This document shows, piece after piece, positions 1 through 64,000 of a stretch of DNA of 64,000 bases. Both the position numbers and the translations under genes were made by a program. Origin of the DNA: Chrysophaeum taylorii. Its lineage: Eukaryota; Sar; Pelagophyceae; Pelagomonadales; Pelagomonadaceae. The stretch is from NCBI GenBank assembly GCA_029834535.1, contig JAQMWT010000318.1, positions 1 to 64,000 of the forward strand, written 5' to 3'. The notes under the pieces are model-generated. The model was not told the DNA's origin. It saw only the letters and a list, made by a program, of their open reading frames with translations, and did no database searches. The first letter of the stretch is position 1. Each line of letters begins with the position of its first letter.

Positions 1-1689
1 ACTATTATGTGTGCGACACTGGAACATTTCACGAACCTATCTCTACATCGAGGGTTTTCTCTCCGCAATGCGGCTTTTCCCTCTCTCCTTCTTCCCTTAC
101 CCTTCCGCCCCTTTTATCTCAGATTATGAAGAACCCAACCTGAAGCTCTTTTCCAACTGGAGTGGGCCTCCAGTGCGTACCGGTCGGGTACGGGTTTTCT
201 GTTTAATTTACAGAGACTTCGTTCAACGTTATCAGTGTAAACGCTGCGATGGGACCTAATGTCCTTAGGGCTTTTTTAGGGCCTAAATCCCTACCTTGGG
301 TAGTAGCATGTGACAAGCGGAATGGTCCAGTACACGCCCTAAGACTGCACGCAGTCCTCTTCCATGTACCCGGAGAGAGGGTCCCAGTCTCTCCAGGTTG
401 ATGACTTGTTCCATACGCTCGGAGCTAGACGTTATGTTGGCGACCGGCTTGGCTAAGATTGCGAATGGTTTGGAGTTTGCGACGAACTTCACGAAGGAAG
501 ACCTGGAGCGTGTGGTCTGGAGTAGATGGTTTGGGTGGATGAGGTTGCGTGGGAAGGTGACCTTTCGAAGATGCTGGTGCTCGCGTTGTCATTGGTGACA
601 GGAGGAGGCGGGGGCTCGGTGCTTGTTCTTCGGTAGGGTGACAGGGGTGGCCTTGGGCTTGGAACTGTCATTGAACGTCGTAGTAAGACGGGGAGCGAGA
701 TTAGGCGCTTTTTGCCTGAGGGGGCTTTTGACGAGCCGCGAAATTTGCTTCTTGCGTAGCGTGTAGTTGTAATAGATCATTTGTCTTCCTCTTGATCAAG
801 ATTGGCCTCCGTGAGAAAAACGGCGACGGGTCGGTGGCTTCAATGGGGTCCGGTGGGGTTTTCGTCTTCAGAGGGAGAGTGTTTCATCATCGTCTTCGGT
901 GAGGTGGAGACCATGACGGCGGGTCGAAAAGCGTGGGTTGTCCTTTCTCTTTGTTGGCAGACGACCAATGCAGTCCGTAACAAGCGCAAGGCTTTGAAGT
1001 TAAGAGTGGGGTGAGGCTTGAGGTGAGCCCAAAAGTGGCGCTCAAACGTTGAAATAACAGTGATGCGGGCGCTAGAGCTTAGGAAAGGTGGTGGATGGCG
1101 TCCTTGTCTCGTCCGAGTAATAGCGAACGTTGGAGGTGCGCAAACAGTTAGCGAGACGTGCAAAGCCTTGATGTGTGTTGGGGCGCGGGAGTCAAGCAAG
1201 CTTGGGGGTACTTGAATCGAAGACCTTGGTGATTTCTTCGAGGATCTTGTTGTCGGGAAGTTGGAGAGAACGTCCGTGGTGATCTGGCGGAGCTGCTGCT
1301 GGACATGACGCATGTAATCGATGTAGTGAGCTGGTTCATGGATTTCAGGTTGAACGGCGTGTCCAGAAAGGCATTGTAAACTAATGCGCATGATGATGTG
1401 GTTCTGGCCCGTATGCTTATCGAGTGCGAGGCGAACTTGCAGCCGAATTCGAGTCCTATTGGGTAGGAGGATCCAAGTGCATCGATTTTCGTCGTATGCT
1501 GGGTGCTTGACGGAGTCGCTACCGGCATGTAGAAAAGAATCGCGAAATAGGGGGTGTGCGGTCTCGCGGAGATTTTGATACGATGAAGTCGGCTTCTTTC
1601 CTTGGAGATGCGGTTGAGTGATCGGGTATAGCTTGCCTTTGTTATATCGGTCGGGTCCTTGTCTTGGTTCTTGAGCTGGCTTGGGCTTT
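1..1689. other. Left flank; no confident gene
   Basis: No recognisable domain was found. The minus strand stays open over about 840-1817 (325 codons). That frame starts inside the neighbouring LTR and is rich in Arg, His, Pro and Ser without any family motif. Shorter minus-strand stretches near 283-780 are Pro/Ser/Lys-rich. This could be the worn end of an older element that the retrotransposon landed beside, or a chance open frame in GC-rich DNA. Confidence 0.3.
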
Positions 1690-2022
1690 TGTGGCGTAAG
1701 GAGAATTTTAGGGGCTACCTGGCGTGCCTTCGAATCCTGGCTCGCCGATCGCGTCCGTGCCCTTGGTGGGATCACTGGACGAGGATGGCCGTTCTCCCGC
1801 CACGCGATCACAAACAACTTCCGTGCCTGGTCCTCTCAACTTGAGGATCGGCTGTTGCTTTATGATCAAGGATAGAAAATCAGAAATCAGGGTGACATGC
1901 GTCACGGAAAGGGAGATGATGTCATATAGAACACTGACATCATCGGAACGGAGTAGGGTGCCCCTGATAAGGGGGGGCCCTAGAAGAGGGGTAAGCCTTA
2001 GGAGGCGGGAGTTGCCGCCACA
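1690..2022 (-). repeat. 3' LTR of the gypsy element
   Basis: Direct repeat of 11835-12181. It begins TGTGGCGTAAGG and ends TTGCCGCCACA, giving the usual TG...CA ends as a short inverted repeat. It lacks an 8-bp CGCCGTAA segment present near the matching end of the other copy and carries scattered substitutions, for example in the stretch around 1872-1940. Confidence 0.92.
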
Positions 2023-2062
2023 GGACTCCCCTGGTAAGAATTCGAGCTGTCCCAGCGAGGTG

Positions 2063-2754
2063 CTAGCGCGAGGAGCGCGGCTTCGCCTTACGAGCATCTC
2101 GTGAACGAATCTTCTGGTAAACGCGGGTGATGATCGGTTCAGGAACTCGACCACTGCGTAAAGTAAACTTGGGTATCAACACATCAATCTCGTGTGGAGC
2201 GAAATCCGTGACACAAGGAGTTGTGTTGGAGGAAATTCGGGACTTGTCGGTGAAACTTCGACCTTCAACGTCCTTGAATTCGGGCTTGAGCTTGCGGTGC
2301 GAAAGGTGAGAGGTCGGCTTGAAATAAGCGACATCATCGTTCGGACCCAAATCGGAATAGAAATGTAGAGCAACACGATCATTTTGGTAATCGTAAGGCT
2401 CGTAAACCTCGGCAACATAAATCTTCTTGCGCCAATCAGATCGCTTCCGGTCAGGAATCCGGAAAACAACAAACTTACCGTGCTGATAATCATCACGGAA
2501 GGTTTCTTCGGTTTTGCGGATGGTTTGATCAACGATGGAGGTACCATCACAGGCGTGATCTGACTTACATGAACACGCCGCTCTTCGGGCGGAGAGTCGA
2601 GAGACTCAATCCTATAGGTGACCGGGTAGAGGTTCCTTGATAATAAACGGCCTCGCCATTCCGGTCGAAGTTTGTTCTGAAGGAAAGGGATGTAGAGCAA
2701 AACGTGCGATCCTTCCTTGTATTCAACATCAACATGATCAGCATTGTAAGCCAA
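2063..2754 (-). pseudogene. Integrase C-terminal domain plus extra reader-like C-terminus (frameshifted)
   Basis: The first part (2754 to about 2580) resembles the integrase C-terminal GPY/F-type module: EGSHVLLYIPFLQNKLRPEW, then VHVSQITPV. After a frame change near 2530 a second folded segment is readable at about 2530-2330 (KFVVFRIPD...KKIYVAEVYEPYDY...VALHFYSDL). This pattern of short beta strands ending HFY recalls the chromodomain or BAH-like tails found after integrases in chromoviruses, though I cannot assign a family. The last 95 codons (2350-2063) are basic and close the element 40 bp before the 3' LTR. What is seen is the reading frames and motifs; the chromatin-reader role is inference. 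Confidence 0.6.
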
Positions 2755-2769
2755 TCGTTCGCTGTTTCT

Positions 2770-3198
2770 TCAAAGCTTTATCACGAGCTCGCGGACGATC
2801 TTTGTATAATATTTCAATCGTTCGCGAGTCTCGGCGACTGCATCAGAGCGAGTCTTCGGCAATAATCGTGTATCAAAATCCATGAGCGTGTAGTCAGTCG
2901 GCAGCATCGGCTGACGGTTCAGGCGCAGCATAAAGGGAGAAATCTGCGTGCCTGGAATAAACTTGCGGTTGTAGCAAAACGCAATATAATGAGCAAAGTC
3001 AGGCCAATCCGTGATGTTCCGGCCTTGAAGGCAAGCACGGAGGAAGGCCTTGATAAATCGGTTGACACGCTCAGCCGGGTTCGACTGGGCATGATAGGGA
3101 ATCGTAGTTTGGTATCGTGTGTTAAAGAGATGGCAAAACTCGCGCATCAACTTGTTCACGAACTCTTTACCGTTGTCGGTACGAATCATCTGGGGCAA
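2770..3198 (-). pseudogene. Integrase catalytic core, C-terminal part
   Basis: 142 codons containing IRTDNGKEFVNKL (second catalytic Asp of the DDE triad) and YHAQSNPAERVNRFIKAFLR (catalytic Glu region). The frame overlaps the preceding integrase frame by about a dozen bases, so one base has been gained or lost near 3190. It would join viral cDNA ends to target DNA together with the upstream part. Confidence 0.85.
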
Positions 3199-4034
3199 GT
3201 AGCCCTGAGAGGAATGTTAATGACAAAAGACTCGAGGACAGACTCAGCAGTCTTATCGTTCAAAACATCCAGAATCAAGAAATGCGAGAGCGGATCAAAA
3301 AATACTAGAAGATACGTCTCGGGACCAGCGCTGGGCAAGCCAAATAAATCCATGCAAAGAACAGCACCATCACCATCGTAGACGGGCTGCTGCAAGAGTC
3401 CAGCTCGTTTCGGCTCAGGCGTACGAGCTTTCTGGCAAACTAAGCATTCAGCAATGAAGACTCCAACTTCGTTCGACATGTGAGGCCACCAAAATCGTTC
3501 TTGGATAGCCTGGACGGTACTGTGACGTCCCATATGACCACCGTTAACCGGAGTGTCATGGTAGAGTCGAATAATGCGCTTGCGCAACGTAGCAGGTGCA
3601 ACAATCATCGGGTGCGAATCAGCAGAAATGCGGTAAAGAACATCTTTAACGACTTCGAATCGTTCGTTCGCTCGGGAACGTCGCGGCGTCTGACCTTGGG
3701 CCATTCGGTAGCGAATATCCTCGCAAGTAGCATCAGATTCTTGCTCACGTGCGATCTCAGCGAGCGTCATATTATCGGGTATCTTATCGATATAATCTTT
3801 GTAAGCGGCTGCGTCCTTGAAGATCTGTGGCTCATCGCGCGCACGGTTCTTCCGACGTTGTCTCGTAGCGTGAGACGTAGCCAATTTCATCGGATCCTTT
3901 TCAGGGTCTTCGTCTTCGTCTTCCGGCAGTTCGGTCGTAATAAACGACATTATGAAGTGGCAGCCAGAGACGGGAACTCCTCGGTCATCAACAGGTCGGG
4001 GAAGCTCTTGGAACACTAAATACGCGTGGTTCAA
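3186..4034 (-). pseudogene. Integrase zinc-binding domain and N-terminal catalytic core
   Basis: 282 codons. A charged linker rich in Asp, Glu and Arg precedes an H2C2 zinc-binding module: LYHDTPVNGGHMGRH followed by AECLVCQKAR. The core then begins with VLCMDLFGLPSA, carrying the first Asp of DDE. The frame stops shortly after the first Asp, and the rest of the core continues in the next frame (2770-3198). There is no upstream ATG; the frame is entered from RNase H through a shift near 4040-4070. Confidence 0.87.
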
Positions 4035-4069
4035 AGGTTCTCCAAACTCGTCAGTCTCGATGACATGAT

Positions 4070-5103
4070 CTATCGGATGCGGGAGAGACAGTCAGGGATA
4101 CTCATTCCCGGTGACTTTCCCGGCTTGTAACCAAGTTCAGGGTCAAAATTGGCGAGGCGCATCGCCCAACGAGCAAGCTGCCCAGACGAGTGCGTCGCCT
4201 TACGTAAAAACGTCAAATTTCGGTGATCGGTCTCCAAAACAGTCCGGTGCCCTTCGATGTAGGCTCGAAAGTGCTCTAGAGAAAGTATAACTGCCAGCAG
4301 CTCTAGCCGACGGGGCTCATAATTCGCATCTCCTTCGGCACAGCTCGGCTCCAGTATTCAATTACTCGTTCTTCTCGAGTCACTCTTCCGGCATCGTCCT
4401 TGACTTCGACAATCTGGAAGAGATATGCTCCAAGTCCATCCTTGGAAGCATCGGATCGGATCTGAAAAGGCAGATCATAATCGGCGTGGTAGACTCCACG
4501 GGAATCAACCAAAGCTTCAATAATCGTATCCCAAGCTTTCTGACACTCGGGCGTCCACTCGAACTTTACACCTTCGAGGCATAATCGTCTCAACGGTTCC
4601 ACAATCTTCGAGTAGCCCTTCACATATCGCCGGCAGTAATTACTCATGCCGATGAAAGAGCGTATCTGGGTCTTCGGGGAAGTATTCGGTAAAGTACCTG
4701 GAATCGGCATCTTCTGCAGTGCTTCCAGCGTCTTCGGATTCGGCTTCAAGCCTTCTGGGGTAGAAATGTGTCCCAGAAATTCTATATCATCCTTGAGAAG
4801 GTGGAACTTCGCGGTTCGACCGCTGTACCCTCTCTGTGCCAAATGACACATCACTTCGATCAAAACTTGTAAATGTCGATGAAGATCGTCGGATCCCATC
4901 ATAATATCGTCAACAAACGCAACCAAGTCTTGATACATCCATTTCGAAAGGTCGCTCGCCATTTGCTTGCAGAAAAGAGTCCGGCCGTCTTCACACCTAG
5001 GGTAATCGCAAGAAACTGTGAGCGCCAAGTGGGCTAACCATCGTGACAGCGTCCTGCGCTGCCGGATCCAGACGAAGGTTGTGGTATCCCCATCTAATAT
5101 CAA
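4070..5103 (-). pseudogene. Reverse transcriptase C-half and RNase H (frameshifted)
   Basis: 4303-5103 encodes RT palm and thumb with the catalytic LVAFVDDIMMGSDD (the FVDD box near 4905), the gypsy-type FLGHISTPEGLKPNPKTLEA, and the connection FIGMSNYCRRYVKGYSKI, then RNase H starting at QIRSDASKDGLGAYL. A one-base shift near 4305 moves RNase H into another frame, where LELLAVILSLEHFRAYIEG, the ETDHRNLTFLRKA box and DCLSRI can be read down to about 4070. It joins the N-terminal RT frame through at least one indel near 4980-5000. Confidence 0.88.
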
Positions 5104-5857
5104 TGCATGTCCGCCATCGTCTCATCGCGAGAAAGGCTAAAGCATCATCTTGTCGAATGTTTGGCCAACTGTCATTGACCAATTGATCGTTGAGCTGACG
5201 TAAGTCAACTGCAGCACGGAACGCGTTTGACGTTCCAATCTCAGCTCCTTTCTTCGGAAGCATCAACACAGGAAAGCCCCAAGGTGAGTTGGCCGGACGA
5301 ATGACTCCATCCCGGCACCACTCGCTGATCTGCTTGCGGAGACAATCGAGCTTCGCAGGCGTCAATCGGTAGGGCGTCATCTTAATCGGTCGCGGATTCG
5401 CGTCTTTGAATCGTAGAGACACAGGAGGCGAGTCCACAGGTCTCATAATCGGGTCGAAAAAGGCCCAAGAATATTGCACACAGTGACGGAGCATCAGTTT
5501 CGCCTCGTCATCTAAGTGCGGATTGTCAGGAATTCCCAGCTCCTGCACAACCTTGTCAACTTCTTCCTTCGTAGGAATTTGAACTTTCATTGCTTCGTTG
5601 TCCTTGACATGCTCAGGAGTCTGCGGCAGTGGTGCACCCTCGGCATCGCGCGGCGCATCTTTCCATGGCACATCGAACTTTTTCTCGTATTTTAGTTTCA
5701 CTTCCGGGTGGCTTTTGTTGATCCTCTCGCCTTTGACACGAACACTCGGCTCGCTCTTAATCTTCGGTTCCCGATCTCGCTCAGGATCTGGCGGAACGTC
5801 TAAATTTGGTTGTCGGGGGGGGGCCAGCAGAAGAAGCATGAGACGCCCCCGGCTCAT
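4997..5857 (-). pseudogene. Reverse transcriptase N-half
   Basis: 286 codons. A basic Pro-rich linker is followed by RT fingers and palm: MTPYRLTPAKLDCLRKQISEW, PANSPWGFPVLMLPKKG, FRAAVDLRQLND, and CIDIRWGYHNLRLDP, which carries the first palm Asp. The frame breaks at the FLRLP box near 5000, where a tyrosine codon has lost a base and become a stop. Upstream it is separated from the methyltransferase ORF by a run of nine C (minus strand, about 5815-5823) lying between two frames. That run could be a slippage site or simply an indel. Confidence 0.9.
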
Positions 5858-5872
5858 CTGTTGCAGGCGGAA

Positions 5873-8800
5873 TCAACGGTACCTCTGGAGGTTCCATTTG
5901 GTGAGATCTTGAAGATCATCATTCGACACCCATCTTATGACACGTGTGCGCGTGTTTAACAGCGGAACTTGTACGTGACGAAGGGTAGTTTCATCAATTT
6001 GTAAATAATAATCAAACGGTCGGTCTGCGGGACTCAACGCTGACGGCAAGGTTTCGCCGATCAGGCGAAATTCCTTGGTCACAGAGTTGTGCAGATCGAG
6101 CATTAATAAGGCCATCGTGTCAGGTGGCACGACGGACGCCAAGTGTTTCAACGAGGTCGTCTTGGAGAGGCCGGCCCAATCAAAATCAGGGGGCATCGTC
6201 CGCAACTCCGAAGTCATTTCCAGATTCAGAGATCTGTAATCAGAACGGTGCGGTCCTACGCGAAGCGGGACACGCGCAACAGTATAAGCTGCGTCTGTCG
6301 CGGCTCGTGATGATCCTAAATTGTTCATCTGAAGTAAATGTCGTTCGTCGGCGTAGCCAAGTGCTGCGGCGAACTTTTGCTGCATATTCTTGCAAGTCTT
6401 TGGAACTGCGCGCAAATGGAGCGGATGGCTGGAAACCAACAATCGCACGCGACAGCTCATCAAACTAGGAGTTATGTCGTAAAAATTGACGACGTATACG
6501 TACGGGTGCAAACGTGCAACGTAAGAAATAATCGAAGCCTCCTGCTCTATCAACCACATGAAGAAACCAGCCATCTTGCATAATTTCATCGTCCAGTGGG
6601 TAGCGGTAACTCCTTTCCCAACATCGCTGGAGGTCAAGTTGCACAGAGCGGAGTGTACGCAGGGTGGCGACGCGACACACATCGACGACGACCATTCCGC
6701 GTAGGGTAAATAAGATTCGATCAACCGTAAGGTTGTAACATAGCGACCACACAATGTGTGCTGCACCACAGGAATATTCGGAAAGTTCTTGTGGTGGATC
6801 TGGTTGGCGGTGTCCGACGCATCGAGTGCTAGCACGACTCGAAACGACGTCCCACACGTTTCGTTGGCTCGTTGGAGACCTGAAGTACTGCCTCCGGCTC
6901 CACTGAACAGCATCACCACCTTGCGATAAGTGATTGGAAGCCATTGAACCTTTTCATATCGGCGACGGATCTCCGCTTCGGTGATCTCGCGGCATTTCTT
7001 TTCATCTTCTTCCGACCCTCGAGCGAAATCGTCGCTGCCTTCAGGTCGCTTGAGGGTGGACTTGTCCGTCATAGCGGTCGTAGCGTCCTTCTGCACCGTG
7101 CTCAGCAGCATCGGCGGGGGAGATTCGTCGCATCGCGTCGAGTGACTAACTACAGAAACGGTGAAAGAAAGGTTCCCCTTGTCGTATCCTTCTTTACATT
7201 CTTTCGTAAGTTCGTTGATCGTAGAGACGTTCAACTCATCTTCGTACCTAACGATATCACCAATCGCAAGGACTTCGCCTTGAGTGACGACCGTCGGCAC
7301 TTCTTCCGTGGCAGTAACCGCCACCCGAGCAGCGGTCCGGTTGCGCTCTTCGCAAGAAGAACACATTCCTTCGACAACTCCCAACTGCTCGTTTTCGGCA
7401 AACGTAGCGACGAAAACCTGTCCTCTTTCCATAGGTTTCGACAAAATAACCGGTAGATTGTACGTTCGACCGGGCTCGATTTGAAGCGTGCGCGCAGCAT
7501 AAGCTTTTACTTCTCGCGTGTCTTCTCCCGGAGCTGGGGAGAATGTGGTCGTAGCATGTCCCCGCGTAGCTAAGGCTACCTTACGTTCCGGCGGCGGGCT
7601 TCGGAGATCTTTAATCGTGCTCAAACGAGCGTAAACTCGAGTCTTGACCAGGTCGAGACTCTGCCGAAAGGCATCGTGTTGATGATTGTAAATCGGCGCG
7701 GTTATCGGATTTCGATCGTAAATAGCCCGAAAGGTCACGATTGGTGCATCGACTCGGTCATCCTTAACTTTAATCTTCTTGCGCCCGTAGACGACTTGGG
7801 TTCGACAAAAACAGATCCGATCATGGGGAAAATCCACGATGGCTCCTAAAACTCGTCTATCGCGCCCTCCCAACAGGAACAGATAATTCGTATCGGCTAC
7901 AATAGCGACAATGGGAGCAGCGAAGTCGTCGGCGAAAGCGACCCGAAGGGCGATCCAACGATGGATCGTCGTCGTATTCAATCCTGATCCGTACAGCTTG
8001 CGCTTAATCGGAAGTTCGCCTTCATCGAAAATCAACTGATCTTTGGTCAACTTTTTGACCATTTCTCGACAAATATACGAAACATCTGCCATTCCATCGA
8101 CACCGATGGTCGTCGAGAATTTCGGTCCGTCACGATTCCTGCAGATGTGACAGGCTATAAACGTTAGAGTACCCGTATCTAAACAACTTAGGGTAATCAA
8201 ATCATCTTCGATCGTCTTGCCGTCTCGCGGCGTCAACGAAGTGTGAGCACATCGGGCTCTGATTCGCTCATCTCCGGGGTTGGGCATCGATACCGCGGCT
8301 TGAGCTTTCGTATTATCTGTTGTTGGCGTCTTCGCCATAACGCTCGCGGCAGCCTCTTTATCTGGCGGCTTCCGCTCTTCCTCCAAGACAATCTCCGAGG
8401 GAATAAACGCTGGTAGGGGATCCTGGTCTTCGTAATCCTTGGAAGCAAACAACCCCTCCCATAAATCATTCATTTCGTCGTTCCATAATGCATCTGTGAA
8501 TTCATTCGTCGCCTGCTGATCCTCATCAGCATCGGCGATCGGTTCCGTGTCAGCTGCGGCTTTGAGTCTGCAGCTGCGCGGTTGTTCTAGTGGCTTCTTT
8601 AGCAAGAAATTCCGAGCTTTCGTCCACCAATCCTGTAGGTTCCACGTCGGCTCGTCTTCGTCCCTTTTGAGAACGCTGCTAATCTTCTTCATAAATCTAT
8701 CCTTTTCTTCCGGCGGCGTATCCGTGTCTCGATCCGTAGTAACCGAAACCGTTTCGGGGGGGTCCGCAGGAAAAGATGGCGTCGTCCCCGACGTCAACTC

Positions 8801-10927
8801 TGTCGTAAAATCGTCGTCTGCAATACTCGCGCTGGTCATCGTCTCGTCAGTCGAATGCGCGCACGAGCTAGCACTGCAGAAATTCATGTCTGGCTCACAG
8901 CCAGTGCGGTCGCCAGCGGTCGTCTCTGGAGAGTCCAAAGATAAACCGATGGCATCGAGGGCTTCCTCATCAAAAATAAACGGTGGGTCGTCCGTGGACG
9001 ACCCGTCAAATAACGTTAACGCGGACACTGGTTCACAAAGTGTAGCTTCTTCATCTTCCGAATCTGAATCGCCTTCCCAGTATCGTGGAGCTTCAAGTTC
9101 CTCATTCGAATCTTCGAGCTCATCGCTCGACATCTGCTCATAAATCTGTGCCAAAGACCGACGATTGGTCAGCACGTCGTTGGGTGGCTCGTCCATCGAT
9201 GGGCCAGCAAGATCTTCGAATGCGACCGCGGCAAGGGCGTCGGCTGCGTCGTCGGTGCGGGTGTCCGCGTTCGGGTACACCGTCACTCCTAATGGTAACT
9301 GTTGACCGCAAGGGGTCGTAAATGCGAACGTTGCAGACGACTGTCCCGAGTCTTCTCGGTAACGACCATCGTCCGAATCTCGATCGCGAGATCTTCGTCG
9401 CCGGCGGCGGCGTGAATGTCTGCTAGAGCTCCTGCTATCTTTCCGTCGGCGCTGGCACGAGCTGCTACGGCTCTTGTCGTGGCGTCGGGGGCTCCGGCTA
9501 TCTCGACGGCCCGTTCGTGTCGAAGACGATCGGCCGTGTCCATCTGTGAAGTGCTGCACGGTACTCATAACCGTGGTTAGCTGCGTGCTCATATCATTGA
9601 GTCTGGTCTGAATATCGTGAGCAGCGCTCGAACCGAGGGTGGCATTAGAACTGCCGTCGTCACGCGAATGATTATCTTTCCTTTGTCGGCTCTCCCATCG
9701 TCCTCGCGAAATGGGCTTTCTGCCGTCTTTGATGTATTTGCACATCGCTACATAATAGTCGTCGGGCTCGCGGTTGCAAATGACGCGGTTCCCGTGTTCA
9801 TCCTTGTCGTGGGTCGCTAAGAAAAACCCACAGTCCTGGCACGTCCTCTCGAACCACTTTTTCGGATTCTCTCCGAGGCGTAAGGCTTCATATTCCGTCG
9901 TCTTATCTTTCGTTCCCGAGACGAGAGCTCGTCCTCCGCGTCCAGGCGGCGGCTTCTGCGGCTTCCCGCTCGAGGGGTTCATCGAGTTTCGGCTGTTCTT
10001 CTCCGCCATGGCTGTTGCGAAGTCGTTTTCGAGCCGCGTAATCAGCGACAACGTAGACGTAAGCGTCTTGTACGTCGTCGGGTGTCCGCTGCGCATCGTT
10101 CGCACGCGGGATTTCAATTCGCTGGACTCTAGTCCACGTATCAAGTAAGAGATGATCTCCACGTCGTTGACATCTCGGTTGGCCACGGAACAGTATGCCA
10201 TGGCTTCATGCTGAAATTTAATGCAATATGTATGCACGTGACGTTCTCCAGAGCGTTTCGGAACGGTCGCTTGGGTCGTGCATTGTAACTTTCGTAATGA
10301 TTCCTCTGCCGTCACCGGCAGCGGACAACTCTCTCGGAAATATTTCAAAATCTCGAGGCAATACTTCTCGTTCAATCGTCGTATCCGTCGTACCACGGAA
10401 CCGTACTCCTCATCGTCGATATCCCGACATAAATAGAAAGACGCTGGGTGATCGAGGTCTTTACACCGGTCTTCATATTTCTTTACGTGTTCTCGAAAAA
10501 TCGGTGCGACCGTGTCGCGCAGGGTCGCGGGAAGCAGATATCGGAGTTTCTCCAAGCTGAAATGGTCTTCGGCTAACGTACTCATCACCGCGCCCGCATC
10601 TAAATCGAACTGGTCCTGATCGCGTCCATCGAGAACCAGGTTAAAAGTTTCGGTTTTTAATCCAGAGGTTGATCGCCGCTCCTTGTTGCGATCGTGTCTA
10701 GCTAACGCGCTCGCGAGTCGATCCGCAAAACCCATCAAGAACTCCCGGGTGTCGATCTTTCCGGCGCCACGCGTCTCCTCCTTTTCTTCTTCATCATCGT
10801 CTTCATAGCGCGGCTTCCTAGCTTTCGCGCGTGATCGTGTAGTCGGCGGCTCTTCCTCAGCTCGGGACTCCGGGCTGCTCGCTCGCTCGCCTTGATCGAC
10901 TCGGCGTACGTAACTCGTCTCTTTCAC
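5873..10927 (-). CDS. Gag - retropepsin-like - cytosine-5 DNA methyltransferase polyprotein
   Basis: 1684 codons without a stop. Residues about 60-330 are a Gag-like helical region. About 367-400 is a Cys-rich stretch (CQDCGFF...NRVICNRE) that may bind zinc. About 430-520 is an Arg/Ser-rich tract and about 560-880 an acidic, disordered spacer. About 935-1030 resembles a retropepsin: GVDGMADVSYICREMVKKL replaces the usual D[ST]GA, and FLLGGRDRR...GAIVDF matches the flap-distal ILG.D...GA..DF box. About 1335-1610 is a C5 DNA methyltransferase: motif I VVMLFSGAGGSTSGLQRA (F1341), motif II VLALDAS, motif IV ASPPC with nucleophile Cys1423, motif VI WLIEQ with Glu1461, motif VIII SCRVRLLVS, motif IX MTSELRTMPPDFDW, motif X VVPPDTM. 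The PPCQ glutamine is Val and the protease DTG is altered, so protease activity is doubtful. The start codon is uncertain because an upstream coiled-coil frame (10857-11366) overlaps and probably fused to it before an indel. MTase capture by LTR elements is known from a few algae and dinoflagellates; function here is inferred. Confidence 0.9.
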   Translation of the reverse strand: MKETSYVRRVDQGERASSPESRAEEEPPTTRSRAKARKPRYEDDDEEEKEETRGAGKIDTREFLMGFADRLASALARHDRNKERRSTSGLKTETFNLVLDGRDQDQFDLDAGAVMSTLAEDHFSLEKLRYLLPATLRDTVAPIFREHVKKYEDRCKDLDHPASFYLCRDIDDEEYGSVVRRIRRLNEKYCLEILKYFRESCPLPVTAEESLRKLQCTTQATVPKRSGERHVHTYCIKFQHEAMAYCSVANRDVNDVEIISYLIRGLESSELKSRVRTMRSGHPTTYKTLTSTLSLITRLENDFATAMAEKNSRNSMNPSSGKPQKPPPGRGGRALVSGTKDKTTEYEALRLGENPKKWFERTCQDCGFFLATHDKDEHGNRVICNREPDDYYVAMCKYIKDGRKPISRGRWESRQRKDNHSRDDGSSNATLGSSAAHDIQTRLNDMSTQLTTVMSTVQHFTDGHGRSSSTRTGRRDSRSPRRHDKSRSSSCQRRRKDSRSSSRHSRRRRRRRSRDRDSDDGRYREDSGQSSATFAFTTPCGQQLPLGVTVYPNADTRTDDAADALAAVAFEDLAGPSMDEPPNDVLTNRRSLAQIYEQMSSDELEDSNEELEAPRYWEGDSDSEDEEATLCEPVSALTLFDGSSTDDPPFIFDEEALDAIGLSLDSPETTAGDRTGCEPDMNFCSASSCAHSTDETMTSASIADDDFTTELTSGTTPSFPADPPETVSVTTDRDTDTPPEEKDRFMKKISSVLKRDEDEPTWNLQDWWTKARNFLLKKPLEQPRSCRLKAAADTEPIADADEDQQATNEFTDALWNDEMNDLWEGLFASKDYEDQDPLPAFIPSEIVLEEERKPPDKEAAASVMAKTPTTDNTKAQAAVSMPNPGDERIRARCAHTSLTPRDGKTIEDDLITLSCLDTGTLTFIACHICRNRDGPKFSTTIGVDGMADVSYICREMVKKLTKDQLIFDEGELPIKRKLYGSGLNTTTIHRWIALRVAFADDFAAPIVAIVADTNYLFLLGGRDRRVLGAIVDFPHDRICFCRTQVVYGRKKIKVKDDRVDAPIVTFRAIYDRNPITAPIYNHQHDAFRQSLDLVKTRVYARLSTIKDLRSPPPERKVALATRGHATTTFSPAPGEDTREVKAYAARTLQIEPGRTYNLPVILSKPMERGQVFVATFAENEQLGVVEGMCSSCEERNRTAARVAVTATEEVPTVVTQGEVLAIGDIVRYEDELNVSTINELTKECKEGYDKGNLSFTVSVVSHSTRCDESPPPMLLSTVQKDATTAMTDKSTLKRPEGSDDFARGSEEDEKKCREITEAEIRRRYEKVQWLPITYRKVVMLFSGAGGSTSGLQRANETCGTSFRVVLALDASDTANQIHHKNFPNIPVVQHTLCGRYVTTLRLIESYLPYAEWSSSMCVASPPCVHSALCNLTSSDVGKGVTATHWTMKLCKMAGFFMWLIEQEASIISYVARLHPYVYVVNFYDITPSLMSCRVRLLVSSHPLHLRAVPKTCKNMQQKFAAALGYADERHLLQMNNLGSSRAATDAAYTVARVPLRVGPHRSDYRSLNLEMTSELRTMPPDFDWAGLSKTTSLKHLASVVPPDTMALLMLDLHNSVTKEFRLIGETLPSALSPADRPFDYYLQIDETTLRHVQVPLLNTRTRVIRWVSNDDLQDLTKWNLQRYR

Positions 10928-11366
10928 GGGTCAACGAGCTTACTTGCTCTTGGAAGGCGTCCGCTCGAGCGTTGGCCCGATGCAGTTGCTCTTTTAATTC
11001 TTCTTTCTCCTTCCGTTGTAGCCGTTCTTTTCGTTCGTTCTCTTCCCCTATTTGTTTTAAAAGTCGTTCTTGCGCGCGTTCGTTCTCTTCGCGTAATGCC
11101 CGCAAGTGAGCCTCGTAGAACTCATTCATTTTCGTTGCATCCGGGGGTTCTGCACGCGTTGACGGAGCTGTCGATCGTCCTCCCGTCGGTCTCTCCGTGG
11201 GCTTGCCGTCGTTGTAGTTTAGCTCTTCTTCCTCGTCAACTTCTGTATCGTGCTCTTCTTCATCGTCATCATTATCATCATCGTCATTCCGCTCGTTCGT
11301 CTCATCCTGACGGCGTGGCGGTTCTTCATATCGTAGCTGCTCGACGGCAGCATCATCGTCTTCCAT
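10857..11366 (-). pseudogene. Coiled-coil N-terminal part of Gag
   Basis: 169 codons. An acidic Asp/Glu-rich tract is followed by about 70 residues of Glu/Arg/Lys/Leu coiled coil (HLRALREENERAQERLLKQ and following). It overlaps the start of the large Gag-PR-MTase frame by 70 bp, and the sequences flow into each other if one base is gained or lost near 10900, so it is probably the true N-terminal part of Gag. Confidence 0.6.
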
Positions 11367-11462
11367 ATCGGCGGCTCTGGCTCGTTCTAGTCGGCCGAGA
11401 TCAGAGCGGGTCCAAAATGGTTGAGTCGTCGTCGTTCTCGTGCTCCTTCGGCTCTGGAACTT

Positions 11463-11783
11463 CTAATCGTCCACGACACGCGTAATATCGTCGTTGCGTG
11501 CGTCTTCCACCGACAAATCTATCCGTACGGTGGGCGGCAGAACTCGTCTCTGTCCGGCAAACAATGCCATATCCGTGAGTTGCGATCTCACTCCGCTCGC
11601 CTGCGGCAGCGGTACCCGGGTTGCGCGTCGGTTAGCACCAAATCGCGCGTCGTCACTTCCGACGACTAACGTATCCGGCCGGGGAACTTTCCCACGGCAA
11701 TGGTCCTTCTGGAATTCCTTGTCGGCGCGCTTGATCAGGGCGCGCACGGCTTGTCCGGACCGTGTAGAGAATGCAAGATGCAC
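11463..11783 (-). CDS. Small leader ORF next to the 5' LTR
   Basis: 106 codons beginning 50 bp inside the 5' LTR. The N-terminus is basic and helical (STRSGQAVRALIKRADKEFQ). It could be the first part of Gag now separated by a frame change from the coiled-coil segment, or a separate leader. No family recognised. Confidence 0.4.
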   Translation of the reverse strand: MHLAFSTRSGQAVRALIKRADKEFQKDHCRGKVPRPDTLVVGSDDARFGANRRATRVPLPQASGVRSQLTDMALFAGQRRVLPPTVRIDLSVEDARNDDITRVVDD

Positions 11784-11834
11784 TAGGTCGTTGCGACCGA
11801 TATAGTCGATCGAATCATGTATTCCTCCACCACC

Positions 11835-12181
11835 TGTGGCGTAACGCCGTAAGGAGAATTTTAGGGGCTACCTGGCGTGCCTCCGAATCCTGGCTCGCCG
11901 ATCGCGTCCGTGCCCTTGGTGGGATCACTGGACGAGGATGGCCGTTCTCCCGCCACGCGACCACAAACAACTTCCGTGCCTGGTCCTCTCAACTTGAGGA
12001 TCGGCTGTTGCTTTATGATCAAGGATATATCGAAAACCCAGAAATCAGGGTGACACATGTCGCGGAAAAGGAAGATGATGTCATAGAAAACTCTGACATC
12101 TTCGGAACGGAGTAGGGTGCACCTGATAAGGGGGGGCCCTAGAAGAGGGGTAAGCCTTAGGAGGCGGAAGTTGCCGCCACA
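11835..12181 (-). repeat. 5' LTR of the gypsy element
   Basis: 347-bp copy of the LTR at 1690-2022, with the same TGTGGCG and CGCCACA ends and 8 extra bp (CGCCGTAA) near one end. It should hold the element's promoter; no clear TATA box was picked out. Confidence 0.92.
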
Positions 12182-12651
12182 GGTGCGAAGGGCACGCACG
12201 AAGTTCCCTTCTTTTTTTTTTTTTATTGTACCCCCCCTTTCTTTCTAATTTTCTAATTTTCCAATAAAAAAAATCTAGACGTCGTTTCGTGCCACAAAAT
12301 CAGAGAGCCTAATCACGCCTTACAGTCCGTCGTCCCGCTTACACCCAGGATGCGACTGCGACTGCGACTTATTTATTAAAGAATGGTGCGGCGGCGGCGG
12401 CGGCGGGGGCGGCGTGCAAGAAAATGTATGATAGACAAACAACCATATGCACGATGATGATGGCGGGCGTTGGCGGTGGCGTTGGCGGTAGCGCGATGAC
12501 CGGCAGCGGTAGCACGATGATGATGATGATGATGATGACAGAAGGTTGGTTTGCCTGGTGTCAGTAAAATATACAATAGGCATAAAAAGAAGATGAAGTG
12601 ATCGATAAATAATTATGTACACGAGAAGAGGTGTGTGTCGTAAAAGTAGAC
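12182..12651. other. Intergenic / 3' flank of the symporter gene
   Basis: Contains a T-run and pyrimidine tract (12208-12222), AT-rich sequence to about 12290, and short GGC and ATG triplet repeats (about 12390-12420 and 12515-12540). No coding signal. It probably includes the symporter 3' UTR. Confidence 0.5.
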
Positions 12652-14832
12652 TTAGGCAGCGACGTTTTCCTCCTCCTCCTCCTCCTCCTCGGGTCCCCCA
12701 GTCTTGAGCACGACTTGCTCGGTCTTGGCGAAGGCGGCGGGCACGATCGGCGCGGAGAGACTGGTGCCAAAGATGCCGTCCAAAACGAGATAGATCGAGT
12801 TTTTGGACTCGTAGATCGGGAGAAAGACGATGATGAAGGAGGCCGTGAGACCCCAGAGCAAGGCGATAAAGACCCAGAATGCGAAGTAGTCCTTGGTAAA
12901 GACGCCGGCGGGGGTGGAGAGCACGGGCCAGACGACGACGATCAAGATGGTGAAACCCCAGCCGACTTTGGCGATCCAGGCCTTTGCTTCTTCGAGCTTG
13001 ATCGGATCGAGGTCTTCGTCAGAGAGTCCGGATCTGTCGTTATCTAGGAGCTGGATTTCGGCCATGGATTTCCAGTCGTAGTTTTGAGGGTATAGTTTGG
13101 AATGCACGAAATGGATGCAGCCAGAAGAGCAAATCGCCACGACGTTGGCCGCCAGCATGACGTAGTTGTTTCCCAAAGTAGCAATCGAGATGCTGCCGCC
13201 GGCAATAGAAGCCGCGACGAACCAGGTAATTAGGGCGAGAATCATTCCGCCCCACGCGGCGAATACGGCGCCTCTCGCCGAGGCGTTTTCCCAGGTCATG
13301 AGGTTCCACAAGGGGATGACAGCAGAGCCGATGACGATGCCCATGAAGAGGTAGACCCATCCTAGACTCAAGCCAATAGCGTTGAGGATGACGGCGAGGA
13401 CGCCCATGACTAGGCCGTAAACGACGACGACGATTCTCGAGACCCGCATGATGTCGGCTCCGGTCGCTTCGGGGTTGAAGTAGGTGCGGTAGACGTCGTA
13501 GGCGGCGATGGATGCGACGGCAATAGACTCCGCAGAGCCCGTGGAGACGATGGCCATGAATAGCATGATAGAGATCATCAACGCGCCGGTTTTGCCGTAG
13601 ACGTGAGTGGCGACGGCGGGAGGAACTAAACCTTTCGAGGCTTCCTCTGCATCGATGGGAAGTTGAAGGGCAACGGCCGCCAAACCGCAGGCGGTGGCTA
13701 AAGCGAAGGGAATCGTAAACCACACCATTCCCCCCAACATGTACCCTTTGTGGGCGGCGGCGGGTTTCGCCGCGATCGCCGATTGCCAATAGCTTTGGTC
13801 GACGAAGACCGTACCGAAGTTGCCGATGATGTTGATGATGCCAAACACGAGGCCCGGGGCGGAGAGCATCGTCAGGTAGCTGCCCCGGCGGTTTCCCTTT
13901 ACGCTCCCGCACGCGTACCGGGGGAAATCGTCGTCGTAAAACGTTTCGGAGACGTCGTTTCCGCCGTCGCCAAAGCAGTTTTCGATCGAGATCTCGCCGT
14001 CTACCTCGCAGCCGCACGAAGTTCCACTACTATCACATTTGTAATTCTCGGAGAAAATAATCTCGCACTCCTCGAAGGAGTGGTCGATCGTCTTCTCCAG
14101 AAGGTCATAAATCTCGTCGGTCGAATACTCTTTCACGTAAACGGTGTAGACCATGACCAACAAAATGACGAAAATCACGCCCGTGTGGATGTACGAGGCC
14201 AGAAAAGTGGCCTTCAGCCCGCCCGCCGCCGTGTACAGGATGACGCCCCACGGAATCAAGAACGACGTGAGAGTGACGTCACAGCCCGCCAACGCCTTCA
14301 TCGTCGCCGATCCTCCGAGCAACAACATCGACGTCACGATGATGCTCGTCAGAAACGAGAAAAAAATGAAGGTTTTGTGCGCAGTTTTTCCCCACCGCAC
14401 CAGCACCAGTTCGCAGACCGTGTGACAGGTCGGAGCGCGCCGTTTCAGTTCTATGGCCAAAATACCGAACAACAGGACCTGGATCGTCGCTCCGCTCGCG
14501 TACCAGAAAGGACCGGAAACTCCAAACTGCCACGCCACGTTCGACGACTGAAGAAGCGTCGCCGCCCACGTCCACTGCGACACGATCACCGACGCTGTGA
14601 GACCTATTTTTATGTCGCGTCCTGCCGTGTTGAAGAACTCGGAGGTGACTTTAGTTCCTGTGAATTTCGCTTCCAACCACACAATTCCTGAAGTAACAAA
14701 AGAGAAAAATACACCAAAACCAACCACAATAGCGTACCCGCTCCACTGCGGGAGCGGCGCTTTGTTCTCGAAAAACGTCTCGTCCCCGTAATATTTCGAG
14801 TCCATCTGCGACACCACGTTGTCCGTAGGCAT
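12652..14832 (-). CDS. DUR3: Sodium:solute symporter, DUR3-type urea transporter
   Basis: 726 codons, single exon, intact. It belongs to the sodium/solute symporter (SSS) family, most like the DUR3 high-affinity urea (and polyamine) transporters of plants, fungi and algae. About 14-15 hydrophobic segments are visible. Characteristic stretches are SQWTWAATLLQSSNVAWQFG, AAGGLKATFLASYIHT, VFVDQSYWQSAIAAKP (where DUR3 proteins have the same DQSYWQ box) and MAIVSTGSAESIAVASI. A Cys-rich extracellular loop of about 70 residues (two CxC-like pairs) lies between the transmembrane groups. The C-terminus ends in a Glu run from a GAG-type repeat. It should import urea across the plasma membrane with Na+ or H+. 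A TTTC microsatellite lies about 55 bp upstream. DUR3 is the best call; another SSS subfamily is possible. Confidence 0.92.
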   Translation of the reverse strand: MPTDNVVSQMDSKYYGDETFFENKAPLPQWSGYAIVVGFGVFFSFVTSGIVWLEAKFTGTKVTSEFFNTAGRDIKIGLTASVIVSQWTWAATLLQSSNVAWQFGVSGPFWYASGATIQVLLFGILAIELKRRAPTCHTVCELVLVRWGKTAHKTFIFFSFLTSIIVTSMLLLGGSATMKALAGCDVTLTSFLIPWGVILYTAAGGLKATFLASYIHTGVIFVILLVMVYTVYVKEYSTDEIYDLLEKTIDHSFEECEIIFSENYKCDSSGTSCGCEVDGEISIENCFGDGGNDVSETFYDDDFPRYACGSVKGNRRGSYLTMLSAPGLVFGIINIIGNFGTVFVDQSYWQSAIAAKPAAAHKGYMLGGMVWFTIPFALATACGLAAVALQLPIDAEEASKGLVPPAVATHVYGKTGALMISIMLFMAIVSTGSAESIAVASIAAYDVYRTYFNPEATGADIMRVSRIVVVVYGLVMGVLAVILNAIGLSLGWVYLFMGIVIGSAVIPLWNLMTWENASARGAVFAAWGGMILALITWFVAASIAGGSISIATLGNNYVMLAANVVAICSSGCIHFVHSKLYPQNYDWKSMAEIQLLDNDRSGLSDEDLDPIKLEEAKAWIAKVGWGFTILIVVVWPVLSTPAGVFTKDYFAFWVFIALLWGLTASFIIVFLPIYESKNSIYLVLDGIFGTSLSAPIVPAAFAKTEQVVLKTGGPEEEEEEEENVAA

Positions 14833-14888
14833 CCTGCTGCTGATCCTTTCTTCTTCAACTCGCCAAACGTCCCGTTTTTCGTCCGTTA

Positions 14889-14890
14889 TT

Positions 14891-14926
<36 letters not shown>
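14889..14926. repeat. (TTTC)n microsatellite
   Basis: Nine to ten tetranucleotide units just upstream of the symporter start codon, inside the likely 5' UTR or promoter. Confidence 0.95.
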
Positions 14927-14927
<1 letters not shown>

Positions 14928-14960
14928 TTCAAAGAAGAAGCTTTTTTATTTATCCTCCTT

Positions 14961-16226
14961 ACTACTACTAATCGACGACAGATGTTTGTCTGTTTGTCTC
15001 TTTAAATGTCGACTGCTAAGAGGGGGGTGGGTGTGTGTGGGGGGGGAGCATGGAGGATGTGGCCATTGTGGGTGGGTTTGTGCGGTAGGAGGGATGTGCC
15101 TGACGGGCGGAGATAAATAAGTACGCGGGACCTAGTCGGGGTCATCGCCGAGTCGTGGGGCAGGCGAAGAGAGGACGGACGGGCCCCGGGGTTGTTTGTT
15201 CCCAGATTCAGGCTACAAGGATCAGGTAGGCCCGCCAGCCAGGCATTGATCCTCCTCCAAGCCGTCTACGGCGGCGACCTCGCAGACTATTTCCACGACC
15301 CGCGGCGGCTCTTTTAGCCACCGCGCCATTCTCACGCCCCGTCGAAACGAAACGATGTTCTCGATGCTGACAACGCGCGCATGACCGCGGCCTTTTTTTT
15401 TCCCGGAGACGAGGCGTCGGAGTTCTTCTTTTCGGCCGACTAGGTTGGGTCGGAAGACGACGCCTCGCTCTTTACAGTCGAGTTTTCGGGAACACCCTGA
15501 CAACCAACAGCATGCTGACTTTTTTGATCGCGAGCTTAAGGTGTGTCTTCGCAACCTCGACCCGTCTCGCACGGCCACTGCAACGGTACCAGATACATGA
15601 TCGATCGTGTCGTGTGTCGCCGAGGCATCTCCAACCTGTATCCCTTAAGGCCCGCCGACGCCAAACGATCACCAAGAGCCAGGGCCAGACGCCCCGCGAG
15701 GTCGGCGTCCTCTTGCCCACAAGCCCGTCTTCTGCCACGTCCTGGAGCTCTACGTGGCTCTCTGTCGATCGGCAACCCCGAGGATATCCTCTTCTGGGTC
15801 GACGACTCCACCCTACCCCACACGTGCTGCGCAATACCGATCAGCCCCCTCCCGGCGTCTACACGCGCACTGTAGGTGAACTATAACTGGGCACTGTAGG
15901 TGAACTTACTGAAACCAGGTGAACTTACGGAGGTTAGAGATTGGGACTAGGTGAACTTCTTAGTGACCAGGTGAACTTACTGAGACCAAGTGTGAGCTTA
16001 CTGGGGCTTTTAGAGTAAACTCAAAGCTCAGCGGCGTGTGCGGATCAAAGCAGCTTAGATTGGCGGGGGTGAGAGCGACGAGCTCGAAGGAGAGTGGGGT
16101 GAGTGGGTGCGGGTTTACGCCGAATTTACTGGGGTTAGAGATTGGGACTAGGTGAACTTAACGGGAACAGGTGAACTTGCTGGGGTTAGAGATTGGGACT
16201 AGGTGAGCTTACTGGCCTGCACTTGT
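14961..16226 (+). mobile_element. Helitron-type repeat, copy H1
   Basis: One of five copies of the same interspersed repeat (others at 25186, 33754, 40583 and, inverted, 44666). It starts at the CTACTAATCGACGACAG sequence, with GTCTGTTTGTC units and the TTTAAATGTCGACTGCTAAGAGG box, and ends GGCCTGCACTTGT after a degenerate tandem array built on GGTGAACTTACTGGG. In between, broken frames encode the end of a Pif1-like helicase as in Helitron RepHel proteins. Motifs seen here in shifting frames: LTPRRN, FPGDEASEF, LRNLDPSRTA..., and TITKSQGQTPREVGV. No intact ORF remains. Confidence 0.75.
15225..15886 (+). pseudogene. Helitron helicase (Pif1-like) C-terminal remnant in H1
   Basis: Readable in several frames: an ILTPRRN segment near 15330, FPGDEASEFFSAD near 15402-15442, the LRNLDPS...NGTRYM box near 15550-15600, and KSQGQT (helicase motif VI region) near 15675. 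These are the hallmark motifs of the last 250 residues of Helitron and Pif1 helicases. Frame changes separate them. Confidence 0.7.
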
Positions 16227-17129
16227 GACACTTATATTAAGTTATAACAATGAAATGTACTAAAATTTTTTCACATTTTACAAATATTATTGTGGACACA
16301 GATAGCCACCGCGCGCTGTTAATTTTTCTATATGTCGGACGGACGGACGGACGGACGGACGGATTATTCGATTCGTAGGTGTTGGTTCCATCAACAGGAT
16401 TAATAAATTATCGTTAGCAACTCCCTGGCTCAGAGAGCCATAATGGACGATCGCACAAAGGACTCTTAAACACGAAAGAAGAAAAGGCCAAAGACGACCG
16501 CAGAGGACATCGATGGAGCAAGAAGGAAAATAACAAGGCAGACGGGAGAAAGAAACTAGCCGGAAGAGGGGGTCACGCGGTGAGAGGCGTGGTGAGAGCG
16601 ACAAAAAGAGCGCATTGTAGGATGAGGCGCAAGAGAGGCGTAAAACAGGGGGGAGAGCAAAACGAGCATAGAGCATATAGATCGGGAAGGGGCAAGAACG
16701 AGTGTTTGGGGTAGAGAGATGGGACTGGTTCAGAGGCAGGGCCGCCGTCGCCGCCAATACCACCCGTGTTATGGGACAATCCAAGTCAGCCGTTTGTATT
16801 ATTCAGGCGGGAGAGTGATCCCGGGGGTTACGCCTGAGCGTCTCACGTTGCTTGTGGGTCGAGTTCGGTCTCCATGGTAGGGGCCTGGCAACAAAACTGC
16901 AATTTTTAGCGTCGACCCGCCTGCAACCCCAAACAGAGCGCAAAAAACAAGCCCAAAAAAAGCCATATGATCAAAAGCATGGAAATATGGCCCCAAAAAC
17001 TTACCCTCAAAACGAACGAAGAAGAACACCCGCCCAATAACAAAAACACAAGCCCAATAAGACAAAAAGGCACGATTATGGGACAAAAGCATGGAGATAC
17101 AACCACAAAAGGTACACAACTCAAACAAA
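16227..17129. other. Repeat-rich intergenic region
   Basis: Contains a GGAC microsatellite (16336-16362). 16840-16915 is a diverged copy of the tail of repeat family C: CGTCTCAC...CTGGCAACAAAACTG...GTCGACCCGCC, also seen at 31328-31380 and 52980-53050. 16930-17165 is A-rich with degenerate tandem units around CAAAAGCATGGA and ACAAGCCCAA. No supported gene. Confidence 0.5.
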
Positions 17130-17983
17130 CTACAATAAAGACAAGCCCAAAAACAAAAAAAAAGCCAGGGTTATAGGAACAAAAGCGACCAGAAACAAAA
17201 ACCAAAGTGCGCCATCGTCGGCAAGTGTGTGTGACACAGTTTTTGTTCCCCGAGTGCTGTCAGCAGCATACGACGACGTGAACCACGATGACGTCCGTAA
17301 GAGAAAGATGCCGGGAGGAAGGATGGCAACGACGAATGCGGTAAGCCAGCGGCGCGTGCTCGCGACGCGGATGCCGCCAAGCCAGAGAGCCAATCGATAA
17401 TATATCAGCAAGTTGCCCAGAACAATCGAAAAAAAATAAGCCATGCCCGGCGTCAGCGTCGTATGGAACCATATAAGGAGGGGTGTATAAAGTGCGTAGA
17501 GACCGTACACAGACAGGAGCACGACGTCGTGAAAGGGGCGACCAAACCACACGGATCGTGAAAAATCGGTGTTGCCGAAAGCAAAGAGAAGCCTCGCAGC
17601 GCTCGTAATCAGGCTAACAATCGACATAAACCCTATCCATCCATGGATCGCAGCGCGGTGAATTTCCATAACGAGGGCGGTCGAGTCTGGCACGGACATC
17701 AGCGCGAACGCAAGCCGCAGCCGCAGACGCAATGATCGTTCCAGGGGATGCAACGAGAAACGTCTCCTGGCAAGCAACTAATTCTCTTGCCAATCAACGA
17801 CATGCAACACTGCGCATAGATCACCGCCGCGTATGCAGAAACGAACAGGAGTCCAACTTTGATGTGACCGTTGCCAGGAGTCTCGTGATAGGATCCGAAC
17901 TTGGCGAGGACACTCGCCACCAGAAGAACTCCCATCTGAGCCGCATCCTTGTTGCGAGCCCCTCGCTCCTCAACTGGATCCAT
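17130..17983 (-). pseudogene. Multi-pass membrane protein of unknown family (frameshifted)
   Basis: A plausible start is ATG at 17983 (MDPVEERGA), giving one or two N-terminal hydrophobic segments. After frame changes around 17700-17770 about 190 codons follow with four or five transmembrane segments, e.g. GWIGFMSIVSLITSAARLLF, VVLLSVYGLYALYTPLLIW and MAYFFSIVLGNLLIYYRLAL. No family recognised. The break could be true decay, an assembly indel or an unrecognised short intron. The C-terminus after about 17240 looks degenerate. Confidence 0.5.
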
Positions 17984-19307
17984 CTTCTTTGGAACAAAAC
18001 AAAACAAAACAAAGCCTCTTCTTGACCACCGGAACAAAACGGGCTCTCCGTCCGTCCGTCCGTCCGGAACAAAATTACGCGCAGGAAATCGGATGGGAAG
18101 ATCCAACCACGCCTCGTACTGACTGACTGACACGCGGTTTTTGTGATTTTAAGGGCAGGCGTCTTTTTTGATCGGCGATTGGGACAATGCTGTCTGTCTT
18201 TGGATCCGTTGGAGACGTAGAGAGCCGCGCCACAACAAATGCCGGCCGCGTGCGGACAGTCTCCATAAACCGCATCCGCTGCTCGGCCCAAAGTAATAGC
18301 AAAGTTCGCGACCCCGGATTCCAATTCGGTGCCTAGCTTGAGATGATTTACTCGGACACTCCTTCAAGCGCGGCATCCTCGAGGAGTTGTGGACTTGGTC
18401 CTGGGAATTCGAGTTGATGCCCGACGATCGAGGTTCGAGCGATGGCGCGACCGACGGGTTGTTGATGACGTGCGGATCATTCGCGAGAGAGCTCGTCGAT
18501 GTCGACATCATCACGGCGTCAGCGCCTTGTACGAGTACCTCGGGGCGGACGTCGCCGCCCGGCGCCACCATCCTCGCTGGCCGACGCTTTCGGCACGATT
18601 TTTGCGGTCAAAAATAATTCCCGCCTCGATTGCGGTCCTCATCACCACCACCACCACCACCACCACCCAAGGCTACGTCATCATCATCGACCCGGCTCCG
18701 CAACTCGACACTCGAGAAAATAAATTCTTTCTTGTGACCGAGAATACCCCATCTTCGTGGCTCTTCTGGTCCCTCCCCCTCCCTCCTCGCGTCGTGGTGG
18801 ATCGTATGTTCTAGTAGAGTACCTTGCCTTGAGCGCGGTTGTTCAACTGCACGCGTCCGGGGGCGTCTGCGGTGTCGTGGCGCCGACCCGCCGGTGGACG
18901 CCCCGCAGATTTTTTTTTTTTTTTTTCGTCGCTGCTGCGCCGCGGCCAGCCACCACGTCGCGCGCCGCCCGCCCTCCCTCCAAGCGCGAATAACCGTTGT
19001 TTTGGTCCGTCCCGGCGGAAAAAGAATAATGTTTATAAGGTTCCCCGATAAGAGGAGCTCCGCCCGCGCCGCCGGACGTCAGGCGGCGCAGACTTGGTGC
19101 AGCCAATTTTTTTTTAAGGCGCCAAGCCAAAAGTGAGGCCAAAAAAAAAAAAAATTCAAAATTTCAAACCGGCAGACGTCCGATTGTGTTATGAATATTT
19201 CAGGGAGTGCAGTCAACCGCGAGAGAGGGAGGTAGGCACACGACTGGGCTCCCTCCCTCAAAGAGGAGGAGGGGGGGGGTAAAGGCGGTTAGTCCGCGGG
19301 GGCGTCT
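17984..19307. other. Intergenic, low-support ORFs and simple repeats
   Basis: Minus-strand 18571-18149 is open for 140 codons with a Ser/Asn-rich N-terminus and no motif. The opposite strand is also open in places, so neither is called. A CCA/CAC triplet run lies at 18640-18667, a T-run at 18910-18926 and an A-run at 19141-19154. A weak host gene cannot be excluded. Confidence 0.3.
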
Positions 19308-19795
19308 TCAGATTTTGGTACAGTTGGCGATAATCTCAGCCTCGGTGCACTCGGCGTGGTCGGTGGCGTTGATGTTGACAGCAATCCCCTGCAACGCGGA
19401 CTTGACGGACTCCTTTGTTCCCGAGTACTTCATCTTCTCCTTAATCTTGGCCGTGTCGGGGATCCACGATATGAGAACCTGCGAAGTTCGTCGTACGCGG
19501 AAGACATTCAACACACTATCTTGTCCGCCGGCCGACCGTCGGTTGTCGTGTAGTCGAAGTCGACCACGACGTACTTGGGCGCATCCGTCAGTTCCTTTTG
19601 GAACTCGGCTACCGACATAGACTTTGGAAACTCCTTCTCCAGCACGACCTGGTCCCCGTCAATGATCATCGTTATGTACCCCACGCCCTTGAGTCGCTTC
19701 AACTTGAAGTCGTCGAACTTGCTAATCACCTCGTCGGCGACCGTTATCCCCGTCGCCTAAGCGTGCTCTCCCACCTTCAAAAGAACTCTCACCAT
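19308..19795 (-). CDS. ADF/cofilin, three exons with two tiny introns
   Basis: Actin-depolymerising factor of 137 residues after splicing, the usual ADF length. Exon 1 is only the ATG (19795-19793). Intron 1 is 19792-19757 (36 nt, GTGAGA...CTTAG). Exon 2 is 19756-19517 (ATGITVADEVISKFDDFKLK and VVVDFDYTTTDGRPADKI). Intron 2 is 19516-19479 (38 nt, GTGTGT...CGCAG). Exon 3 is 19478-19308 (VLISWIPDTAKIKEKMKYSG, ESVKSALQGIAVNINATD). Splicing restores the family motif DK(I/L)V.ISW.PDTA, in which the C-terminal actin-binding helix begins. ADF/cofilin severs and depolymerises actin filaments in the cytosol. Without splicing both junctions carry in-frame stops, so the introns are well supported by the frame and by GT-AG ends. 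Confidence 0.93.
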
Positions 19796-19912
19796 TGTTG
19801 TGTCTCTTGATCGCTCGTGACGTCACTCGCCTTTTTCTTCCTACCCTAATCAACCTAAACCCTTCTTTTGTCTGCCGAACAACACTCCGAGTAGGTAGTG
19901 TGTAGTGGTGGT

Positions 19913-20169
19913 AGGGTCGGATAAGAAAACGAGACTAGCCCGCGCCGCAACGACGGGCCCTACAACGCGTGGGCTTTTTCCTTTTTTTGCGTGAGGGGAC
20001 GAAAGGATGCCGACTTCACTATGGGGACTAGTTCCATCGCGACGATCTCGCGGCGTGGCGGCACATACTGCTTGAGTACAAATGAACATAGCTCAGCGAT
20101 CTGTTGAGTATGTCTTAGTACAAACTGAAACATAGTTAACGGCTCGTACGAACTTTCTTATCCGACCCT
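19913..20169 (+). mobile_element. hAT-like MITE, copy 1
   Basis: 257-bp non-autonomous element with terminal inverted repeats AGGGTCGGATAAGAAA...TTTCTTATCCGACCCT, flanked by a perfect 8-bp target duplication AGTGGTGG (19905-19912 and 20170-20177). A nearly identical copy in the opposite orientation is at 41248-41505. Eight-bp duplications are typical of hAT elements. The open frame inside is shared by both copies and is probably not coding. Confidence 0.88.
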
Positions 20170-20177
20170 AGTGGTGG

Positions 20178-20754
20178 GGTTTTAAAAAGGCTGCCGCACG
20201 ACTAGGGAGTCGCCCTAGCCGGGTCGGGGCGCCGAGCCCTCGGTTTTCGCCAGATCCAGATTTGCGAAAAAATTCTCGTCGTGGGGGACGATTGTTGACG
20301 GAAGTGTGATTTGAATATATTAACAACAGTGCGACGGCCAACTTTAGACAGATCGGAAGATTGATGGAGCTGATGGGTTACAACTTCCGCGGAGGGAGGG
20401 GGGGAGGGAGGGAGGGAGGGACCCAAGTTCTTTCGTTCTTCGACGCAGGATGGATCCAAGTACGTACTAGTAGTGCATCCCTGCCACCACGGACGAGAGG
20501 GTCGTAGCGATTGATGTGGGTCTCTCTCTAGTGCGTCTCGGGTTCCCGGACTCGGAGGTTATGGTGCCCGAAGAACGTGAATGTCCTCCTCCGTGCATAG
20601 AGTGGCCTGCTGACTTACAGCTGCTCGTTGTTGTTATTGAAACAAACATTTGTAGCCCGTGATACTTCCTTGAACCAGCAATCCGCAGGGCGAAACTCTT
20701 GTACAAAAAATCACCACCAAGTACAGTACCAGTGTTTCTGAATATCGCCTTGTC

Positions 20755-20794
<40 letters not shown>

Positions 20795-21365
20795 ATTACG
20801 AGTACTTTCTTTCAGCCCAATAGAATAAACTTACTGGCGAGCGTACCGTATGGCCCATACGTATTGTCTGGAATGTGAACGCAGCTTAATTAACGACGAT
20901 TCGGGTGACATGAGATTGTGTGCCTTGTGACTCGCATCGGAAGGCGCTCTTCGCTTAATCTTCTTCTTCGCGTAGCAGTTGTTTAAAGATTCGCCTGATT
21001 TGACCGACTTCCTCTCGGGTAACGCTTTCATTCCAAGAGTTCAAACGACGATAGTCGCGCACATTACGCGCCTCGTCTTCATCGACCAACACTTCAATTC
21101 ACTCGTGGGTTGTGCGCCCGGTAAAGAAGCTCACGGACGCGGGTCGTGTCCGTATCCGACCTGCGGATTTGGACCGTGACCGCAAGTGTCCGCGACCAGG
21201 GGACCTGCGGAACCAGCGGACACGGATAGCCAGCGGACACGGACAGCCAGCGGATGCAGACACCCAGCAAATGAGGGCGCCTGCGGTGTTGGAGCGTCGC
21301 GTCTCTCCGTGTCTTTGCTGCTTGAAACAAACAATTCGTCCAACCCCACTCAATCCTTAACTTTA
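20178..21365. other. Intergenic with low-support exons and repeats
   Basis: A (CGA)n run spans 20755-20794. Two minus-strand stretches look weakly coding. The first is 20760-20640 (DKAIFRNTGTVLGGDFLY...), which runs into the repeat as poly-Ser. The second is about 50 codons at 21100-20960 (DEARNVRDYRRLNSWNESV...), ending in a stop. 21120-21290 is a degenerate minisatellite built on GCGGACACGG. None is assigned to a family. Confidence 0.3.
20755..20794. repeat. (CGA)n trinucleotide repeat
   Basis: Thirteen uninterrupted CGA units. Confidence 0.95.
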
Positions 21366-23885
21366 ACCTCGTCTCGCGACGCAGCGAGCAAGAAGCGGTC
21401 ACGACATCAGCATTGGGATGGGAGCGCGGGGGTTCATTCAGAAGGTGCTGCGCAGAGGAAGCTCGTGGTGTTCGAAGACTTTTCGAAGGAATACCAATTT
21501 TTTTCCATGCCTGGCACCTGTTGGAAGGGTGGACTGCTGCTGAACGTCGAAGAGAACGAATGGCAGGCATTTGTCGTTGAGCACCAACCAAAGCACAAAT
21601 TTCCGAGCGGAGTGCAGAAAGAGGCGTTGAAGATCTCGTGTCCGGAGTACGAAGTCCACGACGACAGCGAGCACGAGTTTTTTTTTCTGGGTTGAATGCC
21701 GGACTTCGAGGCCATTTCATTCGTTTGTGAGTATGAAGGCGCGGTACGAGAAGATGAAGAAAGAGAAAGATGAGCGTGTGAAGGAAGGCTCAGAGCCTCG
21801 TCAACGCCTATCGAGAAAAATCGCATGCCACTGATGGAACTACTACCGAGGACGGACGGACGGACGGACGAAGGGGGTGTCTCTGATGCCGACGTCGACG
21901 AGATGGCTAGCCAGTCTCGCTTGTACAAGTCAATTGTCAAGTCGTTCTTCGGAGTGGCGAACGCCCCCCTGGCCTGCATGTCCACCGACGGCGGTGTTTC
22001 AGAGAAGAGCGTCGCGTTTCGAACGAGATGCATCCTACCGGGCGGCGGCGGCGGCAACAACAAGCTGCCACTGGCTCGGCAGGCTTGGAAGAGAAAGGAT
22101 GATTCAATCAAGGAGCATCATCGAACGCCCGGGGCGGGTGTCTGCGTTTAATGAAGGGACGCTATCTATCCGGCCATCTACGACGACGAATTTATTATCC
22201 AAGAAGGCAACTCGTTTTTCTCCACCTCGCAGAATGTCACCGGCGAGGTCCGTCGTCAAAGAAAGCCAACAAGGATGATGTCGCGAGCTAGAGATCGCGG
22301 ACATGTTGCGCGACCAGTACTACGAGAGCCAAGGTTCTGATACAGATGCGACTACAGACACCCCGTCTAGAGCCGTCGAGTCCGCTTCTTAGTCCGCGTC
22401 TTTCGGCAAGGTTCCTCGGCCATTTACTGACTTCGAATTTAGCGTCAACGCGCAGCAGCTCGAGGCGGCCATGCAGCCACCCGTGAAACTCACTCTCCAG
22501 ACCGAAGAAGGCGACGTTCCATTGGCCGCCGCCGACACGGAGCGACTATACGTTTATCGTTGCATCACGTCGATTCAGAAACGGGAACTGCGCGTCCCAA
22601 GACGGCACGCCGGTACTGGCCCGAATTGCGAATTAGACGATGATGTTCCGCGGGAAGATGTTGACCAGTCCATTCAAATTTACCATTAGGTGCTTGTCGA
22701 AAAACTAAAGCGGCGCCACCTGCGCCGCGCGCCGGCGAAAGCGGTGATGATTTGATGCTGTTGAATCCAATACCCTCAAGCTCAACCAGAAGATTCTGCC
22801 GCAGGCACAAGCCAAGCTCGTGACCCTATAAGAAGAAACGTCGTACTGCCGACTCCGATTCCGACTCCGACGACGATCTTCTCGACCTCGGCGATGACGA
22901 TGAATCAGCGAATGAGCCAGTCGCTACGCCGCAGAAACACGACGCTCGCCGAGCTGGCTAAGTTCCGGGCGATGACTCATGATACGTGCCAGCAATTCGA
23001 TGCCGAAGATGGAGTTCGCGGCAAGCAGCGTCTCGATATGACAAAGATGTATGCGAACTACTCGATGATCCGCGACGAGTACCCGACGACGGCGACCTTG
23101 CTGTTTGAGAGTACGGGCTGCGCGCCGAAGCTCGCGAGGAGCGGGTCTTCGGGTTCGGGAAGCTGACCAAAAAAAATGCCGCTTCGCTCTCGCCTCAGGC
23201 CCAGGCTGCTCAAGGCCTTCGTAATCTTCAAACATAACTTCCCCATTTTTCTGGAAGAAACAAACTCGACGTCGGCATCGACTACGACCGGCTCTGGGCT
23301 TTGTTCGAAGAAACGCCAAACACACCACCGGCGAGGACGACAATCCCGAAAAACACCGAGGTTGATGATGCAGAGTCCTGCGCCTTTTGAACAAAACACT
23401 TGATCGCAATTAGTCCTCGCACCTCCTCTGGGCGTCCTCTCGCTCTACCCTTGATGTATCTTCTTCTCGCGCGAATACCAACTCCGCGGCTTCTAGGCCA
23501 TCTTCTCGTTGGCAGCTCTCACCCTTCCTTGCCCTTGTCGCCGCCTCCTTCCTGTTCGCAGCGCCGGTTGCGTGTCCATCTCGCAGCCTTGAGCCGAATC
23601 CGCTCGAGCCTTTCCTGGCTCCCCACCCCGGTCCCGGCGGGCTTCAAGATCGCGCACTACGCACGTAAACAGACTTCCGATCAAACGGGCGAGGGCACAG
23701 TTACGAAATTGGACGTATTTCGTGGCAAGGGCGGCATAAACTCCAACTTGCCTCTTTTTTCCCTGCAACAACCGCGGACACCCTGCAGACTCGGAGCAGC
23801 CGCAGGCGCAAGAGTGCCTTGGACGCCGACATTGGTAGATAGAGCTAGACGGCAGGCACGGACGTCCCGCGAGTGCGGTTAGACG
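21366..23885 (+). pseudogene. Repeat family B, copy 1: decayed gene of unknown function
   Basis: Plus-strand coding sequence in several frames, closely matched at 53430-55030 and more distantly at 30111-30600 on the minus strand. Segments in order: VVFEDFSKEYQFFSMPGTCW...EWQAFVVEHQP (21460-21690), ASQSRLYKSIVKSFFGVA (about 21900-21960), a Gly run from GGC repeats, DFEFSVNAQQLEAAMQPP...TLQTEEGDVPL (22430-22680), LLDLGDDD-like Asp-rich tract (22860-22900), RLDMTKMYANYSMIRDEYP...TLLFES (23030-23110), then a basic tail ending ARRQARTSRECG at 23882. In-frame stops and shifts are visible in both copies (for example at 22391 here but not in copy 2). Unknown family; multi-copy, so probably element-borne. 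A stretch of about 480 bp (about 23210-23690) is absent from copy 2. Confidence 0.55.
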
Positions 23886-25185
23886 ACAGCGGGGGAAGGA
23901 CGGGCCGTTGTAGGGGACTTTCTTTCGTCAAGCGCAAGCCACACCGTCCGTCCGTCCGCCGGCGGCGTTTTTGTTTTTTGTTTTTTGTTTTTTGTTTTTT
24001 GTTTTTTGTTTTTGTGCGCGCCTTTGCCAAAGATACGGATGTTAGCATCGAGTGTTAAATTGTGCCCTCCTCCAATTATAGGGTCAGGGTCAGGATGTCG
24101 TCGTCGTCGTCGTCAGAGATGGTGTCGCTGCCGCGGTGCGTTTGGTTCGGAGGAACCGCAGAAACCACGAATCGCAGGCTCGTCGACGTGATGTGGCGCG
24201 TCGAGGCGAACGGAATTATCGCGCTCGAGATCCAGTTGGAGAAGGGCGTCGAAAAATTTGAAGTCTCGGAAGGCGTTCTTGACGGCATGCTTGATGGGTT
24301 CGGACGGATCCGCGACCAGCTCGCACAGGTTTAGGGGCTCGACAAGGTCGTCATCGCGCACGTGTCGGATCCGCCGTAAAGATATAAATCGCGATTTGTA
24401 TCCCCTTAGGCCAGCTTTAGTAATGGCGCTGGGGCGTGAAGACGACTGACTGACTACAAGTGAGTCGGCGGAGAGTTATCGTGTCGCCACGGAGGAGAGC
24501 GCGATGTGACCGGGTCTCCCTCCCTTTGTGCGGGGATCCCTAGAGATAGAAAATTCCATTTAGGGTTAGAACCCCCCCCCCCCTCCCCCTTAACCTCACT
24601 CTCACACTTACACCCCAAAAAATCGTTGTGTCGAACACCGTGCTGCTGCTCTTTGTGTCGGTCGGTAGAGGACAGGAGGACGAAAGGCAGCACTACCACT
24701 GCCACAAGTCTCTCTACTACCAGAGGCACAGTGATTTTTTTTGCTGTTCTCTACTTAGTACGTACCCTCTGGGTGTGGGTGTACCCTCCGGGTGCCTCCT
24801 TGGCCGTCGCACCCCCGGATCGGCGCCGTATTTAATTAATTTATCTACCCGGGTCGGAGAAGTGGCCGCGGCGAGCACGCCGCGCTCGGAGGTCCCCTAC
24901 TCCCCGCTGCTGTGGCGGCAACTCCTATCCCCAACCCTCCCTTCTCGCATGTTTCCTACTCTTTCCTAGGGACATCATACCTCTCCCTCCCTCGTGAGAA
25001 GCGTATCTTGCAGCATTCTATCATATATCTCCATCTTGCGTTGAGAGGCTTGGGGTGAGCGTGAGCAGCAAGGTGTGTGGCGAGCATATCCTCGAATCCC
25101 GAGTCAGTCCAGTCCGTCCGCCGCGCGTGGCCCCTGACTGTACTGTACTGTACTGTACTGTGCTGTGCTGTACTGTACTGTACTG
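23886..25185. other. Intergenic; one possible short ORF
   Basis: (GTTTTTT)n at 23967-24014. 24062-24334 is open on the plus strand (VDVMWRVEANGIIALEIQLEKG...), while the minus strand 24361-24113 is also open and protein-like (LVADPSEPIKHAVKNAFRDF), so strand cannot be decided. A C-run lies at 24571-24582. An (ACTGT)n microsatellite at 25137-25186 abuts the start of Helitron copy H2. Confidence 0.35.
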
Positions 25186-25186
25186 T
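25137..25186. repeat. (ACTGT)n microsatellite
   Basis: About ten pentanucleotide units, with two GCTGT variants, ending at the 5' edge of Helitron copy H2. Confidence 0.93.
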
Positions 25187-25218
25187 CCTAACTACTAATC
25201 GACAGATGTTTGTCTGTT

Positions 25219-25249
<31 letters not shown>

Positions 25250-26956
25250 TAGTCTTTAAATGTCGACTGCTAAGAGGGGGGTATGTGTGAGGAGCATGAA
25301 GGATGTGGGTGGGTTTGTGGGGTATGAGGGATGTGCCTGACGGGCGGAGATAAGTACGCGGGACCTAGTCGGGGTCATCGCCGAGGCGTGGAGCAGGCGA
25401 AGAGAGGACGGGCCCCGCCCGTAGGTCGTACGCATGCTGCCGCCGGACGTATGTGCGACGAAGGATGACGTCCTGCTGGGATCGGGCGGCCTGGGTGAGG
25501 TTCCCCGAGGCAGGCGACGACATGGGTGAGGGCGGTGAGGGCACAGCGAGCCCGGCCTAATGCGTTGGCGATCCCCCACTCACGGTAGATGCGGCGAGTT
25601 TGGGCCGCCTTTGCCTCTGTGTTCAAAGTTGGCGCAGCCGCTTGCCGCCCAGGTTCGCGCAGCGATGCGCTCTGCGCATGTTTGGGCGACGAGGGCGTGG
25701 CACGCCACGCTGGGGGCCTCACCGAAGGCACCAAAGACGAGGCCGGCGACGGTGCCGTAGCTACGTAGCCGCTGTTCGACAGGGCCCAAGAAGCCAGGCG
25801 GTGGTGCTGTACCCGGCTGGGGGATGATGGCGTCGATGCCGCGGGCGTGAGTGAGGTATTCGGAGTGGATTTGCGGTGCGCGCCGATCGACAGGCGACGG
25901 GTGGGAGGGATGGAGGGCGTTTGTCCCCCGATTTAGGGTAAGGATCAGGTAGGCGCGCGAGCCAGACATTGATCCTCCAAGCCGTCTACGGCGACCTCGC
26001 AGACTGTTTCCACGACCCGCGGCGGCTCTTTTAGCCAGCGCGCCATTCTCACGCCCCGTCGAAACGAAACGATGTTCTCGATGCTGACAACGCGCGCATG
26101 ACCGCGGCCTTTTTTTTTCCCGGAGACGAGGCGTCGGAGTTCTTCTTTTCGGCCGACTAGGTTGGGTCGGAAGACGACGCCCCGCTCGTTACAGTCTTCG
26201 AGTTTTCGGGAAGTCCCTGACAACCAACAGCATGCTGACTTTTTTGATCGCGAGCTTAAGGTGTGTCTTCGCAACCTCGATCCGTCTCGCACGGCCACTG
26301 CACCGGTACCAGATACGTGATCGATCGTGTCGCGTGTCGCCGAGGCATCTCCAACCTGTATCCCTTAAGGCCCGCCGACGCCAAACGATCAACAAGAGGC
26401 AGGGCCAGACGCCCCGCGAGGTCGGCGTCTTCTCGCCCACAAGCCCGTCTTCTGTCACGTCCTGGAGCTCTACGTGGCTCTCTGTCGATCGGCAACCCCG
26501 AGGATATGCTCTTCTGAGTCGACGACTCCACCCTACCCCACACGTGCTGCGCAATATCGACCGATAAGCCCCCTCCCGGCGTCTACACGCGCACTGTAGG
26601 TAGGTGAACTATAACTGGGCACTGTAGGTGAACTTGCTGGGGTTTGAGATTGGGACTATAGGTGAGGTGAGTGACCAGGTGAACTTACTTCCTGGGACCA
26701 GGTGAGCTTACTGGAGTTTTATGACAACTCAAACTCAAAGGTTGGCGGCGCGTGCGGATCAAAGCAGCTTGGATGATTAGCGGAGGTGAGAGCGACGACG
26801 AGCTCGAAGGAGAGTGGGGTGAGTGGGTGTGAGCACGAGTGGGGGGTTTACGCCGGGACAGAGATTGGGACTGAGTGACCAGGTGAACTTACTGGGACCA
26901 GGTGAACTTACTAGGGTTAGAGATTGGTGGGACTAGGTGAACGAACTTACTGGCCT
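25186..26956 (+). mobile_element. Helitron-type repeat, copy H2
   Basis: Starts TCCTAACTACTAATCGACAG, then TTTAAATGTCGACTGCTAAGAGG, and ends in the GGTGAACTTACTGGG array. The helicase remnant spans 25950-26520 with RNLD..., GTRY and INKRQGQTPREVGV in separate frames. Unlike other copies it contains about 550 extra bp (25390-25930) that read on the minus strand as the tail of a reverse-transcriptase polyprotein. The terminal ACTTGT is replaced by unrelated sequence after GGCCTG. Confidence 0.72.
25395..25969 (-). pseudogene. C-terminal fragment of a non-LTR-type RT polyprotein inside H2
   Basis: About 190 residues in two overlapping frames: EYLTHARGIDAIIPQPG, SYGTVAGLVFGAFGEAP, then REWGIANALGRARCALTALT. 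The pattern G.V.GLVFGAFGE followed by a (R)WG..xARxxR segment is one I associate with regions downstream of RT in LINE-like elements of dinoflagellates and other algae. The fragment has no RT core and sits as an insert relative to the other Helitron copies. Assignment is from memory of the motif only. Confidence 0.4.
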
Positions 26957-28800
26957 GTCTGTCGGAGGCCGTACGCCGCCGCCCGCACAGAAGAAACAAC
27001 GGAAAAGGATGCGGCGGGCGGTCCGTCAAAGAGCCCTCATCGTTCGTTGTAGGCGAAGGGGGTCGTGTCGTCCGAAACCACAAAATAGTAGCCTCGACTT
27101 CGACGCGCAGTTGGGGTGGCGCTCCTCGCTCGAGAGCTGGGCTTGCTGGTTGTCGTGGCGGCTGAGAAGCTACGTCGCCTCGGCGAAGAAGAAAAGTTCG
27201 TCAAGGAGACGGTTGGAGATTGGGCCTCAGCACGTCGTCGCTACGCCGTTCTCGCGAACGAGAGAGCGAGGACGACCTCGAGTCGACGAAAGCACCCGGG
27301 CTTGCAAAAAAGTGGAGCTTCTTCTGGAGGAGGTTCGCGGCGCTTACCGAGCCTACCTCGACTGACGTCGTCCTTGATCGAAAAAACATCAAATATACGA
27401 GTCTTCTCGCGCCGCGGAGCGTTGCCCTTCTGCAAGCCGACGACGTCCGCGCGAGTTTTAATCGTCGACGCCATCATATCGAGGGTAGTGCGTCCCTCTA
27501 ATCTCTCGCGGCACCAAATTTCTTCTTGAACCAAAAACCTCTCCAATGAATGAATGAATGAATCGCCGAGGGCAAACAGAAACGAAAGAAGAAGCCATCG
27601 GCTATGTGATGACCCGTCTCTAAAGCTATAGTTCTTTTTCCTCGAGAATAATTCGGTCCGCCGTCGAAGCGAAATTCGTGTGTGCGCCCTAGGGAAGCGA
27701 CTTGACGTTCGAACGAACCGCTCAGCACCCCAAGTCTCGCTCGACCAGGACGACGGAGCATCGCGTCACCAAGGCCCTTAGTTTGTTTTTTCGTCATTCG
27801 GTGGTACGGACTTTCGCGACGGGGCCAGCTTCGTGGCTTTTTTGAACGCGTACTGCATTTAGCGAGGAGGAGGCAGTCTCTTATCGATCTCGAACACGGC
27901 CTCGACGAGAGGATCTCGGCGTCTCTCGACGAGTCGTCCGTCCTGGTCCTGCTGGATTGGTGTCGCGTCGACGAGCGGCCAGGAACGTAGTTGAGGACGG
28001 CGGCCCGTGATGCGCAGGCATAAACGTTAAGGGGGATTGTTTTTTTTTTAATCCTACCTACTTGGTGTGATCCAGCAGTCTGCCCTCGAGACTGACCTCG
28101 AGACTGACCTGACCTCGTCGGGAAAAAAAGGGCGGGAAATAAAAAAAAAGATGTTTCTTTTATTCGTAATTGACGAACCCTGGACGTTTCAAATTCATTC
28201 TTGGAATGAATGAATGAATGAATTTCTTGAGTCTGGTCCTCGAGCGAAACTTCGGCTCAGCTTGTGGCGGCTGGCGAGCTCGACGACGGGGTTGAAGCAC
28301 CAACGCGCTCGTTGGTCCGGCGGACGGACGGACGAAAGCGCGGGCGTCAACCTCGCTTTTTGTCTTCGAGTACGGGGGGGAGGGCTCCCGCGGTTATGTT
28401 ATGTTATCCACAACAAAACCAAGTATTTGTCGGAGCCTCTGCAATTCGTTTGGGCTAGCTAACCTTGGGCCGTCTTCTTCTTTTTCAGCCAGAAGACCAT
28501 ATGACCTCTTCATCCATGATCTCTCTCTCTGCCGATGATTGTCGTAAGACTTTACTGCTGTGCGCCGGGGGGCGCTTAGCTCGCAGCATCATCTTCCGAG
28601 AGTAGTCCACGCCTCGTGCTTTCTTTCTCGACGGCCCCAAATTAAAACAAAAGAAAAGAAAAGAAACTGACTTGGCATCGATCAGAAGAAGATAAAGTTC
28701 CGCCAACAACTTTTTTTCGCGGCGCTGTTAATTAAGAAATAAGCGAGCCGCTTCTTGGGTCTGGGTCGGACCACAGGTCGTCGGAAGAAAATTGAATTAA
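26957..28800. other. Hypothetical coding remnants and intergenic DNA
   Basis: 27105-27365 plus strand reads ALLARELGLLVVVAAEKLRRL followed by KFVKETVGDWASARRRYAVL, a helical segment that continues in another frame to about 27500 (KSGASSGGG and AKKWSFFWRRF versions). This looks like decayed coding sequence, family unknown. Simple repeats are GAAT at 27547-27563 and 28204-28223, and GGAC at 28319-28335. Nothing else is supported. Confidence 0.3.
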
Positions 28801-28894
28801 ATCGTCAGCAGCTTGGCCTAGAGCAGCATCTCTCGTCGCAAGTTCGACATTTCTCTGTCTCCTCGACGGACCAAGCAACCACACTGGGTTTATT

Positions 28895-29470
28895 TAGCTG
28901 ACTCTCTAAAGGGGTGGACACAAAAGATCTCCCGACAATTCGATACCATCCCGCAGAGCCCCAAGGGTTTTGAAGGAGCGCAGCTGACGGCGACTTTTTC
29001 AACAAGAAAGAAAACGACCACAAGAGATCACCTGGAGACGACTCAAATTCAAACGCGCTCGAAGGAGGAGGAGCAGGCGCAGCGCTTGTGAAAAAACGGA
29101 TCGTTTTTGAGAGCAACGACATAAGGCCCGCGTCAAGGTGCGAAGCATATAAAACTCCTCGTCGACTTCGGAACCGCGTCGCACGAAAGTTCCGTTCAAC
29201 AACTACTAACTTGTTGTGTGCGGCCATTCTCGGAATTCTTCGTAGGTTTCTTCCTCGATCAGCACGACAAGCAAAAAAAAAAAAATCGAGGCGAAGCGAC
29301 AATCTGGAGTACTTCTTTTCTTTTCTTTTCGCGGAAAATAAAACGGAGTCACTTCGCCCCGAACTCTCAAGGTGGCGGAAATTATATTATGGACGAAGAC
29401 CAAGTTTGGGGCCGGCCGGCAACTTATGCTGGGCCGAAGCCTACGAAAAACAAAAACCGCGTCATGATGT
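28895..29470 (+). pseudogene. Repeat family C, copy 1, left part
   Basis: Matches 36935-37575 (copy 2) and 52310-52800 (copy 3). Shared boxes are the GATCGTTTT/GAGAGCAACGA stretch, the AACTTGTTGTGTGCGGCCATTC box, AAAATCGAGGCGAAGCGAC, ACGGAGTCACTTCGC, and CTCAAGGTGGCGGAAATTATATTATGGACGA. Readable peptide: NSQGGGNYIMDE. The copy is split at 29470 by the 1563-bp TIR element and resumes at 31034. Confidence 0.6.
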
Positions 29471-31033
29471 TAAAGGAAGCAACGAAACCAGAGTTGGCGT
29501 TCGCGATTGTCTGCACCACTAAGTCTTTACTCACTTTTTGATAGTACAACTGCGTTGCCGCAATTTGTGGCACAGTGTTGGGGAGGGGAGGGGTTGGTTA
29601 CAGAGTTAAGAACTCTAAGGATAAGGCGGGGCTGGAAAGGAAGGAAGGGGGGAGGATCAAAGCCAGAGCGTTGAGCGAGGGGAGGGGGTAGTAGGGAGGG
29701 TGGTGTTAGAAGCTGCGGCATGTCCGAGAGTCTTCGACGTTCCGAGACACGGCGGCACCAGGTGCATGCGAGAAGAACATGGCGGTCATATGAATATACC
29801 GTGTTGTTGTTTTAACGCCTCTCAGTCGTCGTCGTCAGAAGTCGTCGTCGTCGTTCTCTTCCTCCGCATCTTCGCCGTCATCATCATCATCATCGACGTC
29901 AGTTTCTTCGCCTCGAAAATCATGATCGCGGCCTAGTGTGTTTGGCGTCTTCTCTAGTAGATTTCCCACACACAGGCGGTCATAATCAATGTCGCCATGC
30001 ACCTACTTCCAGATGATGGGGTAGTCAATGTTTGATGACGAACCAAGAATTATAATTATCGAGGCGAGAGACTTGAAGAATAAAAACGGAGCGCGCTATT
30101 CGTCAGTCAGTCAGTTTCCCCAAAAAAATCGGAACACACGTTCCTCGTGCGCCTCAGTTTGAGTCGCGCTGCCTTTACTTTCGAACATGAGCGTCGCAGG
30201 CGGGTAATCTGCCCGGATCTTGGGATCAGCGTACGTTTCAGGCAGGTCCACTTCTTTTGCCTCGAAGAATGCCGTCTCTCTTCTTTGACGAAACGTGATC
30301 ATTCTGTCCCGGGCATAGAGAGGAACTTCTTTGCCTTTTCTACTTGTGCGTCGTGGGCTTGCGGAGCAGTTGCGACCTTCTTCTTCTTCGAGAGTTGTCG
30401 TCACCTAAATCTAGCAGATTCTCGTCGTACTTGTCATCACTATGATTCGTTTTGCGTCGCTTCGTTGGGGAAGGCAGCAGCAGCGTTGGCTCCGTTGCTT
30501 GCATCAAGTCCAACGGGCGCGCTGCCTCTCTCTCTCCATGTACGGTCGAACCGAGTCTCTTGACTACTACTAAAGTAGCCCGTCGCCGCAACAGGGAGCA
30601 CTTTTTTTTTCAATATTGATCGAAGGCCTCAGCATCATCATCAGGTTGCCGCCGACCCGACAGCCTTCTCGGTGGGGCGAACTGCGTGCAGCGCCTCTCC
30701 GGTTCTTCTTTTATGCAAATATCCCGAGCAGTTGAGACCAATCCATCGCATTCTTCCCATTCCACCTCACGGAAGTTGCGCTTGTTCACGAGGCCCGCCT
30801 CGCGCATCATCCGTACCTGAAGTGTGTCTCGTTGAGTGGGCGGACGGTGTTTATGGCGCGAACCATATCGAAGACGACCGGGACGTCGCCTTCGGTTTGG
30901 AGTGTTCGGGGGGTTCGCTACTGGTTCGCGTTTTCTTCGGATTCGCGCGCTGCTGTTGCGTGGATGCGAACCACAGCGAACGCGGAGCGAGTTCGTCGAA
31001 CGCGAACCAGGTCGTGGTTCGTTGCTTCCTTTA
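29471..31033 (-). mobile_element. 1563-bp TIR DNA transposon with 8-bp target duplication
   Basis: Inverted ends TAAAGGAAGCAACGAA (perfect over 16 bp, then ACCA versus CCA) at 29471 and 31033, flanked by the direct repeat CATGATGT at 29463-29470 and 31034-31041. The paralogous family C copy at 37564-37573 has a single uninterrupted CATGATGT, which is the empty site. An 8-bp duplication suggests a hAT-type (or similar) transposase acted on it. Its interior carries minus-strand coding remnants related to repeat family B. Confidence 0.88.
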
Positions 31034-31101
31034 CATGATGTGCTGGGGCGCGATTTATTTATTTTTTTATTTATACGCGGCGCTTTTTTTCTCGGCGGCA
31101 C
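30111..31101 (-). pseudogene. Family B-related gene inside the TIR element (frameshifted)
   Basis: Minus-strand frames: 31101-30610 (QVRMMREAGLVNKRNF...VEWEECDGLVSTARDICIK, then a DDDAEAF end), 30591-30340 (PTKRRKTNHSDDKYDENLLD with the LLDLGDD box) and 30404-30111 (FEAKEVDLPETYADPKIRAD...ATLMFESKGSA...EERVF). The LLDLGDD and TLLFES...EERVF boxes are shared with the family B copies at 21.4-23.9 and 53.4-55.0 kb. Only about 30111-31033 lies within the element. Function unknown; it could be the worn end of the element's own protein. Confidence 0.5.
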
Positions 31102-31400
31102 GCTTTCGAGGCGTTGCAGCGCTGCAAGGACGGCTGCGTCTGCGGCCTCGAGAACGGCGCCGTCTGCGAGGACGCCAGCAAAGTCACGTACAACATGATT
31201 TTACCTCAAAAGCGGAAGCGGTGCAGCAAGAAGGCGCTGGAGGATCTTGCATTTGCCGCCGTGCCGGATGATGCTAAAGATGAGGAGGAAGAGGACTTCG
31301 AGCGCGAGATCGGTCACGGTCAGGAGTAGCGTCTCACATCGCTCGAGTTGGGTCCACGACCCTGGCAACAAAACTGTAAATCAATGCTGCACAGATCGCG
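31034..31400 (+). pseudogene. Repeat family C, copy 1, right part: Cys-rich protein end
   Basis: Resumes after the TIR element. Encodes QRCKDGCVCGLENGAVCEDA, then KRKRCSKKALEDLAFAAVPD and an acidic end (EEEDFEREIGHGQE, stop at 31327-31329). Paired CxC-like spacing CKDGCVCG...VC resembles the start of CXC/tesmin-type zinc-binding domains but is too short to assign. The 3' flank CTGGCAACAAAACTG recurs at 16890 and, diverged, at 53020. Confidence 0.5.
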
Positions 31401-31928
31401 CCATGTTCGCTATACGGCACGCGGCCTTTCTCCCCGCCCTCCCCGAGTCGAGCCAGCGCGGACTTTAGAATCTTCGAACGTCCTCGCCTCCAGACGCCGC
31501 ATCCTAACCAGTCCTCAACGAAGCATTTTTTTGGCCCGAAGAAGAATGCAAACTTGTGGGAAATACGACACCCATCTATCTGGGATGTTGGTGCGAGGCC
31601 CCTAAAAAACCTCAGCCGCTCCTGTCTACCATACGCACGCATTATATTCAGCGTTGGGAATTCACTTCAGCGAGTGAGCCACTTTTCACCAGCCGCGCAA
31701 TTTTGGTCGAGTGAACACGTCGCCATACCGTGAAGAACCTTGGTGAAGTGAGCGGCACTTTAAAACGCCAGCGCCGGTCCCTGCCGCGCCCCGTCACTTC
31801 CGTGCCCCCCGCGCGCTATTTTTGCCTCCTAGGTCATGTGCTCTTAGATTCATTCGCGTTAAATTCGGGGCGAAGGAGGAGTTAGTTACCGTGGATGGCG
31901 TTCAGTGTTTCTTACTTTAGGCGATGTG

Positions 31929-31981
31929 AACGAACGAACGAACGAACGAACGAACGAACGAACGAACGAACGAACGAACGA
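31929..31981. repeat. (AACG)n microsatellite
   Basis: Thirteen uninterrupted GAAC/AACG units. Confidence 0.95.
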
Positions 31982-32309
31982 CCTCGGTATCTTCGTCCGG
32001 TTCTTCCTCATCAACCTCCGTCTCCAAAGAGCCCTCGGGGAAGGAATCATGGTGCTCCCGGCGTTTTTGAAAAACTCGGTCTCGTGTCACACGAGGTCCC
32101 TGAACTTAAAATCCGGGCCGCCGCCGCCGCCGCAATGAAGAAGAAATTCTTGTTCATGCACAGTATACTGGCAACTTTGTCCGTCTCGTCCGACCCGAGC
32201 ATGACCGTGTTTCTTTCCCTCGATCAGGACAAGATTTCCAACGCCCAGGCAGCGCTGACAGTAGTAGCTCTGCTGCGCGCCGTGTGTACTACCAATTGAA
32301 AAAAACCTA

Positions 32310-32800
32310 AAAGGCTCTCGCCATGTCCGGAAGGAAGGAACCCATACTGCTCCTTGGTGAGCGGTCGATACAGCCAGATCTGTGAAGCCGAGACTTCATC
32401 CTTCTTCTCGAGCTCAGGATAATGTTCTTTCCAGTTGAGCGATCTCGAGAGCCTGATATCACCATTGAGCGAAGACCTACCTGTTCAAACTCCACATTGA
32501 AAAAAACGGCGGGCATCTGGTTCTCAGGCATACCAAAAGGCTCATCGCCACTAATGTCGTCGTCCCGAGCGTCGCCAAGAGTCTGCGGGCTGGCGCAGGC
32601 TCGGGGGTCGGCTAAGGCTCGGAGGAAGTCTTCGCCTTTTCGTCGTGGAATGCAGTCCGTGCGTAAATCACACATTCTTCCTTGAGCAAGCAAGCAACTT
32701 CCTGACCCGAGCTCGCTGTTCGGAGGACGACAGGCGCCGGCAGTTGATAGTCCGAATGTCAACAAGGAAGGCAATCATCTCGCGATGGTTTTTCATTCGT
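32310..32800 (-). pseudogene. Hypothetical protein fragment (frameshifted)
   Basis: Two minus-strand frames with good protein character meet near 32470: the first ends FNVEFEQVGLRS, the second runs SLNWKEHYPELEKK...QYGFLPSGHGESLLGFFQ. Unknown family; no neighbour gives a role. It could be a host gene fragment or part of an element. Confidence 0.4.
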
Positions 32801-33753
32801 ACTTGAAGTGACGCACGTAGTTTTTTTTCATTATTCCCGCAAAAACACCGACGCTCACATTCGAGTATAGCCCGCTCAAGACAGACAGACAGACTTTGCC
32901 GGTCTCGCTGAGGTCGTCAACATCGACAGTCTTACGTTGTTGCATGGATTTCGCAGTTATTTATGTTCGGGAGATCAATGACTTCTAGCGCCGTCCCAGC
33001 TCAATCGCCGAGACTCGATCATGTTGTGCTTGATTGATCAATGCGGCGCACGCCCCCTTATATGGTATAAGTGTTCGTGTTGCACGAAAACAACGGCCAC
33101 GTGCGTTATAGCAAAAATCGCCTCGAATTCAGCCGACGCCACCCATTGCTCGCTCATCACTGATTGATTGTCCAGGGGAGTCCAATGTGGGTAGTTTGAG
33201 CACGTGGTGCATACGCAGCAAACAACGAATAAGTTGGTAGCGCGCCCGGAACCTCGACTTATCGAGGAGGTCGAGCTTGGGCGATTTATTTCCCCGGCTG
33301 CTGTAATGGCAATAACGCATGCAGGTCCTTCAAACGTGTGCCGTAAGAAAGTACTTGGGTCCATCGTGGCCATCACTGTTCAGCAGCTCCTGGCCAGCTG
33401 GAATGAATGGATTGATTACCTGCGTGCCTCTGGATCGTGTCAAGTCGCCACAGGCCGCTGCCGAGATTTTTCAGAAGAGATATATCATGCAAAATGCGGC
33501 GAGGATCCTTCAGTCGTCCCACGCCTGGTTGATCGTCCTTTTTTTCTGGCGTGTTTTCGGCCCTGGTTTTATAGCGCGAGCTCTCTACTGTTTTGGTATG
33601 CGGAAAGACAGAAGAAGGGAGTTCGTCCTCGTCTCGACGCTGATGGGTCGAGCTCGCATAAACGCATGCCCTATCTAGCTTTTGCACTACGTATCTTCTC
33701 AGTCAATGCGGCAAGCGCGGGCATTATAGCACGAAGTGTCGCGACCGCATAAA

Positions 33754-34877
33754 TCCTAACTACTAATCGACAGATGTTTGTCTGTTTTTAAATGTCGACT
33801 GCTAAGAGGGGGGGGTGTGTGTGGGGATGTTTGTCTGTTTGTTTGTTTGTCTGTCTGTCTGTCCCTCGATTTAGGGTAAGGATCAGGTAGGCGCGAGAGT
33901 AAGGATCAGGTAGGCGCGAGAGCCAGACAGTGATCCTCCAAGCCGTCTACGGCGACCTCGCAGACTATTTCCACGACCCGCGGCGGCTCTTTTAGCCAGC
34001 GCGCCATTCTCACGCCCCGTCGAAACGATGTTGTCGATGCTGACAACGCGCGCATGACCGCGGCCTTTTTTTCCCGGAGACGAGGCGTCGGAGTTCTTTT
34101 AGGCAGACTAGGTTTGGTCGGAAGACGACGCCTCGCTCTTTACAGTCGAGTTTTCAACTCCCTGACAACCAACGGCATGCTGACTTTGATCGCGAGCTTA
34201 AAGTCTTCGCAACCTCGACCCGTCGCACGGCCACTGCAACGGTACCAGATACATGATTGATCGTGTCGTGTCACCGAGGCTCCTCCAACCTGTATCCCTC
34301 AAGGCCCGCCTACGCCAAACGATCAACAAGAGCCAGGACCAGACGCCCCGCGAGGTCCGCGTCCTCTTGCCCACAAGCCCGTCTTCTGTCACGTCCAGCT
34401 CTACGTGGCTCTCTGTCGATCGGCAACCCCGAGAATATACTCTTCTGAGTCGACGACTCCGCCCTACCCCACACGTGCTGCGCAATACCGATAAGCCCCC
34501 TCCCTGCGTCTACACGCGCACTGTAGGTGAACTTACTGGGACCACGTGGACTTACTGGGGTTTGAGATTGGGACTAGGTGAATATAGTGACCAGGTGAAC
34601 TTACTGAGACCAGGTGAGCTTACTGAGAGTTTTAGAGTAAAATGAAAGGTTAGCGGCGTGTGCGGATCGAAGCAGCTTAGATTGGCTGAGGCGACAGCGA
34701 CGAGCTCGAAGGAGTGGTGTGAGCACGAGTGGGTTTACGCCGAACTTACTGGGGTTGGAGATTTGGACGAGGTGAACTTACTAGGACCAGGTGAACTTAC
34801 TGGGACCAGGTGAACTTACTGGGGTTAGAGATTGGGACTAGGTGAACTTACTGGCGAACTTACTGGCCTGCACTTGT
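33754..34877 (+). mobile_element. Helitron-type repeat, copy H3
   Basis: The shortest clean copy. Starts TCCTAACTACTAATCGACAG and ends GGCCTGCACTTGT. The helicase remnant is the clearest here: LRNLDPSHGHCNGTRYM at about 34205-34255, then LRQTINKSQDQTPREVRVL in another frame at about 34310-34370. It ends in the GGTGAACTTACTGGG array (34525-34860). Confidence 0.78.
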
Positions 34878-35007
34878 AAATAAATATATAACCAGGCTGC
34901 GGATAGAGTCATCTATGTACTGTGATGGCAGCCTGCTCAAGTTGGACGCTTAAACGGGATGTGTAGCGAACTCTGCCGTCGTGCTCAAATACCAGGTCAT
35001 GCATCCA

Positions 35008-35058
<51 letters not shown>

Positions 35059-35832
35059 CAGCGACTGACTGAAAAACGGCACGTTTTTTTCTTCTTCGAA
35101 GATCCCATGAACGTTGATAAATCTCCGAAGTGCGATGGCCGTCCAAAAGCGAAGTCGAGCAAACAACAACATTGGCGTGCGTGCGTGGGACTAGACCTTC
35201 CATCGAGTCGGTGCCGCCGAACCAGTAGTGGCGGTCTACAGCTGGGCTGAGTGCAGTTCCACGAAGATCCGACGGCCTCCTCGCAACAACAACAACGGAC
35301 TCCGCCAAGTCGGGTCGACAGCATCTTGACGATGGTGTCTGCCAGGGTTGTTGTCCTCCTCCAATCCGCTTGACACACCACATCGCGCGCCATATCGACG
35401 TATTCGCAGTGATTGAGTCGACGCAATTAGCGCGCTTCAGGAGAACCTACGGTAACCACAGTTCGCCCACGTCGTTCTGCCGTCGGCGTCCCCTCGGTGC
35501 CAAGAGCGACCGCCGGCCGTCGGCCGAACGAGTGTCCATCCGCGCAGGAGTTCGCCCGGGATGACACGCCTTCGCGATCTAGCGTGGTGTCGGCACGAAA
35601 CCCGGCGCTAGAAGACGTCGAGTCCACACAAAAAAAAAAATTGCTTCTGATTCACGTCGCCGCCGTGGAGGCCGGTACAGGAGTTGGCCTGACCGGCTCT
35701 GCTTCTGACATCATCGCCTATGTGGCTTGCTCGCCAAAAGCAAAGTCGTGAGCAGCAGCAGCAGCAGCAGCAGGACGCCTTTACTTACTTAAGTAATAAA
35801 GTACAGCAGTCCCGGCGGCGTTTAAAAAAACA
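34878..35832. other. Intergenic with a (CT)n run and one possible exon
   Basis: (CT)n at 35010-35053. Plus strand 35432-35751 is open and protein-like at its end (NPALEDVESTQKKKLLLIH, then AAVEAGTGVGLTGSASDIIA, stop at 35749-35751). It is preceded by CAATTAG, which could be a splice acceptor like those of the cofilin gene. Unknown family. A GCA triplet run (35751-35773) follows. Confidence 0.35.
35010..35053. repeat. (CT)n microsatellite
   Basis: About 22 CT units. Confidence 0.95.
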
Positions 35833-36552
35833 TCAGTCCACCCAGTATTCGGGGATATGCGTGATACCGACGTCAGGGTCCCACAAGCCACCCTCGAGCC
35901 AGAGGCGGCCGCCCGGCCAGTCGGGGAACCAGCCGGCGTATATGTTGGTGTAGGCCTCGATGTCGGCGTAGCCGAGGAGGAAGAGGAGCGTAAAAATGGC
36001 AGCCCACCCAGTTAATTTCGAGCGGAGTAGGTCCCAACGGAGCTCGTTTAAATCGACTCGGTACCGGTCGAGCTTGGTCTGCGCAATTTCCGGCGTTGCC
36101 GTGTTCGCCCCCTGGGCGAAGCAGTCAAAAACAGCGCGGATGGCGAGGCCGTCTGCATCGTTCGCCCTTTGAAAGGCGTCGTACGTCAAAAAACCGCGCG
36201 AAGCCATGTAATTGTTCTCCACGGGATAATCCCGGACGCACTGCTCGACGTCCGTCAAAACGATCCGTTCCAGATCGGCGCGCGGCACGCGGCGGGGATA
36301 CAACGGAAGCCAATAGTCGCCGCCCTCGCCGAGCTGCTGGATGCGCACCACGTTCCTGAACATTCCCGGAAAAGCGGACCGTGCGATGCCGGCACCGCCG
36401 GAAGCGCCAAAGAACCAAATAAAGGCGCGCGACCGCGCCGCCATCATGGGGTCGACGTCCTCGGGCGTCAGCGCCACCTTTGAGGGCGCCGGGCTCTTAC
36501 TCACAGGGACGAATGCCTTGGCAGGGATCGACCATAGGACGATCCAAAACAT
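35833..36552 (-). CDS. Predicted plastid-targeted membrane protein, unknown function
   Basis: 239 codons, intact single exon. The N-terminus MFWIVLWSIPAKAFVPVSKS is a short signal peptide whose predicted cleavage site is followed by Phe (AKA|FVP) and then a Ser/Pro/Lys stretch. This is the bipartite signal of heterokont and related secondary plastids (ER signal plus transit peptide with Phe at +1). The mature part is about 150 residues with one clear transmembrane segment near the C-terminus (LTGWAAIFTLLFLLGYADI) and a possible amphipathic hydrophobic stretch near residues 45-60. It ends with a Trp/Pro-rich tail (WFPDWPGGRLW...HIPEYWVD), suggesting a thylakoid protein with a lumenal or stromal tail. 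I do not recognise the family. Targeting is inferred from the N-terminus only. Confidence 0.75.
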   Translation of the reverse strand: MFWIVLWSIPAKAFVPVSKSPAPSKVALTPEDVDPMMAARSRAFIWFFGASGGAGIARSAFPGMFRNVVRIQQLGEGGDYWLPLYPRRVPRADLERIVLTDVEQCVRDYPVENNYMASRGFLTYDAFQRANDADGLAIRAVFDCFAQGANTATPEIAQTKLDRYRVDLNELRWDLLRSKLTGWAAIFTLLFLLGYADIEAYTNIYAGWFPDWPGGRLWLEGGLWDPDVGITHIPEYWVD

Positions 36553-36659
36553 TATTATTGTTCAACTAATTTAGGGTTTACACGACGACGACACTTGGAA
36601 AAATAAATTAATTAATTAATTACCAGATTTGTGGCCACCCGAAGAGCGAGCCAAAGGTA

Positions 36660-38450
<1,791 letters not shown>

Positions 38451-39097
38451 CACGGGCAGCGCGATAGGAAGAAGACGGCAGCCTACTGTCAGTCAAGTGG
38501 ACCCAGCTGAGTACTCACGGGCGCGCCGTGGAGCCTGCTCGTGAGCTTATTAGAAGAAAAGGCTTAATTCCATTCTTGCGCTTTTCGCGTCGACTAGGGG
38601 TGGGGAGGGCGCAGGAGATCGAGATACTTTCGGACTTAAAGACGGTAACTTCCTTCCTTTATCCTTCCCTCCCCCCAAAAAAAAAATTATTGATCAGAGC
38701 CGCTAATGGCTGATTTTGCATCTAGAGCTCTTAGAACACGAGCTGCTAAAACAACGACTCGAGATTGGCGAGGTTACTGCTACCAAACCGCACCCTCGCG
38801 TACTAACCCGACTTTCTCATTGGCTGCACTTACTTACGTGGGTGCTGACGTGTAGCGAGCTAAACGAGCAGCCATTCAGGGGGGGCGTTGTTCTAGATAC
38901 AAAATCAGCCCCACCAATTAAGGAGACATGCTCGTTTGCGGCGGCGGTAGAGAGTCCGGCTGGCCTATGGCTCGCGGCGGCAGGCTTTAGGGCGGGGTCG
39001 TCCCGCGTCGAGGTTCAGTTCAGCGGGGAAGCATATTGCCCAAGGTGCGAGAAGGCAGACAAGTGCTAGTGTTCGCAACGATTTCTCGAGAGCATAG
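38451..39097. other. Intergenic, 3' side of the RAP gene
   Basis: No supported coding sequence. A-run at 38677-38687. The region probably contains the 3' UTR of the RAP-domain gene. Confidence 0.5.
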
Positions 39098-40451
39098 TTA
39101 CGCACGCGCCGTTGCGAAAGTTTGCAGCCTGGACCAGAGGTAAGAGTCCTGTTCTCGCGCGCCGTCGAGAACGTTCCACTCAAAGAAGGGGTATGCAAAA
39201 ACGTCCCAGCCAAGCCGCCACAGCACTTGAAGCGCGTAGACCCGTTCTCAATCCTCGTTCTCTTAAGGTAGTGGAATGGCCCGTCGACTTGGACCGCGCA
39301 GTTGATGTCAGGCTGAGGCATGTCGAGCGACAATCCCTCTTTGGTCGCGTGCTCGAAGACGTGCAATTCGGTCGAGCGCGGTCGCAACGTCGCGCTGGAT
39401 GATGGGTCCTAACGTTGATAAGCCATCTGAAGCATCTGCTGGTGGTTTGACAGCGGCTGGTTGGGCCACTCGAGGTGAAAGTGCAGCGGTGGAGCTGCGA
39501 CAAGCGTCGATCATCGAGGGCATCAAAAGATCGTTCGCGGCGACGGAGGCGATCGCCGCGAAAAGTCCGAAGTCTTTTTCCCAATCCACGCAGGCAAATG
39601 CCCACGCCGTGTTGGCGAGGTTCTGCGGATTGAACTCGCCCAGCCGCGAAGGAGCCGCGCCGGCGATCGCCGCGAAGAGCTCGGGTGCCTCGATGCCCGC
39701 CGTCGCGAAGGCCCGCGCCGCGTTGGCGAGCGCTTGCGCGCCGAACCCTCGAATGCAGCGCCGACAAGCGTCCGCGAGGGCCATCACGCGGCGATCGCGT
39801 CGCATATCGCGGTTTCGGCCTCCAAACTTGGCGACACGGTGCGCGGCAGTCGACAAGTTCCGAGCGCTGAATTCGTCCCCGCGAGCCGCGAAGAGCGAGA
39901 AAATCGTCTCGGGAGTCGCACCGCGGCCCGTCATCCCCACTTGATTTGTTGCCATCGCGGTGCCTCGGCACTAGTGGCTCGCGTGTGGCTCATGCCTGTG
40001 CCGCGACTGTCGACGTGGCGTACGTCGCCGCGCCGCCGCGTCTCGCGCCCTCGTCGCGCCGGCGACACGGACCGGCTCGAGTCTCGACCGTCGCGCTGCC
40101 GGTTGTCGTTCGCGCCAGAAAGTCGTCGGCTCGGCGGCGATCGAGACCGGTGCACCAAGTTTCGACCGTCGCGGCACAACTTGTCGTCGTTTGCATCGTC
40201 TTGGCTACGGATTCTTCGTCGTCCAATCGGGGACGGCGAACGGCGTCGGTCTCGATCGGCGCGCCGTTGGTGGTTGTCTCGCCCCTGTGGTCTTCGTACC
40301 ACCGCGACCGGTCTTGCTTCTTCTGGTGGCGCTCGTAGTAGCTTGATGACGGTGAGTCACCGCGTCGCCCCCAAGTTGATGTAGTCCTCGTTTTCTCCCA
40401 GTCCCTTCCTCTTAAACGGGTATCATCGCTGCGCCACGGGCGCCGGTCCAC
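39098..40451 (-). CDS. RS-rich OPR/RAP-domain RNA-binding protein (frameshifted)
   Basis: Three parts on the minus strand. 40451-39931: an Arg/Ser/Asp-rich region like an RS domain (SRSPPSRRLSG, SVSPARRGRETRRRG) in two frames. 39955-39308: helical 38-residue-type repeats of the OPR/FASTK-like kind, with the signature FNPQNLANTAWAFACVDWEKD and the related GAQALANAARAFATAGIEAPEL. About 39380-39098: a RAP domain, with LSLDMPQPDINCAVQVDGPFHYL, then in a shifted frame LWRLGWDVFAYPFFEWNVLD and the end ATARA before a stop at 39098-39100. OPR-RAP proteins bind organellar or nuclear RNA and are expanded in algae. Frame changes near 39310-39390, 39230 and 39945 mean a pseudogene, assembly indels or missed tiny introns. 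If the RS part is really fused, that is unusual. A start at 39955 (MATNQVGM) is the alternative. Confidence 0.65.
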
Positions 40452-40616
40452 ACGGCGAGGCGACGGCTCGTCGACGCGCCACTTCCGACGATCGTCGTCG
40501 GAAGTGGCGCTGCCTTTTTACACTGCGTCGATCCATCGCGATGAGGTCCTTTGAAAGCGCTGTGTTATTCACACCGGCGTCCTCCTAACTACTAATCGAC
40601 AGATGTTTGTCTGTTT

Positions 40617-40797
40617 CACAGGGGTGTATATAGCCCCGGGCACTCGCACACACCAGGACCGGCATTCCTAACCTCACCTTTTGGTTATGGGCCCTCGAGG
40701 GCCCATAACCAAAAGTCGAGGGCCCATAACCAAAAGGTGAGGGTAGGAATGCCGGTCCTGGTGTGTGCGAGTGCCCGGGGCTATATATACCCCTGTG
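40617..40797. repeat. Near-perfect palindromic insert (fold-back element)
   Basis: Two arms of about 80 bp, beginning CACAGGGGTGTATATAGCC and ending in its complement, meet at GGGCCCTCGAGGGCCC. The unit TCGAGGGCCCATAACCAAAAG is duplicated in the centre. TGTTT occurs on both sides (40612-40616 and 40798-40802), a possible 5-bp target duplication, though the surrounding sequence is itself repetitive. Confidence 0.9.
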
Positions 40798-41247
40798 TGT
40801 TTGTCTGTCTGTCTGTCTTTAAATGTCGACTGCTAAGAGGGGGTCTGTCTGTCTGTCTTTAAATGTCGACTGCTAAGAGGGGGGGGTGTGTGTGGGTCTG
40901 TCTGTCTGTCTGTTTGTCCTTAAATGTCGACTGATACCCCTGTGTGTTTGTCTGTCTGTCTGTCTTTAAATGTCGACTGCTAAGAGGGGGTCTGTCTGTC
41001 TGTCTGTTTGTCTTTAAATGTCGACTGATACCCCTGTGTGTTTGTCTGTCTGTCTGTCTTTAAATGTCGACTGGTAAGAGGGGGTCTGTCTGTCTGTCTG
41101 TTTGTCTTTAAATGTCGCCTGCTAAGAGGCGTGTGTGTGGGGAGCATGAAGGATGTGGGTGGGTGTGTGTGTGGGGTAGGAGGGATGTGCCTGACGGGCG
41201 GAGATAAGTAGCTGTCTGTTTGTCTTTAAATGTCGACTGCTAAGAGC
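40798..41247. repeat. Tandem array of the Helitron 5'-end unit
   Basis: At least six partial units of GTCTGTCTGTC + TTTAAATGTCGACTG(C)TAAGAGG, some fused to GATACCCCTGTGTGTTTG, which is the end of the palindromic insert. The duplications therefore happened after that insertion. Confidence 0.88.
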
Positions 41248-41505
41248 AGGGTCGGATAAGAAAGTTCGTACGAGCCGTTAACTATGTTTCAGTTTGTACT
41301 AAGACATACTCAACGGATCGCTGAGCTATGTTCATTTGTACTCAAGCAGTATGTGCCGCCACACCGCGAGATCGTCGCGATGGAACTAGTCCCCATAGTG
41401 AAGTCGGCATCCTTTCGTCCCCTCACGCAAAAAAAGGAAAAAGCCCACGCGTTGTAGGACCCGTCGTTGCGGCGCGGGCTAGTCTCGTTTTCTTATCCGA
41501 CCCTA
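41248..41505 (-). mobile_element. hAT-like MITE, copy 2
   Basis: Reverse-oriented, nearly identical copy of 19913-20169, with the same AGGGTCGGATAAGAAA ends. It sits inside Helitron copy H4 with 8-bp flanks CTAAGAGC (41240-41247) and CTAAGAGG (41506-41513), one mismatch. The uninterrupted CTAAGAGGGG occurs in the other Helitron copies, so the empty site is known. Confidence 0.88.
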
Positions 41506-42543
41506 CTAAGAGGGGGGTGTGTGTGGGGAGCATGAAGGATGTGGGTGCGTTGTCTGTCTCCCAATTTAGGAAAAGGACCAGGTAGGCCCGCGAGCCAGGC
41601 AATGACCCTCCAAGCCGTTTTCTCGCAGACTGTTTCCACGACCCGCGGCGGCTCTTTTAGCCAGCGCGCCATTCTCACGCCCCGTCGAAACGATGTTGTC
41701 GATGCTGACAACGCGCGCATGACCGCGGCCTTTTTTTCCCGGAGACGAGGCGTCGGAGTTCTTTTCGGCCGACTAGGTTGGGTCGGAAGACGACGCCTCG
41801 CTCTTTACAGTCTTCGAGTTTTCGGGAACACCCTGACAACCAACGGCATGCTGACTTTTTTGATCGCGAGCTTAAGGTGTGTCTTCGCAACCTCGATCCG
41901 TCTCGCACGGCCACTGCAACGGTACCAGATACATGATCGATCGTGTCGTGTGTCGCCGAGGCATCTCCAACCTGTATCCCTTAAGGCCCGCCGACGCCAA
42001 ACGATCAACAAGAGGCAGGGCCAGACGCCCCGCGAGGTCGGCGTCCTCTCGCCCACAAGCCCGTCTTCTGTCACGTCCTGGAGCTCTACGTGGCTCTCTG
42101 TCGATCGGCAACCCCGAGGATATGCTCTTCTGAGTCGACGACTCCACCCTACCCCACACGTGCTGCGCAATATCGACCGATAAGCCCCCTCCCGGCGTCT
42201 ACACGCGCACTGTAGGTAGGTGAACTTACTGGGGCCAGGCGAACTTACTGGAGTTTGAGATTGGGACTAGGTGAATATAGTGACCAGGTAAACTTACTTA
42301 CTGGGACGAGGTGAGCTAACTGGGGGTTTTAGAGTAAACTCAAAGGGTAGCGGCGTTTGCGGATCAAAGCAGCTTAGATTGGCGGAGGCGACAGCGACGA
42401 GCTCGAAGGAGTGGTGTGAGTACGAGTGGGTTTGCGCCGAACTTACTGGGGTTAGAGATTTGGACTAGGTGAACTTACTAGGACCAGGTGAGCTTACTGG
42501 GGTTAGAGATTGGGACTAGGTGAACTTACTGGCCTGCACTTGT

Positions 42544-43002
42544 CGACATTTGAAGACAAACAACCTTCATGCCCCCCCCCCACACACACCCCTCCTGGGA
42601 GGGTGGGAGGTGCCGTTCCATCAACGTCCTCGTTTTTGTCGAGCTCGAAATAAGCGCCAAAATTGGTGCCTCGAAAAAGAAAACGGACGATTGAGCCAAC
42701 CGGAGATGAGATTTTTTTTGTGCGGCCATCCTTTGGCATCATCCAATAGGCCACAACAACAACTCGACGACTCGGCCTCGAGATTTCCCTGCTCGCTTTG
42801 TGGCCAGAGCAGCCCTCGTTTTCCTCGAGCTCACCGTCGCTCAGAACGGGCCGCCCCCTGTGTTGCCGTACCAGCGGCGACCGCTGTAGCCGAACAGCAA
42901 CGCTCCGTTTTTATCTTGCCGTAGATCTGCTTAAAAGGGGGCAACGTTTGAACCAGACTGGCCGACCGCGCTGGCGTCGTCCTTTGTCCAAGCGAAGTAA
43001 AG
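42544..43002. other. Intergenic; ambiguous short ORFs
   Basis: Plus-strand 42640-42924 and minus-strand 42754-42560 are both open and moderately protein-like (minus: PVGSIVRFLFRGTNFGAYFE), so no strand is chosen. C-run at 42573-42582. Confidence 0.3.
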
Positions 43003-44320
43003 TCAATTTCCTTCCCCTACCACCTCTGTCGGTACCTTCGTAAGCGGCAGTGCCTCGGCGCTCGACGGCACGCGCATCGGTCCGCTCTCGGACGTCGTCG
43101 GTCGTCCCGACAGCACGCGCAGGACTGCGAACGTACACCAATTCCGTCCGACGAAGCTTCGCGTAAACGCCACGGGAAAACTGAGATCGAGGCTGCTCTG
43201 GATGGATGCAATAAAAGAAAAGCCCTGGGATTCTCCGCGCGCGGCAAGGATCGGCGAGCTCGCGGCGGAGGCGCCCATTTTCCAATCTCGACCTTCGAGG
43301 TCGTCGCCACCGAGTTGCGCGCTGATGAGCTCCTTCCCGGCGACGCGTCCGATCTCGCTGAGGTCGAGGGCCAAGAGGAGGAACTCGTGGACACGTCCAA
43401 TCTCGCTTCGCAGGTTGCGGACGAAACGCAAGGACGGCCGCTCTCTCGCCACGATCGAGGCGATGACTTCAGAGACCTCGGACGACGCGCAACGCCAACA
43501 GACGCGTACAGAGGTGTCGCACCCACGGAGGCCAGGCACGACCTCGTCGAGCTCCAGGGCCAGCTGCTTCGCATCCCTGTTGACGTCGGCGTAGCTGCGC
43601 TGGAGCTGGCGCATCTTCGCCGGGTCGCACTTTAAAACAACAAGCTGCGCCTCGGTCCGCTCCGTCGCCGCCGCCTCGGTCCGCTCCGTCGCCGCCGCCT
43701 CGGTCACTGCTCGCTGGCGTCGGCCGCCGCCTGCGTCGCTTCAGCCACCGCCTGCAGAGCGCGCGCTTCCGCTTCCGCTTCCGCTCCGCTTATGCTCGAC
43801 CTTGAGTTATCGCTCTCGACGGGACGGGCCGCCTCCCGGGCCTCGGCTCCTAGCAGCGACAGCCGCCGCAGCCTTCTCGACCTCTACGGCCTCCATATAA
43901 CGGCACGACGCTCGGCCGCGGCGGCACGGCGTTGCTGCTGGGACGCTCTTGCTGCCTCGAGCCGTTCTAACTGCCTCCGCGCAGCTCAGGCGACTGACTG
44001 CTGCTATTGTGCTGGCTGAAGCGCAGGCGGCCGCCGGACCGAAGCGGTCGATCGAGCGCGACTGGCGACGGAATTCTCCTCGTCCGACGCCCACCTTGAT
44101 GGTGACGCCCATGACCGCGAGAGTGACCGAACTCGTTGCCGCGTCGTCGTAGTGGAGCCTCTGGACGGTAACCGCCTCGGCGTAGACTCTGACGCCAGCC
44201 GAAAGGTTGCCTATCGCCTCGACGCGATCGCCTTGCGGCCGTCTTCGAGCAAGTGCTCCGAGGCGCATATCCTTGATCACTCGGAGCACTTGCGGCCGGA
44301 AGTCGGCGTGCACAAAGTCG
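43003..44320 (-). pseudogene. Ala/Glu-rich helical protein of unknown family (frameshifted)
   Basis: Minus-strand coding character runs through several frames: KDMRLGALARRRPQGDRVEA and VTVQRLHYDDAAT (44290-44130), Ala-rich helical stretches such as LEAARASQQQRRAAAAE and EAEARALQAVAEATQAAADA (43970-43720), then 43707-43003 with QLQRSYADVNRDAKQLALEL, SEVIASIVARERPSLRFV and EIGRVHEFLLLALDLSEI. The last 234-codon frame is the most convincing. Probably one long helical protein broken by indels; no family recognised. Confidence 0.4.
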
Positions 44321-44665
44321 TTGCGGCAGCGCTTGCTTACTGCAGACGAAGAATTGAAGGGGCAGCTTGCCCTCGCGCGCGTTCCAGGTCAATCGCCTTG
44401 CCCCCGGATCCTCTCTCTCCTCCGGTAGAGTACACAGCGACGCAGCAGTAACACTCTCCTTCCGACGGAGGAGGTTGACGCGTCGGCCGGTTTCATTGAC
44501 CGAGCACACCGACTGCCTGTCTCGGGGAAGGAGCTCGGTGACCGTATCAGGCAAGATGAAAAGTCATCGCACTATTGTGCACCTCGTCGAGTTCTCGAGA
44601 ATCCCCGCCACAAACGCAACAATACAAAGATTAGTTATAACGCGCCATTATTAATTAATTAATTA

Positions 44666-45674
44666 ACAAGTGCAGGCCAGTAAGTTCGCCAGTAAGTTCA
44701 CCTGGTCCCAATCTCTAACCCCAGTAAGTTCACCTGGTCCCAGTAAGTTCACCTAGTCCCAATCTCTAACCCCAGTAAGTTCGGCGTAAGCCCACTCGTG
44801 CTCACATCCACTCACCCCACTCTCCTTCGAGCTCGTCGCTCTCACCTCCGCCAATCTAAGGTGCTTTGATCCGTACACGCCGCTAGCCCTTGCGTTCACT
44901 CTAAAAACCCCAGTAAGTTCACTTGGTCCCAGTAAGTTCACCTGGTCACTTAGTTCACCTAGTCCCAATCTCAAACCTCAGTAAGTTCACGTGGTCCCAG
45001 TAAGTTCACCTACCGTGCGCGTGTAGACGCCGGGAGGGGGCTTATCGGTATTGCGCAGCACGTGTGGGGTAGGGTGGAGTCGTCGACCCAGATGAGTATA
45101 TCTCCTCGGGGTTGCCGATCGACAGAGAGCCACGTAGAGCTGGACGTGGCAGAAGACGGGCTTGGGAAAGAGGACGCCGACCTCGCGGGGCGTCTGGCCC
45201 TGGCTCTTGGTGATCGTTTGGCGTCGGCGGGCCTTACGGGATACAGGTTGGAGGAGCCTCGGTGACAACGACACGATCGATCATGTATCTGGTACCGTTG
45301 CAGTGGCCGTGCGACGGGTCGAGGTTGAGAAGACATTAAGCTCGCGATCAAAGTCAGCATGCCGTTGGTTGTCAGGGAGTTGAAAACTCTACTGTAAAGA
45401 GCGAGGCGTCGTCTTCCGACCCAGCCTAGTCAGCCGAAAAGAACTCCGACGCCTCGTCTCCGGGAAAAAAAGGCCGCGGTCATGCGCGCGTTGTCCGCAT
45501 CGACAACATCGTTTCGACGGGGCGTGAGAATGGCGCGCTGAAAGAGCCGCCGCGGGTCGTGGAAATAGTCTGCGAGGTCGCCGTAGACGGCTTGGAGGAT
45601 CACTTTCTGGCTCTCGCGCCTACCTGATGCTTACTCTCGCGCCTATCTGATCCTTACCCTAAATCGAGGGACAA

Positions 45675-45705
<31 letters not shown>

Positions 45706-45730
45706 AACATCTGTCGATTAGTAGTTAGGA
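44666..45730 (-). mobile_element. Helitron-type repeat, copy H5 (inverted)
   Basis: Reverse complement of the H family, from ACAAGTGCAGGCCAGTAAG on the left to GATTAGTAGTTAGGA on the right. The minus-strand frame 45274-44987 retains the longest helicase piece: TITKSQGQTPREVGVLF, then KPVFCHVQLYVALCRSATP, which matches the end of Helitron/Pif1 helicases (PVFSHGQLYVALSR). An upstream frame still shows the CNGTRYMID-type box. Confidence 0.8.
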
Positions 45731-46499
45731 TTAAAGAGTGCCGAATCGAAAGTCGCCGAGGTCGAGGTCGTGATGGAAGGCGTCAACCCGAGACTGGAGC
45801 ATGTGGCTGTACGCAGCTTTGGCGGCAAGTGCGGCAAACAGCTGGTTGACCGGCCGGCTATGTTTCTCGAATCCCGCCGTTTGGCATCGACTCGGACGAA
45901 GTCGCGAACCCCTCTCGATACCCTCGGGATGGGTAGGCTCTCGTTTAAGCCGCCGAGTCCGTCCACTAAAGATCCCATCCCTTCGTCGAGCCCGCCCGGG
46001 CGCCGCCGCATCTGTGACGCCAGCTTGTCGACGATAGCTCAAAAGGCACCAAGCTGACCGTTTTCCGCATCGTCGTGCCGTAAGCGACGCCAAGAAGCCA
46101 CCAAACCCACCGCTGAGGCATGGGCCGCCCTCGCCGCCGCGCACGTCGATGTCCCAGCGCCGTCAGCGGACCCGCCGCCGGGAAAAAAGCGTTAGAAAGC
46201 CGCCACCTGATCTGGATGATGGAAGTTTGTTGCGTGCACGGCTCGGGGACCAGGGGCGACCTCGACGGAAGCTTCAATTTTTTTTTTTTTTCGAGCGAGC
46301 GGTTCGAAGATGCATTGCGACCCCGAGACGGATACCGCGACCGGCATTCGCGAGAGCAAGAGTGGTCCCTCGGCGTCTCGAAGTTCTGGATGCCGCGACT
46401 CCTGGTCAGCGCCACGTTTTTTCAGCGAAGGAGAAGCAGGACGACCGTTACGTATTACGCCGCCGCGACGGTGCTGGAGTTGTTCAACGCGACCGAGGC
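45731..46499. other. Decayed coding region, strand uncertain
   Basis: Minus strand 46010-45731 reads LVDGLGGLNESLPIPRVSRG...FVRVDAKRRDS and, in the next frame, NQLFAALAAKAAYSHMLQSR...DAFHHDLDLGDFRFGTL with a stop abutting H5. Plus strand 46150-46500 is also protein-like (LEVLDAATPGQRHVFSAKEK). The plus-strand part belongs with repeat family D. Confidence 0.35.
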
Positions 46500-46965
46500 C
46501 AAGTCACAGGACAGACCGACACACCAATGATCCAGAAAGACAATCGCGGGCCCGCGGCACGTTGGAGCAGTCCGTCCACGTTGGCGACCAGAGCTCCAGA
46601 TGGCTGCTCGAGTTTGTTTTTTTGGCAGGCAGGCAGGCAGCAACTTGAAGAAGAAGTATGACGACGTTCTTTCAGAAGATGAGGGTCGTCGTCGAAAGGT
46701 GCGTGCCAACGAACGAAGAGGACCACATCTTCGGCCGCGCTGCCACGAGTTTTGTTTGTTTGTTTGTTTGTTTGTTGTTGCGGCAATCAAAAACCTCTGC
46801 AGCGCGTCGCCGCTGGTCGATTGACAACCAAGAAGGCTAAACCGTATGATGATCGAGGTGATGGAGGACGCCTCGCTAATCTCAGCGAAAGGTGCGTTGT
46901 TTTTGAGGCGGCTCGTCGCGGTCGTAGATCCACTAGGCTACCGCGCGCCGATGCCAGGTAAGCGA
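46150..46965 (+). repeat. Repeat family D, copy 1
   Basis: 46525-46965 is matched, inverted, by 56200-56625 with few differences. In frame: MIQKDNRGPAARWSS, DGCSSLFFWQAGR, KKKYDDVLSEDEGRRRKV, LTTKKAKPYDDRGDGGRLA. A (GTTT)n run (46752-46780) breaks the frame here. Unknown protein. Confidence 0.6.
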
Positions 46966-47321
46966 CTAGGCCATTATGCCCTAAGGGTAAAATTTTTTTT
47001 TGTCGTCGACGAGCGTGCCCTCCCGAATAGGGAGGGAGGGAGGGCCCAGCTCTCGACGGTGAAGACGGGACTCGACGCAGCACTCCCACACAGCTCCCAT
47101 CGAGAGAAAGGTACGCCGTCAGCACGGGGCCGACCGACTGCAGGTGTTATGCGGACAGCGACGGCCCCTAGCGTATCGAAAAAAAAGCGAAGCCTCATAT
47201 GAGCATCGACGAGCTCAGGAGTGTCTCTCGAGGAAGCGGAGACAACGAGTGGCAGCAGCTCCAAGCTTCCGACGTGGCGTTGTTGGTAGTAGGTTCGTAG
47301 GACCCTACTGTAACTAACTAA
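46966..47321. other. Intergenic
   Basis: T-run at 46991-46999 and GGGA repeats at 47027-47043. TAACTAACTAACTAACG lies at the right end near the dynein light chain stop. No supported gene. Confidence 0.5.
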
Positions 47322-47969
47322 CTAACGTTGTGGCGTGGAGAGGATGTGTTCGAGGTTTTGCTTGAGGGAGTCGTTGATTTTTTTGTACTTGGCGACCTCG
47401 TCGGCGTGCTTTGTGGCGTCGGCGTCGACGGTGGCTCTTTCTTTCGCTTTGAGGGAATCGCATTTGGTCTTCAATTCTGCCGATCTTTGACTCAGTTCTT
47501 TATTCTCGGATTTTAACTTTTCGATTCTCGAAGTTAACTCCGCTCGTTTGTGTTGCGCCATGAGTGCCTTGCGCATTCCGAAAGCCACCGAACTCTCGTA
47601 CAACGTCTTGAACGCGGAGATCGTCAGCTTGATTTCGTCGCGGACTCGAAGCAAGAGCAATCCGCGTTCAGCGCAGGAAATTGTGGTTTGTCGAATGAGT
47701 TCGTCGAAACACTGCGCGTACAATTCCTCGCGCACCGGACACAGACCCGTCTCGCGGGCCTGGAGCTCGCGCAGTTTCCGGTCCAAAGATTCTTGAAGAT
47801 TCAACACATCGAGTCGCGTGGCAGGAGTGCTCGAAACGTACTGAACCCAACGTTCTCCTTTTTCCTGCCACTCGAGCGGCGGCAGTATCGAATTCAGGAT
47901 GTCGTCGGTCTTGGCGCCGCCAACGACGGCCGACTCATATTTGATGAGCGACTCTGCGGCCGCCGCCAT
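47322..47969 (-). CDS. DNALI1: Axonemal inner-arm dynein light chain p28 (DNALI1 family)
   Basis: 215 codons, intact, single exon. It carries the highly conserved p28 core: LNSILPPLEW, VQYVSSTPATRLDVLNLQES, LQARETGLCPVREELYAQCF, DELIRQTTISCAERGLLLLR, VRDEIKLT, and YESSVAFGMRKALMAQ. A C-terminal coiled coil spans about residues 140-210. The family protein (IDA4 in Chlamydomonas) pairs with actin on single-headed inner-arm dyneins a, c and d in the axoneme, so the organism builds motile flagella. The start is the ATG at 47969 (MAAAAESLIKYESAVVGG); the length is slightly shorter than animal DNALI1, which has a longer N-terminus. A nearby AT-rich stretch with a T-run (48019-48030) may belong to the promoter. 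Confidence 0.97.
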   Translation of the reverse strand: MAAAAESLIKYESAVVGGAKTDDILNSILPPLEWQEKGERWVQYVSSTPATRLDVLNLQESLDRKLRELQARETGLCPVREELYAQCFDELIRQTTISCAERGLLLLRVRDEIKLTISAFKTLYESSVAFGMRKALMAQHKRAELTSRIEKLKSENKELSQRSAELKTKCDSLKAKERATVDADATKHADEVAKYKKINDSLKQNLEHILSTPQR

Positions 47970-48713
47970 TTTTAATAACTAATGCAACGCCTCTAGGATA
48001 CACTATATAGGATACAATTTTTTTTTTTTTATACTAGGTGGATTCGGGACTAAGACCCGTTCTCTCTCTCTCTCTCTCTCTCTACAGAGATAATAAATAA
48101 ATAAATAAAGTTGGCCAAAATAATAAAAATTTGGCCAAATAATAAGGGCGGGATATTTGGAGGATTTTCAAATAATTCGACCTGACTAGGGTCGTTGGGT
48201 TTTTCTCGAGCGAGGGCGCTGAAAAAACTTAAGCAAATAAAACAACCGTGGCGAGGACCACGAAGGAAGCGCAGCGGCGAGCAGCGACGCTGAAGATCGA
48301 TCAAACCCGCGGCTGGGCTGGGCTGCGATGACGGGAGCTGGACCCCGAAGGTTTGTTTCGCGGCCGGAAAACACACAAACACCTCATGGCGGAGATGTGG
48401 ATCATGAGCGCCGGGCGGCAGAGCAATGCGTGCCGGAGCCCAGGATCAAGGCCTGGAACTGGTCCCCTCGCTCGTGGCTTGGCTCGAGGAGAAGGTGGAA
48501 ACGAGGAGTCCCGCGCTCTTCACACTGAGTGACTGCGTGACTCGGCCGAGTCGGAGGGCGCGGAGCAGTCAGAGGCTGCATCTGTCGACGCAGCGCGTGC
48601 GGCCGCAACTGAGGCTGTGTCCCCGAGCTGGCGCAACCCGTTTTGTGAAGCTCGCTCGCCGCCGTCGCCGTCGAAGAATCACTGGTCGAAGGATCCCTGC
48701 CGATCGCGGATGG
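47970..48713. other. Intergenic upstream of the dynein light chain
   Basis: (CT)n at 48061-48083 and AAAT repeats near 48092-48108. Plus strand 48426-48710 is open and Arg-rich without motifs. No supported gene. Confidence 0.45.
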
Positions 48714-49880
48714 TCATCGTCCAGACGCGAGACGCCCACCTTTTTTTTTGTGGTGGTTCATAACGCACGCCATCTTGGCAAAAACTTGAGGAGCGTGCAG
48801 CTTGCACTGGGAGGAGCTGGCCAAGGTCTGCAAATCGAACGATCCACCAGTGGACGATATCCTGTATGCCGCCGATCCTGATGTTCCCGAGCTCGTCAGG
48901 AACCTACACTTCCTTACCTTCTTGACTCGACCTCCGCGCCTCGTCACCTAAAAAACCTCCTCCGCCCCCTGGCGGCCGGCCCGCCCCTGGCCTCCTCCGA
49001 TATGGAGAGTGCTATCGTTATACTTAACGCTGCCGAGGGCACCAAAAAAAAGAAGCCCCTCCCCTCCCCTCCCCTCCTCTTGGAGGAAAGGAAGGAGAGA
49101 GCGCCTCAAGCATAGTACCACGGAGTGGGACTTGACGAGGTGGGACTGGACCTTTCGCCGCGCGATTCGACGACGACGACGACGACGACGACGACGCTTT
49201 ACCGCAGGCAAACGCAGCAACCGTCGATGGCACCCACCACGCTTCGAAGAAGGACCGCGCGGCGTGACTTGCGAGCCCAGCCCGCCTCCAGTTTTTTTCT
49301 CGAGTTCCGTCTCGTCGTCGTCCAGCGGGAAAAGCAGTCTATAGGGACCGTGGTGGTGTTGATGGCGTCAACGCGTCACCAAAAAAATCGATCGATCGAT
49401 CGATAAAACTCCGCCGGAGACACCCCCCCAAAGTTAGAGCAGATGTCGAGAGGTAGCTCCCCCCAGCAAGGTATGCTGATCGCAAGTCGGACCTCGGCGC
49501 ATACATCGGACCCGGAAGAAGAACACAGGGCTCTCTCGATGTCTCGCGTCTTCTGTATCTCCCTCCGCACCAACTCCAGCAACTCGTTGTTGTTGAAGTA
49601 CCTCCATGCGATACATTCGCCGATATTTTATTTTCGTGGACCCTCTTCCGTCCGCACGCGATGATACCACTCTTTACTACGCGACGCACGAAGCTTGGAC
49701 GGCCCAAAGCGGTTCGTTCTCGCGGTCAAACGCACCAAATGCGGTGATCGCCGCGATTCGACGACGACGACGCTTTAACGCTTCGGTGATGCCGGCCAGG
49801 CGGCCCTCGTCGTCGCTGTCCGATTCGGAGTAGTCGCTCGTATCGTCGTTCAGTATGTTGTGACCCACCCACACTCGGGG
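48714..49880 (-). pseudogene. PIF/Harbinger-type transposase remnant
   Basis: Reading right to left in changing frames: an acidic start (DDTSDYSESDSDDEGRLAGI), a basic helix, then LELVRREIQKTRDIERAL. Next comes the DNA-binding/HTH region with LAGGSYL (one frame) and CSNFGGVSPAEFYRSIDRFF (next frame), then VDAINTT. The first catalytic Asp sits in VVGAIDGC (about 49215-49240). SVKYNDSTL (about 49005-49030) resembles the second-Asp box [PG]S.(N/H)DS. The segment 48947-48714 contains SAAYRISSTGG, which may be the third block. The order R.LAGGSY - VS...FYR - DAIN - GAIDGC is that of Harbinger transposases. At least three frame changes. Confidence 0.65.
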
Positions 49881-50599
49881 AATTAATTAATTAATTAATT
49901 AATTAATTAACTCTGAACTTTATTAACTGTAGAGAACGGGTCGAAGCCGTCGCCGTCGTGCCAGGTGGTGTGGTCCGCGGTCCTCCGCGCGGTTGCGAAG
50001 GTTGAGGTGCAAGTGAGGAGCGCCGCCTTGCCGTGGGCTTCGTCGAGAACGACATCAGTGCCCAGAATGGGAACCCGAACGAGGGGTTGCCAAAAAGTAT
50101 TGGGGCACGCGTCTCTGCCCAGCAGTGGTTAGGAATTTTATGAACGTTGTCGAGAAACGATCCCACGAGGACTAAGGAGGACGCCGCTACTCGAACAAAG
50201 CATCGGTAATGGTAAGTCGCTGGAGTGCAGCGGTGGTGCTTCGCGGTGGGAGGTGGTTAGAGCACGCTGGAGCTGGGGTACCGAGCGAACGAGGACGCCC
50301 GCGGAGACGAACTCGAACTCACTCGTGGGTAGCAAGAGGACCGTCGACGAATGTTTGGGGGGGTCGCCGGAAGGAACCAGCGCAACCGTCGTGGGGGAAC
50401 CAGCGTGGTACGGAGATCGGCGCGATGTCCGTCCGTCCGTCCGTCCGTCCCGCGCAGTCTCGAGTGTTCGCGGCAACCGCCGTGCCAACGACGGTACAAC
50501 TCGTTTCCTGCGCGAAAATAAAGAGGTGGCACCAAATAGGCGGGGGAGGTAGCCAGGGACCTCGACGACACCCGCAGGATCGCGCGAAGGTCGACGAGG

Positions 50600-51517
50600 A
50601 GACGTGGATGGGCCTTAGCCGCGCCAACAAAGGCGGCGGCGCCGAAGAGGAGCGAATGCCGCCACCCCCATCATTTTTTCGAGCAGGAAGGACGATGTCG
50701 TCAAAAACCCCTGACGCGGAACAGACAGCGCCAAATGCTGTGGCGACGAAGTTGAGGTAGGTAGCAGTCGGCTGCTGCGCGAGCATACGGCGGGCGATGC
50801 AGTCGCGATCCAAAGTAAGTACATGCAGTGGAGAGAGACGATCTGGAGCTTGGTGCGAAGAATGGTGGTTCGTGTAGCAATCAATCGTCGCCAGGTAGCG
50901 TCGATCGACATAGGCACCCCCGTCGGCGTGTCCGTCGCTGGGTCGTAGTCGTCGTAAAGCGGATTATTCCCAACAAGAGTAGTGCGGGTGCCGTCGTCCG
51001 GCGCGACTTGGACGTGGTGTTGGACGTCGGGGTGATCAAGAAGGCCCGTGCCAAGTGCCGGAGGACAGAAAGGTACGCACTTGTCGAGCCTGCGCTCCTG
51101 TCCGCTAGCTTGGATTTTTGTCGCGCGTCTCGAACAACGTCGCGATATAGGGAAAATGAAATGACGCCGTCGTCCATGCCAAATCGTGCGTAGGCGCCAG
51201 ACGAGCGGCGTCGAGGGCATGTGCCAGGCAATACGCTGGTGGGGTCGCCTTCCTTCTTGCTGGCAGCCTTCTTGAGCTCGTTGAATTTGTTGCTCGCTGA
51301 TGACCTGGTCGGGGTACTGCTCCGCGCGGGGGGACGCCCTTAAACCCCGACGGCAACAAGTGTTGATCTTGTATAGTGCCTCGGAGGAGTGGAGGCTACG
51401 CACAAGGTCCAGTGGCACCAGAACGGCGGACGGACGGTGCCCACGACGAGGTCGAACGTCAGAGGCGGGGTGTTTGATCTCGCGCCTCGCGAACGAGCCG
51501 CGAGCTTGTTGTCGAGG

Positions 51518-51563
<46 letters not shown>

Positions 51564-51650
51564 AAGAGTGGCCAGAACGAGGTTACCAATCTTTGCAAAG
51601 ACGTTCATGGCGGCGGCGGCGGCGTGGCTGACTAAGGCCCGTTGCACCGC
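50600..51650 (-). pseudogene. Hypothetical protein remnant interrupted by a (CT)n run
   Basis: A candidate start near 51625 (MNVFAKIGNLVLATL, signal-like) runs into Arg-Glu dipeptides encoded by the CT repeat. Further segments (DAARLAPTHDLAWTTASF, DGVISFSLYRD, DPATDTPTGVPMSID, TYLNFVATAFGAVCSASGVF) follow in three frames. Unknown; the call rests on protein-like composition only. Confidence 0.3.
51519..51561. repeat. (CT)n microsatellite
   Basis: About 21 CT units. Confidence 0.95.
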
Positions 51651-52094
51651 GTATTCATTGAAGTCGAAGGGATACTATTGAGTTTGGATCATCCCATCGC
51701 GCTTCGATCTTGGATTTTTTTTTTCGACGACGGCTAGGGCACTTTACTGTTGGCGCTATTCCACGAGGTCCATAATTGGCGAGCGATTTGAGCAGATTAT
51801 CGAGGAAAGAACCCCGCGCGAGACACCACCCACCACCAAGGTTGGTTGCCTGATGCCGTACGAAAGCAGCAATCGGACGACCTTTTTCGCTCGCAATACA
51901 CAAACGCGCCCACTGTTTAGCAAAAGTTCCGCCGCCCTGCTTGGCACGCCATAAAAAGGAAACCACAACGGTTGATATCATGCTCGAGAAGCAGGCGCGC
52001 GACAGAAACGGAGTTCCTCGCGACGGAGAGTGGATGGAAGTAAGTGCTGGGTTGATTTTCGCGCCGAGACTCAGCGAAGGCCACCAGAGCTGGG

Positions 52095-52138
52095 TCTAAG
52101 CGCCCCAAGGCATGGAAGGAGCTTGGGCAGGCCCCTAT

Positions 52139-52181
<43 letters not shown>

Positions 52182-53055
52182 CGGGAGAAGAAAAAACGGC
52201 TGCGTTGGACGACGCGGAAAAAAAACGCAAGCAGCAGCAGCAGCAGTAGCAGAAAGTTGTTTTTCTTCGCGGAGGGAGGCCTTAGGAAGGAATGAGTAGT
52301 CGCCAAGAAGTGCGTGACTGACCACCCAGAGTGGATTGAGCTCATCATCACCTGGAGACGACAGCTCGACGATAGACTGATGAAAGAGCCGCGACGCACG
52401 CTCGAAACTCGGGCGTTTGTAAAGTGGATCCTTTTTGAGAGCAACGACAAGGGCCGCGCCAAGCTGCGAAGAGATCGCCATATTTTACTCCTCCTCAATC
52501 GTGGACTTGAGAACCGGCGGCGGCGGCGGCGGCTTTGGCCGCAAGAAAGTCCCGTTCAACAACGCCAACTACAAACTTGTTGTGTGCGGCCATTCGCCGC
52601 CCTCGGAAAAATTAATTAATTAATTAATTAATTCTTTATAGGTTTCTTTTGCCGCAACTCGATAAGCACGAAGTGATCTCAAGCAACAACAAAAAATCGA
52701 GGCGAAGCGTGCCGCCGTGAAGTGATGGAGTACGTTGCGGGAAATAAAAAATATCCACGGAGTCACTTTTCAAGGCAAGGATGGTGATGAGGAGAAGGAG
52801 AGCAACGCCGAATCCTTTCGAGCGAGAGATCGGTCACGGTCGTCGTCGTAATGCTTATTTCGACACCTAGTGTGGCTATCTTCGCGTCATGTTTTTTGGT
52901 GTCGGGTACTGCTATACCCCACGCCATCCCACGATCGCGTCAAGAAACTGCGTTTTTGTCCGAAAGGAGAGTGGTCGGGAGTACTCTCTCACATCGGTCG
53001 ATTTGGGTCCGCGGCTCTAGCAACAAAAGATTAGTGTCGACCCGCCCGTGAAGAT
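52095..53055 (+). pseudogene. Repeat family C, copy 3
   Basis: Begins at GGCATGGAAGGAG with a GACA run (52139-52180). It continues with HPEWIELIITWRRQLDDR (52322-52376), KLRRDRHILLLLNRGLENR-like sequence, the TTGTGTGCGGCCATTC box (52578-52594), a TTAA run (52611-52633), AAAATCGAGGCGAAGCG, and CGAGAGATCGGTCACGGTCG. The tail is ACATCGGTCGATTTGGGTCC...GTCGACCCGCC (52992-53047). It lacks the Cys-rich segment of copies 1 and 2. Frames are broken. Confidence 0.55.
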
Positions 53056-55030
53056 TAAGAGTGAATTTGTCGGCACGGTTTGAGCGAGCGAGGGAAAGGG
53101 CGTGGCCGCGTTGTTGTGAGCGGGGAAATTTGTTTGTCCGAGGAGGTAAGCATTTCGAGGAAAGCGATGGCCATTACAACAACACGAAGGACTCGGATGA
53201 GACCGACGCTGTTATTTACAGTTCGATGGCTGAGACGCAGTTCGCGAGGCAAAAAAAAATGACGAGCGCTTTTCACTGCAGTAGCAAGAGAGGTATTCCG
53301 CCGCCGCCGCGGGGATATGATGCTATCTCGGATTCGACTTTTTTCCTACCCCTGGCAAAATCGGACGCCTCGTGGCGACTTCCTCAGTGCCGTCGTGCAT
53401 TCCTCTCGAAAGAAAAAAAAACCTATGCTCGGCCTATAGGACGGACGAAGGGCGTGTCTCTGATGCCGACGTCGATGAGGTGCCTAGCCAGTCTCGCTTG
53501 TACAAGTCAATTGTCAAGTCGTTCTTCGGAGCCCCTGGTCTGCGCGTCCACCGACGGCGGTGTTTAAGAGAAGAGCGTCGCGTTTCGAACGAGATGCATC
53601 CTACCGGGCGGCGGCGGCGGCGGCAACAACAAGCTGCCACTGGCTCGGCAGGCTTGGAAGAGAAAGGATGATTCAATCAAGGAGCATCATCGAACGCCCG
53701 GGGCGGGTGTCTGCGTTTAATGAAGGGACGCTATCTATCCGGCCATCTACGACGACGATTTTATTATCCAAGAAGGCAACTCGTTTTTCTCAACCTCGCA
53801 GAATGTCACCGGCGAGGTCCGTCGTCAAAGAAAGCTAACAAGGATGATGTCGCGAGCTAGAGATCGCGGACATGTTGCGCGACCAGTACTACGAGAGCCT
53901 AGGTTCTGATACAGATGCGACTACAGACACCCCGTCTAGAGCCGTCGAGTCCGCTTCTCAGTCCGCGTCTTTCGGCAAGGTTCCTCGGCCATTTACTGAC
54001 TTCGAATTTAGCGTCAACGCGCAGCAGCTCGAGGCGGCCATGCAGCCACCCGTGAAACTCACTCTCCAGACCGAAGAAGGCGACGTTCCATTGGCCGCCG
54101 CCGACACGGAGCGACTATACGTTTATCGTTGCATCACGTCGATTCAGAAACGGGAACTGCGCGTCCCAAGACGGCACGCCGGCACTGAATCGCAAATTAA
54201 TTAGACGATGTTCCGCGGGAAGATGTTGACCAGTCCATTCAAACTATCAGTTAGGTGCTTGTCGTAAAACGGAAGCGGCGCCACCCTGTGCAAGCGGTGA
54301 TGATTTGATGCTGTTGAATCCAATACCCTCAAGCTCAACCAGAAGATTCTGCCGCAGGCACAAGCCAAGCTCGCGACTGTCACGATCTCGAGGCAGCTTC
54401 TTTGAAGGAAGGAAGGAAGGAAGGAAGGAAGCAGCAGAGAGACTCGCTTCGCTTCAGCCAGAACCGACGGAGCCTTTTGCCCTATAAGAAGAAGAAGAAG
54501 AAGAAACGTCGTTCTGCCGACTCCGATCTTCTCGACCTCGGCGATGATAACGAATCAGCGGACGAGCCCGTCGTCGCTACGCCGCAGAAAAACGACGCTC
54601 GCCAAACTGGCCAAGTTCCGGGCGATGATTCATGATACATACCAGCAATTCGTTGTTGTCGAAGATGGAGTTCGCGGCAAGCGTCTCGATATGACAAAGA
54701 TGTATGCGAGCTCGATGATCCGCGACGAATAATACCCGACGGCGACCTTGCTGTTTGAGAGTAGTAAGGGCTGCGCACAGCTCACGAGGAGCGGGTCTTC
54801 CGGGTCACGAAGCTGACCAAAATACCGCTTCGCTCTCGGCTCAGGCTGCTCAAACGGGCGAGGGCACAGTTACGCGTTTCGTGGCAATGGCGGCATTAAC
54901 TCCAACTAGCCTCTTTTTCCCTGCAACAACCGCGGACACCCTGCAGCAGACTCGGAGCAGGCGCAGGCGTGCCTTGGACGCCGACATACGCAGATACAGC
55001 TAGACGGCAGGCACACGGACGTCCCGCGAG
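53056..55030 (+). pseudogene. Repeat family B, copy 2
   Basis: 53430-55030 aligns with 21856-23885. The segment DMLRDQYYESLGSDTDATTD...FEFSVNAQQLEAAMQ (53872-54204) is a longer open frame than in copy 1, where TAG interrupts it. LLDLGDDNESADEPVVATPQ (54515-54590), RLDMTKMYASSMIRDE and AALTPTSLFFPATTADTLQQ follow. A GAAG microsatellite (54399-54430) and a longer GAA run are unique to this copy. 53056-53430 (VREEVSISRKAMAITTTRRT region) is not shared with copy 1. Confidence 0.55.
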
Positions 55031-55706
55031 TGCGGTTAGACGACAGACAGCGGATACGGCTGCGGACGCAGCTCCGTAGCAGATGCGGACACGCCGGGGA
55101 TGCGGGTAACACATGGATGCGGACACGTCGCGGATGCGGGTGTCCGCGAGCATCTTTAATACTAGGACGGCGGCCCAGAAGAAGCTATCGAGTTGCCCGC
55201 CGCATCATCGAAAGACTCGACGAAAAGGATAGACTGTCTCATCGCCAAACAATAGGAACCTTCGTGACTACCTTTCCATCCCCGCGGCTGGCTGGCTGGC
55301 GTCGAGCGCACCTCAAAAAATACGGCACGATTCAAAGGCACCGTCAATAAAGGAGATCTCGCTCTACAACAGCACCTGGTCGAAAGCTCCATCGTCTAGA
55401 TCGACGAGATGCTGGGCGATCTGCAGTGAAAATCAACGAGTACCTACCTACGGAATCAAGCGAATGAGTTTTGAAAAGAGGAGGACGACCACCTGAATTT
55501 GGGAAGAGTCTGCCGCCTGCCTAATCCTCGAGGAACCGGCGACCTTGAACCCACGCGCTCTCGAATATTAAGTACTTCCGTGGTGGGGGCGGTTGGTTGT
55601 CGCCATCATCGTCGTCTCGAGGACTGGACGCGAACAATATCCCGACGACGACGAACAAGTTTTTTGCTCTGGCTCGGAGTCGCGCGTATGGCTTAGGCAC
55701 AGCGAT

Positions 55707-55737
<31 letters not shown>

Positions 55738-56199
55738 TTTTCCTGAAACCACCGCGCCTTCTCTGGTGGTCGTCGTCCGATTCTTCTGTCGCCTTTAATT
55801 AATGAATGAATGCCCCACCGAAGAGGCTAGCAGAGGCGCTCGTCGCCGGCACCCAGTCCGTGGAGTTCTATAGGTCTGCTGACCGCCCGGGGGGCGCCCG
55901 GCAAGCATTGGAGGCCTCTTCTAGCGTGCACGCGCGGTGGTCAGGTCAGGTCAGGTCAGGTCAGGTCAGACACGCCCGCGAAACTTTCGTTTTTTTGTGA
56001 GGTCGCAAAACTTTAGCGCTGGGTGTTCCCCCGCCCAGCAAAACGATCTTCTCGCCAAGCCCCGGAACCACTGGCTTGGCGACCAACTCGCGGGAGTTGG
56101 TTGACGTCCTGCGAGGAATTCGACGTTGGAAAAATCGTTTAGGACGTCGTTTTCGATGTTCGCCTTTAGGACGTTCGAGGCGTCGCTCGAGTGCTGTCC
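55031..56199. other. Minisatellite and intergenic DNA
   Basis: 55040-55160 is a degenerate minisatellite around GGATGCGGACAC, similar in motif to 21120-21290 near family B copy 1. (TTTA)n lies at 55705-55740 and (GGTCA)n at 55939-55969. No supported gene. Confidence 0.5.
55705..55740. repeat. (TTTA)n microsatellite
   Basis: Nine tetranucleotide units; the GGTCA pentanucleotide run at 55939-55969 follows about 200 bp away. Confidence 0.95.
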
Positions 56200-57413
56200 T
56201 ACCTGGCGTGGCATCGGCGCGCGGTAGGCTAGTGGTTCTACGACCGCGACGAGCCGCCCGCATCGTCAACACTCCTTGGACGACTGGCGAGGCGTCCTCC
56301 ATCACCTCGATCATCATACGGTTTAGCCTTCTTGGTTGTCAATCGACCAGCGGCGACGCGCTGCAGAGGTTTTTGATTGCCGCAACAACAAACAAACAAA
56401 AAAAACTCGCGGCAGCGCGGCCGAAGACGTGGTCCTTTTCGTTCGTTGGCACGCACCTTTCGACGACGACCCTCATCTTCTGAAAGAACGTCGTCATACT
56501 TCTTCTTCAAGTTTCTGCCTGCCTGCCAAAAAAACAAACTCGAGCAGCCATCTGGAGCTCTGGTCGCCAACGCGGACGGACTGCTCCAACGCGCCGCGGG
56601 CCCGCGATCGTCTTTCTGGATCATTGGTGTGACAGTCGGAGAACTCCTAGAGCCACACGAATCTTGGCAGGAGGACGGCTGGAGTCTTCTCTCTAGCGCT
56701 CCTCGACGAACGAGGTGAGGCGCTCGACCACTCAGGAGGTCGGCGACCGAGCGTCCGGTTCTCCGACGCGAACCCCTACGTAGTAGCGATATCTTTGCCT
56801 CCGTAGCCCCGAGGACGCCCGCGTCGGAGCGCAGGAAGCGTTCGGACGAGAGCTCCGTATCTCTGACCCGATCCTGCGCCTGCTCGACTACTCGTCGCAC
56901 CTCCATTCGGCCTCCTAGTTGACGGTCGCGTTAATTGTCGTAGAGTTGTCGTCGTCGAACGGAGTCTGATTTCTTCAGTCTGTTCATCGCTCCTTGGGAT
57001 AGACAGCCCCTTTTCGTCGAGCTCCAACTGATGGACTGCCGCACCTTCGCAGCAGCATAATATATTACTCGTTCTCCCGAGCTTTCGGCCTCGAGACGGC
57101 CAACCCAGCCTCGGCTTGGTTCCGCTCGCGCTCGGCTGCGACAGCTGCTGGGTCTCGTTGGCCACCTCGAGACTTTTGATTGACGCGGGCGTCGCGCGCG
57201 CCTCGGCGGCTCTCTATGCGCGCCACTCTTCTCCTCCTTCTCTGCGCTCTCGTGGCGATCGCCGCCAACATCGACCGGCCGCTGTCGAAAGCTCATTCGA
57301 CGACGACGGCGAGAGTATCCGTATCGACGGTCGTCTCTATAACCGCTCGACACCGCCCGGCCGAATCCGCGTCTTGAGATGCGCGGTAGCTTGGACAGCG
57401 CCGACGAGAGCAA
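56200..57413 (-). pseudogene. Repeat family D, copy 2
   Basis: Inverted relative to 46525-46965. The minus-strand frame 56906-56238 is open for 222 codons: VRRVVEQAQDRVRDTELSSE, VADLLSGRAPHLVRRGALER, PMIQKDDRGPAARWSSPSA, KKKYDDVLSEDEGRRRKVRA, LTTKKAKPYDDRGDGGRLAS. Upstream frames 57413-56776 are helical and Arg/Glu-rich with a YYAAAKV box that recalls YYAAATV in copy 1. Unknown family; possibly the end of an element-encoded protein. Confidence 0.45.
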
Positions 57414-57439
57414 AGATGTTGATGCGACCCCCCATTAAT

Positions 57440-57740
57440 TAAATTAAAGGGATCGGTCAAGTTTGGTCAACAAGTTTGGTCAATTTCTTTTATGTTTGAT
57501 CGATTTTTATGTATGATTAAGGAAAAAACTTACAAGTGTGGTCACTTTCCATAGAAGTTTGATCACTTAAAAGTTTGGCCACTCCTCCGAAGTTACATTG
57601 ATCAATCACCCCTTCAAGTTTGATTAATTTCCCTGTAAGTTTGGTCAGCACGTTTGATCACTACGCCTCAAACTTCCATAGTATCAATGACCAAACTTTG
57701 GGCTTTTTAAATCAAACTTAAGGAGGCTTTTTTAAGGGGG
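57440..57740. repeat. Cluster of AAGTTTGGTCA-type motifs
   Basis: About a dozen variants of AAGTTTG(G/A)TCA in both orientations within 300 bp of AT-rich DNA. Smaller clusters occur at 58680-58755 and 59635-59720. Arrays like this are typical of subterminal transposase-binding repeats of DNA transposons; no terminal repeat was identified. Confidence 0.6.
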
Positions 57741-59813
57741 CGCGTGAGCGGCGCTTTTGGTTTTGCGACGAAAATAATGCTTTTAAAAAAGAGAGCTAGG
57801 TGCTGCAGCCACGCAGAATCTACTACCGTGGCGTTACGCGCATTGGCATGGGCACCCCCCCATGACCGCCCGCCTTAGAAGGAGATTGGATCCTAAGACA
57901 GCGCGGCGACGATACGCGCAAGGAGAGCGGGCAGCGACGCGCGGCCTCGAGAGCAAATTTTTCCCACGGCTTGGCGTACTTAAGCTGGGCCCATTCTCGT
58001 ACCTTCCATCGTTCGTAGAAGCCACCCAAACCGCGACTCACCACGGTGGTGTTGCCGTGGTCGTGCTTCATTCTTCAGCAACAAGCAGAGACATCGGTGG
58101 ACACGAGACTTATTACATGGTCTGCGCGAGACAGGCGGATCACCCCATTCTCAAAATCTCTCCGAGAGGGAGAACGTCTTTGATAATAATCGACTCGGGG
58201 TCGAGTTAAAACGCGAAACTCGACGACGACCTCGAGAAGAAACTGCGAGAGGCAACGCCCCTCGAGCACCCAAAGATTGATTGTAGTCCCACACTTGTGC
58301 GGGACCGTACAGGACCACGTTCAGGAGTTCCTCACCGTCGCGTGCCCGATCCGGAGTTCAATAGCTGTCCAGCTTGATCATGGGAAAAACCACGGCAACG
58401 CGAGCACGTGCCGTTACGCCAGCATAAGCAACTCGCAAGTGAACACCTCCTTATGATAACATCCTCCTCCTCCTCGCGCATCTCGACAACCCCGCCCCGC
58501 CGCAAGATCTCCCCGAGAGCTGCTGCTGCACCGTCGAGCACTGTACTACGAGAAAGTCGGCAAATACAAGCTGCGGCGCGAAGGGATGTCAAGACGTCGA
58601 CAGCCTCGCTCCGGAAGAGATCGCTGACACCACCCCTGTAATTTATTCTAACCCAGTCATCATCAGTACGAAAGTCTAAAATATGACAAGTTTGATGTGA
58701 TTGTTCGAAATTTGATCACACCAAATTGAATGCCACCAAGTTTGACCATACACACGCATCAACATGCGAATACTCGCAGAACAACATCCACAAACAAGAA
58801 GGCCTGCGTAAGACAACGCTGATACCACGCTGTTTCGTCGTCGCCCAAGATTATTTATTCGGATGCGCCTTATTAGTTAGTTCGATGTTTACGACAGACT
58901 ACAGCGAACGGTTCGTCATCTCGTGCCTTTAATACCGGATGACATTGTTGCCGATGTCTATCAAAAACGCATATGCCGAGAAAGAAGAGCCGCCCGACTT
59001 GCCCTCCATAAAAGGCCCTTGATGAGGACCGACACGGCCTCGTGCTTCGCGCGAGAGCTGGATCTTTTTTTTTTGTCGGCACGAAGGTTCCGAGAGCAGG
59101 CGTGCCTTTTACAACAACACGCGTGGCGACGGTATTGTCTACTTGCACATCACAACGACCAGCACGCACATAAAAGCTGCATCTTGCATATATCCACTTG
59201 AACGACGACAGCGCTGTCGCGCTGTAGACCATGTTGTTGTCGAGAGTCAACTTGCCGCCCGCGTCGAACATCAGATGCTGCTGCAAGTCGGCCTCGAGAA
59301 CACGCGTGCTGAACTTGGCATCTTTCGGCTAGATCGAATAAAGTGGACTACCCTCGTATTTTCTGCGCGCTCCGAGCTGCGACAGCGTACGCGGCGATCT
59401 CTCATAGTCGTTTACCACCTTCGTCTCAGGACACGCGACTTGGTGTTTTCTTTCTCGGCGGCGTCGTGGTCAACCGACGTCGGCGTGTTTAACACCACCA
59501 CGCGACCCGAGCGACGACGAAACCCCCGCATCGATAGATACCGTGTTCGTTTCCAAGTCGAAGGACGCTCCGGTGTCTCAGTGCGAAATGCAGAACCGCC
59601 GAAAGCTTGATCACGGCGGCCCTTGTTTCAAAAAGTACAAGTTTAGTCAGCCGGATTGACTGTAAACTTAAGTGACCACCACCAAACTTGTTGTTGTTGA
59701 GGGTTTACGGTGACAAAACTTATATGGTGGTTGGAAACTTTTTCCCTTAATTAAACAAAATCGAGGGTTTGTTTGTTTGTTTGTTTGCAAAGGGTTCGTT
59801 CGTTCAGAGAGAG
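57741..59813. other. Possible transposon interior with uncertain coding remnants
   Basis: Plus strand 57862-58209 is open (LGPFSYLPSFVEATQTATHH, DIGGHETYYMVCARQADHPI). Minus strand 59286-58873 is open (HLMFDAGGKLTLDNNMVYSA, FKWIYARCSFYVRAGRCDVQ) and may continue upstream as GASFDLETNTVSIDAGVSS. Neither resembles a family I know. The AAGTTTGGTCA clusters on either side suggest they are cargo of an element. Confidence 0.35.
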
Positions 59814-60800
59814 ATGTCTTATCAGCAGGCAGTAGTCGTTCAGCCGACGACAACAACGCCGGCGTTGCGGACGACGGGGTCGCCGATCAGCCGGAGCCCA
59901 GCCCCCGAGTGGCAGTGCTGGAAGTGCGCGTGCTGCGGGTGTTACTGGCCCTGCTGCTGCTGCTGCTGTACTCAACGCGTCGCGTTTATTCATACGTCAG
60001 AAGTTGGAATCGTCGAAAAATTTGGGAAATTCCGGCGACTCGCGCCGGAGGGCGAAGCGCTTCTGGAGGCGCCGTGTCCGTGCTGCGAATTTCTGAGCGA
60101 GAAAGTCGCGAAGCGAATTAGCCTTCGGGCTCAAGAACTCGGAGTTACCGCGAACGCAAAAACTCGCGACGACGTTTTTGTTCGAATTTCGGTTGTTCTG
60201 GTGTACCGCGTCACGTCCCCCTACGACGCTGCTTATAAGCTCACGCAGAAATCCCAAATTGGGGATTTTTTGGAAGATATGCTTCGGACGCGGGCGTCGG
60301 TTATTCCTTTGGACGAAATTTTTACCGCGCCAATTTTGGAATCGTCGGAAAATTTGTCCGCAAAAATGTCGGAATTCGGGTACGAGATTCTGACGACGTT
60401 GATCACGGGAATCGACCCCGACCCGCGCGTCAAAGCGAGCATGAACGAGATCGATGCCCAACGAAGACTGAAATTGGCGCAAATACACGTCGCCGAAGCG
60501 ACAAAAGCTATCCACATAAAAAGGGCGGAAGCTGATGCGGAAGTGAAGTACCTCCAAGGTGTCGGCCTCGCGCGGATGCGCGCCGCGATTTCCGACGGCA
60601 TCGAGCAGGCGTATTCGGAATTTGGCGACGACGCGACGGATTTGCTCCTGACCGCGCAGCACGTGGACGCCCTCGACCACGTCGCCGCCAGCCACCCGCC
60701 CGGTGGTTTGTTTCTGCCGACCGGCCTCGACGCCCTCACTACCCTCAAAGACCGACTCACCATCTTCAAGAACTCGACGGTTCTTGCGACGACCAACTAA
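59814..60800 (+). CDS. Band-7/SPFH protein, hypersensitive-induced-response (HIR) type
   Basis: 328 codons from the ATG at 59814 (MSYQQAVVVQP), preferred over the in-frame upstream ATG at 59769, which lies in a GTTT repeat and adds 15 unlikely residues. A Cys cluster at about residues 35-52 (CWKCACCGCYWPCCCCCC) is likely palmitoylated. The SPFH domain (about 55-230) includes SEVGIVEKFGKFRRLAPEG, KTRDDVFVRISVVLVYRV, YKLTQKSQIGDFLEDMLR, GYEILTTLITGIDPDPRVKA and SMNEIDAQRRLKLAQIHVAE, the typical HIR sequence leading into an Ala/Glu coiled coil. The C-terminus is TALTTLKDRLTIF-like, as in HIR proteins. It should form membrane-associated oligomeric scaffolds. Intact single exon. Confidence 0.93.
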   Translation: MSYQQAVVVQPTTTTPALRTTGSPISRSPAPEWQCWKCACCGCYWPCCCCCCTQRVAFIHTSEVGIVEKFGKFRRLAPEGEALLEAPCPCCEFLSEKVAKRISLRAQELGVTANAKTRDDVFVRISVVLVYRVTSPYDAAYKLTQKSQIGDFLEDMLRTRASVIPLDEIFTAPILESSENLSAKMSEFGYEILTTLITGIDPDPRVKASMNEIDAQRRLKLAQIHVAEATKAIHIKRAEADAEVKYLQGVGLARMRAAISDGIEQAYSEFGDDATDLLLTAQHVDALDHVAASHPPGGLFLPTGLDALTTLKDRLTIFKNSTVLATTN

Positions 60801-61589
60801 TAATACGAGGAGGGAGGGAGGGAGGGAGGGAGGGAGGCAGGCAGGCAACTTAAGTTTTTTTATTTATTTCAGAGGAGTGGTTGGAAATTGGTTACCCACG
60901 CTGGCAGCAGCAGCAGCGAGGGAGAGAGATAACGGTGATATTAGGGTTTTTCTTTCTTTTGAAAGGGCCTGGCCAAGGCGGCGGAGGTGCATTCGGAGGA
61001 ATAAATAAGATCCCGTGGGCTCTCTTTTGAGCCTAGTCGAACAACGAGCCTATCCAAGCTGCTCAAGTCCCTTACCCTGAACGCGACGACAACCGGTCGC
61101 GTGGTCGAACAACGCATTGGAATAGCTCGTCTCCATCCAGCTCGCAATTTCGTAGCTTTCAAGTTGATCTTGGAGCGTGACGACAGCATATTCAACCAAC
61201 CTCGGGAGGCTGGCGTTGGTGCCAATCCCTTGATCTCCATCGACGCACCATCGACTCTAATCTCGACCACAAAACGACCGGCAGCTTGCGCGCGCACGCT
61301 CCGCCGCTGCAGACTCGGTGGTTTTGGCGGGCGCTAGAGTGGTGGGTCTCGTATCTACATATTCTTTCTCTCTGCGGCGCGCAAAGAATAAACCGCCGGT
61401 TGTTCGAAAGAAGGGGACGGACGGCACAAGTGGGGAGGGACAGAGAGAAGCAAAGAATGAAGCTGGAAGAGAGAAAGGGAAAATAGAGAGCAAAACGGTG
61501 AGGCAGAATGTTATATACTCGGCGGTGTCCCTGTATTCCTCACTGCGGCGCGCAACCACAAAAAGCCGCCGTCGTGTGGTCTCCTCGCG
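60801..61589. other. Intergenic with a possible short 3' exon
   Basis: GGGA repeats (60811-60836). Minus strand 61256-61050 is protein-like: GDQGIGTNASLPRLVEYAVV, then TLQDQLESYEIASWMETSYS and NALFDHATGCRRVQGK, with its stop at 61052-61050. It is preceded by GATTAG, a candidate acceptor similar to the cofilin introns. It may be the last exon of a small gene whose upstream exon is not identified. Confidence 0.35.
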
Positions 61590-64000
61590 ATCAAGCGTCG
61601 CAGGTTGTGGATCCGCAGTTTCCTCTGGCGACCCAAATCACCTTGCCGTTCTTGTCGTAGTCCAAGATCATTCGCAGCTTCTTGCGGTCCAAGCCGACAG
61701 ACTTGAGGAACTCTCCAAACACGAGGTACGATGTCCTCAATCCGCTTGTCAGCGTCCAACGCCTCGATGCCTTTCACACCGTTCGCAGGTTTGATCGAGC
61801 TTAGAGTCGAGTGCTCGATGCCGGCCGCGAGCAATGCGGCGTCGACAACCTCGCCGATCACTCACGGGCCCATACTTCTCGATCACGTTGAAGGCGCGAG
61901 CATCGACGCCAAACTAGTTGGCACCACCAAGTGCACGAGATTCCTTCCCATCGTCGCAATCTCCACTGCCGTCGCGAGGTAGGCCGCCGAAATCTTGATA
62001 ATCGGACGACCGCATCTCTCCCAAAACTGGAGCGCACGCCGTCTTTCCCGGGACGAGGAACTCGAGGCCGGCTTCGTCGTCACAGTAAGGCACGAAGTGT
62101 GCAGCGTTCTCTCGCACACGAACCGCACCATCAGCTCGCAGTTCAACCACCTCTTTGGAGCGGCGAGGAAGTCGCCCGGAGTCGGGTTGTCAGACTCGGG
62201 CACGAAGTCGATGCAGAACATCGGTGGATACTCGCCTTTGTCGTTGGCTATCTCCAACAACATAAAATTCAAGTTTCTGTCGACCTGCTGCTGCGCGATG
62301 TGGCGGAGCATCTGCTTCATTTCGTCGAACTGGGGCTGCATCTCTCGCATCGCGCTCTCTTGTTGACGAGCATCGCAATGCGGTCCGCGCTCACACCACC
62401 AGTCGCATGGCTGCGAATTTTGACACGCTCGAAACATTCTTGACAAACGACCGAATCTCGATGTTCAGCTTCGGTCCACGCGAAACAACTGCCAGCGACG
62501 TCGAGAAGACCCCTCGCGATACACTCGGGACACCCGAGCCAGACGTCGAATACGGCTCCGGGAAAGCGCGCATCGCGATCCTCCTCGAGAAGAGCCTTCG
62601 CTTGGCGCAAAATTACCCGTGCTGCCGCCTCGCGAACTGAAAACACGAGCGACGGTGATTCTCCTGCGTAGACTTCCACACAGATCCGACAGTTGTTCTC
62701 GGCGTTGAGGACGACAGCACCATCTCTCCACGCGCACAAAGGATAACCAAAATTGTGAGCATTCGAAGCGTTCACAACAAAGGTAAGGCGGACAACCTGT
62801 CACGAACTCGAAGACGAGCTGCAGCTGGCGCTGGTCGGGATGGTACTTCGGCGGGCCACGATTTCTCTCGCTTTGGTGGTGCTGTCTTGGAGAGTCGGAA
62901 AAGGACCACCGCAGCAATCGTCTCACTGTCGTCGCGTCGCAATGGGATAACGACCCTACACTTGATTAGCAAGCGCATGACAGGCTCGTAGTCGTCGACG
63001 TCAATTGTTGGCAGATCCCGCCAAAGCCACAAGAGAAGGCCACCGTCGAGCTGGCCACATCGAATGAAAGTTTGGAGACTCACCACCAGCTCCTGGCGCA
63101 TTCGCTCGGGAAGTCCCTTTGTTTCGACAAACTTTGCAATGCTTCGCGCCTCGTATCGATGTCGGCCTCGAGCCCGCGGGCAGCAATGAGTGCTTTCATG
63201 ATATTCACCAAAAACGACGGCTGCAAAAATACGATACCCTCTCCGATCACGGCGTTGCCCCGAGCCTGGTACAACCTCATCGCGTCGGCGAAGGTAACGT
63301 TGGTTCCTTGGAAGTCGTCGCGGATCTTATTCCAGATAGATTCGAGTCACTTCTCGCGTCGATATGCTCCTCGAGGCGAGACCGTCGTCGGTTGCTCGTT
63401 CGAATCGGGCGTTCTCCAAGAGGCAACACGGCATCGTCGCGTACGGCAGCAACCGCCCGGTCGTCGTCGCCGTGCCGCGCGATTTCACTCAAAAGTCCCC
63501 AAACAGCCAACCACGATCGCGGAATCGTCTGCCCGACACTCGGGAAGAGTGTCTTGAGCTCGACGATGGACGCGCGCGCGGCGTCGATAACGGCCTGGTC
63601 GCAAACCGTCACCGCGAGCACCTCAGCTCGCACGTTCAACAGCTGGACGTCGTCGGGGGAAACGTTCCGTTTTTTCGCAACCGCCTCGCGCCACCCGTTA
63701 AGCTCTTTGTTGACAGCATCGTGCAACCACTTCTTGCACGCGCTCTCGTCGTAGTCTGGCAAGTCGGTTTTCGTGATGACGAGTTGCACGACGGCGCCCG
63801 GTGCTTGCGCTTGCAGCGGCACCAAAAATCGACCGACGGCATCCTGGAAGTTCTTGTCGTTGGCCTTGTCTACGGGAACGACAAGCAGGTAGAGCGCCGA
63901 GGGCGTGATGAAGAAGAGCGCCTGGGCGCTCGCGTATTCGGTCTGCCCACCCAAGTCGCAGACAGAGAGAACGAGATCGCCAACCTCAACTTTTTCGAGG
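61590..64000 (-). CDS. Roco-family GTPase (Roc-COR), partial at the right edge, frameshifted
   Basis: The window edge cuts the gene inside the Roc GTPase domain. Visible in order: G3 CDLGGQTEYASAQALFF (63965-63910), G4 ITKTDLPDYDE (about 63780), the COR start QTIPRSWLAVWGLLSEIA (about 63510), GNAVIGEGIVFLQPSFLVNI (about 63230), YEPVMRLLIKCRVVIPLR (about 62980), HNFGYPLCAWRDGAVVLN (about 62730), a Cys-rich CRICVE/CPECIARGLL/CQECFE stretch (62690-62420), YPPMFCIDFVPE (about 62220), and the end VFGEFLKSVGLDRKKLRMIL before a stop at 61590-61592. Roco proteins are large multidomain GTPases; algae have LRR-Roco families. At least five frame changes (near 63320, 63095, 62800, 62440 and 61900) separate these blocks, so this is a pseudogene, an error-rich consensus, or a gene with missed short introns. 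Upstream repeats (for example LRR) would lie beyond 64000. Confidence 0.8.

Follow-up and report, generated by a model that had tools for sequence, protein, structure and literature searches.

A divergent cytosine methyltransferase domain carried by Ty3/gypsy retrotransposons, and a probable second capture by Ty1/copia elements, in Chrysophaeum taylorii

The stretch of Chrysophaeum taylorii DNA analysed here (the window, 64,000 nucleotides in full length) carries on its minus strand a Ty3/gypsy element with LTRs of roughly 334 bp, which enclose a reading frame bearing a C5-cytosine methyltransferase (MTase) domain. The 5′ LTR, which starts with TGTGGCGG, lies at about 11848..12181 and forms a direct repeat with the 3′ LTR at about 1690..2022. 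The two repeats are 94% identical over 336 aligned bases, and no target-site duplication was recognized by eye. A single open frame of 1685 residues between them (5873..10930, minus strand) holds a Gag-like region, a zinc-knuckle-like stretch (9773-9841, by eye), a retropepsin-like stretch (VDGMADVSYI ... LLGGRDRRVLGAIVDF; 7829..8101, by eye) and the MTase domain with motifs I to X (6113..6919), which is assigned from its motifs, from the profile PF00145 and from its relatives. A preliminary description of this locus had placed Gag and retropepsin in the same frame as the MTase. The single frame holds, but Gag and protease are both readings by eye, with no Pfam match for either in the window frame, and the frames of the two relatives searched (L051 and L053) likewise have no Pfam match for a protease.

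Downstream of the MTase, reverse transcriptase (RT) and RNase H occupy two open stretches of the minus strand (4997-5872 and 4303-5121, together 4303..5872). The stretch at 4303-5121 matches RVT_1 at 7.4e-6, which is below cut-off, and RT_RNaseH_2 at 3.4e-12; that at 4997-5872 has no Pfam match and aligns with a segment of other copies that covers RT and sequence ahead of it. Further along the same strand lie a zinc-binding integrase segment (Integrase_H2C2, 9.5e-19) with, by eye, the start of the integrase core (3186..4091), and an integrase C-terminal stretch with broken frames (2063..2769), recognized by eye and by a weak match to Integrase_p58_C (E = 0.096). The two LTRs, together with RVT_1 (below cut-off), RT_RNaseH_2 and Integrase_H2C2 in the order RT-RH-IN, place the element in Ty3/gypsy.

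The window copy is disrupted just past the MTase by a short out-of-frame stretch with a stop at 5873-5875, after which the RT stretch at 4997-5872 resumes in the frame of the MTase, and its frame is disrupted again further downstream. In several other copies, the frame listed for the MTase match is as long as that listed for the RT match (3063, 1612 and 1241 residues are examples), and the two hence share one frame; the longest frames containing the MTase reach 3,067 residues.

The 3′ LTR adjoins a gag piece of a Ty1/copia element (395..1675, minus strand), from a family bearing a different MTase. This piece is 88.8% identical over 1311 aligned bases to positions 56-1344 of the copia locus L052. 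A nested insertion of the gypsy element into copia gag is consistent with the left flank, but on the right nothing matches L056, the 5′ stretch of the copia element. The junction is either rearranged or a nesting that is unproven.

The MTase domain presents, in order on the minus strand, motif I (VVMLFSGAGGS, 6887-6919), motif II (VVLALDAS, 6815-6838), motif IV (VASPPCVHS, 6650-6676), motif VI (WLIEQEAS, 6533-6556), motif VIII (SCRVRLLVS, 6431-6457), motif IX (6176-6229) and motif X (HLASVVPPDTM, 6113-6145). All seven are present where the preliminary description had put them, and its Cys1423 and Glu1461 are correct when numbered from GTG; in the stop-to-stop frame, the motif IV cysteine is residue 1424 and the motif VI glutamate is residue 1462. 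The usual form of motif VI is ENV and that of motif X is GN. Here motif VI reads EQE (EQ(E/G) across aligned copies), such that the glutamate is kept while ENV is replaced, and motif X reads ASVVPP or GSIVPP, with no asparagine and with a serine at the usual GN position. Activity could differ because of these departures in motifs VI and X.

PF00145 is the only Pfam profile to match the long frame of the window, with E = 8.7e-4 and a score of 19.2 bits that covers only motifs I-II and falls below the curated cut-off of 22 bits. Because the window copy alone would be doubtful, the identity of the domain is decided by the scores of its relatives, both of which exceed the cut-off: 25.8 bits for an 81%-identical copy (L051) and 37.6 bits (E = 2.2e-9, in two stretches) for a 36%-identical representative of a sister family (L053). 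Positions 244-321 and 260-321 of the profile are matched at two genomic places, both within places occupied by the sister family. Apart from one insignificant match for the host-like protein L001, NCBIfam matches were confined to the general dcm superfamily, whose cut-off none of the five proteins searched (two of them host-like) reached. A single-sequence structure model reached a pLDDT of 31.8, and thus the model leaves a Rossmann MTase fold unsupported. By profile and motifs, the window domain is predicted to be a divergent C5-MTase that belongs to a lineage of elements.

The domain is abundant in its own genome (70.8 Mb in 697 contigs). The MTase piece of the window (P0001) recurs in at least 109 stretches, window copy included, that are 79-100% identical, and 84 of the 109 listed are free of stops (counted by hand). 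This number is a lower bound, given that only the best candidates were scored, with an opposite bias from contigs that look duplicated; contigs C10 and C297, for example, carry equal-scoring MTase copies. The MTase of the sister gypsy family is found in 121 listed stretches, from 109 scored candidates, and its frame continues into a gypsy-type RT whose PDB matches include gammaretroviral RT chains (1.5e-5) and a Ty3 chain (0.018). A chance fusion in a single copy is ruled out by these at least 109 window-type stretches and 121 listed sister-family stretches. Thus the central claim of the preliminary description, that a Ty3/gypsy element captured a C5-MTase between protease and RT, stands and extends to many copies; that account mentions neither the divergent sister family nor the Ty1/copia family, whose MTase is a different one. 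Searches for a viral source found no relative of either MTase alignment in IMG/VR contigs and none of the window MTase piece in phage records, and a set of 5.8 billion proteins held no relative at E ≤ 0.01 for P0001 or for P0002 residues 10-360; with eukaryotes of this kind being perhaps few in these collections, such negatives carry little weight. P0006 had no relative among the best 7999 candidates scored in the same protein set.

Copies with a damaged or missing MTase also occur. Among the listed RT matches of the window family, 66 of 134 have a listed MTase upstream, at a distance of 4-69 bases in 53 of these 66 pairs and of 834-1160 bases in the other 13, in which the wide gaps probably stem from PF00145 matches to motif I only. 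Counted from the MTase side, 53 of 109 stretches have an RT downstream among the matches listed. The upstream stretch was inspected for 10 of the 68 RT matches without a listed MTase: four have an MTase that spans residues 1-370 in two pieces, one has broken pieces, three have lost the N-terminal part including motif I, and two (L071 and L072) have no MTase. The last two share the same internal deletion, which fuses the Gag region to the linker preceding RT and removes both protease and MTase; they form a candidate subfamily spreading with help in trans. With two of ten copies devoid of protease and MTase and three of ten devoid of the MTase N terminus, RT-bearing copies without a full MTase of their own do exist, and perhaps spread in trans. 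The preliminary description had named copies lacking the domain as the mark of a chance fusion. Such copies are indeed present, yet carriers are many, and the missing domains look like secondary loss.

Selection on the gypsy MTase was assessed in the 30 best-scoring copies, window copy included, from which L041 was removed because of a frame shift. Across the 406 pairs formed by the remaining 29, a choice of copies that favours conservation, mean dN/dS is lowest in motifs I-VIII (0.079) and highest in motifs IX-X (0.95); the stretch after motif VIII has 0.21, the tail 0.25 and motifs I-X as a whole 0.19. The window copy and its 81%-identical relative give a dN/dS of about 0.05 over motifs I-X, at a dS that is saturated (2.4), and of 0.12 over motifs IX-X; two short stretches of this comparison yielded no dS value. 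The motif IV cysteine (C114), the motif VI glutamate (E152), both arginines of RxR (R184 and R186) and the glycines of the cofactor loop are unchanged in all 29 copies, and the phenylalanine of motif I (F32) in 28. An alignment of eight rows that reaches down to 36% identity, in which motif I reads FSGAGGS or FAGAGGS, keeps FxGAGGST, LALD, ASPPC, EQ, RxRLL, GPH and PP invariant. Purifying selection thus acts on most of the domain, namely motifs I-VIII.

A search of the same genome with PF00145 listed 123 matches. One (L001) we take, by eye from its motifs, to be a Dnmt2 gene, and another (L002) is presumably a further cellular DNMT, again judged by eye from motifs. The latter (G000:C621:15462-18998) has GTSCVDYS as motif IV, and 844 residues of its frame, listed at 2086 residues, were read here. 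Among the other 121 listed matches, 55 (ranks 3-57), plus one by range, match the middle of the profile, and six translations from this group (L012, L013, L016, L017, L018 and L020) contain PCQ and ENV. Locus L052 (G000:C96:61500-67500) together with L055 encodes, in order, gag, a protease motif (LIDGGAS), an MTase, integrase and copia-type RT/RNase H, and is a Ty1/copia element. Its MTase matches PF00145 at E = 7e-8 and lies between protease and integrase; the integrase, upstream of RT, matches rve at E = 0.0041, below cut-off, and RT and RNase H were identified by eye and not by profile. The locus also has an LTR-like pair with 88.9% identity over 208 bases.

Searching with the copia MTase listed 89 stretches, from 79 scored candidates. 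In five of the best copies (10 pairs), its dN/dS is 0.18, the motif IV cysteine and ENV are present in five of five, and the proline before the cysteine in four of five. About 300 residues, by eye, separate motifs VIII and IX, far more than in the gypsy MTase, and this long spacer may be an extra domain. Comparison of the gypsy and copia MTases gave an hhalign probability of 0.2% from shallow alignments (Neff 1.6 and 1.0) and a best BLASTP E value of 1.3. Two captures are likelier than one because the two MTases show no detectable similarity. Judged by sequence, the copia MTase is probably a separate, second capture, with great divergence from a common origin also possible.

Cytosine methyltransferase capture by retrotransposons is documented in two lineages in the passages of de Mendoza et al. 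2018 (PMC5890265) drawn on here. These describe DNMTs in Symbiodinium DIRS and LINE elements and in a Klebsormidium gypsy element, report purifying selection on retrotransposon DNMTs and cite Iyer et al. 2011 for rare links between DNMT and RT. According to the same passages, some of the retrotransposon DNMT domains methylate CG de novo in yeast, the DNMT of SymbioLINE is inactive on DNA in yeast, and the Copia elements of Symbiodinium have no DNMT domain (PMC5890265). The gypsy-DNMT class is not new, since KnitGypsy-Dnmt3 of Klebsormidium nitens was already published (PMC5890265). As described there, it resembles the window element in being an LTR gypsy with the DNMT in the Pol ORF, and its lack of introns, presence in several copies and DNMT Ka/Ks below 0.2 are comparable to the window family. 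It differs in the DIRS-like arrangement of its repeats and in its Dnmt3-related domain (PMC5890265). The window element has an ordinary pair of LTRs, and its MTase has SPPC-V/I as motif IV and EQE as motif VI. SymbioDIRS-Dnmt3 and SymbioLINE-Dnmt are also high-copy retrotransposons with embedded DNMTs, and the DNMTs of SymbioLINE form an orphan lineage, something that may also apply to the MTases described here; SymbioDIRS is a tyrosine-recombinase DIRS element and SymbioLINE a LINE (PMC5890265), classes unlike the LTR elements of this genome.

An LTR Copia element with DNMT3 is named in one sentence of a 2025 paper (PMC12344493) that cites de Mendoza 2018, of which the passages drawn on here describe Gypsy (PMC5890265). 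Such an element, as far as that sentence goes, would resemble L052/L055, in which the MTase follows the protease and precedes the integrase. None of the open-licence PMC papers listed in the literature searches was found to describe a copia element that carries a DNMT. Other transposons encode DNA methyltransferases too, but as adenine or N4-cytosine enzymes in the passages concerned: DIRS elements with Dam-like adenine methyltransferases (PMC5890265) and an Ectocarpus Sola transposon encoding a ParB-like plus N4C/N6A methyltransferase protein (PMC12477816). An opinion paper also mentions retrotransposons that encode DAM and DCM, with no element detailed in the part consulted, for charophytes, stramenopiles and both red and green algae (PMC6338049). 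With the gypsy-DNMT class already represented by KnitGypsy-Dnmt3, the joint gypsy and copia captures are the less expected part of our findings.

The MTase domain, its position, its high copy number, its conserved cofactor and catalytic residues and purifying selection across motifs I-VIII are shown by the sequences. We assign a probability of roughly 60% to the reading that a captured C5-MTase, kept by selection, methylates the nucleic acid of the gypsy element itself during replication. In outline, a single capture would have brought the domain into Pol of a Ty3/gypsy lineage. This probably preceded the division of the lineage into two or more families, and the domain would have been maintained by selection from then on. 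Sharing a polyprotein with RT, the MTase should co-assemble into the virus-like particle, where it may be freed by the protease or left fused, and the enzyme, predicted to be active, would methylate the nucleic acid of the element before integration. As a component of Pol, the domain should accompany RT in the particle, and newly made double-stranded cDNA, rather than RNA or host DNA, would be its simplest substrate. The benefit might be disguise or protection of that cDNA.

Several rival explanations, which are not all mutually exclusive and whose odds need not sum to one, bear on the substrate and on activity. The MTase might instead modify genomic copies, or the chromatin of the host at or around an integration site, as a form of silencing or target-choice control. 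This would suit a domain whose neighbours in the polyprotein are RT and integrase, and host-epigenome effects have been proposed for Symbiodinium in the passages of PMC5890265 cited above. Durable CpG methylation of genomic copies would be expected to cause CpG loss, but the observed/expected ratio of CpG is 1.34 in the window gypsy element, against 1.25 in the window from position 15000 on and 1.26 in the window at large. C/T differences at CpG, compared pairwise across 26 copies (the 29 besides the window copy, minus two short ones and one shifted), amount to 2.3% in the MTase piece, where the three other contexts are all higher (2.5, 3.2 and 6.2%), and to 6.5% in the RT-side piece, where CpG leads by a small margin (others 3.6, 5.8 and 5.9%). 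Coding constraint influences all of these CpG and C/T figures. Lower ratios were obtained for the sister locus L053 (1.01) and the copia locus L052 (1.06), one locus each, with TG and CA at 1.13-1.17 in both, and these could reflect plain composition or mild CpG loss, a possibility that makes action on chromatin slightly more likely than it would otherwise be. Insertions of the window family thus bear no clear sign of lasting CpG methylation, and the earlier suggestion that the element methylates its own copies finds no clear support at the DNA level. We consider action on chromatin quite unlikely, with a non-CpG or unstable mark possible under it; methylation of cDNA or RNA, or non-CpG marks, would be compatible with the same figures.

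The lack of a clear CpG signature in window family copies would suit an MTase that, much as Dnmt2 does, acts mainly on RNA, which inside the particle would be the genomic RNA of the element or its tRNA primer. An RNA substrate has been proposed for the SymbioLINE DNMT in the passages of de Mendoza et al. available to us (PMC5890265). A PDB search with the eight-row alignment returned three chains, none of them significant: the best is a plain cytosine methyltransferase (E = 0.39), and the other two are DNMT2 / tRNA(cytosine-38) methyltransferases (E = 0.88 and 0.92). Such insignificant matches over motifs I-II are uninformative on substrate, and motif IV of the gypsy MTase, in which V or I comes after SPPC, departs from the form typical of Dnmt2. 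An RNA substrate is, in our estimate, unlikely, if somewhat likelier than action on chromatin. Slightly less probable than action on chromatin is a catalytically dead C5-MTase fold that is kept as a structural or nucleic-acid-binding module. The altered motifs VI (EQE) and X, the weak match of the window copy to Pfam and the relaxed motifs IX-X among close copies all point that way, but the nucleophilic cysteine, the motif VI glutamate, RxR and the cofactor loop are invariant even in the 36%-identical relative and are kept in 28-29 of 29 copies, and a dead domain would need none of them. That the domain is no methyltransferase at all, but a chance resemblance or a fusion limited to the window copy, is hardly credible. 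The window copy does score below the PF00145 cut-off, and the protein set holds no relative at E ≤ 0.01; against this stand relatives above the cut-off, at least 109 stretches, a sister family and purifying selection.

A broader proposal, which we put forward tentatively and at somewhat less than even odds, is that, within one small eukaryotic genome, gypsy and copia elements independently captured unrelated C5-MTases directly after the protease, each now in scores of copies or more, for a shared task at the particle stage. Rather than chromatin, their substrate would be cDNA, genomic RNA or the tRNA primer, and the modification would counter a nucleic-acid sensor of the host. A particle-stage task of this kind may hold because the window gypsy copies have no clear CpG decay signature. 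If true, two captures by two LTR superfamilies at the same polyprotein position would mean that a shared problem has been solved convergently. Should the absence of a clear CpG scar in the window family be borne out, whether such enzymes act in the particle or on chromatin could be tested directly.

Elsewhere in the window, a frame at 35833-36561 (minus strand) has no Pfam match and an N-terminal segment, SIPAKAFVP, which we take to resemble the plastid-targeting signal of stramenopile algae. Pfam matches identify three likely host genes, encoding a sodium:solute symporter (12652-14928, minus strand), an axonemal dynein light chain (47322-47978, minus strand) and an SPFH/Band 7 protein (59751-60800, plus strand); the dynein gene suggests that the host is a flagellate. 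A repeat of about 1 kb is present in five copies (15191-16233, 25919-26957, 33826-34885, 41549-42551 and 44658-45711), one of them inverted, that are 84-91% identical in long pairwise matches.
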